In this document: in pieces, positions 1 through 64,000 of the stretch
Layout: the number at the start of each line of letters is the position of its first letter
How positions within the stretch are numbered: the stretch's first letter is position 1
Origin: a virus
Reading direction: 5' to 3' (one strand)
DNA length: 64,000 nucleotides
IMG/VR virus record: IMGVR_UViG_3300030202_001434
Span: 1-64,000 of that record
The notes under the pieces: model-generated
Seen by the model: only the letters and a program-made list of their open reading frames with translations
Told to the model about the DNA's origin: nothing
The model's database searches: none
Made by a program: the position numbers and the translations under genes

Positions 1-1
1 C

Positions 2-379
2 ATGAGCAACAAAGCGAAATTTTTTCACAACATAGAGAAGGCAAAAAGACAACGTTTAAACGATGTTAAAAAGACAAATCATTTAGAGCTGTCAAAATTA
101 AATCAAATTAAAATTGATTCTCCCATTGTACGGGACAGAGTCGGCGCAGTTTTAGAAACATTTTTTATCGACAAAGACACGCACACACACACGGAAGAAC
201 TAACCTCTTTATTATGGAGTTATGAAGTCATAGATCAAAGACAGGTTGAAAGACTTGAAGTTTTTCTTAAAAGAATAGGGAAGAGCCTTTGGGATTCTGC
301 CCATGAGTACGATAAAGAGAAATTAAGAGAGCGTTTAAACGTACCGAAGAAAAAAAATAACAGAGGTAATAAAAAATAA
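2..379 (+). CDS. hypothetical early protein, 125 aa
   Basis: I do not recognise this protein. It is 125 residues, highly charged, mostly predicted helical, with a basic C-terminal tail. The ATG is only two bases from the window edge, so an earlier in-frame start outside the window cannot be excluded. It carries two GTTTAAAC palindromes (54-61 and 333-340), both read as Arg-Leu-Asn. It is the first visible member of the early + strand block and is followed by a 213-nt gap with a possible promoter. Confidence 0.65.
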   Translation: MSNKAKFFHNIEKAKRQRLNDVKKTNHLELSKLNQIKIDSPIVRDRVGAVLETFFIDKDTHTHTEELTSLLWSYEVIDQRQVERLEVFLKRIGKSLWDSAHEYDKEKLRERLNVPKKKNNRGNKK

Positions 380-415
380 TTAAGAAATAATTAGGAATTA
401 ATAATAAATTAATTA

Positions 416-423
416 TATATTTG
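416..423 (+). promoter_or_regulatory. possible Bacteroidetes -7 box (TATATTTG) in early intergenic region
   Basis: TATATTTG matches the TAnnTTTG -7 element of Bacteroidetes primary sigma promoters. It lies in the 380-592 gap, about 170 nt before the next large gene. I see no good TTTG -33 element 18-21 nt upstream, so this is tentative. The rest of the gap holds a small AAGATA/TATCTT hairpin (442-457) and a 14-codon reading frame from 538, which I do not call a gene. Confidence 0.35.
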
Positions 424-592
424 TTTTATAATTGATAACAAAAGATAAAAATATCTTAAAGGACAACGAGTAAAAGGTCAGAGTTTCCGAGTTTAAATTA
501 TAATTGATCTATCAAATAAATAGTAACAGGGTGTAAAATGGTGGCACCTACTCAAAGACAAATCAAAACACCTGTAATTTAAAATAAATAAA

Positions 593-943
593 ATGACTAA
601 AATTAATTTAAATGATTATCCAAATGTGTTTAAACGCAACACTAAATTTTGGGCTGATTTTCTAAACTACATGGAAAGTTGTATCAATGGCGGAAAGAAA
701 ATGAATTTAGCGAAGTACAATTTAATAGTTTCAAAAAGAGATGTCTCCCTTTGGACTAAGTCAAATGTAATACCTCATAGAGGGTGGAAAGTTTCACAAG
801 TAAAAAAATATTTTGGAATTAAAGGAAGTAAGAAAACCTTGCAAGAAAATTTTACTAAAATGTTTGACGAGTATATGTCATTAGAAGCGGAAATGAAAAA
901 GAAAGCAATGACAGGCGATGTCGTTCATATGGATGCATGGTAA
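593..943 (+). CDS. hypothetical early protein, 116 aa
   Basis: Unrecognised basic protein of 116 residues with several aromatic residues and a predicted helical C-terminus. A stretch at about residues 46-80 (basic, with Trp-Lys-Val-Ser-Gln-Val-Lys-Lys) could be a DNA-binding helix-turn-helix, but I cannot show it. A GTTTAAAC copy at 628-635 encodes part of Val-Phe-Lys-Arg. The start follows an A-rich leader with no Shine-Dalgarno sequence, as usual for Bacteroidetes. It is followed immediately by the tRNA-like element. Confidence 0.65.
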   Translation: MTKINLNDYPNVFKRNTKFWADFLNYMESCINGGKKMNLAKYNLIVSKRDVSLWTKSNVIPHRGWKVSQVKKYFGIKGSKKTLQENFTKMFDEYMSLEAEMKKKAMTGDVVHMDAW

Positions 944-950
944 AGGTTAA

Positions 951-1048
951 GGGCATGATTCGGATTAGTGATAAACACAAGCACAGAGTAAAGCGTGTTG
1001 TAAGCAATGTTTGTTTGTCGTATGTAGGTTCGATTCCTACCATGTCCA
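951..1048 (+). tRNA. tRNA-like RNA of about 98 nt, non-canonical; tmRNA-like 5' end
   Basis: The 3' part is a clear tRNA T arm: GTAGG (1024-1028), loop TTCGATT, CCTAC (1036-1040). An acceptor strand CATGTCC (1041-1047) and discriminator A follow, with no encoded CCA. GGGCATG (951-957) pairs with the acceptor strand with one G-U. Between them I cannot fit a normal D arm and 7-nt anticodon loop. Instead 970-977 pairs with 1012-1019 over 8 bp, and 978-984 with 995-1000, which leaves a long inner domain. The first 16 nt (GGGCATGATTCGGATT) resemble the conserved tmRNA 5' end, but 98 nt is far too short for a tmRNA with a tag frame. No anticodon is assigned. Confidence 0.55.
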
Positions 1049-1067
1049 CTAAAGTAAATTATTAATT

Positions 1068-1328
1068 ATGGTAAATATAAATTTTAGTAAGGAGTCAACA
1101 ACGCAATTGTTAGACGACAAACAGGCTCAAATTTCTGCATTAAAAAATGACCGAGAAAAAATGATTGATCTATTAAAAAGACTAATCGAGTTTGCTGAAA
1201 ATCCTAGATATTCTGAAGACGATCAGTCTGCTGAGTTTTTAACTGACGGCGAAATGCTAGATATAGTATTAGATCAATTAAAAAATCTAACCGCGATAAA
1301 ACATCGTTTAAACGCACCGAAATCATGA
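1068..1328 (+). CDS. hypothetical early protein, 86 aa
   Basis: Unrecognised acidic, helical 86-residue protein with a probable coiled coil (about residues 15-45). It heads a tightly packed run of small genes: the next start overlaps its stop (ATGA). A GTTTAAAC copy at 1306-1313 lies near its end and encodes Arg-Leu-Asn before Ala-Pro-Lys-Ser. Confidence 0.65.
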   Translation: MVNINFSKESTTQLLDDKQAQISALKNDREKMIDLLKRLIEFAENPRYSEDDQSAEFLTDGEMLDIVLDQLKNLTAIKHRLNAPKS

Positions 1329-1510
1329 ATTATTGGCAAGAAGATGCGTGGTGTACGTTACAAACAGAAACAGATGAAGTGTTAGACGTTAATCTTTGGA
1401 CTGACGACAACACAGGTAAACAATACATAACCTTTTATCCTACATTGAGCAACGATGTATCCAAAGCAAATAAAGTCGTGGCTCATTATAGAGTAATTAA
1501 AGAAGAATAA
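1325..1510 (+). CDS. hypothetical early protein, 61 aa
   Basis: Unrecognised acidic protein of 61 residues, rich in Trp, Asp and Thr and predicted mainly beta strand. Its ATG overlaps the previous stop by 4 nt and the next gene follows after 1 nt, so it is probably co-translated in the early operon. Small acidic early proteins of lytic phages often inhibit host enzymes, but nothing in the sequence shows that here. Confidence 0.65.
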   Translation: MNYWQEDAWCTLQTETDEVLDVNLWTDDNTGKQYITFYPTLSNDVSKANKVVAHYRVIKEE

Positions 1511-1511
1511 T

Positions 1512-1721
1512 ATGTATGAGATAGAAATTAACGACACAATTAAAACAACTTTAATGTTTGTTTACACAGAGACAGATGACCCAGAACACGAAGATTATGT
1601 TTTTTGTTTTGAAGAAGTCAGAGATATGATTAAACAACACAATAATTATTTTGACACTAATTATAAAACAATTCAGGAGTTTAATAATAACGAGCCACAT
1701 AGAAAAATTGTATTAATATGA
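1512..1721 (+). CDS. hypothetical early protein, 69 aa
   Basis: Unrecognised acidic protein of 69 residues. It starts 1 nt after the previous stop and overlaps the next start by 4 nt. No membrane segment, cysteine motif or helix-turn-helix is visible. Confidence 0.65.
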   Translation: MYEIEINDTIKTTLMFVYTETDDPEHEDYVFCFEEVRDMIKQHNNYFDTNYKTIQEFNNNEPHRKIVLI

Positions 1722-1960
1722 ATGTAAAAGGAACTTATGTCATCATTGACGATATGGGGTGTTATGAAATTGAAGTAGACTATGAGTACTACCACAAAGC
1801 CCCCACACATTATGACCCGTTCGAGGACAGGTTAGATATTAAAGAAGTACGTTTAAACGGAGTGGATATGACTAAATTTTATTGGGACTATCTTAACGAA
1901 GATATGTTCGATGAAGTTTATCAGTATGCTTATGATAATAGATATGTAAAATATGAGTAG
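1718..1960 (+). CDS. hypothetical early protein, 80 aa
   Basis: Unrecognised very acidic 80-residue protein rich in Tyr and Asp (14 Tyr), which could mimic DNA charge, though this is speculation. It has ATGA overlap with the previous gene and overlaps the next by 8 nt. A GTTTAAAC copy at 1851-1858 encodes Arg-Leu-Asn. Confidence 0.65.
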   Translation: MNVKGTYVIIDDMGCYEIEVDYEYYHKAPTHYDPFEDRLDIKEVRLNGVDMTKFYWDYLNEDMFDEVYQYAYDNRYVKYE

Positions 1961-2225
1961 AAAAAAAGAAGTTAAAACAGAGTACAGATACTCTGACTAC
2001 AGAGGTAGTGAAATTATCTGGTCAACAGAAGACATTGAGGCGATCGCTGAAGAATTAGGGATTACTTATTTAGACTTTGATGACTATGATAAAATTCTGC
2101 ACGATACATTTAAAAACTATGGTGTAGACATTATGGACTCCTTGCGTGATTGGTTTGTAGCACAGACATGGAATCATGCAAAGGCTTTACAAGTAGAATA
2201 TAATAAAAAAAATAAAGATGAATAG
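1953..2225 (+). CDS. hypothetical early protein, 90 aa
   Basis: Unrecognised 90-residue acidic protein with a central Asp-rich stretch (residues 40-50) and a basic C-terminal tail. It overlaps both neighbours by 8 nt and is part of the same small-gene operon. Confidence 0.65.
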   Translation: MSRKKEVKTEYRYSDYRGSEIIWSTEDIEAIAEELGITYLDFDDYDKILHDTFKNYGVDIMDSLRDWFVAQTWNHAKALQVEYNKKNKDE

Positions 2226-2364
2226 AGATATAAGAAAAATTATAGTAATGTTAGATAATGTCTATGAAGAAATATTAGATACCTGTACGGAATCTGATGA
2301 AAGAGAGGAAGTGCTGAGTAAAATAGACGATGTTCAATATTTAATAGAAGACTTAGATGAGTAA
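2218..2364 (+). CDS. small acidic hypothetical protein, 48 aa
   Basis: A 48-codon frame begins at the ATG at 2218, overlapping the preceding stop by 8 nt, and ends TAA at 2362-2364, where it overlaps the next start. The product is acidic and helical throughout. Tight overlaps with both neighbours and the early-operon context are the main support; I do not recognise it. Confidence 0.55.
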   Translation: MNRDIRKIIVMLDNVYEEILDTCTESDEREEVLSKIDDVQYLIEDLDE

Positions 2365-2521
2365 AAAATTTAGAAAACCTAGTAAGTTAGACAGAGTGTT
2401 TAAACGACAGGGACGTAACAGAACTCAAGATGTTCTGGGGGCAATCTTTGAAGCCTATACACAATCACAATTAAATCAAATCGATAAAAATTATGAAAAA
2501 GAAAAGACAATACCGCAGTAA
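2357..2521 (+). CDS. small basic hypothetical protein, 54 aa
   Basis: A 54-residue frame starts inside the previous gene's last codons. The N-terminal half is strongly basic (Lys/Arg-rich, with Val-Phe-Lys-Arg-Gln encoded over the GTTTAAAC at 2398-2405), followed by a helix. It may bind nucleic acid, but no domain is recognised. The next gene begins within its C-terminus. Confidence 0.55.
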   Translation: MSKKFRKPSKLDRVFKRQGRNRTQDVLGAIFEAYTQSQLNQIDKNYEKEKTIPQ

Positions 2522-2636
2522 TCAAGGTAGAAGTCCTGAAAAAGAGAAAGAAATTTTCAAGACTTTGAACGTTACAATTAAAGTAATGCTGATCGTCAGC
2601 ATTATATTATCATTAACTTTTTTAATATCAGGATAA
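2493..2636 (+). CDS. small membrane protein, 47 aa
   Basis: A 47-residue frame has a basic N-terminus and one hydrophobic segment at about residues 28-46 that ends at the C-terminus, like a tail-anchored inner-membrane peptide. It overlaps the upstream gene by 29 nt, and its stop overlaps the next start (TAATG). Early tail-anchored phage peptides can affect superinfection or the envelope; no specific role can be read here. Confidence 0.55.
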   Translation: MKKKRQYRSNQGRSPEKEKEIFKTLNVTIKVMLIVSIILSLTFLISG

Positions 2637-2842
2637 TGTATTTCAATAAATCAAAAGTAGAATTAGTAGGATTAATTTTAGAAAAAGATGATGAACTTAT
2701 TGATCTAAGAAAACAATTAAAATTTTATAAAAAGAAATATCAAGAGTGTAATGAGTGGGGAAGCGGGGAAGAATATATGTCAGGCTCTGTTCCTTTAAAA
2801 AAACTTTTACCTGTGCTAGGAATTAATAAAAAATTAAAGTAA
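2636..2842 (+). CDS. hypothetical protein with N-terminal coiled coil, 68 aa
   Basis: A 68-residue protein with a charged helix at about residues 5-38, likely a short coiled coil, then a flexible tail. Translationally coupled to the membrane peptide by TAATG. Unrecognised. Downstream, 2843-2992 holds only a doubtful 19-codon frame (2855-2914) and a strong hairpin. Confidence 0.6.
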   Translation: MYFNKSKVELVGLILEKDDELIDLRKQLKFYKKKYQECNEWGSGEEYMSGSVPLKKLLPVLGINKKLK

Positions 2843-2936
2843 ATTTACATTCTTATGAAAAATAATGATCCTGAATTAGAAATCGAATATGGAACAGAAT
2901 TCCTGTTTATATAGTTAGTTGTTTGTTTTAAAGAAG

Positions 2937-2969
2937 CCGAACCCCCTTGTGAAAGCATGGGGGATTTGG
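2937..2969 (+). promoter_or_regulatory. stable RNA hairpin in leader of the DnaA-like gene
   Basis: CCGAACCCCC (2937-2946) pairs with GGGGG (2959-2963) and TTTGG (2965-2969), giving about ten pairs with one bulged A and a 12-nt loop. No U tract follows, so it is not an ordinary intrinsic terminator. It sits 24 nt before the ATG of the DnaA domain IV-like gene and could act on translation, RNA stability or attenuation. This G/C run is unusual in the AT-rich surroundings. Confidence 0.5.
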
Positions 2970-2992
2970 TGGTAGAAATCAAATCTAATTAA

Positions 2993-3292
2993 ATGAAAAG
3001 AGAAATTTTTGACTATTACGCTTCGGCTATTGCAAAGCAATTCAACATAACCTTAAAAGAATTGTTTACTCAAACAAAATTAAGTCATATTGTAGATGCC
3101 AGACAATTACTTTACCTTCTTTGTATCCAAAGAAATTTTAAAAAAAGTTACATTAAAACTTTCCTAGCTGAAAACGGATATGTAGTTTCACATTCTACTA
3201 TAAAGTACGGAGTAGAACAGGCTGAAAAGTTAATTGAATCAGACCCTGACTTTGCTACTATGATCAAAAAAATACAAGAGAATGATAATTGA
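2993..3292 (+). CDS. DnaA C-terminal (domain IV)-like DNA-binding protein
   Basis: A 99-residue protein that resembles the DnaA-box-binding domain IV (Bac_DnaA_C). An alpha-helical segment with Asp-Ala-Arg-Gln-Leu-Leu-Tyr-Leu-Leu (35-43) corresponds to the helix-turn-helix start. Ser-His-Ser-Thr-Ile-Lys-Tyr (66-72) corresponds to the DnaA signature DHSTV, and Gln-Ala-Glu-Lys-Leu-Ile follows. No AAA+ ATPase domain is present. In DnaA this domain reads the 9-mer box. A stand-alone copy next to replication genes suggests origin recognition, helper recruitment or regulation of host DnaA sites. Assignment is by motif only. Confidence 0.6.
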   Translation: MKREIFDYYASAIAKQFNITLKELFTQTKLSHIVDARQLLYLLCIQRNFKKSYIKTFLAENGYVVSHSTIKYGVEQAEKLIESDPDFATMIKKIQENDN

Positions 3293-3695
3293 AGACTTAG
3301 AATATATTTTTCATCAAGCCCTTCAAGATAATAAAGCTATCGAGACTAAAACAAATAAAGTACATTCTGTTATAGCTAACGGAATTAAAATACAAAAGTT
3401 TTCTGATCGTATAGAAATATTAAACATGGGTAAAGGTGGGGATTATTTTAAAGAATGTTCTGCTGAAGAGTATGATTTTTTTTATGAAGACGGATGGCTG
3501 ATAGGTTGTTATAGAGTTAAACTAAATAACTGCCTTCATAAACTTAAAATTATTGAAGAGAAAATTAAAACTGAAGTCAACACAAGAAAGAATGACAAAC
3601 ATATTCAAAACTTAAAGAGTAGAAGAGAATCAATTCTTAAAAAGTATACAATCAATAAAAATAAATTAAATCAAATCAAATCAAAATATGAGTAA
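3282..3695 (+). CDS. hypothetical protein with C-terminal coiled coil, 137 aa
   Basis: Unrecognised 137-residue protein. The first 80 residues look mixed alpha/beta; residues 85-137 are Lys/Glu/Asn-rich and likely form a coiled coil. It overlaps the DnaA-like gene by 11 nt and the annealing-protein gene by 8 nt, so it belongs to the replication/recombination operon. Confidence 0.6.
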   Translation: MIIEDLEYIFHQALQDNKAIETKTNKVHSVIANGIKIQKFSDRIEILNMGKGGDYFKECSAEEYDFFYEDGWLIGCYRVKLNNCLHKLKIIEEKIKTEVNTRKNDKHIQNLKSRRESILKKYTINKNKLNQIKSKYE

Positions 3696-4281
3696 ATCTA
3701 AATCAGTTTTCGAGACATTGAATAGCATCAATGTTAGCGATAAGATAGAGAAGAAAGGGAATCTATCTTACTTGTCTTGGGCTTGGGCTTGGGCGGAACT
3801 AAAAAAACACTACCCTACATCTACCTATACAATCTATGAAAACAATGATGGTTTAAATTATCATCATGATGGAAGGACTGCATGGGTTAAAACAGGAGTT
3901 ACAATAGACGAAATGGAAAACATTGAGTATCTCCCTGTAATGAATAACAGAAATAAATCAATTCCTGTGGGACAAATAACATCCTTTGATGTTAATTCTT
4001 CAATACAAAGAAGTCTTACCAAAGCTATTGCACGACATGGACTTGGCTTATATGTTTATGCGGGTGAAGATCTTCCGCAAGACACTGAACCTGAAAAAAC
4101 TATAAAACCTAAAAACACAATAACTGAAATTACATTAAACGTTAATGATGATAATTGGGAAAAGGTTATGAGGTTTGTAGCTCACAATAAAACAAAAGGG
4201 TTGAAGTATATAGTTGATAAACTAAAAACTAAGTACGACATTAAAGAGGAAATAAAGCAAGAAATAGCGAAACATGTATAG
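3688..4281 (+). CDS. single-strand annealing protein, DUF1071 (Sak3-like)
   Basis: The first ~130 residues match the DUF1071 family of phage recombinases. Asn-Leu-Ser-Tyr-Leu-Ser-Trp-Ala-Trp-Ala (25-34) is the family's signature start. Ser-Ser-Ile-Gln-Arg-Ser-Leu-Thr-Lys-Ala-Ile-Ala-Arg-His-Gly-Leu-Gly (about 106-122) and Tyr-Ala-Gly-Glu-Asp-Leu (125-132) close the domain. Such proteins anneal complementary single strands during recombination-dependent replication. The C-terminal 60 residues are a charged extra region. The RecE-like exonuclease starts 8 nt inside its end, the usual exonuclease/annealase pair. Confidence 0.85.
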   Translation: MSKSKSVFETLNSINVSDKIEKKGNLSYLSWAWAWAELKKHYPTSTYTIYENNDGLNYHHDGRTAWVKTGVTIDEMENIEYLPVMNNRNKSIPVGQITSFDVNSSIQRSLTKAIARHGLGLYVYAGEDLPQDTEPEKTIKPKNTITEITLNVNDDNWEKVMRFVAHNKTKGLKYIVDKLKTKYDIKEEIKQEIAKHV

Positions 4282-5020
4282 TTTAAACGCTCCCCTTGAT
4301 GAAGTTGTAGAGCATCTACAGGATGACTCTAAATACTACGGCGAATATGGTAAACAATTTTTATCTAATTCAGATATTAGTAAGTTATTGTACTCTCCTA
4401 ATGAATTTGGCAAACCTACTCCGAAAACAAAAGAATTAGTGATGGGTTCGTATTTTCATACTGCAATGTTAGAACCTGATAAATTAAAAACATATGAAAT
4501 TATAGAGGCTTCTAGTAGAAGTACTAAAATTTATAAAGAAAGTGTTCCTGAAGGAGAGTTTTATTTATTACAAAAAGAAGCTGATCAGGTCATGACTTGG
4601 GTTGACAAAATGAAATCAAATTTACAAATGTTTGATTATATTTATGCTGAAGGCAATCAGTATGAACGACCCGCGGTTGATAAAATTATGGGAAATTTTT
4701 GGAAAGGTAAAGCTGATATACTTACAGACGAATTTATTATTGACATTAAAACCACCACAAAAGTTCATGACTTTAAGTGGAAATGTAATACTTATAATTA
4801 TGATAGTCAAGCGTACCTTTATCAAAGGTTGTTTAAACGCCAGATGATTTTTTTCGTAATTGATAAGGATACTCTTCAATTAAAAATCTGCGATTGTTCG
4901 CCAGAATTTATAGAAAGAGGTAAAGAAAAAGTAGAAAAAGCAACACATGAATTCAATTCTTTTTATGGCGAGAACGCGACAAAGAATCCTGAAAACTTTG
5001 TTATTCAGGAAACTCTCTAA
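4274..5020 (+). CDS. RecE-like PDDEXK exonuclease
   Basis: A 248-residue PD-(D/E)XK nuclease of the phage exodeoxyribonuclease VIII/YqaJ-like type. Catalytic pattern: Gly-Lys-Ala-Asp at 145-148, Asp-Ile-Lys at 157-159 followed by Thr-Thr-Thr, and Gln-Ala-Tyr-Leu-Tyr at 179-183. These enzymes resect 5' strands of duplex DNA and hand 3' tails to the annealing protein, here encoded just upstream. GTTTAAAC copies lie at its start (4281) and at 4831. Confidence 0.8.
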   Translation: MYSLNAPLDEVVEHLQDDSKYYGEYGKQFLSNSDISKLLYSPNEFGKPTPKTKELVMGSYFHTAMLEPDKLKTYEIIEASSRSTKIYKESVPEGEFYLLQKEADQVMTWVDKMKSNLQMFDYIYAEGNQYERPAVDKIMGNFWKGKADILTDEFIIDIKTTTKVHDFKWKCNTYNYDSQAYLYQRLFKRQMIFFVIDKDTLQLKICDCSPEFIERGKEKVEKATHEFNSFYGENATKNPENFVIQETL

Positions 5021-5057
5021 GTTATTCTACATAGAGAACACAACACGAAAAGGGGTG

Positions 5058-5168
5058 ATGTGGGTAGATGTTCCAACTACCTGTAAGTCCCGAGAAGAGA
5101 AAGACATAATACTCTTCGATGCAATTAATAGATTGGAACAAGAAATAAAAATTATCAATAATGAGTGA
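5058..5168 (+). CDS. small hypothetical protein, 36 aa
   Basis: The frame open from 4947 to 5168 overlaps the exonuclease gene heavily if read from its first ATG. The ATG at 5058 gives 36 residues (start Met-Trp-Val-Asp-Val-Pro) that fill the 5021-5160 gap neatly. An A/G-rich stretch precedes it and it overlaps the next gene by 8 nt. The C-terminus is helical. Unrecognised. Confidence 0.45.
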   Translation: MWVDVPTTCKSREEKDIILFDAINRLEQEIKIINNE

Positions 5169-5400
5169 ACAACAAAAAACGGAGCAACCAATATTCGTTG
5201 GAAATGGAGTATCCAAATTTGATGGCAACTTAATAGAGATATCGGTTTGTTTAAACGATGTCGAGCCACACAAGTTTGAGTACAATGGTAAATGGTATAC
5301 TAAATTAAAGGTTAACAAGAAAAAAGAAGTTGATCAGTACGGAAAAACACATTCTGTTTCTATCAACACATGGAAGCCTGAACCAAAAGACGAATTTTAA
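5161..5400 (+). CDS. hypothetical protein, possible ssDNA-binding partner, 79 aa
   Basis: A 79-residue protein predicted to be mostly beta strand, with Asn-Gly-Lys-Trp-Tyr-Thr-Lys-Leu-Lys-Val and a C-terminal acidic end (Pro-Lys-Asp-Glu-Phe). Small beta-rich proteins with acidic tips between recombinases and primase are often single-strand binding proteins. I infer that possibility from context only, and no OB-fold motif is certain. A terminator follows. Confidence 0.6.
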   Translation: MSEQQKTEQPIFVGNGVSKFDGNLIEISVCLNDVEPHKFEYNGKWYTKLKVNKKKEVDQYGKTHSVSINTWKPEPKDEF

Positions 5401-5416
5401 CAACTCCAATATTAAG

Positions 5417-5468
5417 AAGGGGAAAGAAAGTTTAAGATTGCACTTCCATCTTTCCCTTTTTTTTTAAT
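5417..5468 (+). terminator. Rho-independent terminator after the recombination genes
   Basis: AAGGGGAAAGA (5417-5427) pairs with TCTTTCCCTTT (5449-5459) over 11 bp with one G-U, with a 21-nt loop, and is followed by a run of T to 5465. It separates the small-gene/recombination block from the primase-helicase gene. Confidence 0.75.
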
Positions 5469-5479
5469 TTAAATCAAAC

Positions 5480-7888
5480 ATGCAAATAACTATATTTAAA
5501 GATATTAAAGAAACTTCTCAGCCTTTTTATAGAAATGTAGAAATAATAATTAAAAGAATTAGAGAAGGTTCATCAAAAGATCTTATTAAAAAAATTAGAT
5601 CAGAAAGGAATAAAGACAATATAAATAGATTAAAACAAAAACTTCCCGCAATTTGTTTTAGTGGTACATTCAATAAAAGAAACGACAATTCATTAAAAGA
5701 ACACAGCGGTTTAATTTGTTTAGATTTTGACGGATATCCATCTAACAAAGCAATGTTAATGGAAAAAGAAAAGCTTAGTAAAGACAAATATGTTTATTGT
5801 GTTTTTATATCACCAAGCGGAAAAGGTTTAAAAGCTTTAGTTAAAATTCCTGCTGACCCAGAAAATCATAAAAATTACTTCAATAGTTTAGAAGAGTATT
5901 TTAATTCAGAATATTTTGATAAAACCTCAAAAAATATATCAAGAGTTTGTTATGAATCTTACGATCCTTTAATACATGTCAATCATAATTCAAATACATG
6001 GGATCAAATTTATGAAGAACAATACACTGAGGTTGAAAAGAATGTAGATTTACCAACTATACCTATCACAGATGAAAATAAAATTGTAGATATACTTACT
6101 AAGTGGTGGCAAAAAAAATATCCAATGGTTGAGGGACAAAGAAACCATAATGTTTATGTTCTTGCGTCTGCATTCAATGACTTTGGTGTTTCAAAAACTT
6201 TAGCCGAGTATGTTTTAAATAGCTACGCTAGTCGAGATTTTAATAAAACAGAAATTAAAAGAACAATAACATCTGCTTATCAGCAAGTTCAGAACTTTGG
6301 TACAAAGTATTATGAAGATGAAGAAAAGGTTGATAAAGTTAGAGCTAAATTAAAAAGAGGAGTTCCAAAAAAAGAAATCCGATCTGAATTAGAAGATTCG
6401 AAAATTGAGATCGGGGTTATTGATAATGTTATTACTCGAATCGAAGAAGAACAATCGAACTCTAAGTTTTGGACACAATCTGACAAAGGTGTAATAAAAA
6501 TTGTACACATTTATTTTAAAAATTTTTTAGAAGAACATGGGTTTTATAAGTTTAATCCACAAGGAAGCAAGAATTATGTATTTGTTAAGGTTACTAATAA
6601 TTTAATTGATCATACATCTGAAAAAGAAATAAAAGATTTTATACTTAATTATTTAATTGATCTAGATGAATTTCAGGCATATAACTACTTTGCCGAAAAC
6701 ACACGGTATTTTAGAGAAGAGTTTCTAACCTTACTATCTTCTATTGATGTTTATTTTATCGAGGATACAAAGACTACAGCGTATCTTTACTTTAATAATT
6801 CTGCTGTTAAAATTACATACGACTCTATTACAGCAATAGATTATTTAGATTTAGGTGGTTATGTTTGGAAAGATCATGTAATAGACAGACCCTACATAAA
6901 ATGTGATTCTACTGATTGTGATTATAAAACATTTATCAATAACATATGCGGTAATGAAGATAGTAGGATTAAATCTATGAAGTCTACAATAGGATATCTT
7001 TTACATGCATGGAAAAATTTATCTTACTGCCCTGCAACTATTTTAAACGATGAAGTAATTTCAGATAATCCTGAAGGTGGAACAGGTAAAGGATTGTTTA
7101 TGAACGCTTTGTCACATATGAAGAAATTAGTTGTGATTGATGGTAAATCTTTTAATTTTGAAAAAAGTTTTGCTTATCAGCTTGTAAGCGCTGACACACA
7201 AATACTTTGTTTTGATGATGTTAGCAAGCATTTTAATTTTGAAAGGTTATTTTCTGTGGTGACAGAAGGATTAACTTTAGAAAAGAAAAATAAAGATGCA
7301 ATTAAAATACCTTTCAGCAAATCTCCTAAAGTGTGTATAACAACAAATTATGCTATAAAAGGTAAAGGGAGTTCGTTTGAAAGAAGAAAATGGGAGCTAG
7401 AATTAGCTCAACATTATACGAAAGAGTTTACTCCCTTAAAAGAGTTTGGTAAATTAATGTTTGGCGAATGGAATGAAGATGAATGGTGTAGCTTTGATAA
7501 CTTTATGATCGAATGTTTGCAAATTTATCTAGATCATGGTTTGATCAGAAGTCAGTTTGTTAATTTAAAAATCAGAAGATTGTCTGCTGAAACATGTCAT
7601 GAATTTATTGAGTGGTGTGGATTGGTTAAAGGTTTGCCCCCTAACGAAAAGTTAGTAGTAAATAAAAAAATATATAAGCAAGAGTTGTACATGGATTTTA
7701 TAGAAGACAATCCAGACTTTGCGCCTAAAGCTAAAATGACAGTCTCTAGAATAAAATTTAATAAGTGGCTTATTGCTTATAATCAATTTAAATATGATTG
7801 TGATCCTGAAGAAGGTAGAGATACTTCAAGATGGATAAGGTTCAGGCATAAACAAGAATTAGAAGTTAACGGAGAAATAGAATTTTAA
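5480..7888 (+). CDS. primase-helicase (VirE_N/BT4734-type primase plus SF3-like helicase)
   Basis: An 802-residue replication protein. The N-terminal region resembles the Bacteroidetes BT4734/VirE_N primase domain: Leu-Asp-Phe-Asp at 81-84 (metal ligands) and Ser-Pro-Ser-Gly-Lys-Gly-Leu-Lys-Ala at 111-119. A PriCT-like segment around 205-260 includes Gln-Arg-Asn-His. The C-terminal SF3/D5-like helicase has Walker A Gly-Gly-Thr-Gly-Lys-Gly (about 533-538), Walker B Cys-Phe-Asp-Asp (about 578-581) and a sensor/Arg-finger region (Thr-Thr-Asn, then Phe-Glu-Arg-Arg) around 617-632. It should both prime and unwind at the fork. No phage DNA polymerase is seen, so it probably works with the host enzyme. 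Confidence 0.8.
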   Translation: MQITIFKDIKETSQPFYRNVEIIIKRIREGSSKDLIKKIRSERNKDNINRLKQKLPAICFSGTFNKRNDNSLKEHSGLICLDFDGYPSNKAMLMEKEKLSKDKYVYCVFISPSGKGLKALVKIPADPENHKNYFNSLEEYFNSEYFDKTSKNISRVCYESYDPLIHVNHNSNTWDQIYEEQYTEVEKNVDLPTIPITDENKIVDILTKWWQKKYPMVEGQRNHNVYVLASAFNDFGVSKTLAEYVLNSYASRDFNKTEIKRTITSAYQQVQNFGTKYYEDEEKVDKVRAKLKRGVPKKEIRSELEDSKIEIGVIDNVITRIEEEQSNSKFWTQSDKGVIKIVHIYFKNFLEEHGFYKFNPQGSKNYVFVKVTNNLIDHTSEKEIKDFILNYLIDLDEFQAYNYFAENTRYFREEFLTLLSSIDVYFIEDTKTTAYLYFNNSAVKITYDSITAIDYLDLGGYVWKDHVIDRPYIKCDSTDCDYKTFINNICGNEDSRIKSMKSTIGYLLHAWKNLSYCPATILNDEVISDNPEGGTGKGLFMNALSHMKKLVVIDGKSFNFEKSFAYQLVSADTQILCFDDVSKHFNFERLFSVVTEGLTLEKKNKDAIKIPFSKSPKVCITTNYAIKGKGSSFERRKWELELAQHYTKEFTPLKEFGKLMFGEWNEDEWCSFDNFMIECLQIYLDHGLIRSQFVNLKIRRLSAETCHEFIEWCGLVKGLPPNEKLVVNKKIYKQELYMDFIEDNPDFAPKAKMTVSRIKFNKWLIAYNQFKYDCDPEEGRDTSRWIRFRHKQELEVNGEIEF

Positions 7889-7889
7889 T

Positions 7890-9125
7890 ATGGAACTTAG
7901 AGATTATCAAAAAGAAATTGTTAGATTAAGTGTAAATGTTTTAAAAGAACACAAATTTGTTTATCTTGCTATGGAAGTTAGAACTGGCAAGACACTTACG
8001 AGTTTGAGTATAAGTAAGACTCTTGCTGTTTCTAACGTTTTATTTATTACCAAGAAAAAAGCTATATCTAGTATCCAAGATGACTATGATCTTTTAAATC
8101 CAGACTTTGATATTACTATTATTAATTACGAATCTCTACATAAAATAGAGTGTTGCCCTTATGATGTTATTATTTGTGATGAGGCTCATGGTATGGGTGC
8201 ATATCCGAAACCTAGTCGTAGAGCAAAGCTTGTAAAGTCTTTAATAAAATTAAACAAAGATCCTTATGTTATTTTATTATCTGGCACACCAACTCCTGAG
8301 TCTTATTCCCAAATGTATCATCAGGTTTTTGCTATTGAAAAGAATCCGTTTAAACAGTATAAAAACTTTTATAAGTTTGCTCATCAGTATGTTAATATTA
8401 CTCAAAAAAAGATAGGGCCTACAAGTATTAATGATTATAGTGATGGCAAAGAGTCTATCCTTTATGAAATGAAACCATATATGGTGAGCTTCACACAAAA
8501 GGAAGCGGGTTTCAAAACTGAAATTACTGAAGAAATACTGACAGTTGCCATGCATGAGTCTACTCACAACATGGTGAAGAAGTTAAAAAAAGAAAGAGTT
8601 CTACAAGGACAAATAGAAGTTGTGTTAGCTGACACAGCTGTAAAGCTTATGTCTAAAATCCATCAGCTATATTCAGGAACTGTTAAGTTTGAAAGTGGTA
8701 GATCAGGTGTGACTGATTGGGCAAAGGCAAAATTTATAGATGCATATTTTAGTGGTAAAAAAATTGCAATATTCTATAAGTTCAAAAAAGAATTAGAGGC
8801 AATAACAGATATATATAAAGATAAGGTCACTACGGATCTAAAAGAATTTAAAGAAACAGACAAGTCAATAGCATTACAGATTGTTTCAGGTAGAGAAGGT
8901 ATAAGTTTAAAAGAAGCTGAAGCTTTAGTGTATTACAATATTGATTTTAGTGCTACAAGTTATTGGCAGTCAAGAGACAGGATGACTACTAAAGATAGAA
9001 AGTATAATAAAATATACTGGGTGTTTGCTGAGAATGGTATCGAACAACAGATATATAAAACTGTTATTAAGAAAAAAGATTATACTTTAAATCATTTTAA
9101 AAGAGATCTACTTACATTAAGATAA
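7890..9125 (+). CDS. SF2 DEAH-box helicase (SNF2-like)
   Basis: A 411-residue superfamily 2 helicase. Q-motif-like start Leu-Arg-Asp-Tyr-Gln (3-7); Walker A Met-Glu-Val-Arg-Thr-Gly-Lys-Thr (28-35), with Arg-Thr in place of the usual Gly-x; DEAH at 97-100; motif III Ser-Gly-Thr-Pro (131-134); and motif VI Gln-Ser-Arg-Asp-Arg (about 358-362). Small phage SF2 helicases remodel forks or recombination intermediates. It begins 1 nt after the primase-helicase and overlaps the VRR-NUC gene by 1 nt. Confidence 0.8.
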   Translation: MELRDYQKEIVRLSVNVLKEHKFVYLAMEVRTGKTLTSLSISKTLAVSNVLFITKKKAISSIQDDYDLLNPDFDITIINYESLHKIECCPYDVIICDEAHGMGAYPKPSRRAKLVKSLIKLNKDPYVILLSGTPTPESYSQMYHQVFAIEKNPFKQYKNFYKFAHQYVNITQKKIGPTSINDYSDGKESILYEMKPYMVSFTQKEAGFKTEITEEILTVAMHESTHNMVKKLKKERVLQGQIEVVLADTAVKLMSKIHQLYSGTVKFESGRSGVTDWAKAKFIDAYFSGKKIAIFYKFKKELEAITDIYKDKVTTDLKEFKETDKSIALQIVSGREGISLKEAEALVYYNIDFSATSYWQSRDRMTTKDRKYNKIYWVFAENGIEQQIYKTVIKKKDYTLNHFKRDLLTLR

Positions 9126-9367
9126 TGACAGAACAACAAATCCAAACCAAAAGAATTAAAGAGTTAGAAGCTGAAGGCTACTATGTTATAAAATTAATTA
9201 AGACTAATAAAAATGGGATCCCGGATCTTGTTGCGTTTCCAAAAAACTGTAATGTTTTGTTTTCTGAAATAAAAAAACCAACAGGTAAGGTATCAAAATT
9301 ACAAGAATATAGATTAAAAGAGTTAGAAAGTTATGGGTTCAGAACAGAAATATATAATGGAAAGTAA
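9125..9367 (+). CDS. VRR-NUC domain nuclease
   Basis: An 80-residue minimal VRR-NUC (PD-(D/E)XK-type) nuclease: Gly-Ile-Pro-Asp-Leu at 31-35, Glu-x-Lys at 48-50, and Gln60 after Lys-Val-Ser-Lys-Leu. Stand-alone phage VRR-NUC proteins are structure-specific nucleases, often beside a helicase as here. ATG overlaps the helicase stop. Confidence 0.8.
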   Translation: MTEQQIQTKRIKELEAEGYYVIKLIKTNKNGIPDLVAFPKNCNVLFSEIKKPTGKVSKLQEYRLKELESYGFRTEIYNGK

Positions 9368-9617
9368 AAAACAAGAGCTTGAAGAGGCTATAGAGTATTT
9401 TAATAATTATAAAAAAAACCTTATACAGTTTTTAATACATAGCACCGCGTATCCAGGAAATAAAAAAACATGGGGTAGAGTGCGTTTAAACCCTAACGAA
9501 ATATTAGGTATTCAAAAAGAGATAAGCAGGGTAGATTTGTTTATTTATGATCTTAAATTAATTAAAAATCCTAACATTTCTGTACTTAATTATTTAAATA
9601 ATAAACATTTAAATTAA
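9357..9617 (+). CDS. hypothetical protein, 86 aa
   Basis: The frame is open from an ATG at 9333, but the ATG at 9357 overlaps the VRR-NUC stop by only 11 nt and is preferred. The product (start Met-Glu-Ser-Lys-Lys) is helical, with a likely coiled coil in the first 30 residues. Unrecognised. GTTTAAAC at 9484-9491 shares 14 nt (GAGTGCGTTTAAAC) with the copy at 63695. Confidence 0.55.
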   Translation: MESKKQELEEAIEYFNNYKKNLIQFLIHSTAYPGNKKTWGRVRLNPNEILGIQKEISRVDLFIYDLKLIKNPNISVLNYLNNKHLN

Positions 9618-9636
9618 ATTTACTATCTTTATAAGC

Positions 9637-9870
9637 ATGCAATACGATTATAAAGACATCGAAAAGATCAGTAATTATAAAACCTGGTCTCGTAGAAAAA
9701 TAGTTGATGCACTACTTTCTATTGATTCAGATATGTATACTCAACTAGGTTTGGAATCCACTCCAAAAGAAATTAAACAAACTAAAATTAAATCTAAAAA
9801 CATTTACAAAACCATAAGCAAGGTAAATCCCAGGTTAGGTAAATTGTTTTTACAAGCAATGGATAATTAA
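9637..9870 (+). CDS. hypothetical protein, 77 aa
   Basis: Unrecognised basic 77-residue protein, helical. The sequence just upstream (TATCTTTA at 9624-9631) is close to a TAnnTTTG -7 box and would give a leader of a few bases, so a separate promoter here is possible. Confidence 0.6.
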   Translation: MQYDYKDIEKISNYKTWSRRKIVDALLSIDSDMYTQLGLESTPKEIKQTKIKSKNIYKTISKVNPRLGKLFLQAMDN

Positions 9871-9880
9871 ATAAAAAACT

Positions 9881-10003
9881 ATGGCACAAGGTGTAATTGA
9901 AAACGAAATTTTTGAACATTATAGACTTGAAGAAAAAAAAGTTGTTGATGCGAAGAAACTTCTCAAAGAAAAAGGTTATATTACAATAAAAAAGAAAATA
10001 TAG
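9881..10003 (+). CDS. small hypothetical protein, 40 aa
   Basis: A 40-codon frame from ATG at 9881 to TAG at 10001-10003 fills the space between neighbours (10-nt gap before, 3-nt gap after). Product is helical and charged, with a Lys-rich C-terminus. Spacing and absence of any other frame here support it; function unknown. Confidence 0.5.
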   Translation: MAQGVIENEIFEHYRLEEKKVVDAKKLLKEKGYITIKKKI

Positions 10004-10006
10004 CCA

Positions 10007-10201
10007 ATGGCTCATAAGATTTCAGTTGATGATGTAAATGCAATTAAGCACATTAATTATGTGACTAACAACTCTCACGACCTCGTAACTGAACTCTATG
10101 AAGACCTTATGGAGCGTGATCATAACCAAGCAAAGATCAAAGCCCAGAACATCTGTCAAATCATGACAGAGTTAATTCACTCTTTATCAGATGAAGTCTA
10201 G
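10007..10201 (+). CDS. hypothetical protein, 64 aa
   Basis: Unrecognised 64-residue helical protein, mildly acidic. It overlaps the metallophosphoesterase gene by 11 nt, suggesting coupled translation. Confidence 0.6.
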   Translation: MAHKISVDDVNAIKHINYVTNNSHDLVTELYEDLMERDHNQAKIKAQNICQIMTELIHSLSDEV

Positions 10202-11291
10202 GAAAGCTGAAGGCCCACGCCTTAGGTTGTCTATGGAAGAAGTAGACATGATAAGGGAGTTAAGAGCTAATAAGATAGATAACCTTAACGACAATTCTGC
10301 TCTAACCGATCATTTAAAAGAAAGAGGTATAGACAAGGATGATGTTATTAGTGTTAAACATTGGCAAAGCGCTAGCGGTGAGTATCGTTTTTCAATTGTA
10401 ACTAAAGAGAATTTAGGTATAAAAGAGAAAGATATATTTGATAAGGTAAATAAGTTTGTAGAAAATTATTCACCGACCTATACTCCAATAAAAAGAAAAC
10501 GTCAGGTGGATCCACATCTGCTTGTAATTAATCCTGCTGATATTCATATTGGTAAGTATGCTAAATCATTAGAGACTGGAGAAGAATATAATTCTGAAAT
10601 AGCAGTCAAAAGAGTTATGGATGGGTTATATGGATTGGTAGAAAAGTCACAAGGATTTGAAATAGAAAGAGTATTGTTTTGTATTGGTAATGATGTATTA
10701 CATATTGATAATGTTTATGCTACTACTACAAAAGGAACACACCAAGACACTGATGGTAAATGGTGGGAACATTATGAGCTTGCTTTAGCTTTGTATGTAG
10801 AGTGTATTGAAACGCTTCGTCAAATAGCTCCAGTAGATGTAGTTCATAGTATGAGTAACCACGATTATCAATCAGGGTTTCATTTAGCGCACACACTTCA
10901 AGCTTGGTTTAGAAAAGCTAAAGACGTTACATTTGATGTTAGTGTGGCGCACAGAAAGTATTATCAGTACGGCACTTCTTTAATAGGTATCGAGCATGGT
11001 GATGGTGCTAAGATGGATAACCTTCCGTTGCTTATGGCGCAAGAACAACCTGCAATGTGGGCTAATACTAAGACTAGATATTGGTATCTACATCATTTGC
11101 ATCATAAAGTAAAATATAAATGGAGAGACGCTAAGGACTTCATAGGAGTCACTGTAGAGTACATGAGGTCTCCTTCGGGTACTGATAGCTGGCACGCAAG
11201 AAAAGGCTATACAGGCGCTCCTAAGGCTTGTGAGGGCTTTATACACCATAAAGAACTAGGCCAGGTGGCTAGACTCACTCATTTCTTCTAA
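10191..11291 (+). CDS. calcineurin-like metallophosphoesterase (SbcD/Mre11-type fold)
   Basis: A 366-residue protein with the metallophosphoesterase motif series: Asp117-Ile-His119 (motif I), Gly-Asn-Asp at about 166-168, Asn-His-Asp at about 222-224, His-Gly-Asp at about 268-270, and a His-rich end motif Leu-His-His-Leu-His-His at about 301-306. The first ~105 residues look like an adaptor or DNA-binding part. Phage members of this superfamily act as nucleases or phosphatases; with the recombination block upstream I favour DNA end processing. It is the last gene of the early + strand block and overlaps the convergent gene by 36 nt. Confidence 0.75.
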   Translation: MKSRKAEGPRLRLSMEEVDMIRELRANKIDNLNDNSALTDHLKERGIDKDDVISVKHWQSASGEYRFSIVTKENLGIKEKDIFDKVNKFVENYSPTYTPIKRKRQVDPHLLVINPADIHIGKYAKSLETGEEYNSEIAVKRVMDGLYGLVEKSQGFEIERVLFCIGNDVLHIDNVYATTTKGTHQDTDGKWWEHYELALALYVECIETLRQIAPVDVVHSMSNHDYQSGFHLAHTLQAWFRKAKDVTFDVSVAHRKYYQYGTSLIGIEHGDGAKMDNLPLLMAQEQPAMWANTKTRYWYLHHLHHKVKYKWRDAKDFIGVTVEYMRSPSGTDSWHARKGYTGAPKACEGFIHHKELGQVARLTHFF

Positions 11292-11528
11292 TCTCATCAT
11301 TAGTTTTTTTGAATGCAACAAATCAGCACATTTCTCATACTCCTCTAAGTCTTCAAAGTATTCAATTAACTCATCAAACACCTCTTCATAATCATCTATA
11401 ATATCTTTAGTAGGATCAAATATTAAAGTAACTTTTATGTCACGATTTAATAATTGCTCGTACCCAACTTTGTTAGTTATTACATAATAACTTTGTAGCA
11501 TAAAAGTATGTTCATCGAAATGTTTCAT
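11256..11528 (-). CDS. hypothetical acidic protein, 90 aa
   Basis: Unrecognised acidic 90-residue protein, helical in the second half. Last gene of the late - strand block. Its start overlaps the stop of the 1860-residue ejection protein by 3 nt, so it is probably co-transcribed, and its last 36 nt overlap the convergent metallophosphoesterase gene. I find no terminator between the two transcription units. Confidence 0.6.
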   Translation of the reverse strand: MKHFDEHTFMLQSYYVITNKVGYEQLLNRDIKVTLIFDPTKDIIDDYEEVFDELIEYFEDLEEYEKCADLLHSKKLMMRLEEMSESSHLA

Positions 11529-14500
11529 AAGCCTAGATCTTTTTCAGTTTGAGATTTTTTCTTTTTATCAGGTCTAAATTCACTCGGCATTTCTTTTAAA
11601 GGAATATATGCCGCTTGAACTATAGCATTAATTTCTTTTTTACTAAAATTAATCTTTCTTCCCCTAAGTGTTCTTTCTATTTTTTCTGGATCTACCCCTA
11701 AAAGCAAAGCGGCTCTAATTTGTTCGTATGCATACAAAAAACTTTCTCTTCTTTGCTTGTTTGTTTTTTCATACAACTTAATTAAATCAGCAACTCCCTC
11801 CTCTGTAATTTCGTTTTTTCTTATAAAATTTCTAACATCATTATAATATTCTTTTTCTGCACTCATTTGAGCTTCTCTTTCTGGCTGTAAATTAAAATAC
11901 AATTGTCTTGAAACATCAACATCATAATCTCTTTTACCCAAGAGTTTTCCTATTTTAGATTCTGTAAGATTTCTTCCAGACAAGAAACCTTTTCCAAAAG
12001 CATCTTCAAGTTGCAACACTGCTCCTGGCAGTATAGCTCTTCTTACAAAAGGAACTAAAAAGTCATCAGTAAAGTCACCAGCTTTTCCTTTAGATTTTTT
12101 ATTTTCCAAAGCATCTACATAAGCTTGAACAACAAAATCAGGACTAGCAAATGTTCTTACTTGCTCAACAGCTAACCCTTCTAGCGCATCTTTCCAATTT
12201 TTTGACTGTAACAAAACGCTAATATTAGCTTCTAACAATTGATGCGGATCAAATGTTGATGCGTCTGTAAATTTTAGTCTACCATCTTCAGCTTGAGTTA
12301 TAATTAGTTTTTGATTTTTTTGCCAATCATAAACAAAATTTCTAATCGCCAGTTCCTTAGCTGATAGTTGACCGAAAGTTTGCGCCTCCTCTTCTTCAGG
12401 CTCTTCACCTTTAAATCCTAAACCAAATAAAGGTAAGAATCCTCCTAACACTTTACCGCCTAGTGCAGTGGCAGTGGTATAAAACGCACCATCTCTAAAA
12501 CCTATATACGACATTATATTAGTTATTTTTCTAATACCTTCTTTTCTTAATCGTTCTCCTTTTGCTTTATCTGATTTATCTTTAATAAGTTTATTACCTT
12601 CTACTATCATATTATAAGCGTTACCCACAGTATTGTAAGCTGTTCTATAAGATTCCGCTTGAAAAGAAATAAAGTTACCAGCTAATGGAAATGTTTTAAA
12701 AAATCTAGCTAACCCTGGTATTCTTGAATAATTTGGATATTGGTTTTTTACCATTTCTGCCGCTTTTTCTTGAACTTCTTTTAACTCATTTTCATTTAAA
12801 TCCTTTACTTCTTTATTAAACAAAACTTTAGATAAGCTTTTTGACTCTTGCTCATAACCCATAATTTTCCAAAAGTCATCTCCTATTCTATAGCTTTTTG
12901 CAGCTTTTTTATATAACTTCCCGCCAGTCTTACTCCATAAAAAACTAACCAAATTTTTTCTATAACTAGGCTCTTGTGACAATCTTTCAAACATGTCTCG
13001 TTCGTTATCAGCCTCATTTAATAAATCTTGTAATTCTCTTACATCTACATTCTGATCAATTATACCTAACTTATAATATTCTTCTAACGTTTTAGCTTGC
13101 TCTTCACTACTTTTATTATTCCATATAGCTTTTATACCCTTAGCGGCTTTTACATAACTACCAAAATTTAACTCTCCATTTACAATAGATATAGGAAGAT
13201 GTCCGTTAGCAATTGCAAAGTTTACGTTTGATAAAACGTTTATTAATTGAGTTGAAGGAGATAATATTGTTTTAGCAGCTCTTGGATATGCTACTAAAGC
13301 TTTCATATAAAAATCATAGATTCCTCTAGCTATTTTAGATTTAGTATCTTTACCTTCAGGTCTTGGAATTAAAGCTGATTTTTTTGGAAACAATGAATTC
13401 GCAATATCCGGATAGGTATACAACCCGTCTAAAGGAGAATAATTTTCATTATCTTTTGATGATATTCTATCCAACCCTTTTCGGTTAGGATCATTTTTGC
13501 TAAATATATATTTACCAATTCCATTTTCATAAACTGATTGTAAGAAATTAGCACTACTTAAAACTGAACCTACCTTAGTCATTGTTGTTAAGTAATTCGC
13601 TACGGGATCCGTAATCTCCCCATAAAGTTTTCTTATTGGTTCAGGAACTTCTTTTCTTTGTTTTAAAACTTTTAAATCCTTTCCACCACCTGTATATAAA
13701 TTTAAAAAATCTGTAGCCGAGGTTGGCTCTGCTAACAGGTCGTCTATTCTAGATTCTACCATTCTATTTAAAGTGTCTTCAAATTTTTCATTAGTCTTTT
13801 TAGACTCAGCTTCTACTTCTTTTATAAATTCCTTATCTTTCTTTATAAAATCTCTAGCTTCTTCTAAAACTTCTTGATCTAAAGTTTCTTTAAATTTATC
13901 ACCTTTAACCTTTCCTTCAAATAATCTGTAAGACCTCGTCACATATTTACCTAATTGACTTTTTATTGTTTCTTTTGCACCTTCTTTAGCTAAATTAGGG
14001 GTTTCTAAAACTTGCTGAGACATAGTGTCAATATCTGTTCTCATTTTCGAAACTACTTTTGCAAGTTGTTCGCTTATGTTTTTTATTTCTCCCTTTTTAT
14101 TTTTAAATACAATATCCTTAGCATCCATTTCACCTCTAAGCACCTTACCTAAATCTTCGTTTAATTTTTCTAAAGCTGCTTGATCTAGTTTTTTAGATTT
14201 TTTTAATTTTTCAAATAATCTGTTAAATTCTGTTGCAGTTTTTTCCGCTCTGAATACTATAGCATTATATTGATCACTCTTAGTTTCTTTAGCTTTGAAT
14301 ATACTTTTAGGAATATTACCAGCAGCTTGAAAAGCTTTTTTAGTGTAACTGTTTATAAAATTTACTGCCTTTGCTATTTTAGGGTTTTTCTTTGAATCTA
14401 TATTTACTTTTAATCCTTTAAATATTTTAGATAAAATAGGTACAGTAATTTCTGCGTCTCCATCAAGAGAAGTATAACCTTCTTCTCTCTGTGCTTCTTT

Positions 14501-17107
14501 TACTTCTTGTTCACTTAACCTAGTATCTCTATCTAACTTTTCGTTTTCTGTTAACTCTACTTCCTCTTCGGTCTTCGTTTCAGTCTCAGTTTCGGTTTTG
14601 GCTTTACTCTCTCCGGTAAGTTCGGAGTCGAGTACAGGCGACTCCACCTCTTTGCTACTGTCGGTAGATTTTTCATCATCCACCTTCTTTGGGCTTGGCT
14701 CTTGAATGGCATCTTTATCTGTTTTAAGTTTGTCTTGGGTTTCTTTTTTATCTCTATTTACTACTTCGTTTATTTGTTGATCAACATCTTCAATCTTTTT
14801 ATCTACATCTTCTTTTAATGGGCCTTCTAAACCTTCTCTTTGAGATATTAACTGTTGTCTTTGTTGCAATAAGTCAGAAGTCTCTAACATATTATTACTA
14901 TTGGTAATTGTACCTTTAGTTCTTAGTTCAGCAGCTTGCATGTCATAAACTTCCTGATAAACATTTTGTCCCTCTTGTGCTGTTATCTCTCCATTTTTTA
15001 CAAGCTGATCTATAGTGCCTTGAAGATCGTTTATATTTGTACCAACGTACCTTAAAGCATCTAGTCTAGTATTTTTGTTTATTAAGGTTTTACTACCTAA
15101 TGTACCTGTGGCTCCTAATGTTAGTATTACTGTTTCTAAAATCTCTGCTTTAGATACTTCAGCGCTTCTTACCTCTCTGCCAATATTATAATTTACAGCC
15201 GCGTTTACAGCTTTAGTTGAAAATAAAACAGGAAGCTCTTCAATTAAAGTTTCCCTACTCATTTCTATTCCCAAATCTTTTAACTTTCTTTTTAATTCAT
15301 CTTTGCTATATTTAGCTCCGTCTTTCTTTACTATGTTAATTACCTGCTGTTTAAACCCTGCTAAATTTGACAATACTTTTTGATTCCCGCCAGCTAATCC
15401 TGAAAACAATCCATCTAAAGATGCAATAGCATTACCAGCCATAATAGCTTTATCCATAGCTTCTTTTTCTGTTAAACCAGCGGCCATTAAATCAGATCTC
15501 ATACTTTCAACTTCAGCCGCCATAGAACTTCCGTAAGATGCCAATCCCATTCCTACACCAGGAGATACACCTAGGGTTTTACTTAACCCTTTACCTCCTC
15601 TAATTAAACCATATAAGTTTGCTAGAGTTGTGAAACCAGAGGATATAACTCCTCCTCCATCAAAAAATGTTTCTGTATTTGAAACCTTTTCTGAACGTTC
15701 TTGCACCTCTTTGATTAGCTCATCAGAAATTATTCCATTCATATTAACATGAGACTTACGATCTAACACTGCGCCGTCAGTTGTAACTATATATTCTTTT
15801 CCGTTTACCGTTACTGCCTTACCGTCTATGATACCGCTTCTTTGTACGGGATCTACAAACTGTTCAAAACTTTCTTGTCCATCTAAAAACCTTTCTGTTA
15901 ATCCAGCCAACAAACCTTTTTGATCAAACCCTACAGCTGATAAAGCCTGATCAGCTCCTGAAGTAATAAAAGCTAAACTACCCATTGCAAAATCTGATAA
16001 AGCTACAGGTATGGTTTTTAAAACATTACCTACCTCAGTCGTTACTTCTCCAACATTGTCTCCTGAATGCGCAGCATCATAAACATTTTTTCTACGCTCT
16101 AAATCTCTGTCTTGTGTATACTCTTTTAAAGTTGGAAATAAATTTGCTAATCCATTTAATTGTTGTAGCTCTTCTATGTACTTAGACTCTAGTTGTCCTT
16201 TTATGTTTTGAAGTTGTAATTTATCTACTGGATCTGTAGCTAGTTCTAATTTGGTATTAACTAAATTAATATCATCATTTAATTTACCTAACACAGATGC
16301 TTTATAACTTGCAATCTTTTCAAAATCTCTTTGTTCTTTATTAAACGCTTCAGTTTTATCTGTGGTTAAAAGGTTTTTTACCCACTTAAAAGTTTTACTT
16401 TCTTCTCTAGTAGTCTCTTCTTCCCACGCTTTGTAATCATTAGGATCTATTTTTACTCTATCTAGTAACGTTTCCGTTACATCAGTTTCATATCCTTCTG
16501 TAGCTTCTCTTTGTTCTTTTGGTTTTAAAATAGCGGAATCAAAATCTATTTGAGTTTTGTCATTACCTTTATCTACTAAGTAAGTAGCGTAATATCCATC
16601 TACAAACTCTTCTTCTGAGCCAAGAAAATCACCCCCTTGTCCAGTAGAAGGGTTTCCAAATCGAGCTTGTCTATATAAAGCATCGATGTTTACGTTTTGA
16701 GAAATTAAGAATTGTTTTTTTTCGTCAGTAGTTTTTCCTTCTTCTTCTTCTGTTACAACTACATTTTCAGTTTCAGTTTCTAAAACCTCAGGTATTTCCT
16801 CAGGTATTTCCTCTTCTGTTACTTCTGAACCAACCAAGGAACCATCTTGTTCTTCCTCGTTCGTACCGAATACCAAATCCTTTTCCAGAACAGATAAGTC
16901 GGATTCGTCTTTTTTTTTTAACCCTACATTAGAGCTCCAAGTATCAATATCACTATCTGTGAAATTATTTTCAAGCAGATATCCATGAACATTTTTTTGT
17001 ATATCTTCACTGCCCGCAAAATTTGACTTCCAAGTTTCAAAGTCACTTGTAGTCATTCCATCCTGGGTAAGTTGATTCCAAATGTTTTGTAATATTTCTT
17101 CGTTCAT
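11525..17107 (-). CDS. large internal virion/ejection protein, 1860 aa (T7 gp16-like position)
   Basis: The largest gene. The N-terminus (1-150) is acidic, with repeated Asp/Glu-rich and Thr stretches; residues ~340-720 include Gly/Ala-rich hydrophobic helices; ~790-880 is a Lys/Glu/Thr-rich linker; ~890-1200 is helical and coiled-coil-like; then a long part with amphipathic segments follows. I see no lytic transglycosylase catalytic motif. The middle to C-terminal part resembles 'large polyvalent protein' segments of phages, uncertain. Order gp14-like, gp15-like, then this gene matches the T7 gp14-gp15-gp16 ejection set, so it probably enters the cell or forms the trans-envelope channel. Confidence 0.6.
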   Translation of the reverse strand: MNEEILQNIWNQLTQDGMTTSDFETWKSNFAGSEDIQKNVHGYLLENNFTDSDIDTWSSNVGLKKKDESDLSVLEKDLVFGTNEEEQDGSLVGSEVTEEEIPEEIPEVLETETENVVVTEEEEGKTTDEKKQFLISQNVNIDALYRQARFGNPSTGQGGDFLGSEEEFVDGYYATYLVDKGNDKTQIDFDSAILKPKEQREATEGYETDVTETLLDRVKIDPNDYKAWEEETTREESKTFKWVKNLLTTDKTEAFNKEQRDFEKIASYKASVLGKLNDDINLVNTKLELATDPVDKLQLQNIKGQLESKYIEELQQLNGLANLFPTLKEYTQDRDLERRKNVYDAAHSGDNVGEVTTEVGNVLKTIPVALSDFAMGSLAFITSGADQALSAVGFDQKGLLAGLTERFLDGQESFEQFVDPVQRSGIIDGKAVTVNGKEYIVTTDGAVLDRKSHVNMNGIISDELIKEVQERSEKVSNTETFFDGGGVISSGFTTLANLYGLIRGGKGLSKTLGVSPGVGMGLASYGSSMAAEVESMRSDLMAAGLTEKEAMDKAIMAGNAIASLDGLFSGLAGGNQKVLSNLAGFKQQVINIVKKDGAKYSKDELKRKLKDLGIEMSRETLIEELPVLFSTKAVNAAVNYNIGREVRSAEVSKAEILETVILTLGATGTLGSKTLINKNTRLDALRYVGTNINDLQGTIDQLVKNGEITAQEGQNVYQEVYDMQAAELRTKGTITNSNNMLETSDLLQQRQQLISQREGLEGPLKEDVDKKIEDVDQQINEVVNRDKKETQDKLKTDKDAIQEPSPKKVDDEKSTDSSKEVESPVLDSELTGESKAKTETETETKTEEEVELTENEKLDRDTRLSEQEVKEAQREEGYTSLDGDAEITVPILSKIFKGLKVNIDSKKNPKIAKAVNFINSYTKKAFQAAGNIPKSIFKAKETKSDQYNAIVFRAEKTATEFNRLFEKLKKSKKLDQAALEKLNEDLGKVLRGEMDAKDIVFKNKKGEIKNISEQLAKVVSKMRTDIDTMSQQVLETPNLAKEGAKETIKSQLGKYVTRSYRLFEGKVKGDKFKETLDQEVLEEARDFIKKDKEFIKEVEAESKKTNEKFEDTLNRMVESRIDDLLAEPTSATDFLNLYTGGGKDLKVLKQRKEVPEPIRKLYGEITDPVANYLTTMTKVGSVLSSANFLQSVYENGIGKYIFSKNDPNRKGLDRISSKDNENYSPLDGLYTYPDIANSLFPKKSALIPRPEGKDTKSKIARGIYDFYMKALVAYPRAAKTILSPSTQLINVLSNVNFAIANGHLPISIVNGELNFGSYVKAAKGIKAIWNNKSSEEQAKTLEEYYKLGIIDQNVDVRELQDLLNEADNERDMFERLSQEPSYRKNLVSFLWSKTGGKLYKKAAKSYRIGDDFWKIMGYEQESKSLSKVLFNKEVKDLNENELKEVQEKAAEMVKNQYPNYSRIPGLARFFKTFPLAGNFISFQAESYRTAYNTVGNAYNMIVEGNKLIKDKSDKAKGERLRKEGIRKITNIMSYIGFRDGAFYTTATALGGKVLGGFLPLFGLGFKGEEPEEEEAQTFGQLSAKELAIRNFVYDWQKNQKLIITQAEDGRLKFTDASTFDPHQLLEANISVLLQSKNWKDALEGLAVEQVRTFASPDFVVQAYVDALENKKSKGKAGDFTDDFLVPFVRRAILPGAVLQLEDAFGKGFLSGRNLTESKIGKLLGKRDYDVDVSRQLYFNLQPEREAQMSAEKEYYNDVRNFIRKNEITEEGVADLIKLYEKTNKQRRESFLYAYEQIRAALLLGVDPEKIERTLRGRKINFSKKEINAIVQAAYIPLKEMPSEFRPDKKKKSQTEKDLGL

Positions 17108-17117
17108 TATTTATTTT

Positions 17118-19025
17118 TTATCCCATACTTCCTGAGCCAGCACTCGGGTTGTTAGCATTGTTAATTTTAGCTTCAATTACATTCATTAATCTTGCTCCAT
17201 CATTTCCTATTCCCTCTTTTGAAATTCCTAAATCAATCGGTTTTGATTGATATATAACTTCTAACTTACCGTCTGGTCTAACATTAAATTCAAACGCTTT
17301 TCCTCTTAACCTAGGTTTAAACGCAGCGTTTACCATGTTAGTAATTTGAGACCACTTGTATTGATCAAGTTTTTTATCAGCTTCACTTTCTTTTTCAGCA
17401 TTTTGTTCTTCTTTAGCTTTTGTTAATTCTTGCAATGCAACTATACCTCCTTCATCATCTTTAAAGTCTTCTTTTAGTATATTACTTATGGCTTGTGATG
17501 CAGGATAACTACTTTTACCTAAAGGTACTTCAATATTTCCTGATTCTTTTAATACACTAGCTTTTCTTTCATAGTTTTCTATACCTCTAAATTCATTGAA
17601 TTTGTTTCCTTTCTTTTTAAATGCCTCTTTAAATTCTGTTAAATCTTGAGCATCAATACCAGATTTTATTACCATCTCCATAACAATCTCTTCACCTGAT
17701 TTTACGTTTCCTTTTTCATCTTTAATCCTGATTTTTCCATCAACCATTTCTTTTCTTTGAGGATCGTAGTATTGTACAATTATACTGTCTGCATTTTGGT
17801 AATCAGCCTTTTCAACATTCTCACCCTTTGAATCTACCATTTGTATAGATTGAATATTGTCGTAAGTGCTATCTGTATCAATAGTATTTAAAGCATCCTG
17901 ACTTCTTTCAGGATCAAATATTTTATTGAAAGCATCAACTCTTCCTGACTTAGAAGCTAGATCTTTTTTTATTCTATCAGTCCTGTCTTGATTATTAAAG
18001 CCTTGAGTTTCATCTTCTTTTCTTGTAAGTTGACTATCTATTAAATCACCTACTATTTTCTTAGCTTCATCCTGTTGTTCTTTAGTAAGTTCTGGTACAG
18101 GTTTATCTCCAGACATGTCTATTTTTATAAAGTTTTCTTTAGTTACAGTTGGATCTTTTTCTTGCGCTTCTTCAAGAGTTCTACCTAAAACATAACCTTG
18201 TTGAGTCAATATCTGAGTCATGTGATAATCATTACTTGTCAGTTTGTCAATACTTGCTTGTTTCCATTTAGGATAACTAGGCGCAGTGGTAAAATCTTCA
18301 ATAGTTTCAACAACACCATTGGCTTTTCTGTTAGCTATAATGTGTTGACCTATAAACTCTACTTCTTTATTAACTAACTCTGCGGTATCTCTTTTCTTTT
18401 CATCAAAATTCATTCTTGAATTTATACTTGCAGGATTACCAAAAGCACCAGGGTTTTTTAAAGCATCTGGCATTATAGTATAATTACCATTTTTATCTTT
18501 TCCCATACTAACAACTTGTATTTGGCCGTTAGCTGGGTTAGTCATTATAGTTTTATCTTTTAAATTTCCAAACGAAGCAATGTCTGCGGCTGTAAAAGCG
18601 TCTAGTTCAGACTGAGTACCTGCTTCTAATGCATCCATTTTGGCTGTATTCCATTTGTCCCAGTTCTTTACTATATTACCAAACTCTGAATAACCATTTT
18701 TTTGTGACTGTAAAAACAAAGAATAATCTTTTGGTTTTCTTAAACCTCTTTTTACTAAAGCAGCTTCTCTTAATAAATATTGTTTTGAATTATCACTACC
18801 CTCCAAAACAATTCTATTTAAAGACCTGTCATTTACATCAGGTAGTTTATTTAATTGATCCATCTGATCTTGAGTCGCTTTATCTATAGCGTCTCTCTCA
18901 GCTACTTTTAAATCTCTTAAATTTTTTAATTGAGTACTAATAGTGTTTGCTACCGTACCCCAATTAATTTGTGGATCACTATCTAAACCTTGATATACTG
19001 AATATTTATTTCCTTTTTCTGCCAT
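17118..19025 (-). CDS. internal virion protein, 635 aa (T7 gp15-like position)
   Basis: A 635-residue soluble, helical protein without recognised domains or signal peptide. It sits between the gp14-like and the 1860-residue genes with gaps of about 10 nt. By position and size I infer an internal virion (ejection) protein. A GTTTAAAC copy lies at 17315, one of the few in the late block. Confidence 0.55.
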   Translation of the reverse strand: MAEKGNKYSVYQGLDSDPQINWGTVANTISTQLKNLRDLKVAERDAIDKATQDQMDQLNKLPDVNDRSLNRIVLEGSDNSKQYLLREAALVKRGLRKPKDYSLFLQSQKNGYSEFGNIVKNWDKWNTAKMDALEAGTQSELDAFTAADIASFGNLKDKTIMTNPANGQIQVVSMGKDKNGNYTIMPDALKNPGAFGNPASINSRMNFDEKKRDTAELVNKEVEFIGQHIIANRKANGVVETIEDFTTAPSYPKWKQASIDKLTSNDYHMTQILTQQGYVLGRTLEEAQEKDPTVTKENFIKIDMSGDKPVPELTKEQQDEAKKIVGDLIDSQLTRKEDETQGFNNQDRTDRIKKDLASKSGRVDAFNKIFDPERSQDALNTIDTDSTYDNIQSIQMVDSKGENVEKADYQNADSIIVQYYDPQRKEMVDGKIRIKDEKGNVKSGEEIVMEMVIKSGIDAQDLTEFKEAFKKKGNKFNEFRGIENYERKASVLKESGNIEVPLGKSSYPASQAISNILKEDFKDDEGGIVALQELTKAKEEQNAEKESEADKKLDQYKWSQITNMVNAAFKPRLRGKAFEFNVRPDGKLEVIYQSKPIDLGISKEGIGNDGARLMNVIEAKINNANNPSAGSGSMG

Positions 19026-19034
19026 AACGTTTTT

Positions 19035-19889
19035 TTACTGTCCTAAATATACTGGTGCTGATATTCCTACGCCTGATGAAACAGGAGCAAGTCCAGCTGG
19101 CTGGATAGCATTGACAGTAGGAGTTACTATTCTATTAATAAAGTCAAAATCAAATTGTTCGTTTTTTATTTGTTCCATTATAACTTGTAGTTCTGAACCA
19201 CTCATACTTTCTAAATTAGGTATTTGTGATAACCTATCAATAATAGCACTATCATCTAATCCTTGTAAATTTAATTTTGATTTGTCAGCTGCGGTAATTG
19301 AACCTAACAATTTGCCAGCTCTTCTATCCGCTTTGCTTTTACTGAATGCTGGAACTAAATCAGATGCCGCTCCTGCTACCGCACCAAGACCCTCTACTGC
19401 TTGTTGCATACCTTGGCTTTCTAAACGTCTTTGATCTCTAGCTCTAGCTGACTGATCAGCTGCTGCACCTACATTTATATCTATTAATTGCTGATTAACA
19501 TTTTGCTTTGCATCAGCTTTCATTTTATTGTTTTGATATAAAGCTTCACCCATAGCAATACGAGTTTTTTCACCTTGATCAGCAGCCAAAGCGCCAACCC
19601 TACCTACACCAGAAGCGACTGCTCTCGCATCTCCTTCTTGTAGAGCTTGAAGACTTTGTTGTTGTTGTTGTAATTGTTCTTCAAATTGTTTGTTAAAAGC
19701 ATCTAAAGGAACATTTAGTCCTTCATAAAAGTTTCTTTCAGCTTTTCTTTCAGCCTCTTTCATTAAGAGCTTTGATTCTCTTTCAGCTTTTGCAGCTGCT
19801 CTTCTTGCTTTAGCTGCGTTACCTATACCAATACCCACAGATCCTAGACCTATGGCTGCTGATGTTATTCCTAATGCTAATCCTGACAT
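19035..19889 (-). CDS. internal virion protein, T7 gp14-like
   Basis: A 284-residue protein with the features of gp14-class proteins. The N-terminus is hydrophobic, Gly/Ala-rich (residues 1-26, a possible membrane-inserting helix). An Ala/Arg/Lys-rich stretch follows, then a long Gln/Ala coiled coil (about 60-170, with a Gln run near 73-79). Such proteins form a pore in the outer membrane during DNA ejection. It overlaps the cupin gene's end by 13 nt. Confidence 0.65.
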   Translation of the reverse strand: MSGLALGITSAAIGLGSVGIGIGNAAKARRAAAKAERESKLLMKEAERKAERNFYEGLNVPLDAFNKQFEEQLQQQQQSLQALQEGDARAVASGVGRVGALAADQGEKTRIAMGEALYQNNKMKADAKQNVNQQLIDINVGAAADQSARARDQRRLESQGMQQAVEGLGAVAGAASDLVPAFSKSKADRRAGKLLGSITAADKSKLNLQGLDDSAIIDRLSQIPNLESMSGSELQVIMEQIKNEQFDFDFINRIVTPTVNAIQPAGLAPVSSGVGISAPVYLGQ

Positions 19890-20422
19890 AATAATTTTTT
19901 TTTATTAATTACCAATTGAGGTAAATCTTTATAATTTAAAGTGTACACATCTTTTTGTGCTTCCTTTATTTCGGTTTTATCAGTGCGATAAACACACACC
20001 CATTTACAATCTTCATGCATGTACGCTACTCTTTGCGTTCCTATCTCTGTCATCACTTTCATAGGAGCTTTTATTCTTTTTACTTCTCCTGCATCTGTTA
20101 AGATTGACATCTCGCCTTCTAAAAAAAAAGAAGGATGGTTTTGCTTATGTATAAAACTCACTACCAAAGAACCTTTAGGCATAAATATTTCTCTAGTATA
20201 TAAACCATCTTTTAAATCATGCTTTACTGGAAACACTTCATCCATAGCGTCTGTACTATGTTCTACTGCTCCATCCACTTGACTTAATTGGTTTCTAAAA
20301 GTTTCAATATTTTCCCACAACAAACCTCTGTTCATATGAACATAATTTAACAAAAGTTCTGGAGAATCTTTTTTTGTAAAAAATTTTCTCACTACTTTTT
20401 TTAAACTATTAATTAAGTTCAT
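19877..20422 (-). CDS. cupin-fold protein
   Basis: A 181-residue protein whose central part reads as a cupin. Tyr-Thr-Arg-Glu-Ile-Phe-Met-Pro-Lys-Gly (75-84) is followed by His92 and His96 on a beta strand, a Glu/Gly turn, Ala-Pro (119-120), Gly-Thr-Gln-Arg (128-131) and a later His136. His92/His96/His136 could bind a metal. Related cupins are common in marine phages beside structural genes, role unknown. TATCTTTG at 20430-20437 (- strand) is a likely promoter 7 nt upstream. Confidence 0.65.
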   Translation of the reverse strand: MNLINSLKKVVRKFFTKKDSPELLLNYVHMNRGLLWENIETFRNQLSQVDGAVEHSTDAMDEVFPVKHDLKDGLYTREIFMPKGSLVVSFIHKQNHPSFFLEGEMSILTDAGEVKRIKAPMKVMTEIGTQRVAYMHEDCKWVCVYRTDKTEIKEAQKDVYTLNYKDLPQLVINKKKLLCQD

Positions 20423-20429
20423 TAGTTAA

Positions 20430-20437
20430 CAAAGATA
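20430..20437 (-). promoter_or_regulatory. -7 box TATCTTTG before the cupin/ejection operon
   Basis: TATCTTTG on the - strand, preceded by TTTGT, lies 7 nt before the cupin start. It matches TAnnTTTG. It would drive the cupin, gp14-like, gp15-like and 1860-residue genes as one unit. Confidence 0.55.
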
Positions 20438-20444
20438 ACAAATT

Positions 20445-21200
20445 CTAAGGATAACTTTTCATGATGTCGCTACCTACTGAGAATAGTTCTACCGGTGTTG
20501 TTTTATCATTAGTAAGTGTAAACTCCATGTAATAACCTAACACACCATGTGATTCAGCAACACTGTTTTTATACGATAAAATAAAGTCACCTTGTACAGG
20601 GATATACGCCCCTTGTGCGGATGCGTCTACAGTAATCGTAGTAGCCGTCATTGCTGTAACATACCCTACCAACTCTGGCGTGGTCTTTGCATAGATGGCA
20701 TCTCCTATACTTAGTATACTTCCAAACGGTTCTGTAAATGTTATAACTGTTGCGTTTGCAGGGCCAGCAACTGTTGTAGCTGAGCCTAATCCATTTGCTG
20801 ATCTAAGCTTCCAGTTTACTGTATCTGACTTACTTCTAATAAATGTAAACCACTCTCCTTCTTTTTGCTCAAAGTAAGTATCCAGCATAGATCCAGAATT
20901 AAGATCTGTTTTAATATTAGTAGCCGTCCAACTTGAGTCACTTTCTAATGACATCGTTTTAAATAATTTTATATCTAAAGTAGGCTTAGGATTAAACACT
21001 CCTGTAATAGAAGACGTTCCTTGAATACCATAATAGTTGTTTCTAATAGGGTTTGTATTGTGTCTGTATAAATTACCGCCTTTAAAAGAATAAAAATAAC
21101 TATTCATCCCAATCATATAGTCAGGATAGTAAGTATAGAAAGATGGCCAACCTTGGCTGTCATTGTTATACGATAATGTCTGTAATGTTTCTATAGCCAT
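20445..21200 (-). CDS. virion structural protein, 251 aa
   Basis: A 251-residue beta-rich protein, Tyr/Ser/Thr-rich, without Cys motifs. The first 100 residues (Tyr-Asn-Asn-Asp-Ser-Gln-Gly-Trp-Pro-Ser-Phe-Tyr) resemble a structural protein type I associate with Bacteroidetes podoviruses. Residues ~155-200 look like a small beta domain (Gly-Asp-Ala-Ile-Tyr... Ile-Thr-Val-Asp). It follows the YYH-cassette genes with a 10-nt gap and is probably a tail component. Confidence 0.5.
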   Translation of the reverse strand: MAIETLQTLSYNNDSQGWPSFYTYYPDYMIGMNSYFYSFKGGNLYRHNTNPIRNNYYGIQGTSSITGVFNPKPTLDIKLFKTMSLESDSSWTATNIKTDLNSGSMLDTYFEQKEGEWFTFIRSKSDTVNWKLRSANGLGSATTVAGPANATVITFTEPFGSILSIGDAIYAKTTPELVGYVTAMTATTITVDASAQGAYIPVQGDFILSYKNSVAESHGVLGYYMEFTLTNDKTTPVELFSVGSDIMKSYP

Positions 21201-21210
21201 AATTTTTATT

Positions 21211-22161
21211 TTAACAATCCACTACTGATTGTACCACACCGCTTGCGTTTACATTATACTTCTGATCGCCACCAACACCACCACTTGTTCTATACCATCC
21301 ACTAGACAATGTTGTCGTCCCTGAACTATTAGTGTAACAAGTATCACCAGTTACTGGGTTAGATCCAGATACACCATCATGATAATAGGTAGTATTAACA
21401 GTTTCAAAACACGCATTCGGTGATGTTGTTGATGTTTGTGATGAACTGTATGAATTATAAGTTGAAGGACAACTTGTAACAGCTGACACTGTACCAGTAT
21501 TACTTGATATCTGCATATAAGTTCCATTACCAGTTGTAGATATTTTATAAAATCCATTAGCTAAAAGAGTTGGAGAAGTACCTTCACCTCCAGTTGCCAT
21601 GCAGGAGTTATCATAACACACATCGTTTACTGCAGGCAATGAACCTGAACCATCATGATAGTATGTAGCTGATAATGTACCCACTGAACATGCTAACGTA
21701 GAAGTAGTTTGAGTTGTGCTACTACTAAACGCTGTTCCTGTAACAAACGTTCCTACGCTTGCTACTACACCAGAACCACCAGTAATTGAAATATATTGAG
21801 TCGCTGATATTTTATAAAATCCATTTCCTAAAAACGTCTGCCCTGCATCTGAATAACATACATCTGTAGCCACTGGTGTGCTACCAGAACCATTATGAAA
21901 ATAAGTTTGATTTACTACGCCGTTGTAACAAGCTGACGGAGCATTGTTATATGCGCTAGAACCACTAAAGGTTGTACATTCACATGTAAACGTAGAGCTT
22001 AACACAGGGTTATTAGGCGCACCTGTCTGCTGTCTAAATGTATTAGAAGATGTTTTATACCAGCCATTTGAAGCCGCCGTTGTTAGTGCCGCATCTGTGT
22101 ATATGGCTGTAGCGGTTGCAAAGGACGAGGTATCTAAATAATAGGTTCCTTGCGTTGGCAT
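21211..22161 (-). CDS. YYH-cassette tail protein, one B and three A units
   Basis: A 316-residue Ser/Thr/Gly-rich protein made almost wholly of cassettes. It opens with a B-type unit (Thr-Tyr-Tyr-Leu-Asp...Ile-Tyr-Thr-Asp-Ala-Ala-Leu-Thr...Asn-Gly-Trp-Tyr). Three A-type units follow, each with Tyr-(Tyr/Phe)-His-Asp/Asn-Gly, Pro-x3-Asp-x-Cys-Tyr, Asn/Ser-Gly-(Phe/Trp)-Tyr and a Val-x-Ser-Val-x-x-(Cys/Phe) close. Paired Cys suggest either disulfides or metal sites. Same cassette family as the next two genes upstream and the C-terminus of the tubular tail protein; probably surface-exposed tail decoration or adhesin. Confidence 0.65.
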   Translation of the reverse strand: MPTQGTYYLDTSSFATATAIYTDAALTTAASNGWYKTSSNTFRQQTGAPNNPVLSSTFTCECTTFSGSSAYNNAPSACYNGVVNQTYFHNGSGSTPVATDVCYSDAGQTFLGNGFYKISATQYISITGGSGVVASVGTFVTGTAFSSSTTQTTSTLACSVGTLSATYYHDGSGSLPAVNDVCYDNSCMATGGEGTSPTLLANGFYKISTTGNGTYMQISSNTGTVSAVTSCPSTYNSYSSSQTSTTSPNACFETVNTTYYHDGVSGSNPVTGDTCYTNSSGTTTLSSGWYRTSGGVGGDQKYNVNASGVVQSVVDC

Positions 22162-22177
22162 TTATTTTATTTTATTT

Positions 22178-23176
22178 TTATGCACAATTCGTAACATCTG
22201 CAACAACTCCATTTCCTCCTGCTATCGATACTACTTTTCTAGTTCCTCCATCATCTATACTAATGTGCCCATTTTGGATCGTTGACGTACCACCTACGTT
22301 TGTAAATATTGTATCTCCTGCTGCTGGATAAGTTCCAGATCCATTATGCCAGTAGTTATTAGTTCCTATAGTTGCTGTACAAACACTATTAAATGTTCCG
22401 TTTGGAGTACCTGAGAAATTAGTAAATGTAGCACATCCTGTACAACATACATCATCTGCGCTTGTTCCTTTACATAAGCTGATCGCTGTTGCACAAGCCG
22501 CACATGTGCTAGTGTTAGCATCTAACGTACCATTACCACCTGTTACTTCTTTATAAACTGAAGATGAGCTTGTAATTAATGCATAGAATCCATTACTTGC
22601 AGCTGTAGATCCAGATGCATCTGTATATAATTTAGTTGCCGCTGCAAATGTTGGTTGGTTCATGTAATAAGTTGTAGTTGAACCAGTACAACAAGCTACT
22701 GCGCTTGTACTACCAAACTGTAATCCTATTGCTGGGTAACAAGTAGCACACGCTGTTGCAGCACTAAAGTCTGAACCATCTGTTGCGTTTCCTGTTTTCT
22801 CTCTACTTTCACTGCTGTAAGAATAAAATTGATTCGCAGCAAAGCTACTTAATAAAGGATTGGTGTATACATTGTTCGCTTGATCAAAAGCTGCGTTATC
22901 TAAATAGAATGTAGCTGTCGTTCCTGAACAACATGCAGCAAAAGCTGATGCACCATACCCTAAAGTAAACGCAGTTCCACAAGTTCCACATTGGGCTGAA
23001 GTTCCTAAAGCTCCACTACCACCCGAAACTTCTCTATAAACATTGTTATTATCTTTATACCATCCGTTAGGAGCAGTGTTAGACAGAGCTGCATCTGTAT
23101 ATAATGTAGTTGCTGATCCAGCTTGGCCTGAAGCCCAAACAGTTCCGTTCAAATAATAAGTATCTAATGTAGGCAT
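22178..23176 (-). CDS. YYH-cassette tail protein, three B units and one A unit
   Basis: A 332-residue protein built of three B-type cassettes (each starting Thr-x-Tyr-Tyr or Thr-Phe-Tyr, with Leu-Tyr-Thr-Asp, Asn-Gly-x-Tyr, Cys-x2-Cys and a Cys-Cys pair) and one closing A-type unit (Tyr-Trp-His-Asn-Gly-Ser-Gly). It contains about 20 cysteines, many as Cys-x2-Cys and Cys-Cys, unusual for a phage tail protein, and hints at metal or disulfide stabilisation. A TTTTTTTTG stretch about 28 nt upstream of the start could be a weak promoter. Confidence 0.65.
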   Translation of the reverse strand: MPTLDTYYLNGTVWASGQAGSATTLYTDAALSNTAPNGWYKDNNNVYREVSGGSGALGTSAQCGTCGTAFTLGYGASAFAACCSGTTATFYLDNAAFDQANNVYTNPLLSSFAANQFYSYSSESREKTGNATDGSDFSAATACATCYPAIGLQFGSTSAVACCTGSTTTYYMNQPTFAAATKLYTDASGSTAASNGFYALITSSSSVYKEVTGGNGTLDANTSTCAACATAISLCKGTSADDVCCTGCATFTNFSGTPNGTFNSVCTATIGTNNYWHNGSGTYPAAGDTIFTNVGGTSTIQNGHISIDDGGTRKVVSIAGGNGVVADVTNCA

Positions 23177-23224
23177 GTGATTCTATTTAGTTCAGTAAAT
23201 TTACAAAAAAAATTTATTATATCA

Positions 23225-23725
23225 TCAAGGAGTTCCACAAGGTTCTACGCTTGCCACAAACCCAGTATTGTTAGTTATTCTATATCTGGTACTTGTGCCT
23301 GACGCATTAGTGTGATACCATCCGTTTTGTAATGGAGTGGTTCCTGCTTGATCTTGATATACTAACTCACCCATCGCTGGTATTGTGCCTGAACCGTTAT
23401 GATAAAATGTTTGATCAAATGTTGTATTACCACAAACACTTCCAAAAGTCCCCATAATAGTAGATGTAAAACTTGTGTAAGTAGTCCCACAACCCACACA
23501 ACATACTTCACTTGCTGAAGTTACATCATAACATAATGAGATTGCATCGCCGCATGACGGACAATTAGCTGCTGCTTGAAGAAAACCATTTACTTGTCTT
23601 CTAGATATTGAACCTAAAGAATAATACCCATCCGCAGCTTTAGTTGTTAAAGCTTGGTCGGTAAACAAAGCTATTGCAGTTGCAAAACTGAATCCATCAA
23701 AATAATATGTTGCTCTTGTTGCCAT
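23225..23725 (-). CDS. YYH-cassette tail protein, one B and one A unit
   Basis: A 166-residue minimal version: a B-type unit (Ala-Thr-Tyr-Tyr-Phe-Asp...Leu-Phe-Thr-Asp-Gln-Ala-Leu-Thr...Asp-Gly-Tyr-Tyr), then Cys-x2-Cys and Cys-Cys-x2-Cys, and one A-type unit (Thr-Phe-Tyr-His-Asn-Gly-Ser-Gly) ending near the C-terminus. It starts 7 nt after the tail tubular gene, whose C-terminus carries the same cassettes. Confidence 0.65.
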   Translation of the reverse strand: MATRATYYFDGFSFATAIALFTDQALTTKAADGYYSLGSISRRQVNGFLQAAANCPSCGDAISLCYDVTSASEVCCVGCGTTYTSFTSTIMGTFGSVCGNTTFDQTFYHNGSGTIPAMGELVYQDQAGTTPLQNGWYHTNASGTSTRYRITNNTGFVASVEPCGTP

Positions 23726-23732
23726 AATTTAT

Positions 23733-26700
23733 TTAACAATATTGTAATCCATTTCCGTCTATTTCTCCGTTTTGTGTTGCAAACCATACTGTTGGTGAAC
23801 CGGTAGCGTAAACTAATACGATCGAAGAAACTAATGTTCCTTGATTGTCACTATAGATTTTAGTGCCTGCACCATCACCTGGGCCTGTAGGTGTTGTTGT
23901 ATAATATACTTCATCTAATGCTCCAGAATATATACATGCTGAAGAAGGATTAGGTTGTTGTTTGCAGTTAAACGGATAGTACGTTACTGGTGTACATGTT
24001 ACCACTGCTGAAACCTGACCTGTTCCTTGGTTTAAATTTAAGTATTGTGTAGAAGATATTCTATAATATCCATCAGGTAATATAGTTACACCTTGATCTG
24101 AATAACAGAAGTCTCCTGCTTGAGGAGCTGCATTAGCTCCTGTATGATAGTATGTTTGATTTATCGTTCGTGTACAAATTGTAGACACTTGTTGATCCAC
24201 TACACTTGAACTAAAGTATTTTATTGCACAACTTCCAGTGCTTATAACAATACCATTACTATCTACTCTTATCCACTGATTACTTGAGCCTATTTGATAA
24301 TATCCAGCTGTTAATTTTGTAGCTGTAGGCCCGTCACAGATAGAAGAAGAATAAACTGTATCTCCAATTCCTGGCAACGCATCGAATCCATCATGATAAT
24401 ATGTTTGAGTAGCAGCTTGGATACAAGCAATACTTATAGAATCTTGACCTGTGCTCGAAGAATAAGGTGTACAATAATCTCCACAACCACAACATGCATC
24501 TGATTCAGTAGTTGCATCATAACAGAATGAAGCCGAGTTAGTTGTTCTATAATCATATATTAAATATAAATACTGATTAGCTGTTGGCAATGTAATGTTA
24601 GATACAGTTGCTTGATAAACTCCCGAAGATGGACTGTTAACATCAGCATTAGGTATAGTAGCTGAAGCTGTAAGTAACGCCGTAATTTCACTTGCAGTAT
24701 TATTATATAATGTATTAGAAGATAACCATGCAAAATTATCTTTGTTTACTATCCAATTGTAATCATCAAAATTAATTTTACTAGATCTCAATGTAACATT
24801 TGCACCATTGTAAGGGAATACACCAGTAGATCTAATTCCTTGTTGAACCACATATTGCGATGCAATTTGAGAGTCAGAACCAAACGTCATCATATTAGAT
24901 GAAACAGGGCTAGTAACAACAGCATCGTTCCATTTAAATTCATTATGAATAAATTTACCAGCATCATCTGCTGAGTTTAAACCTATTTGAATTATAGTTA
25001 AACCTTGCTCTATAGGACAATCAACAGTTAAATCATAACTCACCGTTGGGTTTGGAGTAATAGTAACTATAGCAGTTGTTGGAGAGTTTTTAGTTTTATC
25101 AAAATTTAGAGTACCACTTGTTGTAGCATCAGTTACCGAAGCAACCGAGCTGCCATCCCAAGAAACCCCTACACTCATTGTACCGCTATTTATAGTATAA
25201 TTAATTACCACATTACCTATCACATTACCTAACTCAATAGTATACTGATGTTGTGTTGTAGAATTAACTAATGACTTTTGTGTACCACATGGTATAATAA
25301 CAGGTGGTAAAGGAACACTTGTGCTGTTTGTACTTAAAACATACTCATCCATGTATGGATCATAGCCACCTAATTTCTGCGTGTTTAACTGTACATTAAA
25401 TTGATCTCTAAAGTAAGACCTCATTCCTGTGTCAGATATTACTTCTAACGCATCATTATTTTGAGAAGTACCTTTTAGTTTTAATACCGCCGTTCTTTTA
25501 GTGTCTGTAAAATACATATCGTATCCATGCGAAACAAAACTTTCTGGATTATAACTAATACCATATTCTTCTATTCTAGCTATTTGAGTTCCTAAAACTT
25601 GTGGAACAGAAGCAATAACTCCTCCTCCTGTAGAATCACTAATTAAATTTTTACCTGTTAAAACATAACTAATTTTATCTTCTTGTAAAACAAGTATATC
25701 AGTTTCTCTAGAATGTAATTTCATTATAGGCCCAAAACTTGTTTCTAAGTCTTTAAAATTTACTAAACCTAAATTAAATTCATTAAGATTATTTAAATTA
25801 GAATTGCTACTATATATACCACTGTAAGTTAATTCAGCAAATCTATCTGCCTCTTTAAAATCTTGTGTTGATACAGCTAACACCCTTTCACCTAAGTTTA
25901 ACGCTTGACCATCTAATGCATCTAATATCTTATAACTTTCTACACCGTTTCCAAATGTGTAACAATTAAAAAATGGTAGCGTTACAATAGCATCTTGAGT
26001 TGCTGTTTGGTTTTGATCACCATTTCCGTTTCCTCCCATGTGATATCCACCTAAAATATCATAAGACTCCGATGAGTCATAAAACAAATTAGGATCAGCA
26101 TCAGCAGGTTCAGTTTCCCAAACAATTAAATTGTTAGCTCTAGTAACAATTATCTCTGCTTCTATAAACCATGTCCCTGCACTACACGCAATTACACCAC
26201 TTCTACAAGCAAGGTATAATGGTGAAGCTGCGTCTCCTGGAGTTGCTTGCCAAAATTGAAATCTTGGTGTCCAAGGATCTGGGCACTGAATACCACTCGG
26301 GCTAGTTGCAATTGTACTTTCAAAAACAGGTGTTTGAAACCTTCCATTACCATCGTCAATTACATCTCCAACTGCGGGATCTATAAAGTCTCCTACAAAC
26401 CACGCATGTAAATCTGCATAATCATTAGAAGCTACATAATCTTGCTCCCACTCATATTCTATACCATCACATCCGCTATCAAACCTTCCAATTCTCCATT
26501 TTATTTGTACACTAGATTGAGCAGGGATAGTATAATTTGTTGTTACATTATTACTGTCAGTTGTAAAAGCAGGGTATTGTAAGTAAGGAGCGCAGTATGA
26601 CCTGTCTGAACCTCTTTCTTTTATCTCTCCCTCATCTATAACAGCATCTTCAGATAAATTTATACTAAAGTTTTGCCCTCTTATCTGCATGTATAATCCA

Positions 26701-28877
26701 GCTAATTGATTTGACTGAGCTGGAGCTTCGCCTTCTACCTCTAAAAAGTTAGACGATTCAGCGCTTACATCTAAAACTTGGCAAGTTACCTCTCTATTTA
26801 ATGGGCCGTTTGCATCTCTTTTTACTACAAGTATATCTCCCTTTTTTACTTTGTTTTGGTTATCACCTTCTAGTTTAAAATATATAACTCTGGTGCTTGT
26901 GCTTTGATAATAAAAATTAGAATATATTGTTTCATAACCTCCTTCACTTGGTTTTAAAACAAACTTATATTTAGTTGCCCATGCAGGAGGATAGTTTTCT
27001 ATATTAACTTTTATTTTATTTTGATCTACAGATGCTGAAGGAGGAACAAATGTTGTGTTAAATTCAGAAACTAAAACTGTAGAAGCTCTACCGTTATCAT
27101 CCATATAAACAATACCTGTTTCATAATCTCTATTACTATGTAAAGAAGAAGTGTCTTGGCTTGAAGTAAATGTTCCTTGTCCTCTTGAAAAATTAAAATA
27201 TTCATACACATTAGTATTTCCTGAAGTATATTTCATTGCTAATACTTGTAAAGAAAATACATTAGAACCTACCGTAGAACCTATTCTAAACCCTTGTTGT
27301 GTTTGCGCATCTATACTACTATTTGTTTTAGTAAAAGAACAATTAGTTGGTACGATTGTTACTGTATTAAATAAATCGGTTAGAGATGTTCCCGAAGCTG
27401 ATGACGCTAAAGGCTGAAAGTTTGAGTTCAAAACTGTACCTATACGTTCAGCAAACTCAACTGAATTAACCATTTCGTAAACAGAAGTATAGTTTTTATT
27501 TATTGGAAATATAACCCTAAGTTCAAATGGAATATTGTTAAAAGCCGCATCATAACAAGCGTCTGATGTGTCGCCATTTAATTGAGAATGTTCAATAAAT
27601 AAAGTAAAAGATAAAGTTGTACCTTTTTTTAGTTTATTAGCTTGTTCTGTTAAATCAAAATTAATTTTTGAATTTTGAACTGTAGTGCTAGTGTTTGGAT
27701 TTATAGTATATACATCACCGGTTGATACTGTAGGCTCAGCTAATTCTTCAAATAAAATATCATTAGTAAATAAAGAAGTAGTAAAGTTGATTGGTATATC
27801 TTGACCAGCTGCATTGACTATATCATAACCATCTGTATAGTTACCATATATAAGTCTATTACCTTGTATTGTTTGCGCTTTAGCAACCTTAGGTACGTTG
27901 TCATATAGTCTTAATAACTCATCACTACCTAATACTGTATAAATTTTACTATTAGTAAAAGTATATGTTTGTTTAGTGTTATTAGCCCATCCATAATCTG
28001 ACTTCTTAAATCTTTCAATAACATAAATAGAATTTGTATTACTTGGTTTAAATAATAAATCTACTTCAATTACTTTATCAGAACCTGTTTCAAATTCAAC
28101 CTCAGCTGAATTATAAATGTTCTTCATTGAACCGTTATTAAAATTATTTACATCAAACTGAAATGGCCCTGGTTGAAAAGCTGCAACAGAAAATAATGAC
28201 GTTGCACTATATTCATTGTTTACATACCTATACCTATAAGCAAAAGTAATAAACCTAGTATCCATATAATTCTCTTCACCAGGTATATCTATTAAGTTTA
28301 CTTTTGGAGCTGGCAATGTGTCTAAAGAATCAAAACCAGGTGGTTTTAAAATAACACTAATATCACTTTCTTTTATAATGTCTGTAACCCCAGAAGGATC
28401 AGAATAATTTTGTGTTACGTTTATTTTTCTTGGAGGATTTTTATCGTCTGTAAAAAACAAAAGATCTTCTATTTTGTTTACACCTGTTATTAAAAACTTT
28501 GGATCAAAATTTAAAACAGTTGTACTAACAACATGATAAGTTATAGCTTCTGTTTGTATGTTAAAAGAAACGATTAAATCTAACTTACCGCCTATTACAG
28601 GGTTATTAGAATCATGCACAAACCAATATATAGTTTCTTTAGAACCATCTTCATACGCACCAATACATATAGCTGAATTAGAAAGATTCTGTCCTCCGTA
28701 AGCTAATGTAGTTAATTGTGAGTTTCCTTTAGAGTTTTCTACCGCACCTATTTCTGTAGTTTCAGTTGCTCCTAATCTAACATTGATTGCGTTTATATAT
28801 TGGCCTTTTGGAACAAGACGTTCATCAACGCTCTTATTCATTTTACCTGCAATAAAATTTGTATTTACTATTGGCAT
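23733..28877 (-). CDS. tail tubular/stabilisation ('muzzle') protein with C-terminal YYH cassettes, 1714 aa
   Basis: A 1714-residue protein. The N-terminus (Pro-Ile-Val-Asn-Thr-Asn-Phe-Ile-Ala-Gly-Lys-Met-Asn-Lys-Ser) with Asp-Glu-Arg-Leu (18-21) and Asn-Val-Arg-Leu-Gly (32-36) is typical of phage tail stabilisation/T7 gp12-like proteins of Bacteroidetes podoviruses, including crAss-like muzzle proteins. The long middle is beta-rich. The last ~220 residues contain two clear A cassettes (Thr-Tyr-Tyr-His-Asp-Gly-Phe and Thr-Tyr-Tyr-His-Thr-Gly-Ala) and a degenerate third (Val-Tyr-Tyr-Thr-Thr). It forms the distal tail tube, with cassettes probably exposed. Confidence 0.7.
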   Translation of the reverse strand: MPIVNTNFIAGKMNKSVDERLVPKGQYINAINVRLGATETTEIGAVENSKGNSQLTTLAYGGQNLSNSAICIGAYEDGSKETIYWFVHDSNNPVIGGKLDLIVSFNIQTEAITYHVVSTTVLNFDPKFLITGVNKIEDLLFFTDDKNPPRKINVTQNYSDPSGVTDIIKESDISVILKPPGFDSLDTLPAPKVNLIDIPGEENYMDTRFITFAYRYRYVNNEYSATSLFSVAAFQPGPFQFDVNNFNNGSMKNIYNSAEVEFETGSDKVIEVDLLFKPSNTNSIYVIERFKKSDYGWANNTKQTYTFTNSKIYTVLGSDELLRLYDNVPKVAKAQTIQGNRLIYGNYTDGYDIVNAAGQDIPINFTTSLFTNDILFEELAEPTVSTGDVYTINPNTSTTVQNSKINFDLTEQANKLKKGTTLSFTLFIEHSQLNGDTSDACYDAAFNNIPFELRVIFPINKNYTSVYEMVNSVEFAERIGTVLNSNFQPLASSASGTSLTDLFNTVTIVPTNCSFTKTNSSIDAQTQQGFRIGSTVGSNVFSLQVLAMKYTSGNTNVYEYFNFSRGQGTFTSSQDTSSLHSNRDYETGIVYMDDNGRASTVLVSEFNTTFVPPSASVDQNKIKVNIENYPPAWATKYKFVLKPSEGGYETIYSNFYYQSTSTRVIYFKLEGDNQNKVKKGDILVVKRDANGPLNREVTCQVLDVSAESSNFLEVEGEAPAQSNQLAGLYMQIRGQNFSINLSEDAVIDEGEIKERGSDRSYCAPYLQYPAFTTDSNNVTTNYTIPAQSSVQIKWRIGRFDSGCDGIEYEWEQDYVASNDYADLHAWFVGDFIDPAVGDVIDDGNGRFQTPVFESTIATSPSGIQCPDPWTPRFQFWQATPGDAASPLYLACRSGVIACSAGTWFIEAEIIVTRANNLIVWETEPADADPNLFYDSSESYDILGGYHMGGNGNGDQNQTATQDAIVTLPFFNCYTFGNGVESYKILDALDGQALNLGERVLAVSTQDFKEADRFAELTYSGIYSSNSNLNNLNEFNLGLVNFKDLETSFGPIMKLHSRETDILVLQEDKISYVLTGKNLISDSTGGGVIASVPQVLGTQIARIEEYGISYNPESFVSHGYDMYFTDTKRTAVLKLKGTSQNNDALEVISDTGMRSYFRDQFNVQLNTQKLGGYDPYMDEYVLSTNSTSVPLPPVIIPCGTQKSLVNSTTQHQYTIELGNVIGNVVINYTINSGTMSVGVSWDGSSVASVTDATTSGTLNFDKTKNSPTTAIVTITPNPTVSYDLTVDCPIEQGLTIIQIGLNSADDAGKFIHNEFKWNDAVVTSPVSSNMMTFGSDSQIASQYVVQQGIRSTGVFPYNGANVTLRSSKINFDDYNWIVNKDNFAWLSSNTLYNNTASEITALLTASATIPNADVNSPSSGVYQATVSNITLPTANQYLYLIYDYRTTNSASFCYDATTESDACCGCGDYCTPYSSSTGQDSISIACIQAATQTYYHDGFDALPGIGDTVYSSSICDGPTATKLTAGYYQIGSSNQWIRVDSNGIVISTGSCAIKYFSSSVVDQQVSTICTRTINQTYYHTGANAAPQAGDFCYSDQGVTILPDGYYRISSTQYLNLNQGTGQVSAVVTCTPVTYYPFNCKQQPNPSSACIYSGALDEVYYTTTPTGPGDGAGTKIYSDNQGTLVSSIVLVYATGSPTVWFATQNGEIDGNGLQYC

Positions 28878-28878
28878 T

Positions 28879-29799
28879 TTATTTTAACCATTTATCCTGG
28901 CCTCTTAAGTTCATTAAAAGACGACCAGGGTGAATATTACTTAATCTAATTTTTGCATTTCTTAACAAAGATGACTTGTCTTTTCTTGCTCTGTTTACAA
29001 TATATTCTTGTACACCTAATCTACCATTTAAAATAGAATACCTTATATATGCGTATAAATATTCTTCAAATAATTTATTAACACTTATGTTTGCGTCATC
29101 ACCATTCTCCATTCCATCCGATACATATTCTAATACCACTGAAGCTCCAGAACCTATTGAGCTAAAATTAATTACACCTCTTTGCTTGTCGATACTAAAT
29201 GTAGGATTAGTATTAGCTGTTTCAGTATTTAATCCAAAACGAGATCCTATACCAAAATCAAAATACCAGCATCCGTCTACATTCCACCCTTCTTGTCCAT
29301 TGTAAGGGCTTCTATCGTTTAAATAAATAGTTTTAGCACCGCTTGCAAATGAATTACTTAACTGTGAAAACTGTGGCTTTAAAACATTACCATCTTGATC
29401 GTATAATATTTTAGCATTATTGTCTTGTAAATAAGTGTTAGCCCATCCTGTTTGTATGTTTTCAGTTAAAGGGTATAGTACACCATTTAAGTATTGTGAT
29501 ATCCTTACCCAGTTTACATAATCTGACGGCAATATAAATCTTAAATTGTCATCTAAATCTAATTGTAATATTTTAATTTCTTTCATCGCATCGTAATTCA
29601 ATTCTTGAATACCTCTTTTTGCATGAAATAAAACTTGAAATCTATTTAAATTATTAAGCAGCTCGTGATTACCTTGATACATTAACATAAAGTTATTTAC
29701 GATATCATTCAAAGAAACGTATTGGTATGAACCCCAATTCTTATCTTGAGGTATCTGACCTGAGTTTGCGTAATATGCATAATCATTTATATAAGCCAT
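28879..29799 (-). CDS. tail/ring connector protein, 306 aa
   Basis: A 306-residue structural protein with Tyr-Val-Ser-Leu-Asn-Asp-Ile-Val-Asn-Asn-Phe-Met at 27-38 and Leu-Pro-Ser-Asp-Tyr-Val-Asn-Trp-Val at about 94-102. This resembles ring/adaptor proteins encoded before the muzzle gene in crAss-like and related podoviruses. Ends 1 nt before the muzzle start. Probably joins the portal-proximal ring to the tail tube; assignment is by order and resemblance. Confidence 0.6.
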   Translation of the reverse strand: MAYINDYAYYANSGQIPQDKNWGSYQYVSLNDIVNNFMLMYQGNHELLNNLNRFQVLFHAKRGIQELNYDAMKEIKILQLDLDDNLRFILPSDYVNWVRISQYLNGVLYPLTENIQTGWANTYLQDNNAKILYDQDGNVLKPQFSQLSNSFASGAKTIYLNDRSPYNGQEGWNVDGCWYFDFGIGSRFGLNTETANTNPTFSIDKQRGVINFSSIGSGASVVLEYVSDGMENGDDANISVNKLFEEYLYAYIRYSILNGRLGVQEYIVNRARKDKSSLLRNAKIRLSNIHPGRLLMNLRGQDKWLK

Positions 29800-29802
29800 A
29801 TC

Positions 29803-30798
29803 TTACGTTTGTATTTGGTTATTTTCTACTTCTTCTTGTTTTCCAAACTGATACAAATCACCTTCTCTAATTTCTATACCTATGTATTGACAAATCTTTG
29901 CTACAATACCAGGTTCGTCAGACAAGGGTAATTCAAAGTCTTGGTAATCTGCTTGATTTATATCAAACAAAGGTTCTCCCGAAGCAAGTGTTTGATACGT
30001 CCATTTTGGTGGTAATGGATAACGAACATATTCTGCTGTTACACTACCGTTAGTTGTTATAGTTATAGGATACACTGTTATTGTATTTCCTAATTGTCCT
30101 GTATTAGAATCACCTATTACAGATGAGGTTGCTCCTCCCAGCACATACGCAGGAAATCCTGTAGATGGTGCTGTTAATGGTGAGTTGTTTAAATAAAATA
30201 TCTTATTCTGATTAACTCTTTCTACTTCTACAATACCACTTGTAGAAAATATTCCATAAGTATTACCAATAGTTGCAGCTACACCAAATGGTGAGTAAGA
30301 TAATGTTAATTGAGTTTGACTATCAACACTTACTACAAAACCACTGAAGCCTGAGTAACTTGATGTAGAAGATGTGTTAACTACTTGTTGACCAACTTTA
30401 ACACCGCTTGTTACGAACGTAGCGTTCGCATCAGTTAAAGTGTTTAAACCAGCTGCTGTGCTAGTTCCAGATGTAATTTGTGTTGGATAATAGTTTACTT
30501 TATTTATTAAATAATAATCACTTGGTAATTTAAATAAATTATTACCTTGTTGAGCTAAACTTCTTGTAACAGAAAAACTATCCATTACTTCTACTAAACC
30601 TTTTACTATATCAGCATATCCAGTTCCAGATAGTCTTTGGTTTTCTTTATTAGTCCAAGCATTATATTGATAAAAATAATCTTCAAACAAATCCATTTGA
30701 GCTTGTTGAGCGTACAAATTAAAATCTTGCGGAGATATATATCCGTAATTATTTTTATTAGCTATAGCTAGGACAGTATTTCTAACAGAGTTAATCAT
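29803..30798 (-). CDS. head-tail connector/adaptor protein, 331 aa
   Basis: A 331-residue protein whose N-terminus (Asn-Lys-Asn-Asn-Tyr-Gly-Tyr-Ile-Ser-Pro-Gln-Asp-Phe) and internal Leu-Pro-Ser-Asp-Tyr-Tyr-Leu-Ile recall podovirus adaptor or ring proteins. A beta-rich segment (about 112-165) with Gly-Gln-Gln-Val-Val-Asn-Thr precedes it. It has its own -7 box (TATATTTG, 30814-30821 on the - strand), 15 nt before the start and directly behind a terminator. Confidence 0.6.
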   Translation of the reverse strand: MINSVRNTVLAIANKNNYGYISPQDFNLYAQQAQMDLFEDYFYQYNAWTNKENQRLSGTGYADIVKGLVEVMDSFSVTRSLAQQGNNLFKLPSDYYLINKVNYYPTQITSGTSTAAGLNTLTDANATFVTSGVKVGQQVVNTSSTSSYSGFSGFVVSVDSQTQLTLSYSPFGVAATIGNTYGIFSTSGIVEVERVNQNKIFYLNNSPLTAPSTGFPAYVLGGATSSVIGDSNTGQLGNTITVYPITITTNGSVTAEYVRYPLPPKWTYQTLASGEPLFDINQADYQDFELPLSDEPGIVAKICQYIGIEIREGDLYQFGKQEEVENNQIQT

Positions 30799-30813
30799 GT
30801 CGAATTCTTTTTA

Positions 30814-30821
30814 CAAATATA
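30814..30821 (-). promoter_or_regulatory. -7 box TATATTTG before the connector gene
   Basis: TATATTTG lies 15 nt before the connector ATG and just after the terminator of the preceding gene, so a new transcript must begin here or read-through must occur. Confidence 0.55.
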
Positions 30822-30822
30822 G

Positions 30823-30861
30823 GCAAAAAAAAAGAGGCTTAAATTTTTAAGCCCCCTCTTT
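30823..30861 (-). terminator. Rho-independent terminator after the 127-aa virion protein
   Basis: On the - strand AAAGAGGGGGCTTAAA pairs with TTTAAGCCTCTTT (a 3-nt G bulge) and is followed by a run of T (complement of the A tract at 30825-30833). It sits 19 nt past the stop at 30880. Confidence 0.75.
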
Positions 30862-30879
30862 AACTAACAATTATAACTA

Positions 30880-31263
30880 TCAAGCGAATGATTCAACGAT
30901 AGCTGTAATTTTAACTGGTACAGAAGATCCGTCACCGTTTGGATATCCAGATCCATTAGGCTTGTAAACAGGATGTTGCCAAGATAATTGTAATGCGTGC
31001 TCAATAGAGTCTTGAATAAAGTCTCTAAACACAGTAGTGTCAGCACCAATAGCACCATGAGTAATAGTGATCTTGTGTTGGTAAGTTACATTAGCAACTG
31101 AGTCTCCAGTTGTAATTGTAGAAGTAGCGCTAAAATCACTGTATCCGATTACAGTTGAAGTTGTGCTAGCTTGTACTACACTAGAAATCCCTTTTACAGG
31201 AACCAGTCTATAACCCTGATCTTTGTCAGTGTCAGTTACATAAAGGCTTAAAAATTTTTCCAT
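30880..31263 (-). CDS. small abundant virion protein candidate, 127 aa
   Basis: The frame is open to 31296, but the Met at 31263 (start Met-Glu-Lys-Phe-Leu-Ser-Leu-Tyr) is preferred, because the -7 box TATCTTTG (31294-31301) would place transcription start inside the longer version. 127 residues, beta-rich, Thr/Val-rich. It has its own promoter and terminator between capsid and connector genes, which suggests a highly expressed capsid decoration or head fibre protein. The family is not recognised. Confidence 0.65.
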   Translation of the reverse strand: MEKFLSLYVTDTDKDQGYRLVPVKGISSVVQASTTSTVIGYSDFSATSTITTGDSVANVTYQHKITITHGAIGADTTVFRDFIQDSIEHALQLSWQHPVYKPNGSGYPNGDGSSVPVKITAIVESFA

Positions 31264-31293
31264 AAGTAAAAATGTTAATGGGTTAATAAAGTA

Positions 31294-31301
31294 CAAAGAT
31301 A
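31294..31301 (-). promoter_or_regulatory. -7 box TATCTTTG for the 127-aa virion gene
   Basis: TATCTTTG ends about 30 nt before the preferred ATG at 31263. No TTTG at the -33 position is seen, but the box sits in a true intergenic gap and a terminator follows the gene. Confidence 0.55.
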
Positions 31302-31307
31302 CTCTTA

Positions 31308-32063
31308 TTATTTATCTTTTTTTAAGCGCTTCTTTAAATACTTATATGCATCTAAACCATCGTTACTTTGTAAGAATGCTCCAATCGCATCATATGGATC
31401 TTCGTTAAAAGGAACTGTCATCATTTTCTTTTTGTTTCCTGGCAAGTTGTAATATACATCTCTTCTGTTGTTTCTAAAAGATAACCAGTTGTTATCAATA
31501 AACAAATGAACTTCGTTTTGTAATTCTAACAACGGATCGTTTACAACATCAATTAATTCTCCAGGATTATTTTTAGCAAATATTAATATATCTCTTTTTA
31601 ATTCTGGTATGGTCATATTATCTACGGAAGCTCCCATAAGAACTCTACATACAGATAATAATTTTTCTGTTGATAGGTTTTTAGCTAAAACCTGAGCATC
31701 TATTGTTAATTCTACTGTAGCTAATTCTTCTGCTGCATCTTTTGCGTTGTCAACTTCTTCAAACACCATTCCGTTGCCTGGATGGTAATGTAAGAATTGT
31801 TGTAAAACTTGGTTTTCTCTTTGAACAACTAACATACCGTCTTCAAATACAATAGGTTCTAAAATAGCATTACCATCTTGCTCATCTTCAAATGGGCTTT
31901 TTTGGTTTCGTGCATATCTTAGAGGTCTATTTACACCTTGCTCTTCGTCAAAGTATAATAAAGGAGATCTGTTTGAGTGTCTTGAGGATAACATATAAGC
32001 TAAAGGTCTTTCAGTTCTTTTTAGTCTATATGCTTTTGTTTTGAGGGTTGTAGTATTTTTCAT
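31308..32063 (-). CDS. structural-module protein of unknown function, 251 aa
   Basis: A 251-residue protein with an Arg-rich N-terminus and Leu-Leu-Tyr-Phe-Asp-Glu-Glu (35-41), Arg-Tyr-Ala-Arg-Asn-Gln-Lys-Ser-Pro-Phe-Glu-Asp-Glu-Gln (49-62) and Phe-Leu-His-Tyr-His-Pro (about 90-95). I recall similar proteins next to the major capsid gene in crAss-like and marine phages but know no function. It lies between capsid and the 127-aa gene, separated from capsid by a terminator. Confidence 0.6.
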   Translation of the reverse strand: MKNTTTLKTKAYRLKRTERPLAYMLSSRHSNRSPLLYFDEEQGVNRPLRYARNQKSPFEDEQDGNAILEPIVFEDGMLVVQRENQVLQQFLHYHPGNGMVFEEVDNAKDAAEELATVELTIDAQVLAKNLSTEKLLSVCRVLMGASVDNMTIPELKRDILIFAKNNPGELIDVVNDPLLELQNEVHLFIDNNWLSFRNNRRDVYYNLPGNKKKMMTVPFNEDPYDAIGAFLQSNDGLDAYKYLKKRLKKDK

Positions 32064-32087
32064 TATAATATAATTTAATTTGATTTA

Positions 32088-32124
32088 ATAAAAATAAATC
32101 TTACCCCCGCAAGTGCGAGGGTAA
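32088..32124 (-). terminator. Rho-independent terminator after the capsid gene
   Basis: TTACCCTCGC (complement of 32115-32124) pairs with GCGGGGGTAA (complement of 32101-32110) with one mismatch and a 4-nt loop, followed on the - strand by a T-rich tract. It lies 15 nt past the capsid stop, as expected for the most expressed gene. Confidence 0.75.
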
Positions 32125-32139
32125 AACTTATATAACAAT

Positions 32140-33588
32140 TTAGTCTTGGAATAAGAAGAAGTTGTTTGCACCTAAAGTACATACAGCTCTTTCAGATAGG
32201 AAGTTTACTTCCATTGCATCCAAGTCAGAAGTTCTTGCTCCACCAGCTGAACCAGTGATCCAAGTTTTGTATCTTCTGTCTTCAGTTTCTGAAGCTCTAT
32301 ATCTAACATGTAAGAAAGGTCTCTTAGCGTTCTTACCTAAGATTTGATCGTATACAGTAGTTGAACCAGCTGGTACTAATAAACCGTTGATTGCTCCACC
32401 AACAACGTCACCTCTCATTGTAGGATCGTTAAGGTATTTCCAGTCAGACTTATAGAAGTCATAACCTCTTCTAAATCCTGTAAATCCAAGATTTAAAGCC
32501 ATGTCTTTGTCATTGTCAAAAAGACCATATGATGTACCTCCAGCTCCGTAAGAGTTTTGAGATGCTAACATATCATCAATATCAAAAGAGAATTCTCTGT
32601 TTACGAAAATTACATTTTCTTCAATTGATCCTTGTTTATCTAGTCTTTGAATAATGCTATCAAACTGAGCAAGTGTTTGTGGGTTTCCACCACCCCAAAC
32701 ATTTCCTCTGTTTCCTACTACATAGAATACTCCATCAGAACCGTTAAGGTTTGCTAAAGATGCACCAGCACCAGATCCTTGTAAAAAGTCTCCAGCACCA
32801 GATCCAGCGTCAGCAGGAACTGCTTCTAGCATTGCTGTTTCTAAGTAGTCTTCGAATCTTAATCTAGTGTCATGCTCAGACTTTAAATACCATAGGTATC
32901 CGCTTACGCCATCTTCACCTGAAACTTCGATCCAACCGATTTGAGCCATATCAGAACCAGAAACAGAATATTTGTCTTTGATAATAATTGGCTTGTTGTC
33001 GAAAATTAAGTCATCAGATTCATTAGAACCAACCATTCCGTTTGTTCCTTTATTGAATTCTGATCCATATATAAATATATCACATGCTACACCTGCTGCT
33101 ACAGCTTGTCCTCCAGCTTCATAGTAAGCTATAGTTACTTGTTGAGCTCCACCTGCTGTAGACGCTAAAGTAACAATACCTTTGTTAGATAAGTTAGAAC
33201 CAGGAGTTTTGTCACTGATCATAACTGTTTGTCCAACTCTTAAAGCTGATGTGTTTTGCGATCCTAATGCAGGGTTAAAGTTAGAATTTGGAATAGTCCA
33301 AACTCCAGTTGCCGCTGCTGCCGCACCTGCTGAAGTACATCCTGTGTACTTAACATGTAATCTTCCTTGCTCTGCCCATTTAATAAGGTCAGAGTTAGAA
33401 GGCATTTCTGCACCTACCATTCTAAGGAAAGATGCGATTGATCTGTTACCATATCTTTCGAATTCTTTTTCATAAGTATCAGGTAGATACTGATTTAAGA
33501 AATCGAAATTATTGATGTAGTTTGTACTTACAGGCACTTGTTGTGCGCTTGGTTGTAAGTCAAAACCAGGGGTTAAATTTACTGCCAT
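32140..33588 (-). CDS. major capsid protein
   Basis: A 482-residue protein with the organisation of HK97-fold capsid proteins of Bacteroidetes podoviruses. A short N-arm is followed by a helix region with Asn-Arg-Ser-Ile-Ala-Ser-Phe-Leu-Arg-Met-Val-Gly-Ala-Glu-Met-Pro (48-63), then Glu-Gln-Gly-Arg-Leu-His (74-79). A Gly/Ala-rich middle and an ordered C-terminus (Asp-Ala-Met-Glu-Val-Asn-Phe-Leu-Ser-Glu-Arg-Ala) follow. It is preceded by a scaffold-like gene and portal and followed by a strong terminator. No cleavage protease gene is seen nearby. Confidence 0.75.
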   Translation of the reverse strand: MAVNLTPGFDLQPSAQQVPVSTNYINNFDFLNQYLPDTYEKEFERYGNRSIASFLRMVGAEMPSNSDLIKWAEQGRLHVKYTGCTSAGAAAAATGVWTIPNSNFNPALGSQNTSALRVGQTVMISDKTPGSNLSNKGIVTLASTAGGAQQVTIAYYEAGGQAVAAGVACDIFIYGSEFNKGTNGMVGSNESDDLIFDNKPIIIKDKYSVSGSDMAQIGWIEVSGEDGVSGYLWYLKSEHDTRLRFEDYLETAMLEAVPADAGSGAGDFLQGSGAGASLANLNGSDGVFYVVGNRGNVWGGGNPQTLAQFDSIIQRLDKQGSIEENVIFVNREFSFDIDDMLASQNSYGAGGTSYGLFDNDKDMALNLGFTGFRRGYDFYKSDWKYLNDPTMRGDVVGGAINGLLVPAGSTTVYDQILGKNAKRPFLHVRYRASETEDRRYKTWITGSAGGARTSDLDAMEVNFLSERAVCTLGANNFFLFQD

Positions 33589-33607
33589 TTTTTTTCAATT
33601 TTTTTGT

Positions 33608-34750
33608 TTAACTTTTTTTAATACTTCTAATTCTGAGTCCTCTTCCACTATCAACTTTTCCTACGGGCCTTATTTTCATACCGTTTTTTGTAACGGCTTG
33701 AGGAGCCTGTCTCATTTCCATATTAATGTTTTTAGATTTTCTAGTAACATTATCTACAGCGCTTGAAACACCTTGTTCATAAAAAAACTGAGCAAATTTC
33801 TCTGGGTTCATTGCAACAGACAAAGCTTTGTGATATCCCTGTGCGTCTGCAATTAAACCTTTATCATCCATGTACTTATTAATAAAATTACCAATGTCTT
33901 TTTGTACATTTTTAATTTCTTCAGCAGTACCTGGCTTGTAAGTAAAATTATTTTCACCAACTTTGAAATCAAAACCTTTGAATTCATTGTTAAAAACCTC
34001 ATTGGTTTTATTTAAGAAATAATCATACCTCTTGTCGTTTTGCTCTTTGATAGATTTAGATTCATCAAGATAACTTTGATAAGCATTTAAATTTTCTTTT
34101 TGATCAGCAGACAACCCATCCCCACTTGACTCAAGAGGAACTTTATATTTATCTTTTTGTTCATTCAAAAACTTTTTAGCTTTCGCAAGTTCTCGTTTTT
34201 TTGCTAGTTTGATTTTCTTAATATCCTTAGGATCATCAACTTCTTCATCAAAATCAAATTTATCTTCAATAATATCTTGAATATCTATTGCGTCTAAACC
34301 TTCTTCTGTTGCAGAATAATAACTAGCGAGTACAGAGTTGTCGTCCATAGAATCATAATCTCTTTGTAAATTATAGAAATCTTTAATTCCACGCCCGGTT
34401 TCCTTTTTGTACTCTAAATACTTAGATACGTCTTCCGGCAACGGTTCGTTTGCCTCTTTTTCCGCAAACAGTTCATCCACCGATTTTATATCCTTGTTAT
34501 ATCTATCTTTAATATAAGAAAGAACGTTGTCATCATTTAACTCTAATGACGGAGTTTTATCTTCAACAGCTGGTTCACTTTTTTCAAGCTCAACAGCTGG
34601 AGTTTCTTCTTTTACCTCAACCTTTTCCGGTGCATCTTCTTTTGCTGGTTGATCTTCAAACTTTTCTTCATGCTTTTTTAGAAGTTGCTCTTCTATTTCA
34701 GCTGTGGATTTTTCTTCGACTAATCCTAAGTCTTTTACTTTTATTTCCAT
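33608..34750 (-). CDS. scaffold/head assembly protein, 380 aa
   Basis: A 380-residue highly charged protein. Residues 1-80 are Glu/Lys/Pro-rich and disordered; the rest is helical with Lys/Asp-rich coiled coils; the C-terminus is basic (Gly-Arg-Gly-Leu-Arg-Ile-Arg-Ser). Position between portal and capsid genes and this composition are typical of scaffolding proteins that bind capsid subunits by a basic C-terminal segment. A -7 box lies just upstream. Confidence 0.7.
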   Translation of the reverse strand: MEIKVKDLGLVEEKSTAEIEEQLLKKHEEKFEDQPAKEDAPEKVEVKEETPAVELEKSEPAVEDKTPSLELNDDNVLSYIKDRYNKDIKSVDELFAEKEANEPLPEDVSKYLEYKKETGRGIKDFYNLQRDYDSMDDNSVLASYYSATEEGLDAIDIQDIIEDKFDFDEEVDDPKDIKKIKLAKKRELAKAKKFLNEQKDKYKVPLESSGDGLSADQKENLNAYQSYLDESKSIKEQNDKRYDYFLNKTNEVFNNEFKGFDFKVGENNFTYKPGTAEEIKNVQKDIGNFINKYMDDKGLIADAQGYHKALSVAMNPEKFAQFFYEQGVSSAVDNVTRKSKNINMEMRQAPQAVTKNGMKIRPVGKVDSGRGLRIRSIKKS

Positions 34751-34765
34751 TTAATTAAATTTTTA

Positions 34766-34773
34766 CAAAGTTA
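34766..34773 (-). promoter_or_regulatory. -7 box TAACTTTG for scaffold and capsid genes
   Basis: TAACTTTGTAAAAAT lies 15 nt before the scaffold ATG. The same 15-nt string occurs before the small gene at 41363-41728, supporting a shared late promoter. Confidence 0.6.
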
Positions 34774-34799
34774 AACAATATTTAGATTAATTTTTTAGC

Positions 34800-37235
34800 T
34801 TATCTTGGCTCAAACTCTGCTAGATCAAAACCATCTAGACTGTCTTCGTTTGATTCGAAATTAATAGGAGGTAAGTTGTTTTTCCTCTGTTCTATTAATT
34901 TAGACTGCTCAGTAGACTGTTGGCTAATTCTTCTGTCTTTCGCTTTTTCTCTTTGATCTTCTCTTTCTTGTAAGCCTGCTTGCTCCACACCTTTCAGCTG
35001 CATTTGGAATTCAAACTCCGTTTGCATAAGTTGTCGTTTAAGTTCAGCTTCATTTTTAAGTTTTTCAATTTCAAAAGCCACATCAGCTTGTCTATACTGA
35101 ATCTTAGCCTGAGACTCCATTTGTATTTTTTGCATCTCACCTTGAGCCTTAGCTTGTTGTGCTTGCATTTGCATTTGAGCTTGCATTTGCTGCTCTTGTT
35201 GTCTTTGCTGTTGTTCAGCTTCTTGTTTCTTCTTACGTTTTAATTTAAGAAGTTGATTTGCCATTTTAAGATTATTAAGCTCTCTGATATCAATAGCATC
35301 TTCTAAACTTATATCTTTTTGAGATAACGCCATTTGAATGTTTTGTTCAAGCATTGCCTTCTCTTCTTCGTCTGGAGCCATCTCTATAAAAATACCAAAG
35401 TCATACATATATAAATCTTTGATGTCTTCTAATATTTTTAAATTATACTTACCTATCTGCATAGCGAATTCATCTTTAAAATCAGCATATTGTAAAATAT
35501 CAGCAGTTCTAATTGATAAACATTCTGCAATAGTTCTAGTTATATATAAACTTCCTTGAAGAATATGTCTCGTAGCTGTGTTTGAATTTAATGCAGCTAA
35601 TTTCTGTACACCAACTAATGAATTAGGATCTGGAGTTGAACCATCTCTAGCTTCGTTGAGTCCAGTCACTGCTCTAATCATATCTAAGTAATGATTGTAA
35701 TTAGCAATAAGCATTTGCATTTTACTAGCTCCACTATTTGAGGTTAGTTGCTGTATTGGAACTCTAGCGTTGTTAAACTCTCCATCCTGTGTGTAACTTC
35801 TCCCTACAACGCTACCTGTTTGAAAATATAATCGTAATGCGTCTTCTGGATTGTAAGCATTTCCAGTTCCTAGATCCACTTCATTTAATCCGTCAGCATC
35901 TATAAACACACCGTCTGGAACAACTCTTGATACTACTTGCTGAATTTTTAAATGAGTCATTTGTATTAAATCAGCAAAAGGAATCATTCTTCTTACTAGA
36001 GATTCTAAACCACCTTTGTACATTCTTGGAGCAGCTGCTACATAATTAGGCATAGCAAACTGATTAGAAGATTTAGGTCTAACCATATTTTCAGACAACT
36101 CCCATTTTAATAAAATGTTAGTTCCCATAACCATCACACCATCATACCATACATCAATCTTTTTTTCCACTCTTTCAAAATTTCCTTCTTCCATCATTTC
36201 AGCTGGTGGATTAAACTGATCATCTTTCTCTACAGTTTTATATGTGCCGTCAGCTAGTCTTTTTCTTTTATAAACAAAGGAGTGTGTTGTTTTGTAGTTA
36301 AAATATAATAATGTTGCAGTGTCTCTGTAAAACATACTGTTTTCGTAAAACTGCGATGTGTTAAAATAATTATACCATGATTGACTGTATTTTGCTATTT
36401 GATTTAAATCCTCATTTGTTAATGAAGGATCTATTTTTACAAGCTCAGTCATAGGTACAGTTTTAATCTCGCCCCAATAAAAACAATCTTTAAAATATGG
36501 ATCTTCAGTATAGCTATATACTACATTAGCAGGATCTACATAATCTAGTTTTACTCCTGCTCCTTTCAAAAACTCATGTTTAGTTATACCAATACCTATA
36601 GTAGCTAAATCATAATCTACTCTGCTTCTAATATCATTATAATGATTTTCAGCCATCAAAGTATTGATAGCTTCTTCTTCTGCAATTTCGATAGCAGGCT
36701 TATATTTCATATTCATGAACAATTCCATTTCTTCATCGCTTTCAGGAAGCTCATCTTCATTTGTTTGAAATACATTAATACCAAAGTCAGTTTCTATTTG
36801 TTGAAATAAAGGTTTTGCTAAAACTTCACCCTCGATCATTTCTTGAAACTCATTTCGTTTTTCAGCCGATAATGCATCTTCTGCATAGGCTTTAACTTTA
36901 AAAAGTCTGTCAGACATTCCGTTTACCACAATGTCTACAAACTTTGGTATTATTGGTACTGGTGACCAGTCAAGATTAAGATAACTTAAATCGCCATCTA
37001 TTGCTAATTCATTTTTGTATTTTGCTACCGATTGCTCTCCTCTTGCATACAAACGTAGCTTCATGAACTCATTCCATTGATTATAAAATCTACAGGAACC
37101 ATTGTCTCTTCTGAACCATTCGTATTGTATTGCTTGACCTATCTGCAAACCATACTCCATGGTATCTTTAGTGGAGTCAGAAACAAATTGATCTGGAAAT
37201 GCAGCAGCCTGTATATCTATTGTTACTTCTTTCAT
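34800..37235 (-). CDS. portal protein, 811 aa
   Basis: An 811-residue portal of the large podovirus/crAss-like type. Motifs: Leu-Arg-Leu-Tyr-Ala-Arg-Gly-Glu-Gln-Ser (56-65), Leu-Asn-Leu-Asp-Trp-Ser-Pro-Val-Pro-Ile (86-95), Pro-Lys-Phe-Val-Asp-Ile-Val-Val-Asn-Gly-Met (98-108). Residues ~680-765 are a Gln/Met/Ala-rich coiled coil, the barrel or crown region. It forms the dodecameric DNA channel at the capsid vertex. The start overlaps the terminase stop (4 nt). Confidence 0.8.
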   Translation of the reverse strand: MKEVTIDIQAAAFPDQFVSDSTKDTMEYGLQIGQAIQYEWFRRDNGSCRFYNQWNEFMKLRLYARGEQSVAKYKNELAIDGDLSYLNLDWSPVPIIPKFVDIVVNGMSDRLFKVKAYAEDALSAEKRNEFQEMIEGEVLAKPLFQQIETDFGINVFQTNEDELPESDEEMELFMNMKYKPAIEIAEEEAINTLMAENHYNDIRSRVDYDLATIGIGITKHEFLKGAGVKLDYVDPANVVYSYTEDPYFKDCFYWGEIKTVPMTELVKIDPSLTNEDLNQIAKYSQSWYNYFNTSQFYENSMFYRDTATLLYFNYKTTHSFVYKRKRLADGTYKTVEKDDQFNPPAEMMEEGNFERVEKKIDVWYDGVMVMGTNILLKWELSENMVRPKSSNQFAMPNYVAAAPRMYKGGLESLVRRMIPFADLIQMTHLKIQQVVSRVVPDGVFIDADGLNEVDLGTGNAYNPEDALRLYFQTGSVVGRSYTQDGEFNNARVPIQQLTSNSGASKMQMLIANYNHYLDMIRAVTGLNEARDGSTPDPNSLVGVQKLAALNSNTATRHILQGSLYITRTIAECLSIRTADILQYADFKDEFAMQIGKYNLKILEDIKDLYMYDFGIFIEMAPDEEEKAMLEQNIQMALSQKDISLEDAIDIRELNNLKMANQLLKLKRKKKQEAEQQQRQQEQQMQAQMQMQAQQAKAQGEMQKIQMESQAKIQYRQADVAFEIEKLKNEAELKRQLMQTEFEFQMQLKGVEQAGLQEREDQREKAKDRRISQQSTEQSKLIEQRKNNLPPINFESNEDSLDGFDLAEFEPR

Positions 37236-39481
37236 TTATTAAGTAATTGACTTACTGAGTTCTTATTATTATATCTTGCAAAGTTAATGCTTATTTTTGA
37301 TTGTTTTCTGACGGGAGTGTATAGGTGTTTTTGATTTGCCATAATTGCTAACCCAGAGCTAATCGCAGCATCAAACTTTGTTCTGTTTGATATATCAAAT
37401 TTTGCCCAATCTTCTAGTGTTCTTTGAAAATACATACTACCTATATCGTCTTTTTCTCTATAACTACCATCAAAATCTAATCCCACATATTTTTCAATAT
37501 ACGACTCAATAGCTGAGGCGTGTGATTGTTTAACATCTTCAGAGGTGTTAGGAATACCCCCTAACTCTCTTTCGGTCTTAGATAACTTATTATAAGTTTT
37601 ATCTGGTCTATTTAAACAAAAGCCTCGGTATCCTCTATTTTTAAAATGATACAATAAACGAGGTTTATTATTTTCACATAATATTGGCATGCCATAAAAA
37701 ACACAAGCCATTAAAACTTCTTCAAAAAATATCTCCGCAGTTTGTGGTCTCGCTATATATTCTAAAAAAAACTCGTTACTGGGTGCGTCATCCATGTTGA
37801 ATTTTGTCATCCCATGTAAAGCTCCATTAGATCCTTTCCCCACAACTACTCCTGAAATATCATACGAGTCACAACCAAATGAACCGATGTGTTCGTTTCC
37901 AGGATACATTCTTCCGTTCTTTACAACTACGTTATTTTGCAAAGAAGCTTTAGGGATGTAAGTTACGAAAAATCTTCCTCTTTTATTTGGGCTCCAAATA
38001 ACCTTAGAATCCTTTATACCATTTTGCCAATGGAAAGAACCTTGAGTTACATAGTGCGCTAAATTTACTGAATCATTATAATCTATTTGTTGATATATTT
38101 TAGTTAAATTAAATAACGATTGTTTGCTTTCATCTCTAAACGCATGTGACTCAGTTCTAGGAAACTGTCTGTAAAATTCATTTAATGCGTCTGGATCCGA
38201 AGCTAATGACTCTACTTCATTTTCCCAATAGTCCACCGCTCCTTGTGTAATTGGCTCGTTGTCAATACCTTTGATAGGTGTTGTTGGATTTTTAAATACA
38301 GGCATCCCATACTTGTCAATAAAACCCTCCATATTCCATTCCATAGGAATAAACAAATTATATAAACCACTTTTTGTTTGTCCGTTAGAGTTTCTGTTTC
38401 TACAATCAGACGACTCATATAAATCTTTAAAATTTCTACCACCTTTATCTAATGCGTTTGATGTAGATCCCATCATACATTTACCTATGATTTTACTACC
38501 TAGTCTTAAACATGTCTTTGTAACACGCCAGTTGTTTAAAATGTTTTCTGGCCGCTCCCATTTACCACTTTCATCATGTAGTAATAATTGAAGCTTTTCA
38601 CCATCATAACTGTTGTCTGAAGTATTTTTCCAGTCAATAGTTGTGTCTAAACCTTCTAACTCTTCTTCGCTCACTGTGTACATATTCTTCTTAGTAATTT
38701 TAGAAGCAGGTACACGATATGCTAATTCAGTTTTAGGTTTATCCATACCATCTTGTATGGGTTTAAAAAAGAAAGGATAGTTGTTTGAAATAGGCACTAT
38801 CTTATCTGTAAACATTTTTTTTGCATCCGCACCAGTCTTAGATAATATACCAATTCTAGAATCTTTAGTTATTGTAGCAGTGTTAACACCTTCGCACGAG
38901 CTCATAAATGAAAAACCTGAACGTCTTATTTTTAAATAACACATTCCAAAACTTCTTTTATCAGCTTTACACGCTTCCCAATAAATATAAAATAAACGAT
39001 TCGCTTCTCTAAAGTCAGGATGGCCAACATCAATCTTAGTCCATTGTAAATACATATAATGTGTTCCGGTTATATAAGTAGGAACACCTTTGTTCATAAA
39101 CCAGAAACCTTCATCTCTTCTATCAAACTCTTGCTCGATATAATCTACCCATTTGTTTTTAAACTGAGACGGAGCTTCATGCCACTGAAATATTGACTGT
39201 ATTCTTTTTAATTCTTTACTAATCTCTTGAGCTTCCCAATACTGATCTTCTTTCTTTTTTGATCTTGAATAAATTTTAGTAGGTGGTTTAGGTAATGCAA
39301 TATGTAGGCCATTTATATCAATCACTTGATCTATTTGTCCAGATTTTGATATTACAACAAAATTATATTTTTCGTTGTAACCATACTGCCATGTGCGCGC
39401 TTTATTCTTAGTAGATAAAACATTTTTAGGAACTACCTTGGTTAATGTAGTATATAAGTTATTTAGATCTTGATTCTGCAA
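37232..39481 (-). CDS. terL: terminase large subunit
   Basis: A 749-residue DNA packaging motor with N-terminal ATPase and C-terminal RNase H-like nuclease. Signature Phe-Met-Asn-Lys-Gly-Val-Pro-Thr-Tyr-Ile-Thr-Gly-Thr-His (128-141). The Walker A position reads Arg-Arg-Ser-Gly-Phe-Ser-Phe (186-192), where the usual Lys is Phe. Walker B and catalytic Glu are Leu-Leu-Leu-His-Asp-Glu (299-304); coupling motif near Gly-Ser-Thr-Ser (about 339-342). Nuclease acids include Asp in Phe-Gly-Cys-Asp-Ser-Tyr and Asp in Thr-Lys-Phe-Asp-Ala-Ala-Ile near the C-terminus. It cuts and translocates concatemeric DNA into the head. Confidence 0.85.
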   Translation of the reverse strand: MQNQDLNNLYTTLTKVVPKNVLSTKNKARTWQYGYNEKYNFVVISKSGQIDQVIDINGLHIALPKPPTKIYSRSKKKEDQYWEAQEISKELKRIQSIFQWHEAPSQFKNKWVDYIEQEFDRRDEGFWFMNKGVPTYITGTHYMYLQWTKIDVGHPDFREANRLFYIYWEACKADKRSFGMCYLKIRRSGFSFMSSCEGVNTATITKDSRIGILSKTGADAKKMFTDKIVPISNNYPFFFKPIQDGMDKPKTELAYRVPASKITKKNMYTVSEEELEGLDTTIDWKNTSDNSYDGEKLQLLLHDESGKWERPENILNNWRVTKTCLRLGSKIIGKCMMGSTSNALDKGGRNFKDLYESSDCRNRNSNGQTKSGLYNLFIPMEWNMEGFIDKYGMPVFKNPTTPIKGIDNEPITQGAVDYWENEVESLASDPDALNEFYRQFPRTESHAFRDESKQSLFNLTKIYQQIDYNDSVNLAHYVTQGSFHWQNGIKDSKVIWSPNKRGRFFVTYIPKASLQNNVVVKNGRMYPGNEHIGSFGCDSYDISGVVVGKGSNGALHGMTKFNMDDAPSNEFFLEYIARPQTAEIFFEEVLMACVFYGMPILCENNKPRLLYHFKNRGYRGFCLNRPDKTYNKLSKTERELGGIPNTSEDVKQSHASAIESYIEKYVGLDFDGSYREKDDIGSMYFQRTLEDWAKFDISNRTKFDAAISSGLAIMANQKHLYTPVRKQSKISINFARYNNKNSVSQLLNK

Positions 39482-39737
39482 ATCCTTTAGGTGTATTATT
39501 TTTATTTACATCTATACCCTCTAGTAATTGCTTTTCGTCCTCTATACGTTTTAAGATTTCAAAAGCATCAAAGATGGCTAGTTTTTTTGTTGCTGCTGCG
39601 TTTTTTAATCTATCAGCTGCTAGTTCATCATCTTTATCATATTTGATAATATCTTCTTTCGCTACTTTGATTAGTTGTAAAACTGCTTTTTCACCAGCCT
39701 TTATGATTTGTTCTTTGATTTCTTTTGTCTTCATCAC
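39459..39737 (-). CDS. terminase small subunit candidate, 92 aa
   Basis: A 92-residue helical protein directly before and overlapping terL by 23 nt. The size, the charged helices (about 6-70) and the position are those of podovirus small terminases that recognise packaging sites. No sequence motif proves it. Two ATGs (39737 and 39734) are possible. Confidence 0.5.
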   Translation of the reverse strand: MMKTKEIKEQIIKAGEKAVLQLIKVAKEDIIKYDKDDELAADRLKNAAATKKLAIFDAFEILKRIEDEKQLLEGIDVNKNNTPKGFAESRSK

Positions 39738-40297
39738 ATAATCATTGTTATGTTGTTTGTAAACATTCTGTAAAGTTTTTCATTCTCTACATAAAATTCA
39801 TATTCTGATTCTGGAGTAAAAGAAACTTCATCACCAACTTTAACTCCTAATTTTTTTAACTCTTCATTGTTATATTTAACAATACCCATTAACGGTTCTT
39901 CAGTCCCTGTCTTTCCTAAATAAGAATCTTTAGGTGGAATAGGTTTTATAAAACAATACTTAGAGTGGCTTTTCCATTCTTCGTTATTATAATACAAAAA
40001 AAATTGATCAAAGTCAATAAAGAATAAATCGTCTTTAAAAAAACTTTTACCGCTTTTTTCTCTACCATACATATCGTTATAATATTTAAATACATTATGA
40101 TGTACTAACAATATGTCACCAATTTTTATTTCACCTTTGTAGTCAATAGGAAGAGACACCACTTGCCCATATCTGTTTGATGCTTTATGATCTTCTTTTG
40201 AAACACTCATTAGAAAATCTATATCACCAATCTTTTTTACATTATCATACCTTTTACCAGTAAGAGGTCGGACAATAAAAGAAAATGGAGACTGCAT
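39734..40297 (-). CDS. two-domain GroES-like (chaperonin-10 fold) protein, putative
   Basis: A 187-residue protein that I read as two Cpn10-like halves. First: Ile-Val-Arg-Pro-Leu (8-12), then Tyr-Gly-Gln-Val-Val-Ser-Leu (43-49) and Ile-Lys-Ile-Gly-Asp-Ile-Leu-Leu (57-64). Second: Phe-Ile-Lys-Pro-Ile (about 116-120), Gly-Ile-Val-Lys-Tyr (about 138-142), Val-Lys-Val-Gly-Asp-Glu-Val (about 152-158) and a terminal Ile. Both repeat the 'P-x... G-x-V... vkvGD' pattern of GroES. A phage groES and groEL also occur at 60.6-62.6 kb. It could be a co-chaperonin, a structural protein with that fold, or unrelated. Confidence 0.45.
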   Translation of the reverse strand: MQSPFSFIVRPLTGKRYDNVKKIGDIDFLMSVSKEDHKASNRYGQVVSLPIDYKGEIKIGDILLVHHNVFKYYNDMYGREKSGKSFFKDDLFFIDFDQFFLYYNNEEWKSHSKYCFIKPIPPKDSYLGKTGTEEPLMGIVKYNNEELKKLGVKVGDEVSFTPESEYEFYVENEKLYRMFTNNITMIM

Positions 40298-40521
40298 TAA
40301 AAGTTTATATTATACTCTAAAGAGATTGGCATTGTTGTTTTAAACTCTTTCCATATAAGAACCTCTTGATTTTTTTCAATCCATATCTTATAAGATTCTG
40401 AAGAAGCATCGTGTTGAATTAAATGAATTATATATGATCCCCCTAGTACATCTTGCCCTACTATATAGTGCATAGCACCAGACTTATAGTCTGCTCCTAT
40501 TGAAATCTTTCTAATATCCAT
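40297..40521 (-). CDS. hypothetical protein, 74 aa
   Basis: A 74-residue beta-rich protein with no recognised motif, in tight contact (1-nt overlap) with the GroES-like gene, so likely co-translated with it. Confidence 0.6.
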   Translation of the reverse strand: MDIRKISIGADYKSGAMHYIVGQDVLGGSYIIHLIQHDASSESYKIWIEKNQEVLIWKEFKTTMPISLEYNINF

Positions 40522-40525
40522 TTAA

Positions 40526-41044
40526 TTAAAATGTAGTATCTAACTTTAATTTTCTATAAGTAATATTTATATATAAAGTTCCGTCACCTTGTGTTGGATT
40601 TGCTAATCCTCCTAAAACTATACCTTCATTTACAGGTATAAATTCAGCAGGTGAAGGATCGCTTTTATATACTTTTTTAGTTGCAGAGTTTAATAAAGCT
40701 AATGGTAAAGGCTCCTGAATAGTGCCTTGAGTTATATTAATAGTGTTAACAAAATCATAAGTAACCCCTCCAGGACTCATATAACTTACAATTTCACTAA
40801 CATCATAAACATATTCAGAACCAGGCGCAGGCAGTAATGTAAACTGCTGTGTTCCTATAACTCTTAAATAAGATGAAGGAACGGCTACTGTAACTGAAGT
40901 AACATTTAAACCATATAAAGTTTGTAGGTTTTCTAACGTACAGGTTTTAGTGTTTAAATTGTTTTCTGCATCAGTTAACACAAAGTAATCCGACAGTGAA
41001 GGAATGATACTTGAGTACGCTGTTGTATTACTTATTCTAGCCAT
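40526..41044 (-). CDS. tail-fibre accessory protein, 172 aa
   Basis: A 172-residue beta-rich protein. Its start Met-Ala-Arg-Ile-Ser and the following Asp-Tyr-Phe-Val-Leu-Thr-Asp-Ala-Glu-Asn-Asn-Leu with Thr-Lys are shared with the 237-residue protein at 54650-55363, so the two probably use the same N-terminal attachment segment. It lies downstream of a tail fibre gene. Function is probably structural. Confidence 0.55.
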   Translation of the reverse strand: MARISNTTAYSSIIPSLSDYFVLTDAENNLNTKTCTLENLQTLYGLNVTSVTVAVPSSYLRVIGTQQFTLLPAPGSEYVYDVSEIVSYMSPGGVTYDFVNTINITQGTIQEPLPLALLNSATKKVYKSDPSPAEFIPVNEGIVLGGLANPTQGDGTLYINITYRKLKLDTTF

Positions 41045-41048
41045 AGTT

Positions 41049-41312
41049 TTATTTAGATATAGGTTCTGCTTCTACTTCTTGCGGCTTTTTAGTAACAATA
41101 CCTGTTGCTAAATCAATAACAGCATCTTGTCCATATTTCTCCGCTAATTTTTTTTCTTCAACCGCAAATGCACTTTTTAAGTTATTTAATGCTTCTTTTG
41201 CAAGATCTTGTCTTAGTACATTATCAGCAATCTCTAACTTAGTTTTAGTAAAGTCTTGGTTAAGTTCTTGAATTTTTTTTAATTCGTCTTCAGTTAATTT
41301 AATTTCACTCAT
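41049..41312 (-). CDS. coiled-coil protein, 87 aa
   Basis: An 87-residue acidic protein, one long helix (about 5-62) likely forming a coiled coil, then a short Pro/Glu tail. It lies in the tail fibre region with 4-nt and 50-nt gaps; possibly a fibre assembly chaperone, but that is only positional inference. Confidence 0.55.
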   Translation of the reverse strand: MSEIKLTEDELKKIQELNQDFTKTKLEIADNVLRQDLAKEALNNLKSAFAVEEKKLAEKYGQDAVIDLATGIVTKKPQEVEAEPISK

Positions 41313-41362
41313 TTTAATTTATTTTTAATGTTAATTTTATTTATGTAAATATAGTAAATATA

Positions 41363-41728
41363 TTATTCTTCTTCAACCGGTGGTGGTGGGGCTGGATTAT
41401 CCCATGTAAAGTATAAGTCTTCATCCACTGGATGTTTTTGCAAGTCTATTTGTTTTGATAAACTTACCTCCATATCATTCACAGGTAGCCCATCTTTAAG
41501 CCAGCTAATTACTACATTCTCAAACGCTTCGTCATCAGCGTAAGGAATAAAAGGTGTTGAAGGATCGTACTGTAAAGAATAAGTTCCTATTTGACTAGCG
41601 GTATACTGCGGATCTTGGTCGTCTTGAGCGGTATACGTCCAATGTACTGTGTAGATTACGTTTTGATTCCCATCTTCTTCGATACGGGCGTTCATTTGAT
41701 TTATTGTCCATTTATAAAAATTTGCCAT
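41363..41728 (-). CDS. small tail-fibre-associated protein, Pro-rich C-terminus, 121 aa
   Basis: A 121-residue beta-sandwich-like protein (Trp-Thr-Ile-Asn-Gln-Met at 7-12, Thr-Val-His-Trp at 27-30, Tyr-Ser-Leu-Gln-Tyr at about 50-54) ending in Pro5-6 and Glu residues. It is paralogous in layout to the 124-residue protein at 48979-49353; both follow an S74 tail fibre gene, and such small proteins commonly accompany marine phage fibres. It has the -7 box TAACTTTG (41744-41751). Confidence 0.6.
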   Translation of the reverse strand: MANFYKWTINQMNARIEEDGNQNVIYTVHWTYTAQDDQDPQYTASQIGTYSLQYDPSTPFIPYADDEAFENVVISWLKDGLPVNDMEVSLSKQIDLQKHPVDEDLYFTWDNPAPPPPVEEE

Positions 41729-41743
41729 AATTTAATATTTTTA

Positions 41744-41751
41744 CAAAGTTA
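41744..41751 (-). promoter_or_regulatory. -7 box TAACTTTG before the small fibre-associated gene
   Basis: TAACTTTGTAAAAAT lies 15 nt before the ATG, identical to the box before the scaffold gene. Confidence 0.6.
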
Positions 41752-41762
41752 ATAAAATAAAT

Positions 41763-44700
41763 CTATTGTTTTTGGGATTTAAGATTTTCTACTTCTGCTT
41801 TTAGTTCTTGTATTGACTTAACTAATAAAGGAACTATTTTAGAATAATCCACAGATTGCATTTCTTCTGCATCTTTTTCTCCTATAACTGCTTGTGGTAA
41901 AACTTCTTCAAGTTCGTGAGCCATAACACCATAACTTCTACTTTCATCTGTTTTCCATTTAAAGTCATATACAGGTATTTTAGAAACCATATCTAAACCT
42001 GCAAAATCTTTTAAATCTTCTTTTAATCTATAATCAGAAGATGTATTGTAGGCAGTTGCAGTTGTAGTAGATATTATACTACCAACTACTGTTCCTGTAT
42101 GAAAAAATTGTATCATAGTGTGTGTACCACTATGCCCACCTAATTTTAAAGTTGCCTCACTACCAGAGCCAAAAACAGCACTTACAACTGATGATGATAC
42201 TGTTGTTGAATTTGTGCCAATACAAACTTGACCTGCAGATTGTATTCTCATTGCCTCTGAGCCTCTTAAAGCAAATTGTAAAGTAGAGCCACCTGTATTT
42301 CCTATTCTCTGAGCAATAATTTTCGCAGTATCTGTGTAAACATTAATATCTCTAAAAACAATAGCACCACCTTTTCCAACATTGTGATTGTTTTCTCCAC
42401 AATCTAATCTTAGTAATTCATTAACTGTGTTGTCTCCTGCTTGTTTGTAAATATGGAGTTTAGCATTAATATCTCCTGGTCCATCATCAGTTCCAATTCC
42501 TACACCAGTTCTATTTATCTTCATGAGAGTATTTAAACTCACATCACTACCAACAGTTGTTTGTGAATTTGAACTATCCATCTTGAATGAAAATGATGTG
42601 CCTCCAATTTCCAAAGCACTATGTCCACCACTAAAATTTCCATAAGTAGATGTGTAACCACTGCTACCTGCTTTACCTTGCGCACCATAACCCATTATAA
42701 AGTTTCCACTAGAATAATGTGAACTAATAACTCCTAAATGATGTGGAGAAGCATAGTTTTGCTTAAGAACCGCTCCCCCATTTGTTGAAGAAGGACCGGC
42801 AGCTATAGCACCATTATGCACATGTAATTTTTCAGAAGGTGATGTTGTTCCGATTCCCACCCTTTGGTTTGTATTATCAATTCTAACAACTTCTCCATTT
42901 GAACCAGATCCAATTTTAACACTTCTTGAACTAGCCCCCTCTAAATTTAATACTCCAGCGGTATTTTTTAATCTACCAACGACTGTATCACCAGTAGCTC
43001 CACCAACCATGAATGAATGAGAATTATTAATAGCAACGCTACCATTAGCTACAGATAATTTTTCTGATGGTGATGTTGTTCCGATTCCTACGTTTCCGTC
43101 AGAACCTAATATTGTCATTCTTGTATTATCACCTACTCTAAATGACATTCTATCTGGGCTATGCCCATAAAATATTTGACCTACATTAGCATCATCATTA
43201 TCGCTAAAATTAATAAAACATTCCCCAGTGTTAGATGCTGACAATATTGTCATACCTGTCGAAGCACTTGACCTTAATGTTAATTGAGAACCAGCCGCAG
43301 GCGATGAAGTTCCTATTCCTACGTTTGAAGCTGGAAATACTACATTGTTGCCAAGTGGATTTATTCTTAATTCTTGCGATTCAAATGATTGAATCCATTT
43401 ATAACCACCAGTTTGATAATCTCCAAAACCTAAACCGCCGCCAGTAGGTGAATTGTCTCCATTTGCACTTATAATTCCATTTACTTCTAATCTAACACCA
43501 GCATTAGGCGAAGCTGTTCCAATTCCTACGTTTCCTGAATTATTAATGGTTAATTTTGCATCACTTTTTGAAACGTTATTTCCATTAACTTCATTATTGA
43601 CAGCTAGGTGTAAACTTCCTCTACCCTGTGTAGTTGTTCTTTCAAAGAAAATACCTGATTTAACATAAGTATTATTGCTAAGCATACTAAATCCGATACT
43701 AGCTGAATCTCCATTAGTATCATTTTCATTCGCTATTAGTAAATTATTTGAATCTCCTGATGCATCACCAGTTACAGTTAGTTTTCTACCAGGATTTGTC
43801 GTTCCAATTCCTACGTTGCCATTACCTTGTAAAGTCATAATAGTAGGAGCTTCAGATGAACCTGCCCACGCATATCCATTATTTGTTTCTCCCCTTACTT
43901 TAAACTTTAATTTTGTTAAAAAATTTGTATTAGATGTTCCTTCTGCTCCAATCCAAGCGTGCCTACCGTGACTTGAACCATTAGCAGTACCTACTAATTC
44001 TAAAGCAGCAGCTCCTGTTGTTGTGCCAGAAGTACTTGCATATGAACTTATCCTAGAATATGCAAGTCTGTCTGTTACATTACCTGAAAAATTAGTTAAT
44101 TGTTCATCTCCAGATACTACTTGAAGTTTAGCGGAAGCATTAGTTAACCCAATTCCTAAGTTTGAATTATAAAATGTAGCCATTTGACCTGCGGTATCAA
44201 AAAACGCTATAGATTCCGCAGCACCACTTGTTCCTCCTTTTATTTGTAATCTATCTGTTCCTGCTCCAAAACCTATCATGTCAATAACAGCACTTCCAGT
44301 ATTTCTTTTACCTTGTAAAAATTTACCATTAGTTCCTATTAAAACATCCGCTACATTAAAAGTATAGCTACTTGCATAGAAATCTAAAGATGCATAACCT
44401 AAATTACCAGATTGTCTATTAAAACTTTGAATATAATTAGGTGCAATTTCTATATTTTGATTATTATTAGTGCCATTTGCTACAACAAATTTATTTTGTG
44501 GCGAAATCGTTCCTATTCCTACATTACCTGAACTAAGTAATGTCACTCTATCATTTGTTCCTAAATTACCCGAAGCAGCAATTTTAAATTTACTACTATC
44601 ATCGTGGTCAATACCTATAACATAACTTTGACCAGATACATTAAAAGTTAAAGAAGCATCTCCACTACTTCCATTTTGAATTAATACTTGAGGTGTATCA

Positions 44701-45224
44701 TCAGTTGTACTTGTATAAATATGTAATTTTTTTTCAGGATCATTTGCATTACCTATCATTACATTTCCATTATCGTCCCAAAGTTGCACGATATTTCCAG
44801 CGTTATTTAATAATCTTAAATTATCACCACCGCTTCCCCAGTTTTGTAAAGTCCAAGTTTTAGCATCATTTTTAAGTTTCAATCCAACTTCTGAATTAGC
44901 TGAACTATCAGATACTCTTATATTAGTATTGCCATCATCGTCAGAAATATCTAAAATTTCGGTCGGATTATTATTGTTTATTCCAATATTACCGGTGTTT
45001 TGTACTCTTATTCTTTCAGTATCATTAGTTTTTATGCTTAATGGATGTAATGTACTTGTTCCAAAAGACATAGTAGTATTTGAATCGTGATAACTCCAAT
45101 CGGATTTAACTGCACCACCACTTCTTTGTGCTTCAAATATTTTAACAGAATTTCCGGCAGTATATGTTCCTATACCTGTAATTGTACCTGTTATATTTTC
45201 ACCACTTAATATTCTTATTGCCAT
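41763..45224 (-). CDS. tail fibre with S74 intramolecular chaperone, GIGT repeats, 1153 aa
   Basis: An 1153-residue fibre. N-terminal attachment Met-Ala-Ile-Arg-Ile-Leu-Ser-Gly matches the other two fibres. The shaft contains about nine copies of (Gly/Ser)-Asn-Val-Gly-Ile-Gly-Thr-x-Ser-Pro-type repeats typical of beta-helical or beta-prism marine phage fibres. The C-terminal ~92 residues (from about 1062) are a Peptidase_S74 chaperone: Ser-Asp-Tyr-Arg-Leu-Lys contains the Ser/Lys catalytic pair, then His-Glu-Leu-Glu-Glu-Val-Leu-Pro and a coiled coil. S74 domains trimerise the fibre and then cut themselves off. Confidence 0.8.
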   Translation of the reverse strand: MAIRILSGENITGTITGIGTYTAGNSVKIFEAQRSGGAVKSDWSYHDSNTTMSFGTSTLHPLSIKTNDTERIRVQNTGNIGINNNNPTEILDISDDDGNTNIRVSDSSANSEVGLKLKNDAKTWTLQNWGSGGDNLRLLNNAGNIVQLWDDNGNVMIGNANDPEKKLHIYTSTTDDTPQVLIQNGSSGDASLTFNVSGQSYVIGIDHDDSSKFKIAASGNLGTNDRVTLLSSGNVGIGTISPQNKFVVANGTNNNQNIEIAPNYIQSFNRQSGNLGYASLDFYASSYTFNVADVLIGTNGKFLQGKRNTGSAVIDMIGFGAGTDRLQIKGGTSGAAESIAFFDTAGQMATFYNSNLGIGLTNASAKLQVVSGDEQLTNFSGNVTDRLAYSRISSYASTSGTTTGAAALELVGTANGSSHGRHAWIGAEGTSNTNFLTKLKFKVRGETNNGYAWAGSSEAPTIMTLQGNGNVGIGTTNPGRKLTVTGDASGDSNNLLIANENDTNGDSASIGFSMLSNNTYVKSGIFFERTTTQGRGSLHLAVNNEVNGNNVSKSDAKLTINNSGNVGIGTASPNAGVRLEVNGIISANGDNSPTGGGLGFGDYQTGGYKWIQSFESQELRINPLGNNVVFPASNVGIGTSSPAAGSQLTLRSSASTGMTILSASNTGECFINFSDNDDANVGQIFYGHSPDRMSFRVGDNTRMTILGSDGNVGIGTTSPSEKLSVANGSVAINNSHSFMVGGATGDTVVGRLKNTAGVLNLEGASSRSVKIGSGSNGEVVRIDNTNQRVGIGTTSPSEKLHVHNGAIAAGPSSTNGGAVLKQNYASPHHLGVISSHYSSGNFIMGYGAQGKAGSSGYTSTYGNFSGGHSALEIGGTSFSFKMDSSNSQTTVGSDVSLNTLMKINRTGVGIGTDDGPGDINAKLHIYKQAGDNTVNELLRLDCGENNHNVGKGGAIVFRDINVYTDTAKIIAQRIGNTGGSTLQFALRGSEAMRIQSAGQVCIGTNSTTVSSSVVSAVFGSGSEATLKLGGHSGTHTMIQFFHTGTVVGSIISTTTATAYNTSSDYRLKEDLKDFAGLDMVSKIPVYDFKWKTDESRSYGVMAHELEEVLPQAVIGEKDAEEMQSVDYSKIVPLLVKSIQELKAEVENLKSQKQ

Positions 45225-45234
45225 AATTATTTAT

Positions 45235-45714
45235 TTAACAGTATTGAGGATATCCCGAATCAACAACTCCTTGGTTAGTAGATATTAAAATATATAATCT
45301 ATTACCCACTCCTGTTGCTGCGTTTATATTATAATACCCTGCCGCTAATACATTAGTTCCAGCGCTATCACTATAACAAGTGTCACCTGCTGTAGGTGTT
45401 GAACCAGAACCGTTGTGATAATATGTTTGTGTACAACACGGATTAAACCCGCTAAAACTACACGCTTGATTAAAAACACCCATTGTTGACGAACTATATG
45501 ACGTTAAAGATACAAAACTTCGTCCGTAAAATTCAGAGAACGCATGTGGTGCACTCTGATTTACTGGCGGGCTAGCTGTTGCGTATATCTTAACCAATGA
45601 TCCCGCCTGAGGTGTGGATGCTCCGGCTAATTTAGTATTAGCTGTGTTACCTGCCCTAGACGCTTCTACATTTATCATGTTTGCCGATATGGTTCCTGAA
45701 CTTGGTAATGCCAT
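45235..45714 (-). CDS. tail-associated protein with one YYH cassette, 159 aa
   Basis: A 159-residue protein. The N-terminus (Met-Ala-Leu-Pro-Ser-Ser-Gly-Thr-Ile-Ser, ending at Phe-Ser-Glu-Phe-Tyr-Gly-Arg-Ser) is a common short virion attachment segment of marine phage adhesins. The C-terminal half is a single A-type YYH cassette (Thr-Tyr-Tyr-His-Asn-Gly-Ser-Gly, Gly-Asp-Thr-Cys-Tyr-Ser-Asp, Ala-Gly-Tyr-Tyr) ending in Cys. It links the fibre module to the muzzle cassettes 20 kb away. Confidence 0.65.
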   Translation of the reverse strand: MALPSSGTISANMINVEASRAGNTANTKLAGASTPQAGSLVKIYATASPPVNQSAPHAFSEFYGRSFVSLTSYSSSTMGVFNQACSFSGFNPCCTQTYYHNGSGSTPTAGDTCYSDSAGTNVLAAGYYNINAATGVGNRLYILISTNQGVVDSGYPQYC

Positions 45715-45718
45715 TATT

Positions 45719-46198
45719 TTATTTTTTTATCATACATATCGCTATATACCTATCATTTACTGTTGAGTTTTTATAACCATGTTTAAAATCCCAATTATTT
45801 AAATACATAATTCCCTCCGAAATAGTGGTCGGCGCTTGTTTTAATTTTACATCTTGAACATCGTAAAACTCTGTAGATGTTCCACTGTCTATTAAATTTA
45901 TAATAATAACACCTAATATATCTTCATTATCAAAATGAGGTATTAATTCAAAGTTAGGTAAGTTTTTTTGTATTTCAACATAAAGCACATACGGTTGAGA
46001 TATTTTTTGATCTATTACTTTTTTATCGAAACATGCTTTTATTTCTTTTATAGCATCTTTATTAGTACAATAAAATCTACCTGTATCTTTTTCTTCGTAA
46101 CTCAAATTTTCATAATCTAAAGCAGGCAATGGGTTTATTGAAGCTTCCCATAAATCTAAACCGTCTATATACTGTGTATTACTTATAACTAAACTCAT
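45719..46198 (-). CDS. putative Fe(II)/2-oxoglutarate oxygenase-like protein, 159 aa
   Basis: A 159-residue protein with the motif order of the prolyl-4-hydroxylase-like double-stranded beta helix: His88-Phe-Asp90 (after Ile-Pro), beta strand Gly-Val-Ile-Ile-Ile-Asn-Leu, Ser-Thr-Glu-Phe-Tyr (108-112), then His140 and Arg150 ten residues on. His/Asp/His would bind iron and Arg the 2-oxoglutarate. The gene sits between two tail fibre and cassette genes, so it could hydroxylate tail proteins or host targets. The motif is compact and I did not compare profiles. Confidence 0.6.
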   Translation of the reverse strand: MSLVISNTQYIDGLDLWEASINPLPALDYENLSYEEKDTGRFYCTNKDAIKEIKACFDKKVIDQKISQPYVLYVEIQKNLPNFELIPHFDNEDILGVIIINLIDSGTSTEFYDVQDVKLKQAPTTISEGIMYLNNWDFKHGYKNSTVNDRYIAICMIKK

Positions 46199-46199
46199 A

Positions 46200-48929
46200 T
46201 TATTTGTTTTCTAATTCTTTTACTCTTGCTTCTAGCTCTTGAATTGATTTTATCAATACAGGTACTAATTTACTATAATCTACAGCTTGTAATTTTTCTT
46301 CATCTTTATCTCCTACAACCGCTTGCGGAATTACTTCTTGTAATTCATGAGCAACAACACCATACATTCTATTATCGCTTTCTTTCCATTTAAAATCATA
46401 GACTTGTATTTGTTCTAACAAACTCATACCATCAAAAGATTTTAAATCTTCTTTTGACCTATAGTCAGATGTATTGGCATAAAATATATCACTACCATTT
46501 GTTGTTATATAACCAACTTGAGTTGTACTGTAATAAAAATCAAAAAACGAAGGAGAGGTATTGTCTACTCTATATCTTGCACAACCAGACGCTCCATCTG
46601 TACCTGTATAATAATTATAGATATTATAAGAGCTAGTACCGTTTACTATGTTAAGCCAACCAGTGGTTGTTCCCAAACCAGTACTAGTGTTAGTTTGTTG
46701 TATGGTAATCCTACCTTGATTAGTAATTCTCAAAGGTCTTCTACTATTACTAATATCATTTAGATATATTGCACCAATCTCTCTTCCTGTTACTGGAATA
46801 CCATCAGTAGATTTAACATTAAATGCATAAGCTCCTGAATATAATCCACTACCGTTATCCATGTAACCTATTGTAAACCGAGCATTGTTATGTAACCAAT
46901 AACTAGGTGTAGCATTCGCATTAAAAAGACCATCGGCTGTATAAGCTGTATTAATACCCGATTCTATATATACTCTTGTAGCGCCACCTGCTTTTAATTC
47001 CATAAAATCACCAAAGTGAGTGTACTGAACTTGTCCTCTGTTCTTAGCATCCGAATCACCAAAGTACAATGAGGATGTTGCACTATTAATATTAGACACT
47101 ATTGCTATTTTTGGATTAGCTGTACCGCCAATTTCTAAATTGTAACTAGGCGAACTTGTTCCTATTCCTACGTTTCCTCCATTTACAATATAAACACGCC
47201 CTGATCCAGAATTAGTTCCTAAAACTAAAGAACCTGTACTCGCTGATGATATACCTAAATCAGCATCTGCTAAGCCGTTTATTGCCCAATCACCTGTTCC
47301 TATATAACCTCTTGTTGTTGTATTTTCTACAAATCTTATAGCTGGATGATCACCAACTCTTTTTATTTGTATAACACCATTTACTTCAAGTTTTTCCCCA
47401 GGAGATGTAGCCCCAATTCCTATATTACCGCTGTCTGCAATCCATAATCTATAAGCAGTTCCATCATATATTCCTAAATTACCAGTGTCTATACTTATAA
47501 ATTGATACTCATTACCATTTGTTGCTGTAGAATTTAATATAAGTTTACCTTCATTTGCATTACTTCTTATTGTTCCTGTTACATCTAATTTATGACTAGG
47601 CGAAGTAGTTCCAATTCCTACTCTTAAGTTGGGATCTAGAGTCATAAGCACTTGTTCGCTACCTCCAGTTGGATTCCCAGCGCCTCTATAAAAATAAAAT
47701 TTGTTATCAGCATCTGTTGCTCTAGAACTTAACGCCCAATAAACACCTTGCCAACTTGTTTCATTTGCAGCAGCAGTATGACCAAATAATATATCAGCAG
47801 GATAACTGTTACTAGTAGAATCTAATCTAATATCAGCCCTTCCAGAAAGCGCCCAATTTCTACCTGCTCTAACACCGAACACATCTAGTGGCGCAGTCGG
47901 GCTAGTAGTTTGAATACCTACATAACCACCTGTTGTTATTTGAAGTTTAGTTTGTGCAGCGTAAGAAGATTGAGAACCGTCAGCCGCATATCCAATATTA
48001 AAACCACTTTGGTTATAACCACTACCAACAAACCATTCTCTATCAGTACTGCCACCGCTTGTAGTAACGTTATCTTTTATTTTTATTCCAACACCACGCC
48101 CATCGTAACCATGCAGGTTTATTCTAGATGTCATAGCTGGGGAGCCACCATTGTCAGGCGCAGTTACATTAAGAATTGTGTCAAAAGAACCATTGCCTTC
48201 AAAAGTTGCATTGCCAATACTATCGATTATAAATGTTCGTTCTGTTGTTCCGGCACTATCGTCATACCATTTGAACTCTAAACTATCATTGCTTGTGCCT
48301 CTAATTATATAAATATCGTTTGGATCTGAGAAGCTATTACTATCAGTAAAACCTAATGTTGGTGAGGTGTTGTTAATGTAAATATCAGCACCAGTTGTAC
48401 CACCAGTTACAGTAATACCTCCACTAAAATTTCCACTACCTATATTTACTAAATTCCTACTAGAATCCATCACATAAGTGCCATTTAACTGATATGCTGA
48501 AGCGTTTACTAATGAAAAATGTCCTGTGCCTGATGATCCGGTTATATTTCCTGTAACTGTTAAATTTCCGCCTGCAACAACATTCCCTGTAAAATCTGCT
48601 GTGGTTCCTGTTATAGCGCCAGTTGAGCCATCAATTATTTGTGTAAATGAATTAACAACTCCGTATGCTAAACCAGCTGCTAAAATATATTGACCACTTT
48701 GTAAAGTACCAGCTAATGTGCTAGATCCAGAAACTCTAAGATAAGTAGCTCCAGAAACTCCAGTAATCATTTCGTGATCACCAAACCCCATTATACGAGC
48801 AGTGGTGTTAGAACCATTACCCACATATAGTATACCTGATGATACTCTTAAATTTCCACCGGATGTTATAGCGCCAGTTGTGCTTAGTGTGCTGTCTATA
48901 GTCTGGTTGCTTAATGTTCTAATTGCCAT
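46200..48929 (-). CDS. tail fibre with S74 intramolecular chaperone, 909 aa
   Basis: A 909-residue fibre. N-terminal Met-Ala-Ile-Arg-Thr-Leu-Ser-Asn-Gln-Thr-Ile matches the other fibres. The shaft is Gly/Thr/Ser-rich with four Val/Ile-Gly-Ile-(Gly/Gln)-(Thr/Ala)-Thr/Ser-Ser-Pro repeats. The C-terminal 90 residues (from about 820) are an S74 domain with Ser-Asp-Tyr-Arg-Ser-Lys, Ala-His-Glu-Leu-Gln-Glu-Val-Ile-Pro and Val-Asp-Tyr-Ser-Lys-Leu. The S74 part is closely similar to that of the 1153-residue fibre, so one probably arose by duplication. Confidence 0.8.
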   Translation of the reverse strand: MAIRTLSNQTIDSTLSTTGAITSGGNLRVSSGILYVGNGSNTTARIMGFGDHEMITGVSGATYLRVSGSSTLAGTLQSGQYILAAGLAYGVVNSFTQIIDGSTGAITGTTADFTGNVVAGGNLTVTGNITGSSGTGHFSLVNASAYQLNGTYVMDSSRNLVNIGSGNFSGGITVTGGTTGADIYINNTSPTLGFTDSNSFSDPNDIYIIRGTSNDSLEFKWYDDSAGTTERTFIIDSIGNATFEGNGSFDTILNVTAPDNGGSPAMTSRINLHGYDGRGVGIKIKDNVTTSGGSTDREWFVGSGYNQSGFNIGYAADGSQSSYAAQTKLQITTGGYVGIQTTSPTAPLDVFGVRAGRNWALSGRADIRLDSTSNSYPADILFGHTAAANETSWQGVYWALSSRATDADNKFYFYRGAGNPTGGSEQVLMTLDPNLRVGIGTTSPSHKLDVTGTIRSNANEGKLILNSTATNGNEYQFISIDTGNLGIYDGTAYRLWIADSGNIGIGATSPGEKLEVNGVIQIKRVGDHPAIRFVENTTTRGYIGTGDWAINGLADADLGISSASTGSLVLGTNSGSGRVYIVNGGNVGIGTSSPSYNLEIGGTANPKIAIVSNINSATSSLYFGDSDAKNRGQVQYTHFGDFMELKAGGATRVYIESGINTAYTADGLFNANATPSYWLHNNARFTIGYMDNGSGLYSGAYAFNVKSTDGIPVTGREIGAIYLNDISNSRRPLRITNQGRITIQQTNTSTGLGTTTGWLNIVNGTSSYNIYNYYTGTDGASGCARYRVDNTSPSFFDFYYSTTQVGYITTNGSDIFYANTSDYRSKEDLKSFDGMSLLEQIQVYDFKWKESDNRMYGVVAHELQEVIPQAVVGDKDEEKLQAVDYSKLVPVLIKSIQELEARVKELENK

Positions 48930-48946
48930 AAAGAGTAGAATTTACA

Positions 48947-48954
48947 CAAAGATA
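48947..48954 (-). promoter_or_regulatory. -7 box TATCTTTG before the 909-aa fibre
   Basis: TATCTTTGTGTAAAT lies 17 nt before the fibre ATG, with TTG 2-3 nt upstream of the box as in several others. Confidence 0.55.
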
Positions 48955-48978
48955 ATCAATTTAGATTACCTATTATTA

Positions 48979-49353
48979 TTACTCTTCAGTAGGTGGTGGT
49001 GTTGGTGGGACGGGTTCTGGTGGTGGTGGAGCCCAAGGCATTTGTGCTTCTTCATTTTTTGGTGTTATTTGATTGTTTATTTCTTTAGCAACAACCACTT
49101 GTGGGTGATCCCAACTAGGATATGTAGCTACAACCCATTGTATAACCTCGTCTTCTGTTAAGTCTTGTAAAGGAACAAAACTTGAAGGATCAGGTGCGCC
49201 CACAGGAATTGATCCTTTAAACGTTCCTGAATATCCTGAATCTGAATCAGTGCCAATGTAATCAAATTTAACTACAGTGACTACATCAGTTAAACTATCT
49301 AATGACGGAGCCATTAGCATACTTGTTATTTTATAAGAGTAAGTTACATTCAT
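48979..49353 (-). CDS. small tail-fibre-associated protein, Pro-rich C-terminus, 124 aa
   Basis: A 124-residue protein: beta-rich domain (about 1-70), a short helix with Val-Ile-Gln-Trp-Val, then a Pro-rich tail (Pro4, Pro3) ending Thr-Glu-Glu. Layout equals the 121-residue protein at 41363-41728. Both follow an S74 fibre gene. The -7 box TACCTTTG (49359-49366) is only 5 nt from the ATG, implying a nearly leaderless mRNA if used. Confidence 0.6.
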   Translation of the reverse strand: MNVTYSYKITSMLMAPSLDSLTDVVTVVKFDYIGTDSDSGYSGTFKGSIPVGAPDPSSFVPLQDLTEDEVIQWVVATYPSWDHPQVVVAKEINNQITPKNEEAQMPWAPPPPEPVPPTPPPTEE

Positions 49354-49358
49354 AGTTG

Positions 49359-49366
49359 CAAAGGTA
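49359..49366 (-). promoter_or_regulatory. -7 box TACCTTTG very close to the start of the 124-aa gene
   Basis: TACCTTTG ends 5 nt before the ATG. Transcription would start at or next to the start codon, so either the mRNA is leaderless or the match is chance. Confidence 0.4.
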
Positions 49367-52300
49367 TTAAATTTTTTCTAGCCTTTCTATTCTTGATTTT
49401 AAATCGTCTATGATAAATTGTTGTTCTTTAACCGACTCAATAAGCAAAGCAGTGAGTTTCTGATAATCAACAGCTTTATAACCGTTTGATCTAGTTTGTA
49501 CAATCTCTGGTAGTATTTCTTCTACCTCTTGAGCCACTACACCTATATCTTTTTTACCTGTTTCTTTGTGTGATATTTCATTCCACTCAAAAGTATAGCC
49601 ACCTATTTTACTTAACTTATCTAAAGCGTTTGTAATTGGAGTAACATTGTTTTTAAACCTAATGTCTGAACTAGCGTAAGCTACAACATCACCTGCTACA
49701 TTTACTGATGTTCCTGTAGTGCTTGGATCTAAATAAAATGCAGTATTATTGTAGTCATAAAATATAGGAGCACGCAAACTTGTTGTACTTTGCAAGTAAA
49801 CCCCTATTGTTTGATCGACTTCATTTGTTACATAATTATAAGGCCCTCTAAATGTACCACCTTCTAATCTAGAGTATTTTGGAGGCCCCCAAAACGGCCT
49901 AATATCTACAGTGTTATAATAAGTAGCACCATTACCATGGTTACCAATCCAATAATTTGCCCACCCTGAATATCCGGCAAAAGATCCAGAAGTTTGATAA
50001 AACGTACCAGAATCAGAACCATACCCATGCTCAAATAACTGAGTGGCTTTTCCATTCATTGTTCCTGATCCGCTCTGAACAGTTAAACTACCCGCTAACG
50101 TTAATGTATTGAAATTAGATGTTGATGCAAAATCACCATAATAAGCCGTATCGTTTGAATCGTAGAATATAGGTGCTCTTAAACTTGAACCAGCTTGTAA
50201 ACTATTATTTACAAATACATTTTGTGCTCCTAAACCATCACTACCATTATTAACTGACATCACTTGAGTTGCCATGGTGTAATCGTCATAAAATCGCATA
50301 CCATTATACGATTGGTTTGCGCCAAACTTTATACCCGTGTGCATAGCAATACGAAGATCTGGATAAGGAAATGTCCATGCTCCGCTTTCTTGGTATATAG
50401 CATAAGCAGCGTTTCCGCTGGTATTTCCTAAACTGTTGGTAGGAAAACTTATTTTCCCTTTTAAAGCAATGTCAACCACATTACTTGTAGCGTTAGGATT
50501 TACATAATAGTTTGTATCGTTTGAGTCGTAGAATATAGGGGCTCTCATGTCCCCTGTTGCCTCAGCAGTGCCCTGCGTCATAGTTCCACTGCTTGTTGTT
50601 TCTAATTTTAAATTACCATCATAATAAAGTTTCGCAGTACCGTTTCTAATACACTCAATATACCACTCATCGTCTGTGTCATTAAACAAGCCCATTGTAG
50701 CTCCATCAGCCGAAGACATCAAGGTGTTATGAGTACCGCCAGAACCACCAAACGTAATACCATTCCAACTATTCCTGCTTCCAGTTATTTTCCATGAACC
50801 ATATGTAGAATCGTTATTAGGATAAAAATGAGCTCCGTTTGTTCCGGTGTATAAACCATGTACTCCTTCTAAGTATACCCACGAGTTTATACTTGCATAA
50901 TTAGAGCCTCCGTTTTGTAATCTCCATCCATTATTTAAGGTTAAACTACCTATGCCTGTAATATTATTATTACTCATTGCAATAGAACCTGTCATAGTAC
51001 CACCTGATAATGGTAAATATCCAGTTCCTATTACGTCTTGAGCTAAAGGAAAATTATTTGTTAAAGTATTGTTAATTGTTTTACCGCTTAAAGAATCAAA
51101 CGTTATATCCCACCCTTCTTTGTACTCGTTTATATTTGTAGCATAGCCTCCAAAGAAATCTCTTACTATCACTTGAGTATAACTCCAACTGTCAGTTGAC
51201 TCTCCTATCCACATACAATGAGTAGAACCGTTATCACCAAACCTAACTGTATAATTTTGATTAGAGTTTTTTGCATAAACTTGAGCAAAAACATTTATCC
51301 ATGTATTACTACCTATCCCTTGATATATGTATCCTCCTGCTTTTATTGAGAACGATCTGTTTGTACTATACTGATAAACATCTACAGTAAAAAACACCAT
51401 GTCGTTTTTTTGAGAACCTCCAGTTGGAAATCTAATTTCTATAGCTCCGGTTTGCTGACTAGATGCTGTAAAAAAATCAGCTCCTTTGGGCTTTACAATA
51501 TACCCACCAATTGAAGATGGTTGTTGATACATTGCGCCATCGACTTCAAGATTTTTAAGTATATTAATGTCATCACTACCAACACCAACGTTCATTATAA
51601 GGCTTGCGCCTGATATATCTGGAGACTGATTATAAAATCTTGTACCACCATAAGCTTTATCTGCACCTATTTTAATACCAGTGTGCCACGCTAAAGTTAA
51701 TTTAGAATAATTACCGCTTGAATTCCAATTTTCTAGTTTTGGATATATAATGTAATAAGGATTACTATCATTTCTTTGCCCCCAAGTTATTCCTGTTGAA
51801 CCGCCTTGGTCAGATGTAGAAGGATCTGCGGTTGGGCTTGATGTTCTTAAATTTAAAGATGTGGGCGTTCCGGTTGTTTGACCAGCTGAAAATAATAAAC
51901 CGCCACTTTGATTTGCATATGAATTTGAGTTTAAAGTATTAGTTATTGTTAAGCTAGCTGTACCTCCATCAAGCTGTTTTACAGTTATTGTGTTTGCTCC
52001 AGTAGCCTGTATACCTGTTAAGTTTCCATAACTAGAATTATAAGATCCAAAAAACCCGTTTGCACCTTCGTAAGCTAAATAAGCCCCATCTACTAAAACA
52101 GAACCTTGTCCGTTTTTAGAAACAACTACAAATTCTGATCCCCCCGTCATTGCTAAACCAGTCTCACGAGTATAACCGTTACTGCCTAAATCTCCATACC
52201 ATGAACCTGTCGAAAGGCCCATTCCAAATATATTATATCCTTGTACACTTAATCCGCCCGTTATAACATAATTTCCTGTGTAAGTTCCAGACATTGATAA

Positions 52301-53134
52301 TGTACCGGTAGTAGTAATAGTACCACCAGTCAATCCGTTCCCAGTAGCTACCGAGGTTACTGTCCCTCCAGATCCGGTATGTGCATCTACATAAGCTTTG
52401 TTTGCAGCGTCAGTGCTTGCACTAACAGTGTCCACACCTTGTATTCTACCTGTGCCACCTAAAACTATATCACCACCAGTAACTGTTAAGTCAGCATCAA
52501 TTGTTAAGTCATCAGCAATTCTTACAGGAGCATTTGAGCCATCATTCATAATAGCTCCTCTAAATACAGCTGTATTTTGTACATACATTGACACTCCAGA
52601 GCTAGCTGCATAAAAATAATTTGAATTTACTACAACCTCACCTGTGTTTTGTACTCTAAAAGCTGAAGAACCGTCACTACCTCTAATTACAGAAAGAGCA
52701 TTACCCCCAGTACCAGAAGTACCACTAATAGCAAAGTCGCCTGAATAACTTCCAGACATTGTTAATGTTCCGGTTGAAGTAATTGTTCCGCCAGTTAATC
52801 CATTCCCTGTAGCAACTGATGTTACCCCGCTTACAGTTGAAGCAGGAGCATAGTAGCCGTCTGTTACATTTGTTCTAAATTGTGCGGGAGTTACATACCT
52901 TAGGTATTCATCGTTACTTGCGGTAATTCTTGTGATTGATCCTGTATGGTTACCAGACGTTGAGTTTATCCACCCAAAATCTACATATCCATTACCTTGT
53001 GTTCTTACTATTTTATTAGCCTGATTATTTCTACCGGTAGCTATAGGTAAACTGTTAAATGTAGCGGCTTGTACATTTCCAGAAACGGTTAAGTTTCCGT
53101 CTATAGTTTGTCCACTAAGAAATCTAATCGCCAT
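49367..53134 (-). CDS. tail fibre with S74 intramolecular chaperone, 1255 aa
   Basis: A 1255-residue fibre, the longest. N-terminus Met-Ala-Ile-Arg-Phe-Leu-Ser-Gly-Gln-Thr-Ile. The shaft contains two long repeats (Val-Thr-Ser-Val-Ala-Thr-Gly-Asn-Gly-Leu-Thr-Gly-Gly) and three Leu/Met-Arg-Ala-Pro-Ile-Phe-Tyr-Asp-(Ser/Tyr)-Asn repeats near the end. The S74 domain starts at about 1155: Ser-Asp-Ile-Arg-Phe-Lys holds the Ser/Lys pair, followed by Ala-Gln-Glu-Val-Glu-Glu-Ile-Leu-Pro and a coiled coil. Its S74 part is more distant from the other two. Confidence 0.8.
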   Translation of the reverse strand: MAIRFLSGQTIDGNLTVSGNVQAATFNSLPIATGRNNQANKIVRTQGNGYVDFGWINSTSGNHTGSITRITASNDEYLRYVTPAQFRTNVTDGYYAPASTVSGVTSVATGNGLTGGTITSTGTLTMSGSYSGDFAISGTSGTGGNALSVIRGSDGSSAFRVQNTGEVVVNSNYFYAASSGVSMYVQNTAVFRGAIMNDGSNAPVRIADDLTIDADLTVTGGDIVLGGTGRIQGVDTVSASTDAANKAYVDAHTGSGGTVTSVATGNGLTGGTITTTGTLSMSGTYTGNYVITGGLSVQGYNIFGMGLSTGSWYGDLGSNGYTRETGLAMTGGSEFVVVSKNGQGSVLVDGAYLAYEGANGFFGSYNSSYGNLTGIQATGANTITVKQLDGGTASLTITNTLNSNSYANQSGGLLFSAGQTTGTPTSLNLRTSSPTADPSTSDQGGSTGITWGQRNDSNPYYIIYPKLENWNSSGNYSKLTLAWHTGIKIGADKAYGGTRFYNQSPDISGASLIMNVGVGSDDINILKNLEVDGAMYQQPSSIGGYIVKPKGADFFTASSQQTGAIEIRFPTGGSQKNDMVFFTVDVYQYSTNRSFSIKAGGYIYQGIGSNTWINVFAQVYAKNSNQNYTVRFGDNGSTHCMWIGESTDSWSYTQVIVRDFFGGYATNINEYKEGWDITFDSLSGKTINNTLTNNFPLAQDVIGTGYLPLSGGTMTGSIAMSNNNITGIGSLTLNNGWRLQNGGSNYASINSWVYLEGVHGLYTGTNGAHFYPNNDSTYGSWKITGSRNSWNGITFGGSGGTHNTLMSSADGATMGLFNDTDDEWYIECIRNGTAKLYYDGNLKLETTSSGTMTQGTAEATGDMRAPIFYDSNDTNYYVNPNATSNVVDIALKGKISFPTNSLGNTSGNAAYAIYQESGAWTFPYPDLRIAMHTGIKFGANQSYNGMRFYDDYTMATQVMSVNNGSDGLGAQNVFVNNSLQAGSSLRAPIFYDSNDTAYYGDFASTSNFNTLTLAGSLTVQSGSGTMNGKATQLFEHGYGSDSGTFYQTSGSFAGYSGWANYWIGNHGNGATYYNTVDIRPFWGPPKYSRLEGGTFRGPYNYVTNEVDQTIGVYLQSTTSLRAPIFYDYNNTAFYLDPSTTGTSVNVAGDVVAYASSDIRFKNNVTPITNALDKLSKIGGYTFEWNEISHKETGKKDIGVVAQEVEEILPEIVQTRSNGYKAVDYQKLTALLIESVKEQQFIIDDLKSRIERLEKI

Positions 53135-53151
53135 GTAAGTAAATTAAAAAA

Positions 53152-54636
53152 TTAACTTACAGTTATCAAGACTCTAGCGGCATTAGAAGCAAGGGCTGTT
53201 GTTGTAGATAATGTTACTACCGTTGTACTTGTTCTCACTACGTCACAAATAACTGTATCATAAGTTGTATTGTCGTAAACCTGTACAATTACATCTCTTG
53301 TACCTAATCCATGAGTTACAGCATAAGAAGTGGCTGAACCATCTCCAATGTTTGCTGCAAAATTTAAATTAGTTCCAACACATGATTGAACTGTAGTACA
53401 GAAATCTGTTACTTGAGAAGCTGTAATTGCAATATCTTGATCTGCAATACCTGTTATTATTCCTTTTCCATCAGCAGTTACACTTAATGATTTTGCAGCT
53501 CCTCCATAAGAACCTGCAACACCAGTTTGTGCGTCTAGAGATATAGCACCACTAGAATTTACTGTTATTCCTCCTGTTGTAGGAACACTAACAATACCTG
53601 TAGTTGTTGCTGTTGCTAAACCTATATTATTCTGAACCGTAATCCAGTCAGTTAAAGCACCTGTACCTGATGCGGTTGCTGTTTGACAAATTAAAGAATC
53701 TCCAACTTCAACACTTTCACCATAAAAAGTACCTGAAACTGTAACAACATAGGTATCACCGACAGCACACGCAATCTGTGTACCCCTGCTGTCTAAGAAG
53801 TCAGTTGTTCCATCTACCTTACCAGTGTTACCATCAAAACCTCCCTTAAATTCTAATAATCCTGTTACAGCCGCATCTACATATGCTTTAGTAGCAGCAT
53901 CTTGCGCAGCAGTTGGATTAGTTACGTTTATAAGTTTGTTTGAGTTAATATCAAAGTCTGCGTTTGGTGCACCTAAAAGATTAACAGCAATCTCATTACC
54001 TGCTTTTCTTTTTTGATCAGTTCCGTCTAATACAATAAACTCATCTGTTGCAACCCAAGATTGAGTCATGTCAGGTAAGTCTTGTAATTGAAGATTATAT
54101 GTTACAGTATCTGTTGCGCTAATTACCGCATCCAATCCCGTGTTGTGTGCAAATGTAATTGTATTTCCGTTTGCAACTGTTTCAGTGTTCGTTCCGTCAG
54201 ATATATCAAAACCTGTTATTGGCTCTGTGCTTGCAGTTACCGCAGTTATTTGTCCTTTCTTGTTGTATGAAATACTTGCTGGATATGCAACGCTTCCCGC
54301 TGCTGCACCAGGTGCATTATCATCCATTGTAATAGTAAGTGTTCTAGTAGCTCCTGCTGTTGTAGAAACAAATCCAGTTTCACCAGCTATTGTTGCCGAT
54401 TGACCATCTCCAATTGTTTGATCAGATCCTGAATCTCCTTTTAAAATCCAGGTTACCATTCCTGAACTTACTGTTTGCCAACCTCCTGAAGTGTGATATT
54501 TTAATACGTCATTCGTAGTATCAAAAAACATTTGACCTACTCCCGATACAGAAGGATCACTAGCTTGATTATCTACCTTAAAGGTTTTAAGCTGGTTATT
54601 GTTAAGTGCTATACTTGATAAATACGATATTGCCAT
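53152..54636 (-). CDS. tail fibre/adhesin, 494 aa
   Basis: A 494-residue Thr/Val/Gly-rich protein. N-terminus Met-Ala-Ile-Ser-Tyr-Leu-Ser-Ser is a variant of the fibre attachment peptide; Gln-Met-Phe-Phe-Asp-Thr-Thr-Asn (35-42) and Ala-Ala-Thr-Lys-Ala-Tyr-Val-Asp-Ala-Ala (about 245-254) are common in marine phage fibre proteins. The C-terminal ~75 residues (Tyr-Ala-Val-Thr-His-Gly-Leu-Gly-Thr-Arg-Asp-Val) look like a small beta domain found at phage fibre ends. No S74 domain. Likely a short fibre or base protein. Confidence 0.7.
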   Translation of the reverse strand: MAISYLSSIALNNNQLKTFKVDNQASDPSVSGVGQMFFDTTNDVLKYHTSGGWQTVSSGMVTWILKGDSGSDQTIGDGQSATIAGETGFVSTTAGATRTLTITMDDNAPGAAAGSVAYPASISYNKKGQITAVTASTEPITGFDISDGTNTETVANGNTITFAHNTGLDAVISATDTVTYNLQLQDLPDMTQSWVATDEFIVLDGTDQKRKAGNEIAVNLLGAPNADFDINSNKLINVTNPTAAQDAATKAYVDAAVTGLLEFKGGFDGNTGKVDGTTDFLDSRGTQIACAVGDTYVVTVSGTFYGESVEVGDSLICQTATASGTGALTDWITVQNNIGLATATTTGIVSVPTTGGITVNSSGAISLDAQTGVAGSYGGAAKSLSVTADGKGIITGIADQDIAITASQVTDFCTTVQSCVGTNLNFAANIGDGSATSYAVTHGLGTRDVIVQVYDNTTYDTVICDVVRTSTTVVTLSTTTALASNAARVLITVS

Positions 54637-54649
54637 AATTTTTTATTTA

Positions 54650-55363
54650 TTAATTAAATGACGCTTTCCCGGTAAAAGGTAGCGAAAATGTTAATGTAGC
54701 TGTGTTTAAATTATTAAACACTACCTGTGTTTCTACTTCTGCATTATTTTGATCAAATATTGTAACTGACGGATATTTGTTTAAATTATGACTAACAGTA
54801 TAAACGTTTGTACTTCCATCCAATGTGTACAAAAAATTTGCATCATTTGCTCCTGCGTACGTTAGCAAAGATATGAAATAATCTTTGCTTGCAATTAAGC
54901 CATTGTTACCGCCCTTATAAGTTAATGTAATGTCATAAAACCCAGGGTTGGTAGCGTTAGGAGTTGAACCAACCCAAGCAAATACCGCCCATCTTGAAAC
55001 GTCATCACATTGTGTAATTAACACTTCTGATCCCCCTAATGGATTAGAATAAAAAGAAGATATATTTACACCTAGATTAGTTAATTCAAATTGACTTAAA
55101 GTAAATCCTGTAATTGTATTATATGCAACAGTAGATGCTCCTGTAGCCCCATCAGCTCCGTAAAAAGATCCATCTGTATATGGAATAGTGTTAACATACT
55201 TAAATCTTAATGCTTGTTGCTGAGTTGCAACCCTATTCATGTATTCCGCTACAGAATCAATTGTAAAGTTTTTAGTAGCATAATTACTATCGGCATCTGA
55301 ACCAATCCAATAATCTGATCCAACTAAATGTGTGTCTAAAGGATATGTACTTATTCTTGCCAT
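54650..55363 (-). CDS. tail-fibre accessory protein, 237 aa
   Basis: A 237-residue beta-rich protein. N-terminus (Met-Ala-Arg-Ile-Ser, Asp-Tyr-Trp-Ile-Gly-Ser-Asp, Thr-Lys-Asn-Phe-Thr) is shared with the 172-residue protein at 40526-41044; the C-terminal end (Tyr-Thr-Val-Ser-His-Asn-Leu-Asn-Lys-Tyr-Pro-Ser-Val) resembles that of the 494-residue fibre. A -7 box is 19 nt upstream, behind the lysis genes. Confidence 0.6.
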   Translation of the reverse strand: MARISTYPLDTHLVGSDYWIGSDADSNYATKNFTIDSVAEYMNRVATQQQALRFKYVNTIPYTDGSFYGADGATGASTVAYNTITGFTLSQFELTNLGVNISSFYSNPLGGSEVLITQCDDVSRWAVFAWVGSTPNATNPGFYDITLTYKGGNNGLIASKDYFISLLTYAGANDANFLYTLDGSTNVYTVSHNLNKYPSVTIFDQNNAEVETQVVFNNLNTATLTFSLPFTGKASFN

Positions 55364-55382
55364 AATTATAGTTTATTGATTA

Positions 55383-55390
55383 CAAAGATA
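55383..55390 (-). promoter_or_regulatory. -7 box TATCTTTG before the fibre accessory operon
   Basis: TATCTTTGTAATC lies 19 nt before the 237-aa gene and follows TTTTGTT, as in the other late boxes. Confidence 0.55.
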
Positions 55391-55401
55391 AACAAAAGAA
55401 A

Positions 55402-55800
55402 TTATTGTTTTTTTACTTTTTCAATCGACCTTCCTCCGAAATAAGCTCCAATTACGGTAATTAAAGTGAGCTGCAAAAGATCCGTCCATTTTTCTTCAAC
55501 ATCAAAAGCAATAAACCCGCTGTCAATAAAAACCATTACAACAGTAGATACTACTAAAAAAATTAAAACCAAAGGGCGCACTGATTTAGTCAGCCAGTTT
55601 CCATGTTGTAAATCTGCCTTCCATCTTTCTGTTACATTTTTTTGCATGTCAGCTTCAGCCTCAATAAACACTTTGTCCATCTCTTGTTTTAACTGAGCTC
55701 TTTCTTCTTTTGAAAAAGTATGTTTATCTATAATACCTGATATTTTGCCAGCAATGTCTGCGCCAGCTCCTCCGAATAATTTTGCTAATATTTTTCCCAT
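55402..55800 (-). CDS. holin, 3TM-holin-like
   Basis: A 132-residue membrane protein. Amphipathic N-terminus (1-25), charged helix 28-68, Arg-Pro-Leu-Val-Leu-Ile-Phe-Leu-Val (75-83) starting the first clear transmembrane helix (76-94), second at 107-122, basic tail. This matches the GTA-type 3TM holin family; holins make the pore that releases the lysis enzyme. Downstream of the M15 peptidase and lipoprotein genes with a 3-nt gap. Confidence 0.75.
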   Translation of the reverse strand: MGKILAKLFGGAGADIAGKISGIIDKHTFSKEERAQLKQEMDKVFIEAEADMQKNVTERWKADLQHGNWLTKSVRPLVLIFLVVSTVVMVFIDSGFIAFDVEEKWTDLLQLTLITVIGAYFGGRSIEKVKKQ

Positions 55801-55803
55801 AAC

Positions 55804-56163
55804 TTATTGTTTCATTTTAATTTTTTCACTATTTACATCTAACCTTGAGATGTCTTTAGATTCGTAATTAGATTTTGAACCAGTATTGTTATTAGAGTTG
55901 TTCGAATCATTATTTGGTTTATATATTTTACCGCCTGAATATACATTGGTGTTGTATCTCCAACCGTTGTAATAATAAGAATCATACCTATTACCATAGT
56001 AAGGATAAATGTTTTGATAAATTGTTGGTCGTATTTTATCTATAGGTATGAGTAAAGTATCTCCTTCTGTAGTTACTGCAAGTACATGTTTTATTTTAGG
56101 TTTAGGTGTATAGCTTCCACAACCTATTGTTAAAAGAATAATAATACATATTAGTTTTTTCAT
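55804..56163 (-). CDS. lipoprotein in lysis cassette, 119 aa
   Basis: A 119-residue protein with a lipoprotein signal: Lys-Lys at 2-3, a hydrophobic core 4-12, then lipobox Leu-Leu-Thr-Ile-Gly-Cys with lipid-modified Cys15. The mature part is Tyr/Asn/Ser-rich with a low-complexity Asn/Ser stretch at about 87-98. Located between M15 peptidase and holin, it may be an outer-membrane spanin, or alter the surface against superinfection. The ATG overlaps the peptidase stop by 4 nt. Confidence 0.65.
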   Translation of the reverse strand: MKKLICIIILLTIGCGSYTPKPKIKHVLAVTTEGDTLLIPIDKIRPTIYQNIYPYYGNRYDSYYYNGWRYNTNVYSGGKIYKPNNDSNNSNNNTGSKSNYESKDISRLDVNSEKIKMKQ

Positions 56164-56624
56164 TTATTTGTAATATCTATATACACAGTCTTACCTTTAT
56201 CTCTAACAGCTTTTAATACTCTGTTTCTGTTTTTTTCTTTATCTACATAACTTACATGAACCCAGTCTGGGTTTTCTTCATTTCCAAATTCATAGATGAG
56301 CTGATCAAAATCTAAGTTATCTCTTATATAATCAAACATCTCTTTGTTTGTTTTATGTCCGTAGATATCATCCAGATCCATTGCGTTTCCCTGGCAATGC
56401 TGTGAGCGGCCGCTGCCCCCAATCGCTTTATTGAGAGCTTCTGATCTATACATGCTGTTGATTTTTATAGGGCCACCGACATATTCTCTTAGTGGTTCAA
56501 AAATCTTTTCAGCAAGTTGTTTCATGTTAGCTAATGCATTTCCGTTAGGGGTATTAGCCAATCCAAGTCTTAAAGCAGTTATTGATTTTGTTGCTTCCTT
56601 TTCAGATATATGTTTACTAATCAT
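56160..56624 (-). CDS. M15 family peptidase, endolysin
   Basis: A 154-residue Peptidase_M15 (D-Ala-D-Ala-type) enzyme: Met-Tyr-Arg-Ser at 58-61, Ser-Gln-His76-Cys-Gln-Gly with Asp83 in Ala-Met-Asp-Leu-Asp, and Trp121-Val-His123-Val-Ser. His76, Asp83 and His123 are the Zn ligands of the family. It cleaves peptide cross-links of peptidoglycan and, with the holin next to it, forms the lysis module. Confidence 0.85.
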   Translation of the reverse strand: MISKHISEKEATKSITALRLGLANTPNGNALANMKQLAEKIFEPLREYVGGPIKINSMYRSEALNKAIGGSGRSQHCQGNAMDLDDIYGHKTNKEMFDYIRDNLDFDQLIYEFGNEENPDWVHVSYVDKEKNRNRVLKAVRDKGKTVYIDITNK

Positions 56625-56631
56625 AAGTAGT

Positions 56632-56769
56632 TTATTTTAATTTCTTCCACTTATGAATCGTATATCCAATGGACAATACTAGCAATATAATTTTTAAGGT
56701 TATTTCTATTTGTGTAAGCGACAATGCAAATGCCGTAGTATTAATTGTGTATAGTTTCCAGTCTTCCAT
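56632..56769 (-). CDS. small membrane protein, 45 aa, lysis region
   Basis: A 45-codon frame: Met-Glu-Asp-Trp-Lys-Leu-Tyr at the N-terminus, a hydrophobic segment (about 19-39), and a basic end (His-Lys-Trp-Lys-Lys). It has one or two short membrane segments like small phage holins, and lies 7 nt before the M15 gene. It fills an otherwise empty 226-nt gap together with the next gene. Possibly a second holin-like or antiholin peptide. Confidence 0.6.
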   Translation of the reverse strand: MEDWKLYTINTTAFALSLTQIEITLKIILLVLSIGYTIHKWKKLK

Positions 56770-56857
56770 TATTAACGATTTCATAAGTTACTTCTAAGTT
56801 TAATAGCGCTGAATTTGTCTGAACATATTCAGGGCACGGTACTGTTTTGTCTACCAT
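56741..56857 (-). CDS. small hypothetical protein, 38 aa
   Basis: A 38-codon frame (start Met-Val-Asp-Lys-Thr-Val-Pro-Cys-Pro). Its start overlaps the stop of the upstream structural gene by 7 nt (ATGGTAG) and its end overlaps the small membrane gene by 29 nt. Tight coupling supports it; function unknown. Confidence 0.45.
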   Translation of the reverse strand: MVDKTVPCPEYVQTNSALLNLEVTYEIVNNGRLETIHN

Positions 56858-57384
56858 ATTGCCAAGCAGTTATTTCTAACAGCTGCATCGGTTCCAGTAG
56901 AAAAAATCTGCAAACATTGTACAGGTAAATATTCTCCTACTTTAAAGTTTGAAAACGTCACATCGTTTCCAGACACTGTTTTTACTTTAATATCTACATA
57001 CGACTTTGCTAAGTCCATTGTTCCTTCGCTGCTTCCAACATATATCAAACATCCTTCAGATGAATTAATTCTTTGCGATCCATGTGGGCCGCCTAAGAAT
57101 ATAATATAATCTTCTCCTGAAGCAAATATATTAACGCTTACAGATAGTGTTGTGCTACTATCGACAGCAGTTACAAACGCTGATGTTTTATCAGTTGTGT
57201 TATAAACAATATCATTTACCTGAACATTACTAAAATCAGCACCTGCGTCAACAAGTTTATCAGCCGTAGTAGCTGATGCTGATCCTGATAGTTGTGGTAA
57301 ATCTGGTGAAGGAATAGGAAGCGTATCGCTTGCTATTGGGTTTAATACTAGACCGGTATTAACGGTAATTTTAGGGTACGCCAT
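56851..57384 (-). CDS. virion-type beta-rich protein, 177 aa
   Basis: A 177-residue Ser/Thr/Val-rich protein (start Met-Ala-Tyr-Pro-Lys-Ile-Thr). Its central Asp-Ile-Val-Tyr-Asn-Thr-Thr and Thr-Ala-Val-Asp-Ser-Ser-Thr-Thr pattern is a beta repeat seen in phage structural proteins. Probably a virion decoration or tail component. No Cys motif. Confidence 0.55.
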   Translation of the reverse strand: MAYPKITVNTGLVLNPIASDTLPIPSPDLPQLSGSASATTADKLVDAGADFSNVQVNDIVYNTTDKTSAFVTAVDSSTTLSVSVNIFASGEDYIIFLGGPHGSQRINSSEGCLIYVGSSEGTMDLAKSYVDIKVKTVSGNDVTFSNFKVGEYLPVQCLQIFSTGTDAAVRNNCLAIW

Positions 57385-57423
57385 GTTATTAATTTAGAGG
57401 GTTAAAAATTCTCTTTACTTTTA

Positions 57424-57585
57424 CTACTTTTTGTCGTACGGGAAAACTCTGTTTAAAGTGTCTCTTCTTTGTTGACACCCACAAGGTTTTCCAGTAACCT
57501 CAGAGACTTTTTCAACCACAGCTTTTATTCCAGTTGCTTTTGTGATTTTTTCAATAGTGTCTCCAAGACCTTTAGATTTGCTCAT
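57424..57585 (-). CDS. small protein with CxC motif, 53 aa
   Basis: A 53-codon frame: Lys-Gly-Leu-Gly-Asp-Thr-Ile-Glu-Lys-Ile-Thr-Lys-Ala-Thr-Gly-Ile (5-20), then Cys-Gly-Cys (35-37), Arg-Arg-Asp-Thr-Leu-Asn and Phe-Pro-Tyr. I know similar 50-60-residue proteins with 'CGC...LN..FPY' from marine phages; the Cys pair may bind metal as a dimer. Function unknown. Confidence 0.65.
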   Translation of the reverse strand: MSKSKGLGDTIEKITKATGIKAVVEKVSEVTGKPCGCQQRRDTLNRVFPYDKK

Positions 57586-57604
57586 TGTTTTTGATTTATT
57601 TGAT

Positions 57605-57691
57605 TTAATATGAATTTAAGTGTGATCCATCACAGTTTCCGTTAGGATCTCCTGTGTTACCACATTGACAAGGTTTAATGTTATTCTTCAT
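57605..57691 (-). CDS. CDGSH-like iron-sulfur microprotein, 28 aa
   Basis: A 28-codon frame whose core Cys-Gln-Cys-Gly-Asn-Thr, Pro, then Cys-Asp-Gly-Ser-His fits the CDGSH iron-sulfur (2Fe-2S) motif (C-x-C-x2-S/T...P-x-C-D-G-S-H), here with two extra residues before the third Cys. The four ligands would be Cys, Cys, Cys, His. Known CDGSH proteins are larger (mitoNEET about 60-70 residues in the domain), so this is a minimal version. It overlaps the upstream gene end by 11 nt. Confidence 0.6.
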   Translation of the reverse strand: MKNNIKPCQCGNTGDPNGNCDGSHLNSY

Positions 57692-57839
57692 CTTTTTCTT
57701 CTTTTATTTCTTCAAGACTAGCCAGATACTTAGCTCTTTCAGCTATTCTTTCTTCTATTTCACTTTGTCTAGACCTATACACTACATCTTGTACTGTATC
57801 AGGTTTTTTTATTACTTTCCTAGTTTTCTTTTTAGGCAT
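57681..57839 (-). CDS. small basic/acidic protein, 52 aa
   Basis: The frame is open to 57911, but the Met at 57839 (start Met-Pro-Lys-Lys-Lys-Thr-Arg) avoids a 62-nt overlap with the next upstream gene and is preferred. N-terminal Lys/Arg cluster, then helix with Arg-Ser-Arg-Gln and acidic end. Unrecognised. Confidence 0.5.
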   Translation of the reverse strand: MPKKKTRKVIKKPDTVQDVVYRSRQSEIEERIAERAKYLASLEEIKEEKDEE

Positions 57840-57849
57840 TTGAGTTGAT

Positions 57850-58008
57850 TTATTTTTTTGCTTTTCCTTTAACTTTTCTAAGTTTAGGATTTTTTCTTTT
57901 TGCTTTGGCACTAGCTTTTCTACTAGCTGATGCTAATATTGCAGATGCAGCTTTTTTACTGTATCCACCTTTTTTTGCGATCTTTGCCGCTACTTTTTTA
58001 AAACTCAT
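57850..58008 (-). CDS. small Lys/Ala-rich basic protein, 52 aa
   Basis: A 52-codon frame (start Met-Ser-Phe-Lys-Lys-Val-Ala-Ala). Very Lys/Ala-rich with Gly-Gly-Tyr-Ser-Lys-Lys-Ala-Ala-Ser (14-22), helical, like short histone- or ribosomal-protein-like basic peptides. Start overlaps the previous stop by 4 nt. Possibly DNA-condensing or virion DNA-binding. Confidence 0.6.
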   Translation of the reverse strand: MSFKKVAAKIAKKGGYSKKAASAILASASRKASAKAKRKNPKLRKVKGKAKK

Positions 58009-58202
58009 TTTAGATGGTCGTGTTTTTTCCAGCTTGAAGAGTGTCTGTATGACATTCCTGAGTCTCCCCCATAAGCGTGTCCAAACTTTTTCTTTGACAT
58101 AGCTTTAGATTCGTCTCTACGATCTTTAAAAGATTGAGACTTCTTTCCGTGCTTTGCACCTAAAGATTCATCTAGTCTTGAGTTATATCCTTGTTTTTTC
58201 AT
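58005..58202 (-). CDS. small basic protein, 65 aa
   Basis: A 65-residue Lys/Ser/His-rich protein (Leu-Gly-Ala-Lys-His-Gly-Lys-Lys at 14-21; Lys-Lys-Phe-Gly-His-Ala-Tyr at 38-44). I recall similar short proteins from marine phages. A -7 box TATATTTG (58221-58228) lies about 18 nt upstream. Confidence 0.6.
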   Translation of the reverse strand: MKKQGYNSRLDESLGAKHGKKSQSFKDRRDESKAMSKKKFGHAYGGDSGMSYRHSSSWKKHDHLK

Positions 58203-58220
58203 AATAGTAATTATTTATAA

Positions 58221-58228
58221 CAAATATA
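58221..58228 (-). promoter_or_regulatory. -7 box TATATTTG for the small basic gene group
   Basis: TATATTTGTTATAAAT lies about 18 nt before the ATG of the 65-residue gene, in a real gap. Confidence 0.55.
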
Positions 58229-58243
58229 ATAATATTTTTTTAT

Positions 58244-58498
58244 CTATCTTCTAGACTTAGCCCCTACACATTTCCAGCGTTTTCTGGATAAATTATTAGG
58301 ACTATTTGGATTGTTTCTTTTCTTTCTAGATAAACGTCTTTTTATACCTAAACTCCTTGCACAATAACTGTCTCCTTTTGAAGTGCCAGGTCTTACTCTA
58401 GGGCCTCCGCCTTTAGCTTTACCAGCTTGTCCATAACTTACTTTTTTTCCTGAGGCTGTTATTTTTACTTTAGCCTTTCCTTTTCTAGGTGTTGCCAT
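58244..58498 (-). CDS. small basic Cys protein, 84 aa
   Basis: An 84-residue Lys/Arg/Gly-rich protein: Lys-Lys-Val-Ser-Tyr-Gly-Gln-Ala-Gly-Lys-Ala-Lys (18-29), Arg-Pro-Gly-Thr-Ser-Lys-Gly-Asp-Ser-Tyr-Cys-Ala-Arg (37-49), Arg-Lys-Arg-Trp-Lys-Cys (about 72-77). It resembles a marine phage small-protein family with a Cys pair and basic body (I think DUF6321-type). Function unknown; DNA binding is likely from charge. Confidence 0.6.
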   Translation of the reverse strand: MATPRKGKAKVKITASGKKVSYGQAGKAKGGGPRVRPGTSKGDSYCARSLGIKRRLSRKKRNNPNSPNNLSRKRWKCVGAKSRR

Positions 58499-58508
58499 TT
58501 ATTACTTT

Positions 58509-58751
58509 TTATGAGTTTCTTACTTTTGCTGCTGATGTATTAGAAACAAATTGTTTTCCTTTTGAACCAGCTCTTTTCTTTTTTCTAGCGGTTGCCGCTA
58601 ATTGTCTTTTAGATAAGCTACGAGCTTTTGCCAATGGCAAACATCTGTCTGGATTCTTTTTGTTTTTACTTGTTCCGCAAGCACCTTTAATCTTACCGTC
58701 TGTACCAACACGAACCCATTTTTGTTTTCTCCACTTAGCTAATTCACCCAT
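58509..58751 (-). CDS. small basic Cys protein, 80 aa
   Basis: An 80-residue protein: Trp-Arg-Lys-Gln-Lys-Trp-Val-Arg-Val (7-15), Gly-Ala-Cys-Gly-Thr-Ser-Lys-Asn-Lys (23-31), Asp-Arg-Cys-Leu-Pro-Leu-Ala-Lys-Ala-Arg (35-44). It fits a family of short Lys-rich marine phage proteins (I think DUF5872-like), and the Cys pair may bind Zn. The gap to the next gene is 0-1 nt. Confidence 0.6.
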   Translation of the reverse strand: MGELAKWRKQKWVRVGTDGKIKGACGTSKNKKNPDRCLPLAKARSLSKRQLAATARKKKRAGSKGKQFVSNTSAAKVRNS

Positions 58752-58913
58752 TTAACGCATTTTTTTTATATCTTTTTTAGATATAATTTTTTCTTCTTCA
58801 ACTGGTGGAGGTGCAGGTGTTGTTTTAGTTGTTTTCTTTACAACCTTTTTCTTTTTCTTTTTAAAAAGATAAACTACTACTCCGCCAATAACTATTAATA
58901 CTATAATTTCCAT
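58752..58913 (-). CDS. small membrane-anchored Lys-rich protein, 53 aa
   Basis: A 53-codon frame: hydrophobic N-terminus (2-16: Glu-Ile-Ile-Val-Leu-Ile-Val-Ile-Gly-Gly-Val-Val-Val-Tyr-Leu), then a run of six Lys, a Thr/Pro-rich linker, and a Lys/Ile end. Looks like an inner-membrane anchor exposing a basic tail. It is directly next to the 80-residue gene. Confidence 0.55.
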   Translation of the reverse strand: MEIIVLIVIGGVVVYLFKKKKKKVVKKTTKTTPAPPPVEEEKIISKKDIKKMR

Positions 58914-58914
58914 A

Positions 58915-59070
58915 TTACTTTTTCTTTTTCTTTTTCATTTTTGCACCAGCGATTCTGTCAGCTTTTGTTATTCCAGGATTTTTGTCTATACCTGCTTTAA
59001 CGCTTAGCATACCAAATTTATCAATGTCTTTGTTTTTAAAACCAATTTTGTTATAATCTTTCTTTTTCAT
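58915..59070 (-). CDS. small Lys-rich protein, 51 aa
   Basis: A 51-codon frame: Met-Lys-Lys-Lys-Asp-Tyr-Asn-Lys-Ile start, Asn-Pro-Gly-Ile-Thr-Lys-Ala-Asp-Arg-Ile-Ala-Gly-Ala (31-43), and a terminal six-Lys run. Separated by 1 nt from the 53-residue gene. Unrecognised; part of the basic microprotein group. Confidence 0.55.
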   Translation of the reverse strand: MKKKDYNKIGFKNKDIDKFGMLSVKAGIDKNPGITKADRIAGAKMKKKKKK

Positions 59071-59072
59071 AA

Positions 59073-59222
59073 TTATTTTTTTCCGTAGTTAGGATCTTTA
59101 CAATATTTACTTGCCGCCATATTAGCGTAAGCAGATGGGTATTTATCAAATGTTCTTTTTGCCCAGGCTATTCCTGCTGAACATATTTTGTTTCCCTTTT
59201 TTTTAGTTCTTCCTTTTGCCAT
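59073..59222 (-). CDS. small basic Cys protein, 49 aa
   Basis: A 49-codon frame: Lys-Lys-Lys-Gly-Asn-Lys-Ile-Cys-Ser-Ala-Gly (7-17), Trp-Ala-Lys-Arg-Thr-Phe, Tyr-Pro-Ser-Ala-Tyr-Ala-Asn-Met-Ala-Ala-Ser (29-39) and Tyr-Cys-Lys-Asp-Pro. I recall near-identical 'Tyr-Pro-Ser-Ala-Tyr-Ala-Asn' peptides from several marine phages, so it is a widespread small family without known function. Confidence 0.6.
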   Translation of the reverse strand: MAKGRTKKKGNKICSAGIAWAKRTFDKYPSAYANMAASKYCKDPNYGKK

Positions 59223-59227
59223 ATTAA

Positions 59228-59575
59228 TTAATTTGAAGTTGCTCTTCGGCGACTTGATTCTAACATTATTACATTTATTCTGTTCTGTATTTCTTCTAAA
59301 GGTACTTCAATTTTAAAACTTAGTCCAGCTTTCCATTGTCCTCTAGGTTTGCCGTTTTTATCTAATAATAAGATAATAGGAACCGATGTAATTTGAGCTC
59401 GTAATGAAGGAGCTTGATCTTCTAAAAGTGCATATTTAATTTTACAATTTTTAATTCCTCTTAGATTGTAATTATTATTTTGATTCCATTTTGCATTAAC
59501 ATGCATCAAGGTTAAATCTTGTGCGCTGATAAAAAATACAGATAACAGAAAAAAAATTGATATTATTTTTTTCAT
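59228..59575 (-). CDS. secreted thioredoxin-fold-like protein lacking CxxC, 115 aa
   Basis: A 115-residue protein with a Sec signal peptide (Met-Lys-Lys, hydrophobic core 4-17, Ala18 cleavage). The rest resembles thioredoxin: beta strand Leu-Met-His-Val-Asn-Ala-Lys-Trp (23-30), where Trp-Cys-x-x-Cys would follow; Ile-Thr-Ser-Val-Pro66-Ile-Ile-Leu-Leu-Leu-Asp (62-72) with the cis-Pro; then Gly-Lys-Pro-Arg-Gly. The active-site cysteines are replaced by Asn/Gln residues (31-35), so it cannot do thiol exchange in the usual way. Fold assignment is by eye. Confidence 0.5.
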   Translation of the reverse strand: MKKIISIFFLLSVFFISAQDLTLMHVNAKWNQNNNYNLRGIKNCKIKYALLEDQAPSLRAQITSVPIILLLDKNGKPRGQWKAGLSFKIEVPLEEIQNRINVIMLESSRRRATSN

Positions 59576-59880
59576 CTTTTAAATACTTTATTTTCTAAAT
59601 CTCTTATTGCGTCTTTGTTTTCTTCAATATCATCTTTCAACTCTTTTGTAGCATTGTCAATTTGAATAACATTATTTCTAATTAATTCGTCTTTAAGCTG
59701 AAATTCCATCTTCTGAACAAATTCATCTCCGCTAAAATTATCAATCTTGTTATGCAAGTCTTGCATATCTTCTTGTAGGGAGAACCACATACCGGCTAAT
59801 GATATAGTTCCAGCTACAATCATTCCGATAGTTTTTAAATCTAGTTGTACGTTTGTGTCTTCTGATATTTTAGTTGCCAT
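59572..59880 (-). CDS. membrane-anchored coiled-coil protein, 102 aa
   Basis: The frame is open to 59946, but the Met at 59880 (Met-Ala-Thr-Lys-Ile-Ser-Glu-Asp-Thr) avoids overlap with the basic gene upstream. Residues 15-32 are hydrophobic (Lys-Thr-Ile-Gly-Met-Ile-Val-Ala-Gly-Thr-Ile-Ser), then a long Asp/Glu/Lys coiled coil. I recall such anchor-plus-coil small proteins in marine phages, function unknown. Confidence 0.6.
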   Translation of the reverse strand: MATKISEDTNVQLDLKTIGMIVAGTISLAGMWFSLQEDMQDLHNKIDNFSGDEFVQKMEFQLKDELIRNNVIQIDNATKELKDDIEENKDAIRDLENKVFKR

Positions 59881-59884
59881 GTTT

Positions 59885-60013
59885 TTATCTTTTACGTCCT
59901 TGTCCTCTATACTTCGCTTTATATCCGCTTTGACCTTTAGATGCATTCTTAGAGTGTACTCCAGGTCTTTTTTTAGAATGTGAAATATACTTTGAGGTAA
60001 TTATTTTAGCCAT
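59885..60013 (-). CDS. small basic protein, 42 aa
   Basis: A 42-codon frame (start Met-Ala-Lys-Ile-Ile-Thr-Ser-Lys-Tyr), Lys/Arg/Ser/Gly-rich (Gly-Val-His-Ser-Lys-Asn-Ala-Ser-Lys-Gly-Gln at about 18-28). It lies 4 nt from the gene before it and its start overlaps the next gene's stop. Unrecognised, basic microprotein. Confidence 0.5.
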   Translation of the reverse strand: MAKIITSKYISHSKKRPGVHSKNASKGQSGYKAKYRGQGRKR

Positions 60014-60120
60014 TAATATTTTTTTGACTTAACTTTTTTACCTGTTTTTTTAGCATAGCTTTTAGCTGCTGCTTTTCCTTTTTTAGTGTAACTAAATTTT
60101 TTGTTTCCTACTTTAGGCAT
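60013..60120 (-). CDS. small Lys-rich protein, 35 aa
   Basis: A 35-codon frame: Met-Pro-Lys-Val-Gly-Asn-Lys-Lys-Phe-Ser-Tyr-Thr-Lys-Lys-Gly-Lys-Ala-Ala-Ala-Lys. About 40% Lys, first gene of the microprotein operon; -7 box TATATTTG (60137-60144) lies 16 nt upstream. Possibly DNA-binding. Confidence 0.55.
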   Translation of the reverse strand: MPKVGNKKFSYTKKGKAAAKSYAKKTGKKVKSKKY

Positions 60121-60136
60121 AATTTATTATTTTTAA

Positions 60137-60144
60137 CAAATATA
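60137..60144 (-). promoter_or_regulatory. -7 box TATATTTG, divergent from the + strand regulator
   Basis: TATATTTGTTAAAAAT lies 16 nt before the first microprotein. The 37-nt gap (60121-60157) is also the upstream region of the + strand winged-helix gene, so the two are divergent and could be controlled together. Confidence 0.55.
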
Positions 60145-60157
60145 CAAATTTCTTAAA

Positions 60158-60640
60158 ATGAAATCTAAAGGTGTTTACCAGAGAAAACCTACTACTAGAA
60201 TCAAGCCAACTCACGATTATTTAAAATATTGGAGAGTGATAAGATATTGGGTTAAGGCTAAATATGGGCTATCAACTCCAGATCTTGAAATGTTGTTGTT
60301 TCTTTACAGCGAACAAATGTTTAACAAAACACAATTTACTAAATATGAAGAGTTGATGAGCTGGGATGTTAAACGTTTTGGTAGATTATTGAAAGATGAT
60401 TGGATACATGTCTGGCGTAAAAGAAAAGGAAATGAAACAACGCTATATGAGTTAACATACAAAGCTAAACGTATAGTGACTATGATTTATAAAAAATTAA
60501 ATGGTGAGGAGATTGCAGAAACTGCACACGCTAATCCGTTATTCCGCCATGATGCTTCTTACATGGATAAGGTGTACCGTCAAAGTATTGTCGATATGAA
60601 CGATTTTATAAAACAACAACGACATCTCTCTCAAGAATAA
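60158..60640 (+). CDS. winged-helix (MarR-like) DNA-binding protein, 160 aa
   Basis: The only + strand gene within the 52-kb - strand block. A 160-residue basic protein with a winged-helix pattern: Leu-Ser-Thr-Pro-Asp-Leu-Glu-Met-Leu-Leu-Phe-Leu-Tyr (38-50), Arg-Phe-Gly-Arg-Leu-Leu-Lys-Asp-Asp-Trp-Ile (73-83) as a possible recognition helix, and Thr-Thr-Leu-Tyr-Glu-Leu-Thr-Tyr-Lys-Ala-Lys-Arg (94-105) as wing and following helix. It may switch the late genes or repress the microprotein promoter next to it. It overlaps the convergent groES by 35 nt. Confidence 0.6.
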   Translation: MKSKGVYQRKPTTRIKPTHDYLKYWRVIRYWVKAKYGLSTPDLEMLLFLYSEQMFNKTQFTKYEELMSWDVKRFGRLLKDDWIHVWRKRKGNETTLYELTYKAKRIVTMIYKKLNGEEIAETAHANPLFRHDASYMDKVYRQSIVDMNDFIKQQRHLSQE

Positions 60641-60863
60641 TAGTATAGGGAATATCGTGAATTAACATACTATGCCCAGCGTTTTTGTCGTAGTAAATTA
60701 AATCACCTTCACTAATTACAGTAACATCGCTACCAGTTTTTACTACTTCACCTTTACGATATCTAAATTCATCTACGTCTGACGCTGATAATAACAGACC
60801 TGACTCAGTCTTATGTTCTTCTTCTATTTTGTTTATGATAATATATTTTCCGATTGGCTTCAT
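60606..60863 (-). CDS. groES: phage GroES co-chaperonin
   Basis: An 85-residue Cpn10: Pro-Ile-Gly-Lys-Tyr-Ile-Ile-Ile-Asn-Lys-Ile (3-13) start strand, a mobile-loop region Thr-Glu-Ser-Gly-Leu-Leu-Leu-Ser-Ala (19-27), Lys-Gly-Glu-Val-Val (37-41), Glu-Gly-Asp-Leu-Ile-Tyr-Tyr-Asp (52-59), and a terminal Val-rich strand. Shorter than the usual ~97. It caps the GroEL cage together with the phage GroEL 0.2 kb upstream; ATG overlaps the small gene's stop by 1 nt. Confidence 0.75.
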   Translation of the reverse strand: MKPIGKYIIINKIEEEHKTESGLLLSASDVDEFRYRKGEVVKTGSDVTVISEGDLIYYDKNAGHSMLIHDIPYTIILERDVVVVL

Positions 60864-61054
60864 TAGTATTGTTGTAGTTTAGGTACTCGATTATACGTTA
60901 TGTTTGGCTTTTGACGTTGTTCTAAATTCCATTTAGTTATGAAATGTCCTTCCAAATCAATTATTGTGTAGCCTTGTGAGGCTAATATCTTAATAGCTTT
61001 TATTTGTTCCTGGACTTTGTCCGGAATATTGTTGGAATCAAACAGCTCTGGCAT
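60863..61054 (-). CDS. small hypothetical protein between groEL and groES, 63 aa
   Basis: A 63-residue protein with Ile-Leu-Ala-Ser-Gln-Gly-Tyr-Thr-Ile-Ile-Asp (26-36) and a C-terminal Arg/Pro/Gln segment. It overlaps the groEL end by 17 nt and touches groES. Normally groES directly precedes groEL; here groEL comes first with this gene between. Might be a chaperonin adaptor; unrecognised. Confidence 0.55.
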   Translation of the reverse strand: MPELFDSNNIPDKVQEQIKAIKILASQGYTIIDLEGHFITKWNLEQRQKPNITYNRVPKLQQY

Positions 61055-62633
61055 GTGTTACTATAGCATTAGTGGATAATATAGTAGTTGCAACAGATAC
61101 TGCATTTTTCAGCGCATTCTTTGTAACTTTCAGTGGATCTATTACGCCCATCTTGTACATATCGCCTATCACCTCGTTCTTTACATCGTATCCTACGTTA
61201 GTATCGTTTAAGTTTATAAGCTTTATTATTTGTTCTGGATCTTTACCAGAGTTTATTATAATTTGTTTAAGTGGAACCTGGATTGCATCTAGTAATATCT
61301 CCAATGCTACTTCTTGGTTGGCTGTTTTAGTCTCTTTGTTGAATTTATCAGTAGCCATAAATAGAGCTAGTCCCCCTCCGCTGACTATGCCTTCTTGTAA
61401 GGCACTGCGCACAGCGCATACCGAGTCATCGACTCGGTCAAATTTTTCTTTTTGTTCAACATCACTGTTAGCACCAACGTAAATACACCCAATTGCACCA
61501 GCTAAACTTGCAATACGTTCGTTGATGAAGTCTTTGTCTGCTTTGAATGCTGTATTCTCTTGCTGTTCCTTCAGTTCATTGATACGATCCTTAGTAGCTT
61601 GGTTGATCTCAGTCTCATTTTTAATTAATACACTAGAATTCTTACCGACTATGATCTTATCTACATGGCCTAAATCTTCTAATCCTATCAAACTGATGTC
61701 ATCACCTGTCTTTTCAGAAAAATACTTAGCGTTTACTGCAAATGCTATGTCCTGCATCAGCTCATGACTCTTGTATCCGAACTGTGGTGGTGTAATATTA
61801 CACAGCTTCAAGTTATTTCTCACAACATTTGCTGCAAGTGTGTTGATTACATTGGTTGCACAAGGTGCAATGATCAATAGTTTCTTGTTTTGCTGGATAA
61901 TTGGTTTAAGTACATTCTCAATTTGCAAGATATTGTTAATCTCTTGATCACATACTAGCACCATAACGTCTTCAAGTATACACTCGTCCTTACGTTGGTT
62001 GTTTAAAAATAGATTTGATGTGTATCCACGATCAACTTTGATCCCGTTAGTCACCTCAGCATAGGTTTCGTGGTTCATACTCTTCTCAACTGTAACAATT
62101 CCGTTAACCCCAACCTTGTTGTACGCTTCAGCTATAATGGATCCGATCTCTTTGTCGTTGTTTGCTGAGATTGTAGCAACGTCAAGTAGCCTGGACTTAG
62201 TAATCTTCTTAGATCCCTTTTCTAAAATGGCAGCTAACTGCTCACTGTACTTGTTAATGTGTTTAATAACCTCAGTGACGTTATGCTCTTTCTTTAAATG
62301 CTTCTGACCTGCATTAACAATAGCTTCTGTTAGCACAATAGCTGTAGTTGTACCATCACCCGCAGACTGAGCGGTACGGCTTGCCGCATCTTTCATCATT
62401 TGGATAGCTAAGTTTTCAATAGGATCGTCTAAGAAAACTGAATTAGCTACAGTCACTCCATCTTTAGTTACTGTAATGCCGGCGAGATGATCAGGAGACT
62501 CAATCAATACTGTACGGCCTCTAGGGCCTAAGGTGCTTTTAACTGCTTTTGAAATTTTAGTTATTCCGGAAATAAGTTTTGAGCGACCTTCGTTATCAAA
62601 CGTTAAGTCTTTTGGGATATATGATTGTTTCAT
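61038..62633 (-). CDS. groEL: phage GroEL chaperonin
   Basis: A 531-residue type I chaperonin. Apical/ATP motifs: Val-Lys-Ser-Thr-Leu-Gly-Pro-Arg-Gly-Arg (31-40), Gly-Asp-Gly-Thr-Thr-Thr-Ala (92-98), Ser-Gly-Gly-Gly-Leu-Ala-Leu (about 419-425), Gly-Asp-Met-Tyr-Lys-Met-Gly-Val-Ile-Asp-Pro (about 487-497). Asp corresponding to catalytic D398 is kept in Val-Asp-Asp-Ser-Val. It is divergent from bacterial GroEL and ends in Thr-His-Ala-Arg-Ala-Val without the usual Gly-Gly-Met tail. It probably folds capsid or tail proteins; has its own -7 box. Confidence 0.9.
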   Translation of the reverse strand: MKQSYIPKDLTFDNEGRSKLISGITKISKAVKSTLGPRGRTVLIESPDHLAGITVTKDGVTVANSVFLDDPIENLAIQMMKDAASRTAQSAGDGTTTAIVLTEAIVNAGQKHLKKEHNVTEVIKHINKYSEQLAAILEKGSKKITKSRLLDVATISANNDKEIGSIIAEAYNKVGVNGIVTVEKSMNHETYAEVTNGIKVDRGYTSNLFLNNQRKDECILEDVMVLVCDQEINNILQIENVLKPIIQQNKKLLIIAPCATNVINTLAANVVRNNLKLCNITPPQFGYKSHELMQDIAFAVNAKYFSEKTGDDISLIGLEDLGHVDKIIVGKNSSVLIKNETEINQATKDRINELKEQQENTAFKADKDFINERIASLAGAIGCIYVGANSDVEQKEKFDRVDDSVCAVRSALQEGIVSGGGLALFMATDKFNKETKTANQEVALEILLDAIQVPLKQIIINSGKDPEQIIKLINLNDTNVGYDVKNEVIGDMYKMGVIDPLKVTKNALKNAVSVATTILSTNAIVTHARAV

Positions 62634-62654
62634 TAAATTGAATTTGATTTAAAA

Positions 62655-62662
62655 CAAATATA
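62655..62662 (-). promoter_or_regulatory. -7 box TATATTTG before groEL
   Basis: TATATTTGTTTTAAAT lies 21 nt before the groEL ATG. Its upstream side is the CGTCG-rich region. Confidence 0.55.
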
Positions 62663-62697
62663 GTAATTATTTGCATAAATATATAGCATAAGTTTTT

Positions 62698-62983
62698 ACG
62701 TCGCATTGTCGTATTGCTAAGTGCATATTGGAATATATATTTTTTTTTATTTTTTTTATTTTTTACTATAGTATAATAGTACTTTAAATCGACGAAAACG
62801 ACGTTTTAATATATTATAGTAGTTATTTAATTGATTATCAATACTTTAACTTACGTCGACTTTTACGTCGACTTTTTTTTAATACGACAACTCTCGACGT
62901 TTTAGTAGTCAATTTAGGGTTGCCTAAAAAAATATACTATGCATGCATAATAAATTGTAAAATATTGTATTTTAAAATCGTCG
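62698..62983. promoter_or_regulatory. intergenic region rich in CGTCG/CGACG words, upstream of groEL
   Basis: The 416-nt gap between groEL and the 66-residue gene has no gene but is AT-rich with a cluster of CGTCG/CGACG words: 62699, 62790, 62799, 62853-62860 and 62865-62872 (ACGTCGAC twice, 12 nt apart), 62895 and 62979, plus single GTCGTA (62708) and ACGAC (62884). The ACGTCGAC pair are direct repeats of 12 nt (ACGTCGACTTTT). This could be a regulatory site for groEL, a binding array for a phage or host protein, or part of a replication origin. Confidence 0.55.
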
Positions 62984-62988
62984 TAAAA

Positions 62989-63014
62989 AAAAGAGCTCAA
63001 TTAAGAGCCCTTTT
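62989..63014 (-). terminator. bidirectional-type hairpin terminator after the 66-aa gene
   Basis: AAAAGAGCTC (62989-62998) pairs with GAGCCCTTTT (63005-63014) over 10 bp with one G-U and a 6-nt loop. On the - strand it is followed by T-rich sequence (complement of the A run at 62984-62992). It is 36 nt past the stop of the 66-residue gene. Confidence 0.65.
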
Positions 63015-63049
63015 CCAATCAACAATCAAAATAGAACGAATCTATGCGG

Positions 63050-63250
63050 TTAGTATTTTAGTTGCTTTAGTATACCCTTGCGACCTTCTGCAATTTGTAT
63101 ACCTTCAGCTATCCTATTTATTTTTCTGTCATTGTCTACAGCTCTTTTCATAGAAGCTGCTCTTTGAATTCCAGTCATTCCATCAGGACGATCATTGATT
63201 AGTCTACCATCCTTGATGTATAGACCGTCTACGAAATTATCTTTTGCCAT
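63050..63250 (-). CDS. small hypothetical protein, 66 aa
   Basis: A 66-residue basic/acidic protein (Lys-Asp-Asn-Phe-Val-Asp-Gly-Leu-Tyr-Ile, then Arg-Pro-Asp-Gly-Met-Thr-Gly-Ile). It is the first - strand gene after the C-rich region, with a near -7 box TATATTTA (63268-63275), and has its own terminator, so it is a single-gene transcript. Unrecognised. Confidence 0.6.
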   Translation of the reverse strand: MAKDNFVDGLYIKDGRLINDRPDGMTGIQRAASMKRAVDNDRKINRIAEGIQIAEGRKGILKQLKY

Positions 63251-63339
63251 AGCTTTTTTATTTACTGTAAATATAGTGAAAATATTTTTGAGATATCAGA
63301 TACATAGAGGTTGAGGGTTATATATACTTCTGAGCAACA

Positions 63340-63620
63340 CACCCCCCAAAATAAAAACGGATTTTTTTTCGACCCCGTTTAAACATCTTCATTTTTTTGT
63401 CTGATTTTTTTAGCTTTTTGGTTTAGGGTACCCGCGCACCCATGCGCACCCCCTACCGCGCCCCGTTTAAACGTTCCCCTTACCCCGTTTTACGCGCCTG
63501 TACACCTTCCCCCGTTTACCTTCCCCCGTTCTTTACACGCTCAGAGGTAAAGAGTAAAGCCACCCCGACCCGATCAGATCACAAACAAAACACCCCCAAA
63601 GAATTACAGATAAACAACAG
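63340..63620. other. C-rich, repeat-bearing intergenic region, possible origin or packaging site
   Basis: No convincing gene lies between 63251 and 63776. The + strand of 63340-63620 is unusually C-rich. CCCCGTTT occurs at 63373, 63461, 63483 and 63510, and CCCCGTTC at 63524. CCTTCCCCCGTT occurs twice (63505-63516, 63519-63530) with 14-nt period. Two CCCCGTTT copies continue into GTTTAAAC. The position at the divergence of early (+) and late (-) transcription fits an origin or a packaging site. It is not proved. Confidence 0.5.
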
Positions 63621-63702
63621 GTTAACAGAGAATTAAACATATTGTTAAGCCTGTAACAAGTACCAAACAAAAAAATTTTCCTCTGTTGGAGTGCGTTTAA
63701 AC
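63377..63702. repeat. GTTTAAAC palindromes, intergenic cluster of three
   Basis: Exact copies at 63377-63384, 63465-63472 and 63695-63702. The first two follow CCCC; the third is directly upstream of the early promoter and shares GAGTGCGTTTAAAC with the copy at 9484. Together with the 11 copies in 54-9491 they suggest that both window edges belong to one early region. Confidence 0.8.
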
Positions 63703-63723
63703 ATAAATTAATTAAGAATTTGT

Positions 63724-63753
63724 TTTGAATTTGTCATTAATTAATTACATTTG
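63724..63753 (+). promoter_or_regulatory. early promoter, TTTG-N18-TACATTTG
   Basis: TTTG (63724-63727), an 18-nt spacer and TACATTTG (63746-63753) closely match the Bacteroidetes primary sigma -33/-7 promoter (TTTG, 19-21 nt, TAnnTTTG). It is 24 nt before the ATG at 63777 and 21 nt after a GTTTAAAC palindrome. It is the best promoter in the window. Confidence 0.7.
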
Positions 63754-63776
63754 TATAAATATTTAAAAAAATAACT

Positions 63777-63983
63777 ATGAAAAAATTTACTATTATTTAC
63801 TTAACATTTACGACATTTTTTATAGTGTTGGCGGTGTTCAAAATGATTTTAAGCATTGCGACAGAAATAGAGACTTTATCGCATGCGCTTTTATTCGCGC
63901 TTTTCTTCGCATTTATCTTGCTTAGTACGTTTGTACTTTGTAAGCTAGTTTTTAACCTAATTAACGAAACTTTTAACAAATAA
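63777..63983 (+). CDS. small membrane protein, two transmembrane helices, 68 aa
   Basis: A 68-residue protein with two hydrophobic segments (about 4-27 and 37-59) joined by a short acidic loop (Thr-Glu-Ile-Glu-Thr), and a short basic tail. First gene behind the early promoter, so probably expressed immediately after infection. Inner-membrane early proteins can block superinfection or alter the host; no specific function can be read. Confidence 0.65.
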   Translation: MKKFTIIYLTFTTFFIVLAVFKMILSIATEIETLSHALLFALFFAFILLSTFVLCKLVFNLINETFNK

Positions 63984-63985
63984 TT

Positions 63986-64000
63986 ATGACAAACACACAA
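63986..64000 (+). CDS. possible partial gene at the right edge
   Basis: An ATG at 63986 starts 2 nt after the membrane protein's stop and is open to the window edge (five codons). If the ends of the window join, the frame would run on for a total of about 27 codons into base 69, overlapping the first gene. Too short to judge. Confidence 0.25.

Follow-up and report, generated by a model that had tools for sequence, protein, structure and literature searches.

In the DNA of an uncultured virus, the muzzle, which in crAss001, phi38:1 and elemoA forms a single chain, is by homology encoded as two genes, and the gap between the two halves holds three genes built from repeats of a small Cys-bearing unit, the cassette. 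The best reading of this arrangement, to which we give a probability of about 70%, is that the cassette proteins are receptor-binding (adhesin) modules docked on the split muzzle; docking and host binding are both deduced from how sequences are arranged and how they vary.

The window, the whole stretch of DNA that was analysed, comprises 64,000 of the 65,232 bases of the virus record IMGVR_UViG_3300030202_001434. Portal and terminase PHROGs in the window indicate structural genes of the crAss-related podovirus type. A tblastn search of cultured phages related the muzzle homologue to those of Cellulophaga, Flavobacterium, Tenacibaculum and Maribacter phages. Because of the crAss-related structural genes and this kinship with flavobacterial phages, the virus probably infects a flavobacterium or some other bacterium of the Bacteroidota. 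The genes and units are listed in Table 1.

Table 1. Muzzle and cassette genes of the window and the units within them.
Feature	Position	Strand	Description
MUZN, whole gene	23733-28877	-	N-part of the split muzzle
MUZN core, residues 1-1185	25323..28877	-	Homologous to the unsplit muzzle chain as far as the split point
MUZN tail, residues ~1186-1469	24471..25322	-	Extra domains between core and cassettes; CC-x-C motif at the end
Muzzle C-terminal A-type units	23736..24470	-	M1 24222-24470; M2 23982-24221; M3 (degenerate) 23736-23981
c3, inserted cassette protein, 166 aa	23225..23725	-	N-terminal B 23489-23725; A 23228-23488
c2, inserted cassette protein, 332 aa	22178..23176	-	B1 22931-23176; B2 22691-22930; B3 22442-22690; A 22181-22441
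c1, inserted cassette protein, 316 aa	21211..22161	-	B 21976-22161; A1 21742-21975; A2 21466-21741; A3 21214-21465
MUZC, muzzle C-part, 251 aa, separate gene	20445..21200	-	By alignment, last propeller strands and crAss_MUZ_C domain
g45, tail-region protein	45235..45714	-	One C-terminal A unit, 45238-45507

The split muzzle gene

The gene that follows the cassette genes is, by its domain match, the muzzle's own C-terminal part: MUZC contains PF25729, the C-terminal domain of the crassvirus muzzle, at 2.5e-12 (47.5 bits against a curated cut-off of 27), and matches phrog_38031 at 5e-61. On the other side of the cassette genes, the core of MUZN matches phrog_14478 (4.8e-247); MUZN has tblastn matches in phi13:2, phi38:1 and the elemo phages and was also aligned to crAss001 gp44 by hhalign. 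The main domain PF25731 had no Pfam match in MUZN, phi38:1 or elemoA; on these alignments MUZN is homologous to the muzzle but falls outside the Pfam model and is not a PF25731 member. The flanking MUZC gene was absent from the finding of an earlier note on this DNA, which was made from the letters alone.

In crAss001 gp44, PF25729 occupies residues 1244-1333 of a single 1371-residue chain, and it lies inside one muzzle chain in phi38:1 (1125-1202 of 1324) and elemoA (1279-1350 of 1470) as well. MUZN and MUZC correspond by homology to successive stretches of the gp44 chain (PF25731 and PF25729; PMC10172136), whereas the window muzzle is two genes, with extra tail domains and cassette units and with one to three genes at the break. 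Profile searches of the PDB with MUZN and MUZC returned chance matches only and did not retrieve gp44, which was then taken by accession for alignment. When a profile of the joined MUZN/MUZC set was aligned to it by hhalign, the break fell at about gp44 residue 1190-1202 (~1197), before a conserved 'YS...F.SF' strand, in an alignment confined to some 230 columns close to the C-terminus (93.5%). Taken with the published domain description (PMC10172136), this placement suggests that the chain is interrupted at a loop of the last propeller strands or blade. We found no description of a split muzzle in the literature searched.

We then took a census of loci that were found by the muzzle itself and not picked for cassettes. 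All 61 scorable loci were split and 60 of the 61 carried one or more units, either in the MUZN tail or in the gap, counts that do not represent 61 independent events because the loci are the window's closest relatives and some are near-copies (known duplicates were removed). The distance between MUZN and MUZC was usually 395-3211 bp with one gene, and up to three genes were found, as in the window. In phi38:1 and elemoA, the two census loci with a fused muzzle, units were absent.

Among cultured phages, the Cellulophaga phages phi13:2 and phi19:3 (Baltivirus, Pachyviridae) have the break at the same point as the window, with MUZC as a separate 241-aa gene; unlike the window, they are without YYHxG-type units and their halves are adjacent, with no gap gene. 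The MUZN tail of phi13:2 carries a Big_9/cadherin-like domain. Both Baltivirus halves bear structural annotations that are based on their similarity to phi8:3 gp114/gp115. The Manatee Spring podovirus MW202828 resembles the window in having a split muzzle and an inserted gene that begins with a B-type unit, but it has a single inserted gene with only one unit. It was the only tblastn match of c3 in cultured phages, and c1 had none there.

The cassette unit

The cassette repeat and the ORF positions described in the earlier note were borne out by a check of the ORFs and by leave-one-out HMMs. Its count of nine A-type units was also reproduced: three in c1 (residues 84, 164 and 256), one in c2 (residue 272), one in c3 (residue 105), three at the end of the muzzle (two clear, at residues 1490 and 1573, and one degenerate, at ~1652) and one in g45 (residue 95). 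The five B-type units all lie in the stand-alone cassette genes, three of them in c2 and one each in c1 and c3. The profile HMMs united the units and recovered every one except the weak third muzzle unit. With that exception, A units scored 42-75 bits, and B units scored 34-73 bits. None of 20,000 composition-matched shuffles reached the unit scores, the top shuffle in the A runs being 14-16 bits. The third muzzle unit gave only 3.4 bits in the single-sequence test; its support came from the orthologue profile (score 24.5 vs at most 15.9 for shuffles). An iterated unit HMM made 520 matches, spread over 244 real ORFs, and had 0 matches when the ORFs were reversed or shuffled.

The two unit types also recognized each other. 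The A-HMM placed four of six B units above all decoys, the B-HMM did so for five of eight A units, and a profile-profile comparison of A with B gave 94.5% and a score of 39.2, whereas 30 column-shuffled controls reached at most 16.1. Because most cross-scores beat the decoys and the profile comparison beats the shuffles, A and B units are, by profile similarity, one superfamily.

AlphaFold2 predicted a small domain, mostly beta, both for c3 (B+A; pLDDT 81.8, pTM 0.57) and for a single A unit (pLDDT 82.8, pTM 0.72). What had been described as a Ser-rich linker becomes, in the model, the first strand of the next unit's domain (c3 residues 84-88). The A unit is therefore about 80-90 residues long, so that the repeat stands while the length first assigned to it, 60-75 residues, does not. 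Each A unit has two (nearly) invariant Cys residues together with conserved His, Gly, Pro, Asp and Tyr positions, and B units carry CxxC; from these patterns, Cys-based stabilisation of the units is plausible.

Foldseek matched no PDB fold to the units (best E 1.3 with two units and 2.3 with one), and no Pfam or NCBIfam family attained its cut-off. In BFVD, 12 viral proteins matched the unit model at E <= 0.001; the named ones are uncharacterised, and one of the 12 is from phi17:1. The cassette unit is thus a small domain family without a Pfam entry or a solved fold. The searches likewise revealed no known carbohydrate-binding family or fold. The NCBIfam family LysW matched c3 53-84 weakly, far under its cut-off, and shares the CxxC pattern only. 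The annotation of the MW202828 inserted gene as 'putative glycosidase' was supported by no search here, and the window cassette proteins and ten relatives had no Pfam or NCBIfam glycosidase match, which led us to reject an enzyme identity. Two scans of 84,980 species genomes yielded matches to the pattern, none of which was confirmed as a bacterial relative, a result that is no proof of absence since the method relies on exact short peptides.

Conserved starts and exchanged ends of the inserted proteins

In 85 of 86 inserted ORFs, the first unit begins at residue 4-14 (mostly 4-8) after the first Met; the sole exception is a fragment whose first Met is near its end. This N-terminal unit is of the B type, with the rough consensus MAxxxTYYFDGxSFxxATxVYTDxxLTxxAxDGYY...RQQxxG...L...CxxC, in which R and L (79/79 each) and G and Y (78/78 each) do not vary. 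Mean pairwise identity among the inserted proteins was 46% for first units and 33% for last units.

Comparison of the window with one relative (L013) showed where the variation falls. The two are 99% identical in c3 and 96% in MUZC, and within c1 the B/A1 units are 94% identical whereas the last unit, A3, is 42% identical; the last unit of c2, also of type A, is at 53%. DNA identity along c1 falls from about 94% to 53% and then returns to 92% in MUZC, with sharp changes. These patterns show that modules, c1 A3 among them, have been replaced between relatives inside a conserved scaffold. The inserted proteins thus have the layout of receptor-binding proteins, a conserved N-terminal part, presumably the anchor, and a variable, exchanged C-terminal part.

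A candidate host-recognition site

The gap in the muzzle gene is an insertion site, occupied by one to three genes that are all built from a single family of small beta-domains. We propose that MUZN and MUZC come together again as one muzzle subunit. The conserved N-terminal B unit may dock the inserted protein to the muzzle or to its tail domains, as its position and conservation suggest, and the variable units, often A-type, would contact the host surface. Because the MUZN tail itself bears A-type cassette units, each muzzle subunit could present an array of units at the tail tip. With separate module genes at the scaffold break, whole binding modules might be swapped by recombination while the propeller and gate are left undisturbed. 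The idea in the earlier note of one modular family is supported, as is a location at the tail tip; its suggestion of host-surface binding is, given the conserved N-terminus and the fast-changing, exchanged C-terminal units, the likeliest reading.

Published patterns would fit, by analogy, adhesins on a split muzzle. The crAss001 muzzle sits at the tail tip, its exposed loops are proposed to contact the cell, and muzzle length is proposed to vary by insertion (PMC10172136). A conserved anchor at the N-terminus combined with a variable C-terminus is a common layout among receptor-binding proteins (PMC12692247, PMC13082707). Such modular receptor-binding proteins resemble the inserted proteins in their anchor and variable tip and in distal module exchange, and differ from them in using other domains and in being encoded by a fibre or tailspike gene, not at a split muzzle gene. 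In the window system, a muzzle of the crassvirus type would then have become a scaffold encoded by two genes, whose exchange site receives candidate host-recognition proteins built from an undescribed small domain. More tentatively, at somewhat less than even odds, the system would represent an opened beta-propeller chain in two separately encoded halves, whose break is a permanent docking and exchange site for undescribed host-recognition proteins made of a virus-specific, Cys-bearing beta-domain without a solved relative.

Two other functions are improbable, and to about the same degree. The cassette proteins might be cargo or ejected proteins encoded beside the muzzle by chance, with units that act in the periplasm or during ejection; the gene for the crAss001 cargo protein C1 (gp45) does lie directly downstream of the muzzle gene (PMC10172136). 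However, the cassette genes sit between the muzzle halves and not after them, units are also fused to the muzzle tail and to tail-region proteins, and terminal units are exchanged in the manner of binding tips. Alternatively, the cassettes might act as structural spacers or as decoration that gives the split muzzle stability, with variability reflecting weak constraint. The Cys patterns noted above would suit a rigid, stabilised domain, and disulfides are used in crAss001 tails (PMC10172136), but it is each protein's last unit in which the variability is concentrated, mosaic boundaries are sharp, and whole units are replaced while their neighbours remain at 94%.

The proposal of the earlier note, in which the stand-alone genes were copied recently from the muzzle C-terminus, is very improbable, since the units, although they form one family in directly adjacent genes, cluster by position across phages, gene context (muzzle tail, gap gene or elsewhere) changes 19 times on the unit tree (62 columns, poorly resolved) vs 61 times for shuffled labels, and the stand-alone proteins start with a B unit, none of which was seen at the end of the window muzzle. 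Only short repeats of 61-74% identity were found inside the cassette genes, and recent DNA-level tandem duplication was rejected. The adjacency of the cassette genes to the muzzle end is better explained by their filling the gap of a split muzzle gene. Because units group by position and lineages largely keep their context, the cassette array is old; some moves between genes did occur, since the g45 A unit groups with the last muzzle unit of two other loci (L045 and L046) in a weakly resolved tree.

The break in the muzzle gene, one break used across a large aquatic clade and nearly always filled by one kind of module, marks a site at which the muzzle of a crAss-related phage may meet its host. 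If the cassette proteins are adhesins on the split muzzle, they would be testable candidate host-range determinants for uncultured Bacteroidota phages, and metagenomes could be searched by inspecting the region between the muzzle N-part and PF25729.

Outside the muzzle region, g45 begins with 'MALPSSG...SEFYG' and lies near tail-fibre genes with S74 chaperone domains. The units match phrog_21885, annotated as function unknown, and the Cellulophaga proteins phi18:1 gp62 and phi17:1 gp62 resemble g45 in that a single A-type unit ends a tail-region protein. Unlike the window virus, these phages belong to another genus (Helsingorvirus) and have a tape measure gene, no muzzle and no B-type N-terminus. 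Many marine contigs encode proteins like g45, with comparable positions and neighbouring genes.

Cysteine-rich stretch of the muzzle and cassette proteins

A Cys-rich stretch resembling CYD..(S/T)...(A/V)CC.(G)C lies at the end of the tail domain of MUZN, the N-part of the split muzzle (~24480-24530), and was seen again in the inserted cassette proteins c2 and c3, where it is located between units, after B-type units. The stretch looks as though it were a joint common to the three proteins, with a putative metal or disulfide role.

Genes around the split muzzle

The gene that immediately follows MUZC, the muzzle C-part, encodes 181 aa (window 19877-20422) and matches the PHROGs 'short tail fiber' and 'tail fiber adhesin' (1e-25). 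In Manatee Spring podovirus (MW202828), the gene at the equivalent position carries the annotation of an acetyltransferase subunit. In the related locus L182 the muzzle is split, with a 451-bp gap downstream of MUZN, and no unit is detectable, possibly reflecting an unrelated insert at the site used elsewhere by cassette genes. In two other loci, L079 (86-4907) and L119, the muzzle ORF ends prematurely (1269 aa), and a separate short ORF carries the last unit (L079:4569-4907), possibly reflecting a frameshift or an additional split.

Tail-fibre genes and cultured phages

A 286-nt repeat (window 41753-42038 and 46184-46469, 72% identical) covers the 3' ends of the first two fibre genes listed below, and these common C-termini could favour recombination. 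In the cultured phage phi18:1, gp62 adjoins tail proteins confirmed by MS, making this phage a laboratory system at hand for probing the A-type unit.

Tail-fibre genes of the window and Cellulophaga phage proteins with an A-type unit
Feature	Position	C-terminal feature
Tail-fibre gene	window 41763-45224	Peptidase_S74 chaperone domain
Tail-fibre gene	window 46200-48929	Peptidase_S74 chaperone domain
Third S74 fibre	window 49367-53134	
phi18:1 gp62, hypothetical protein	L027:5746-6186	A-type unit
phi17:1 gp62, hypothetical protein	L028:2749-3186	A-type unit
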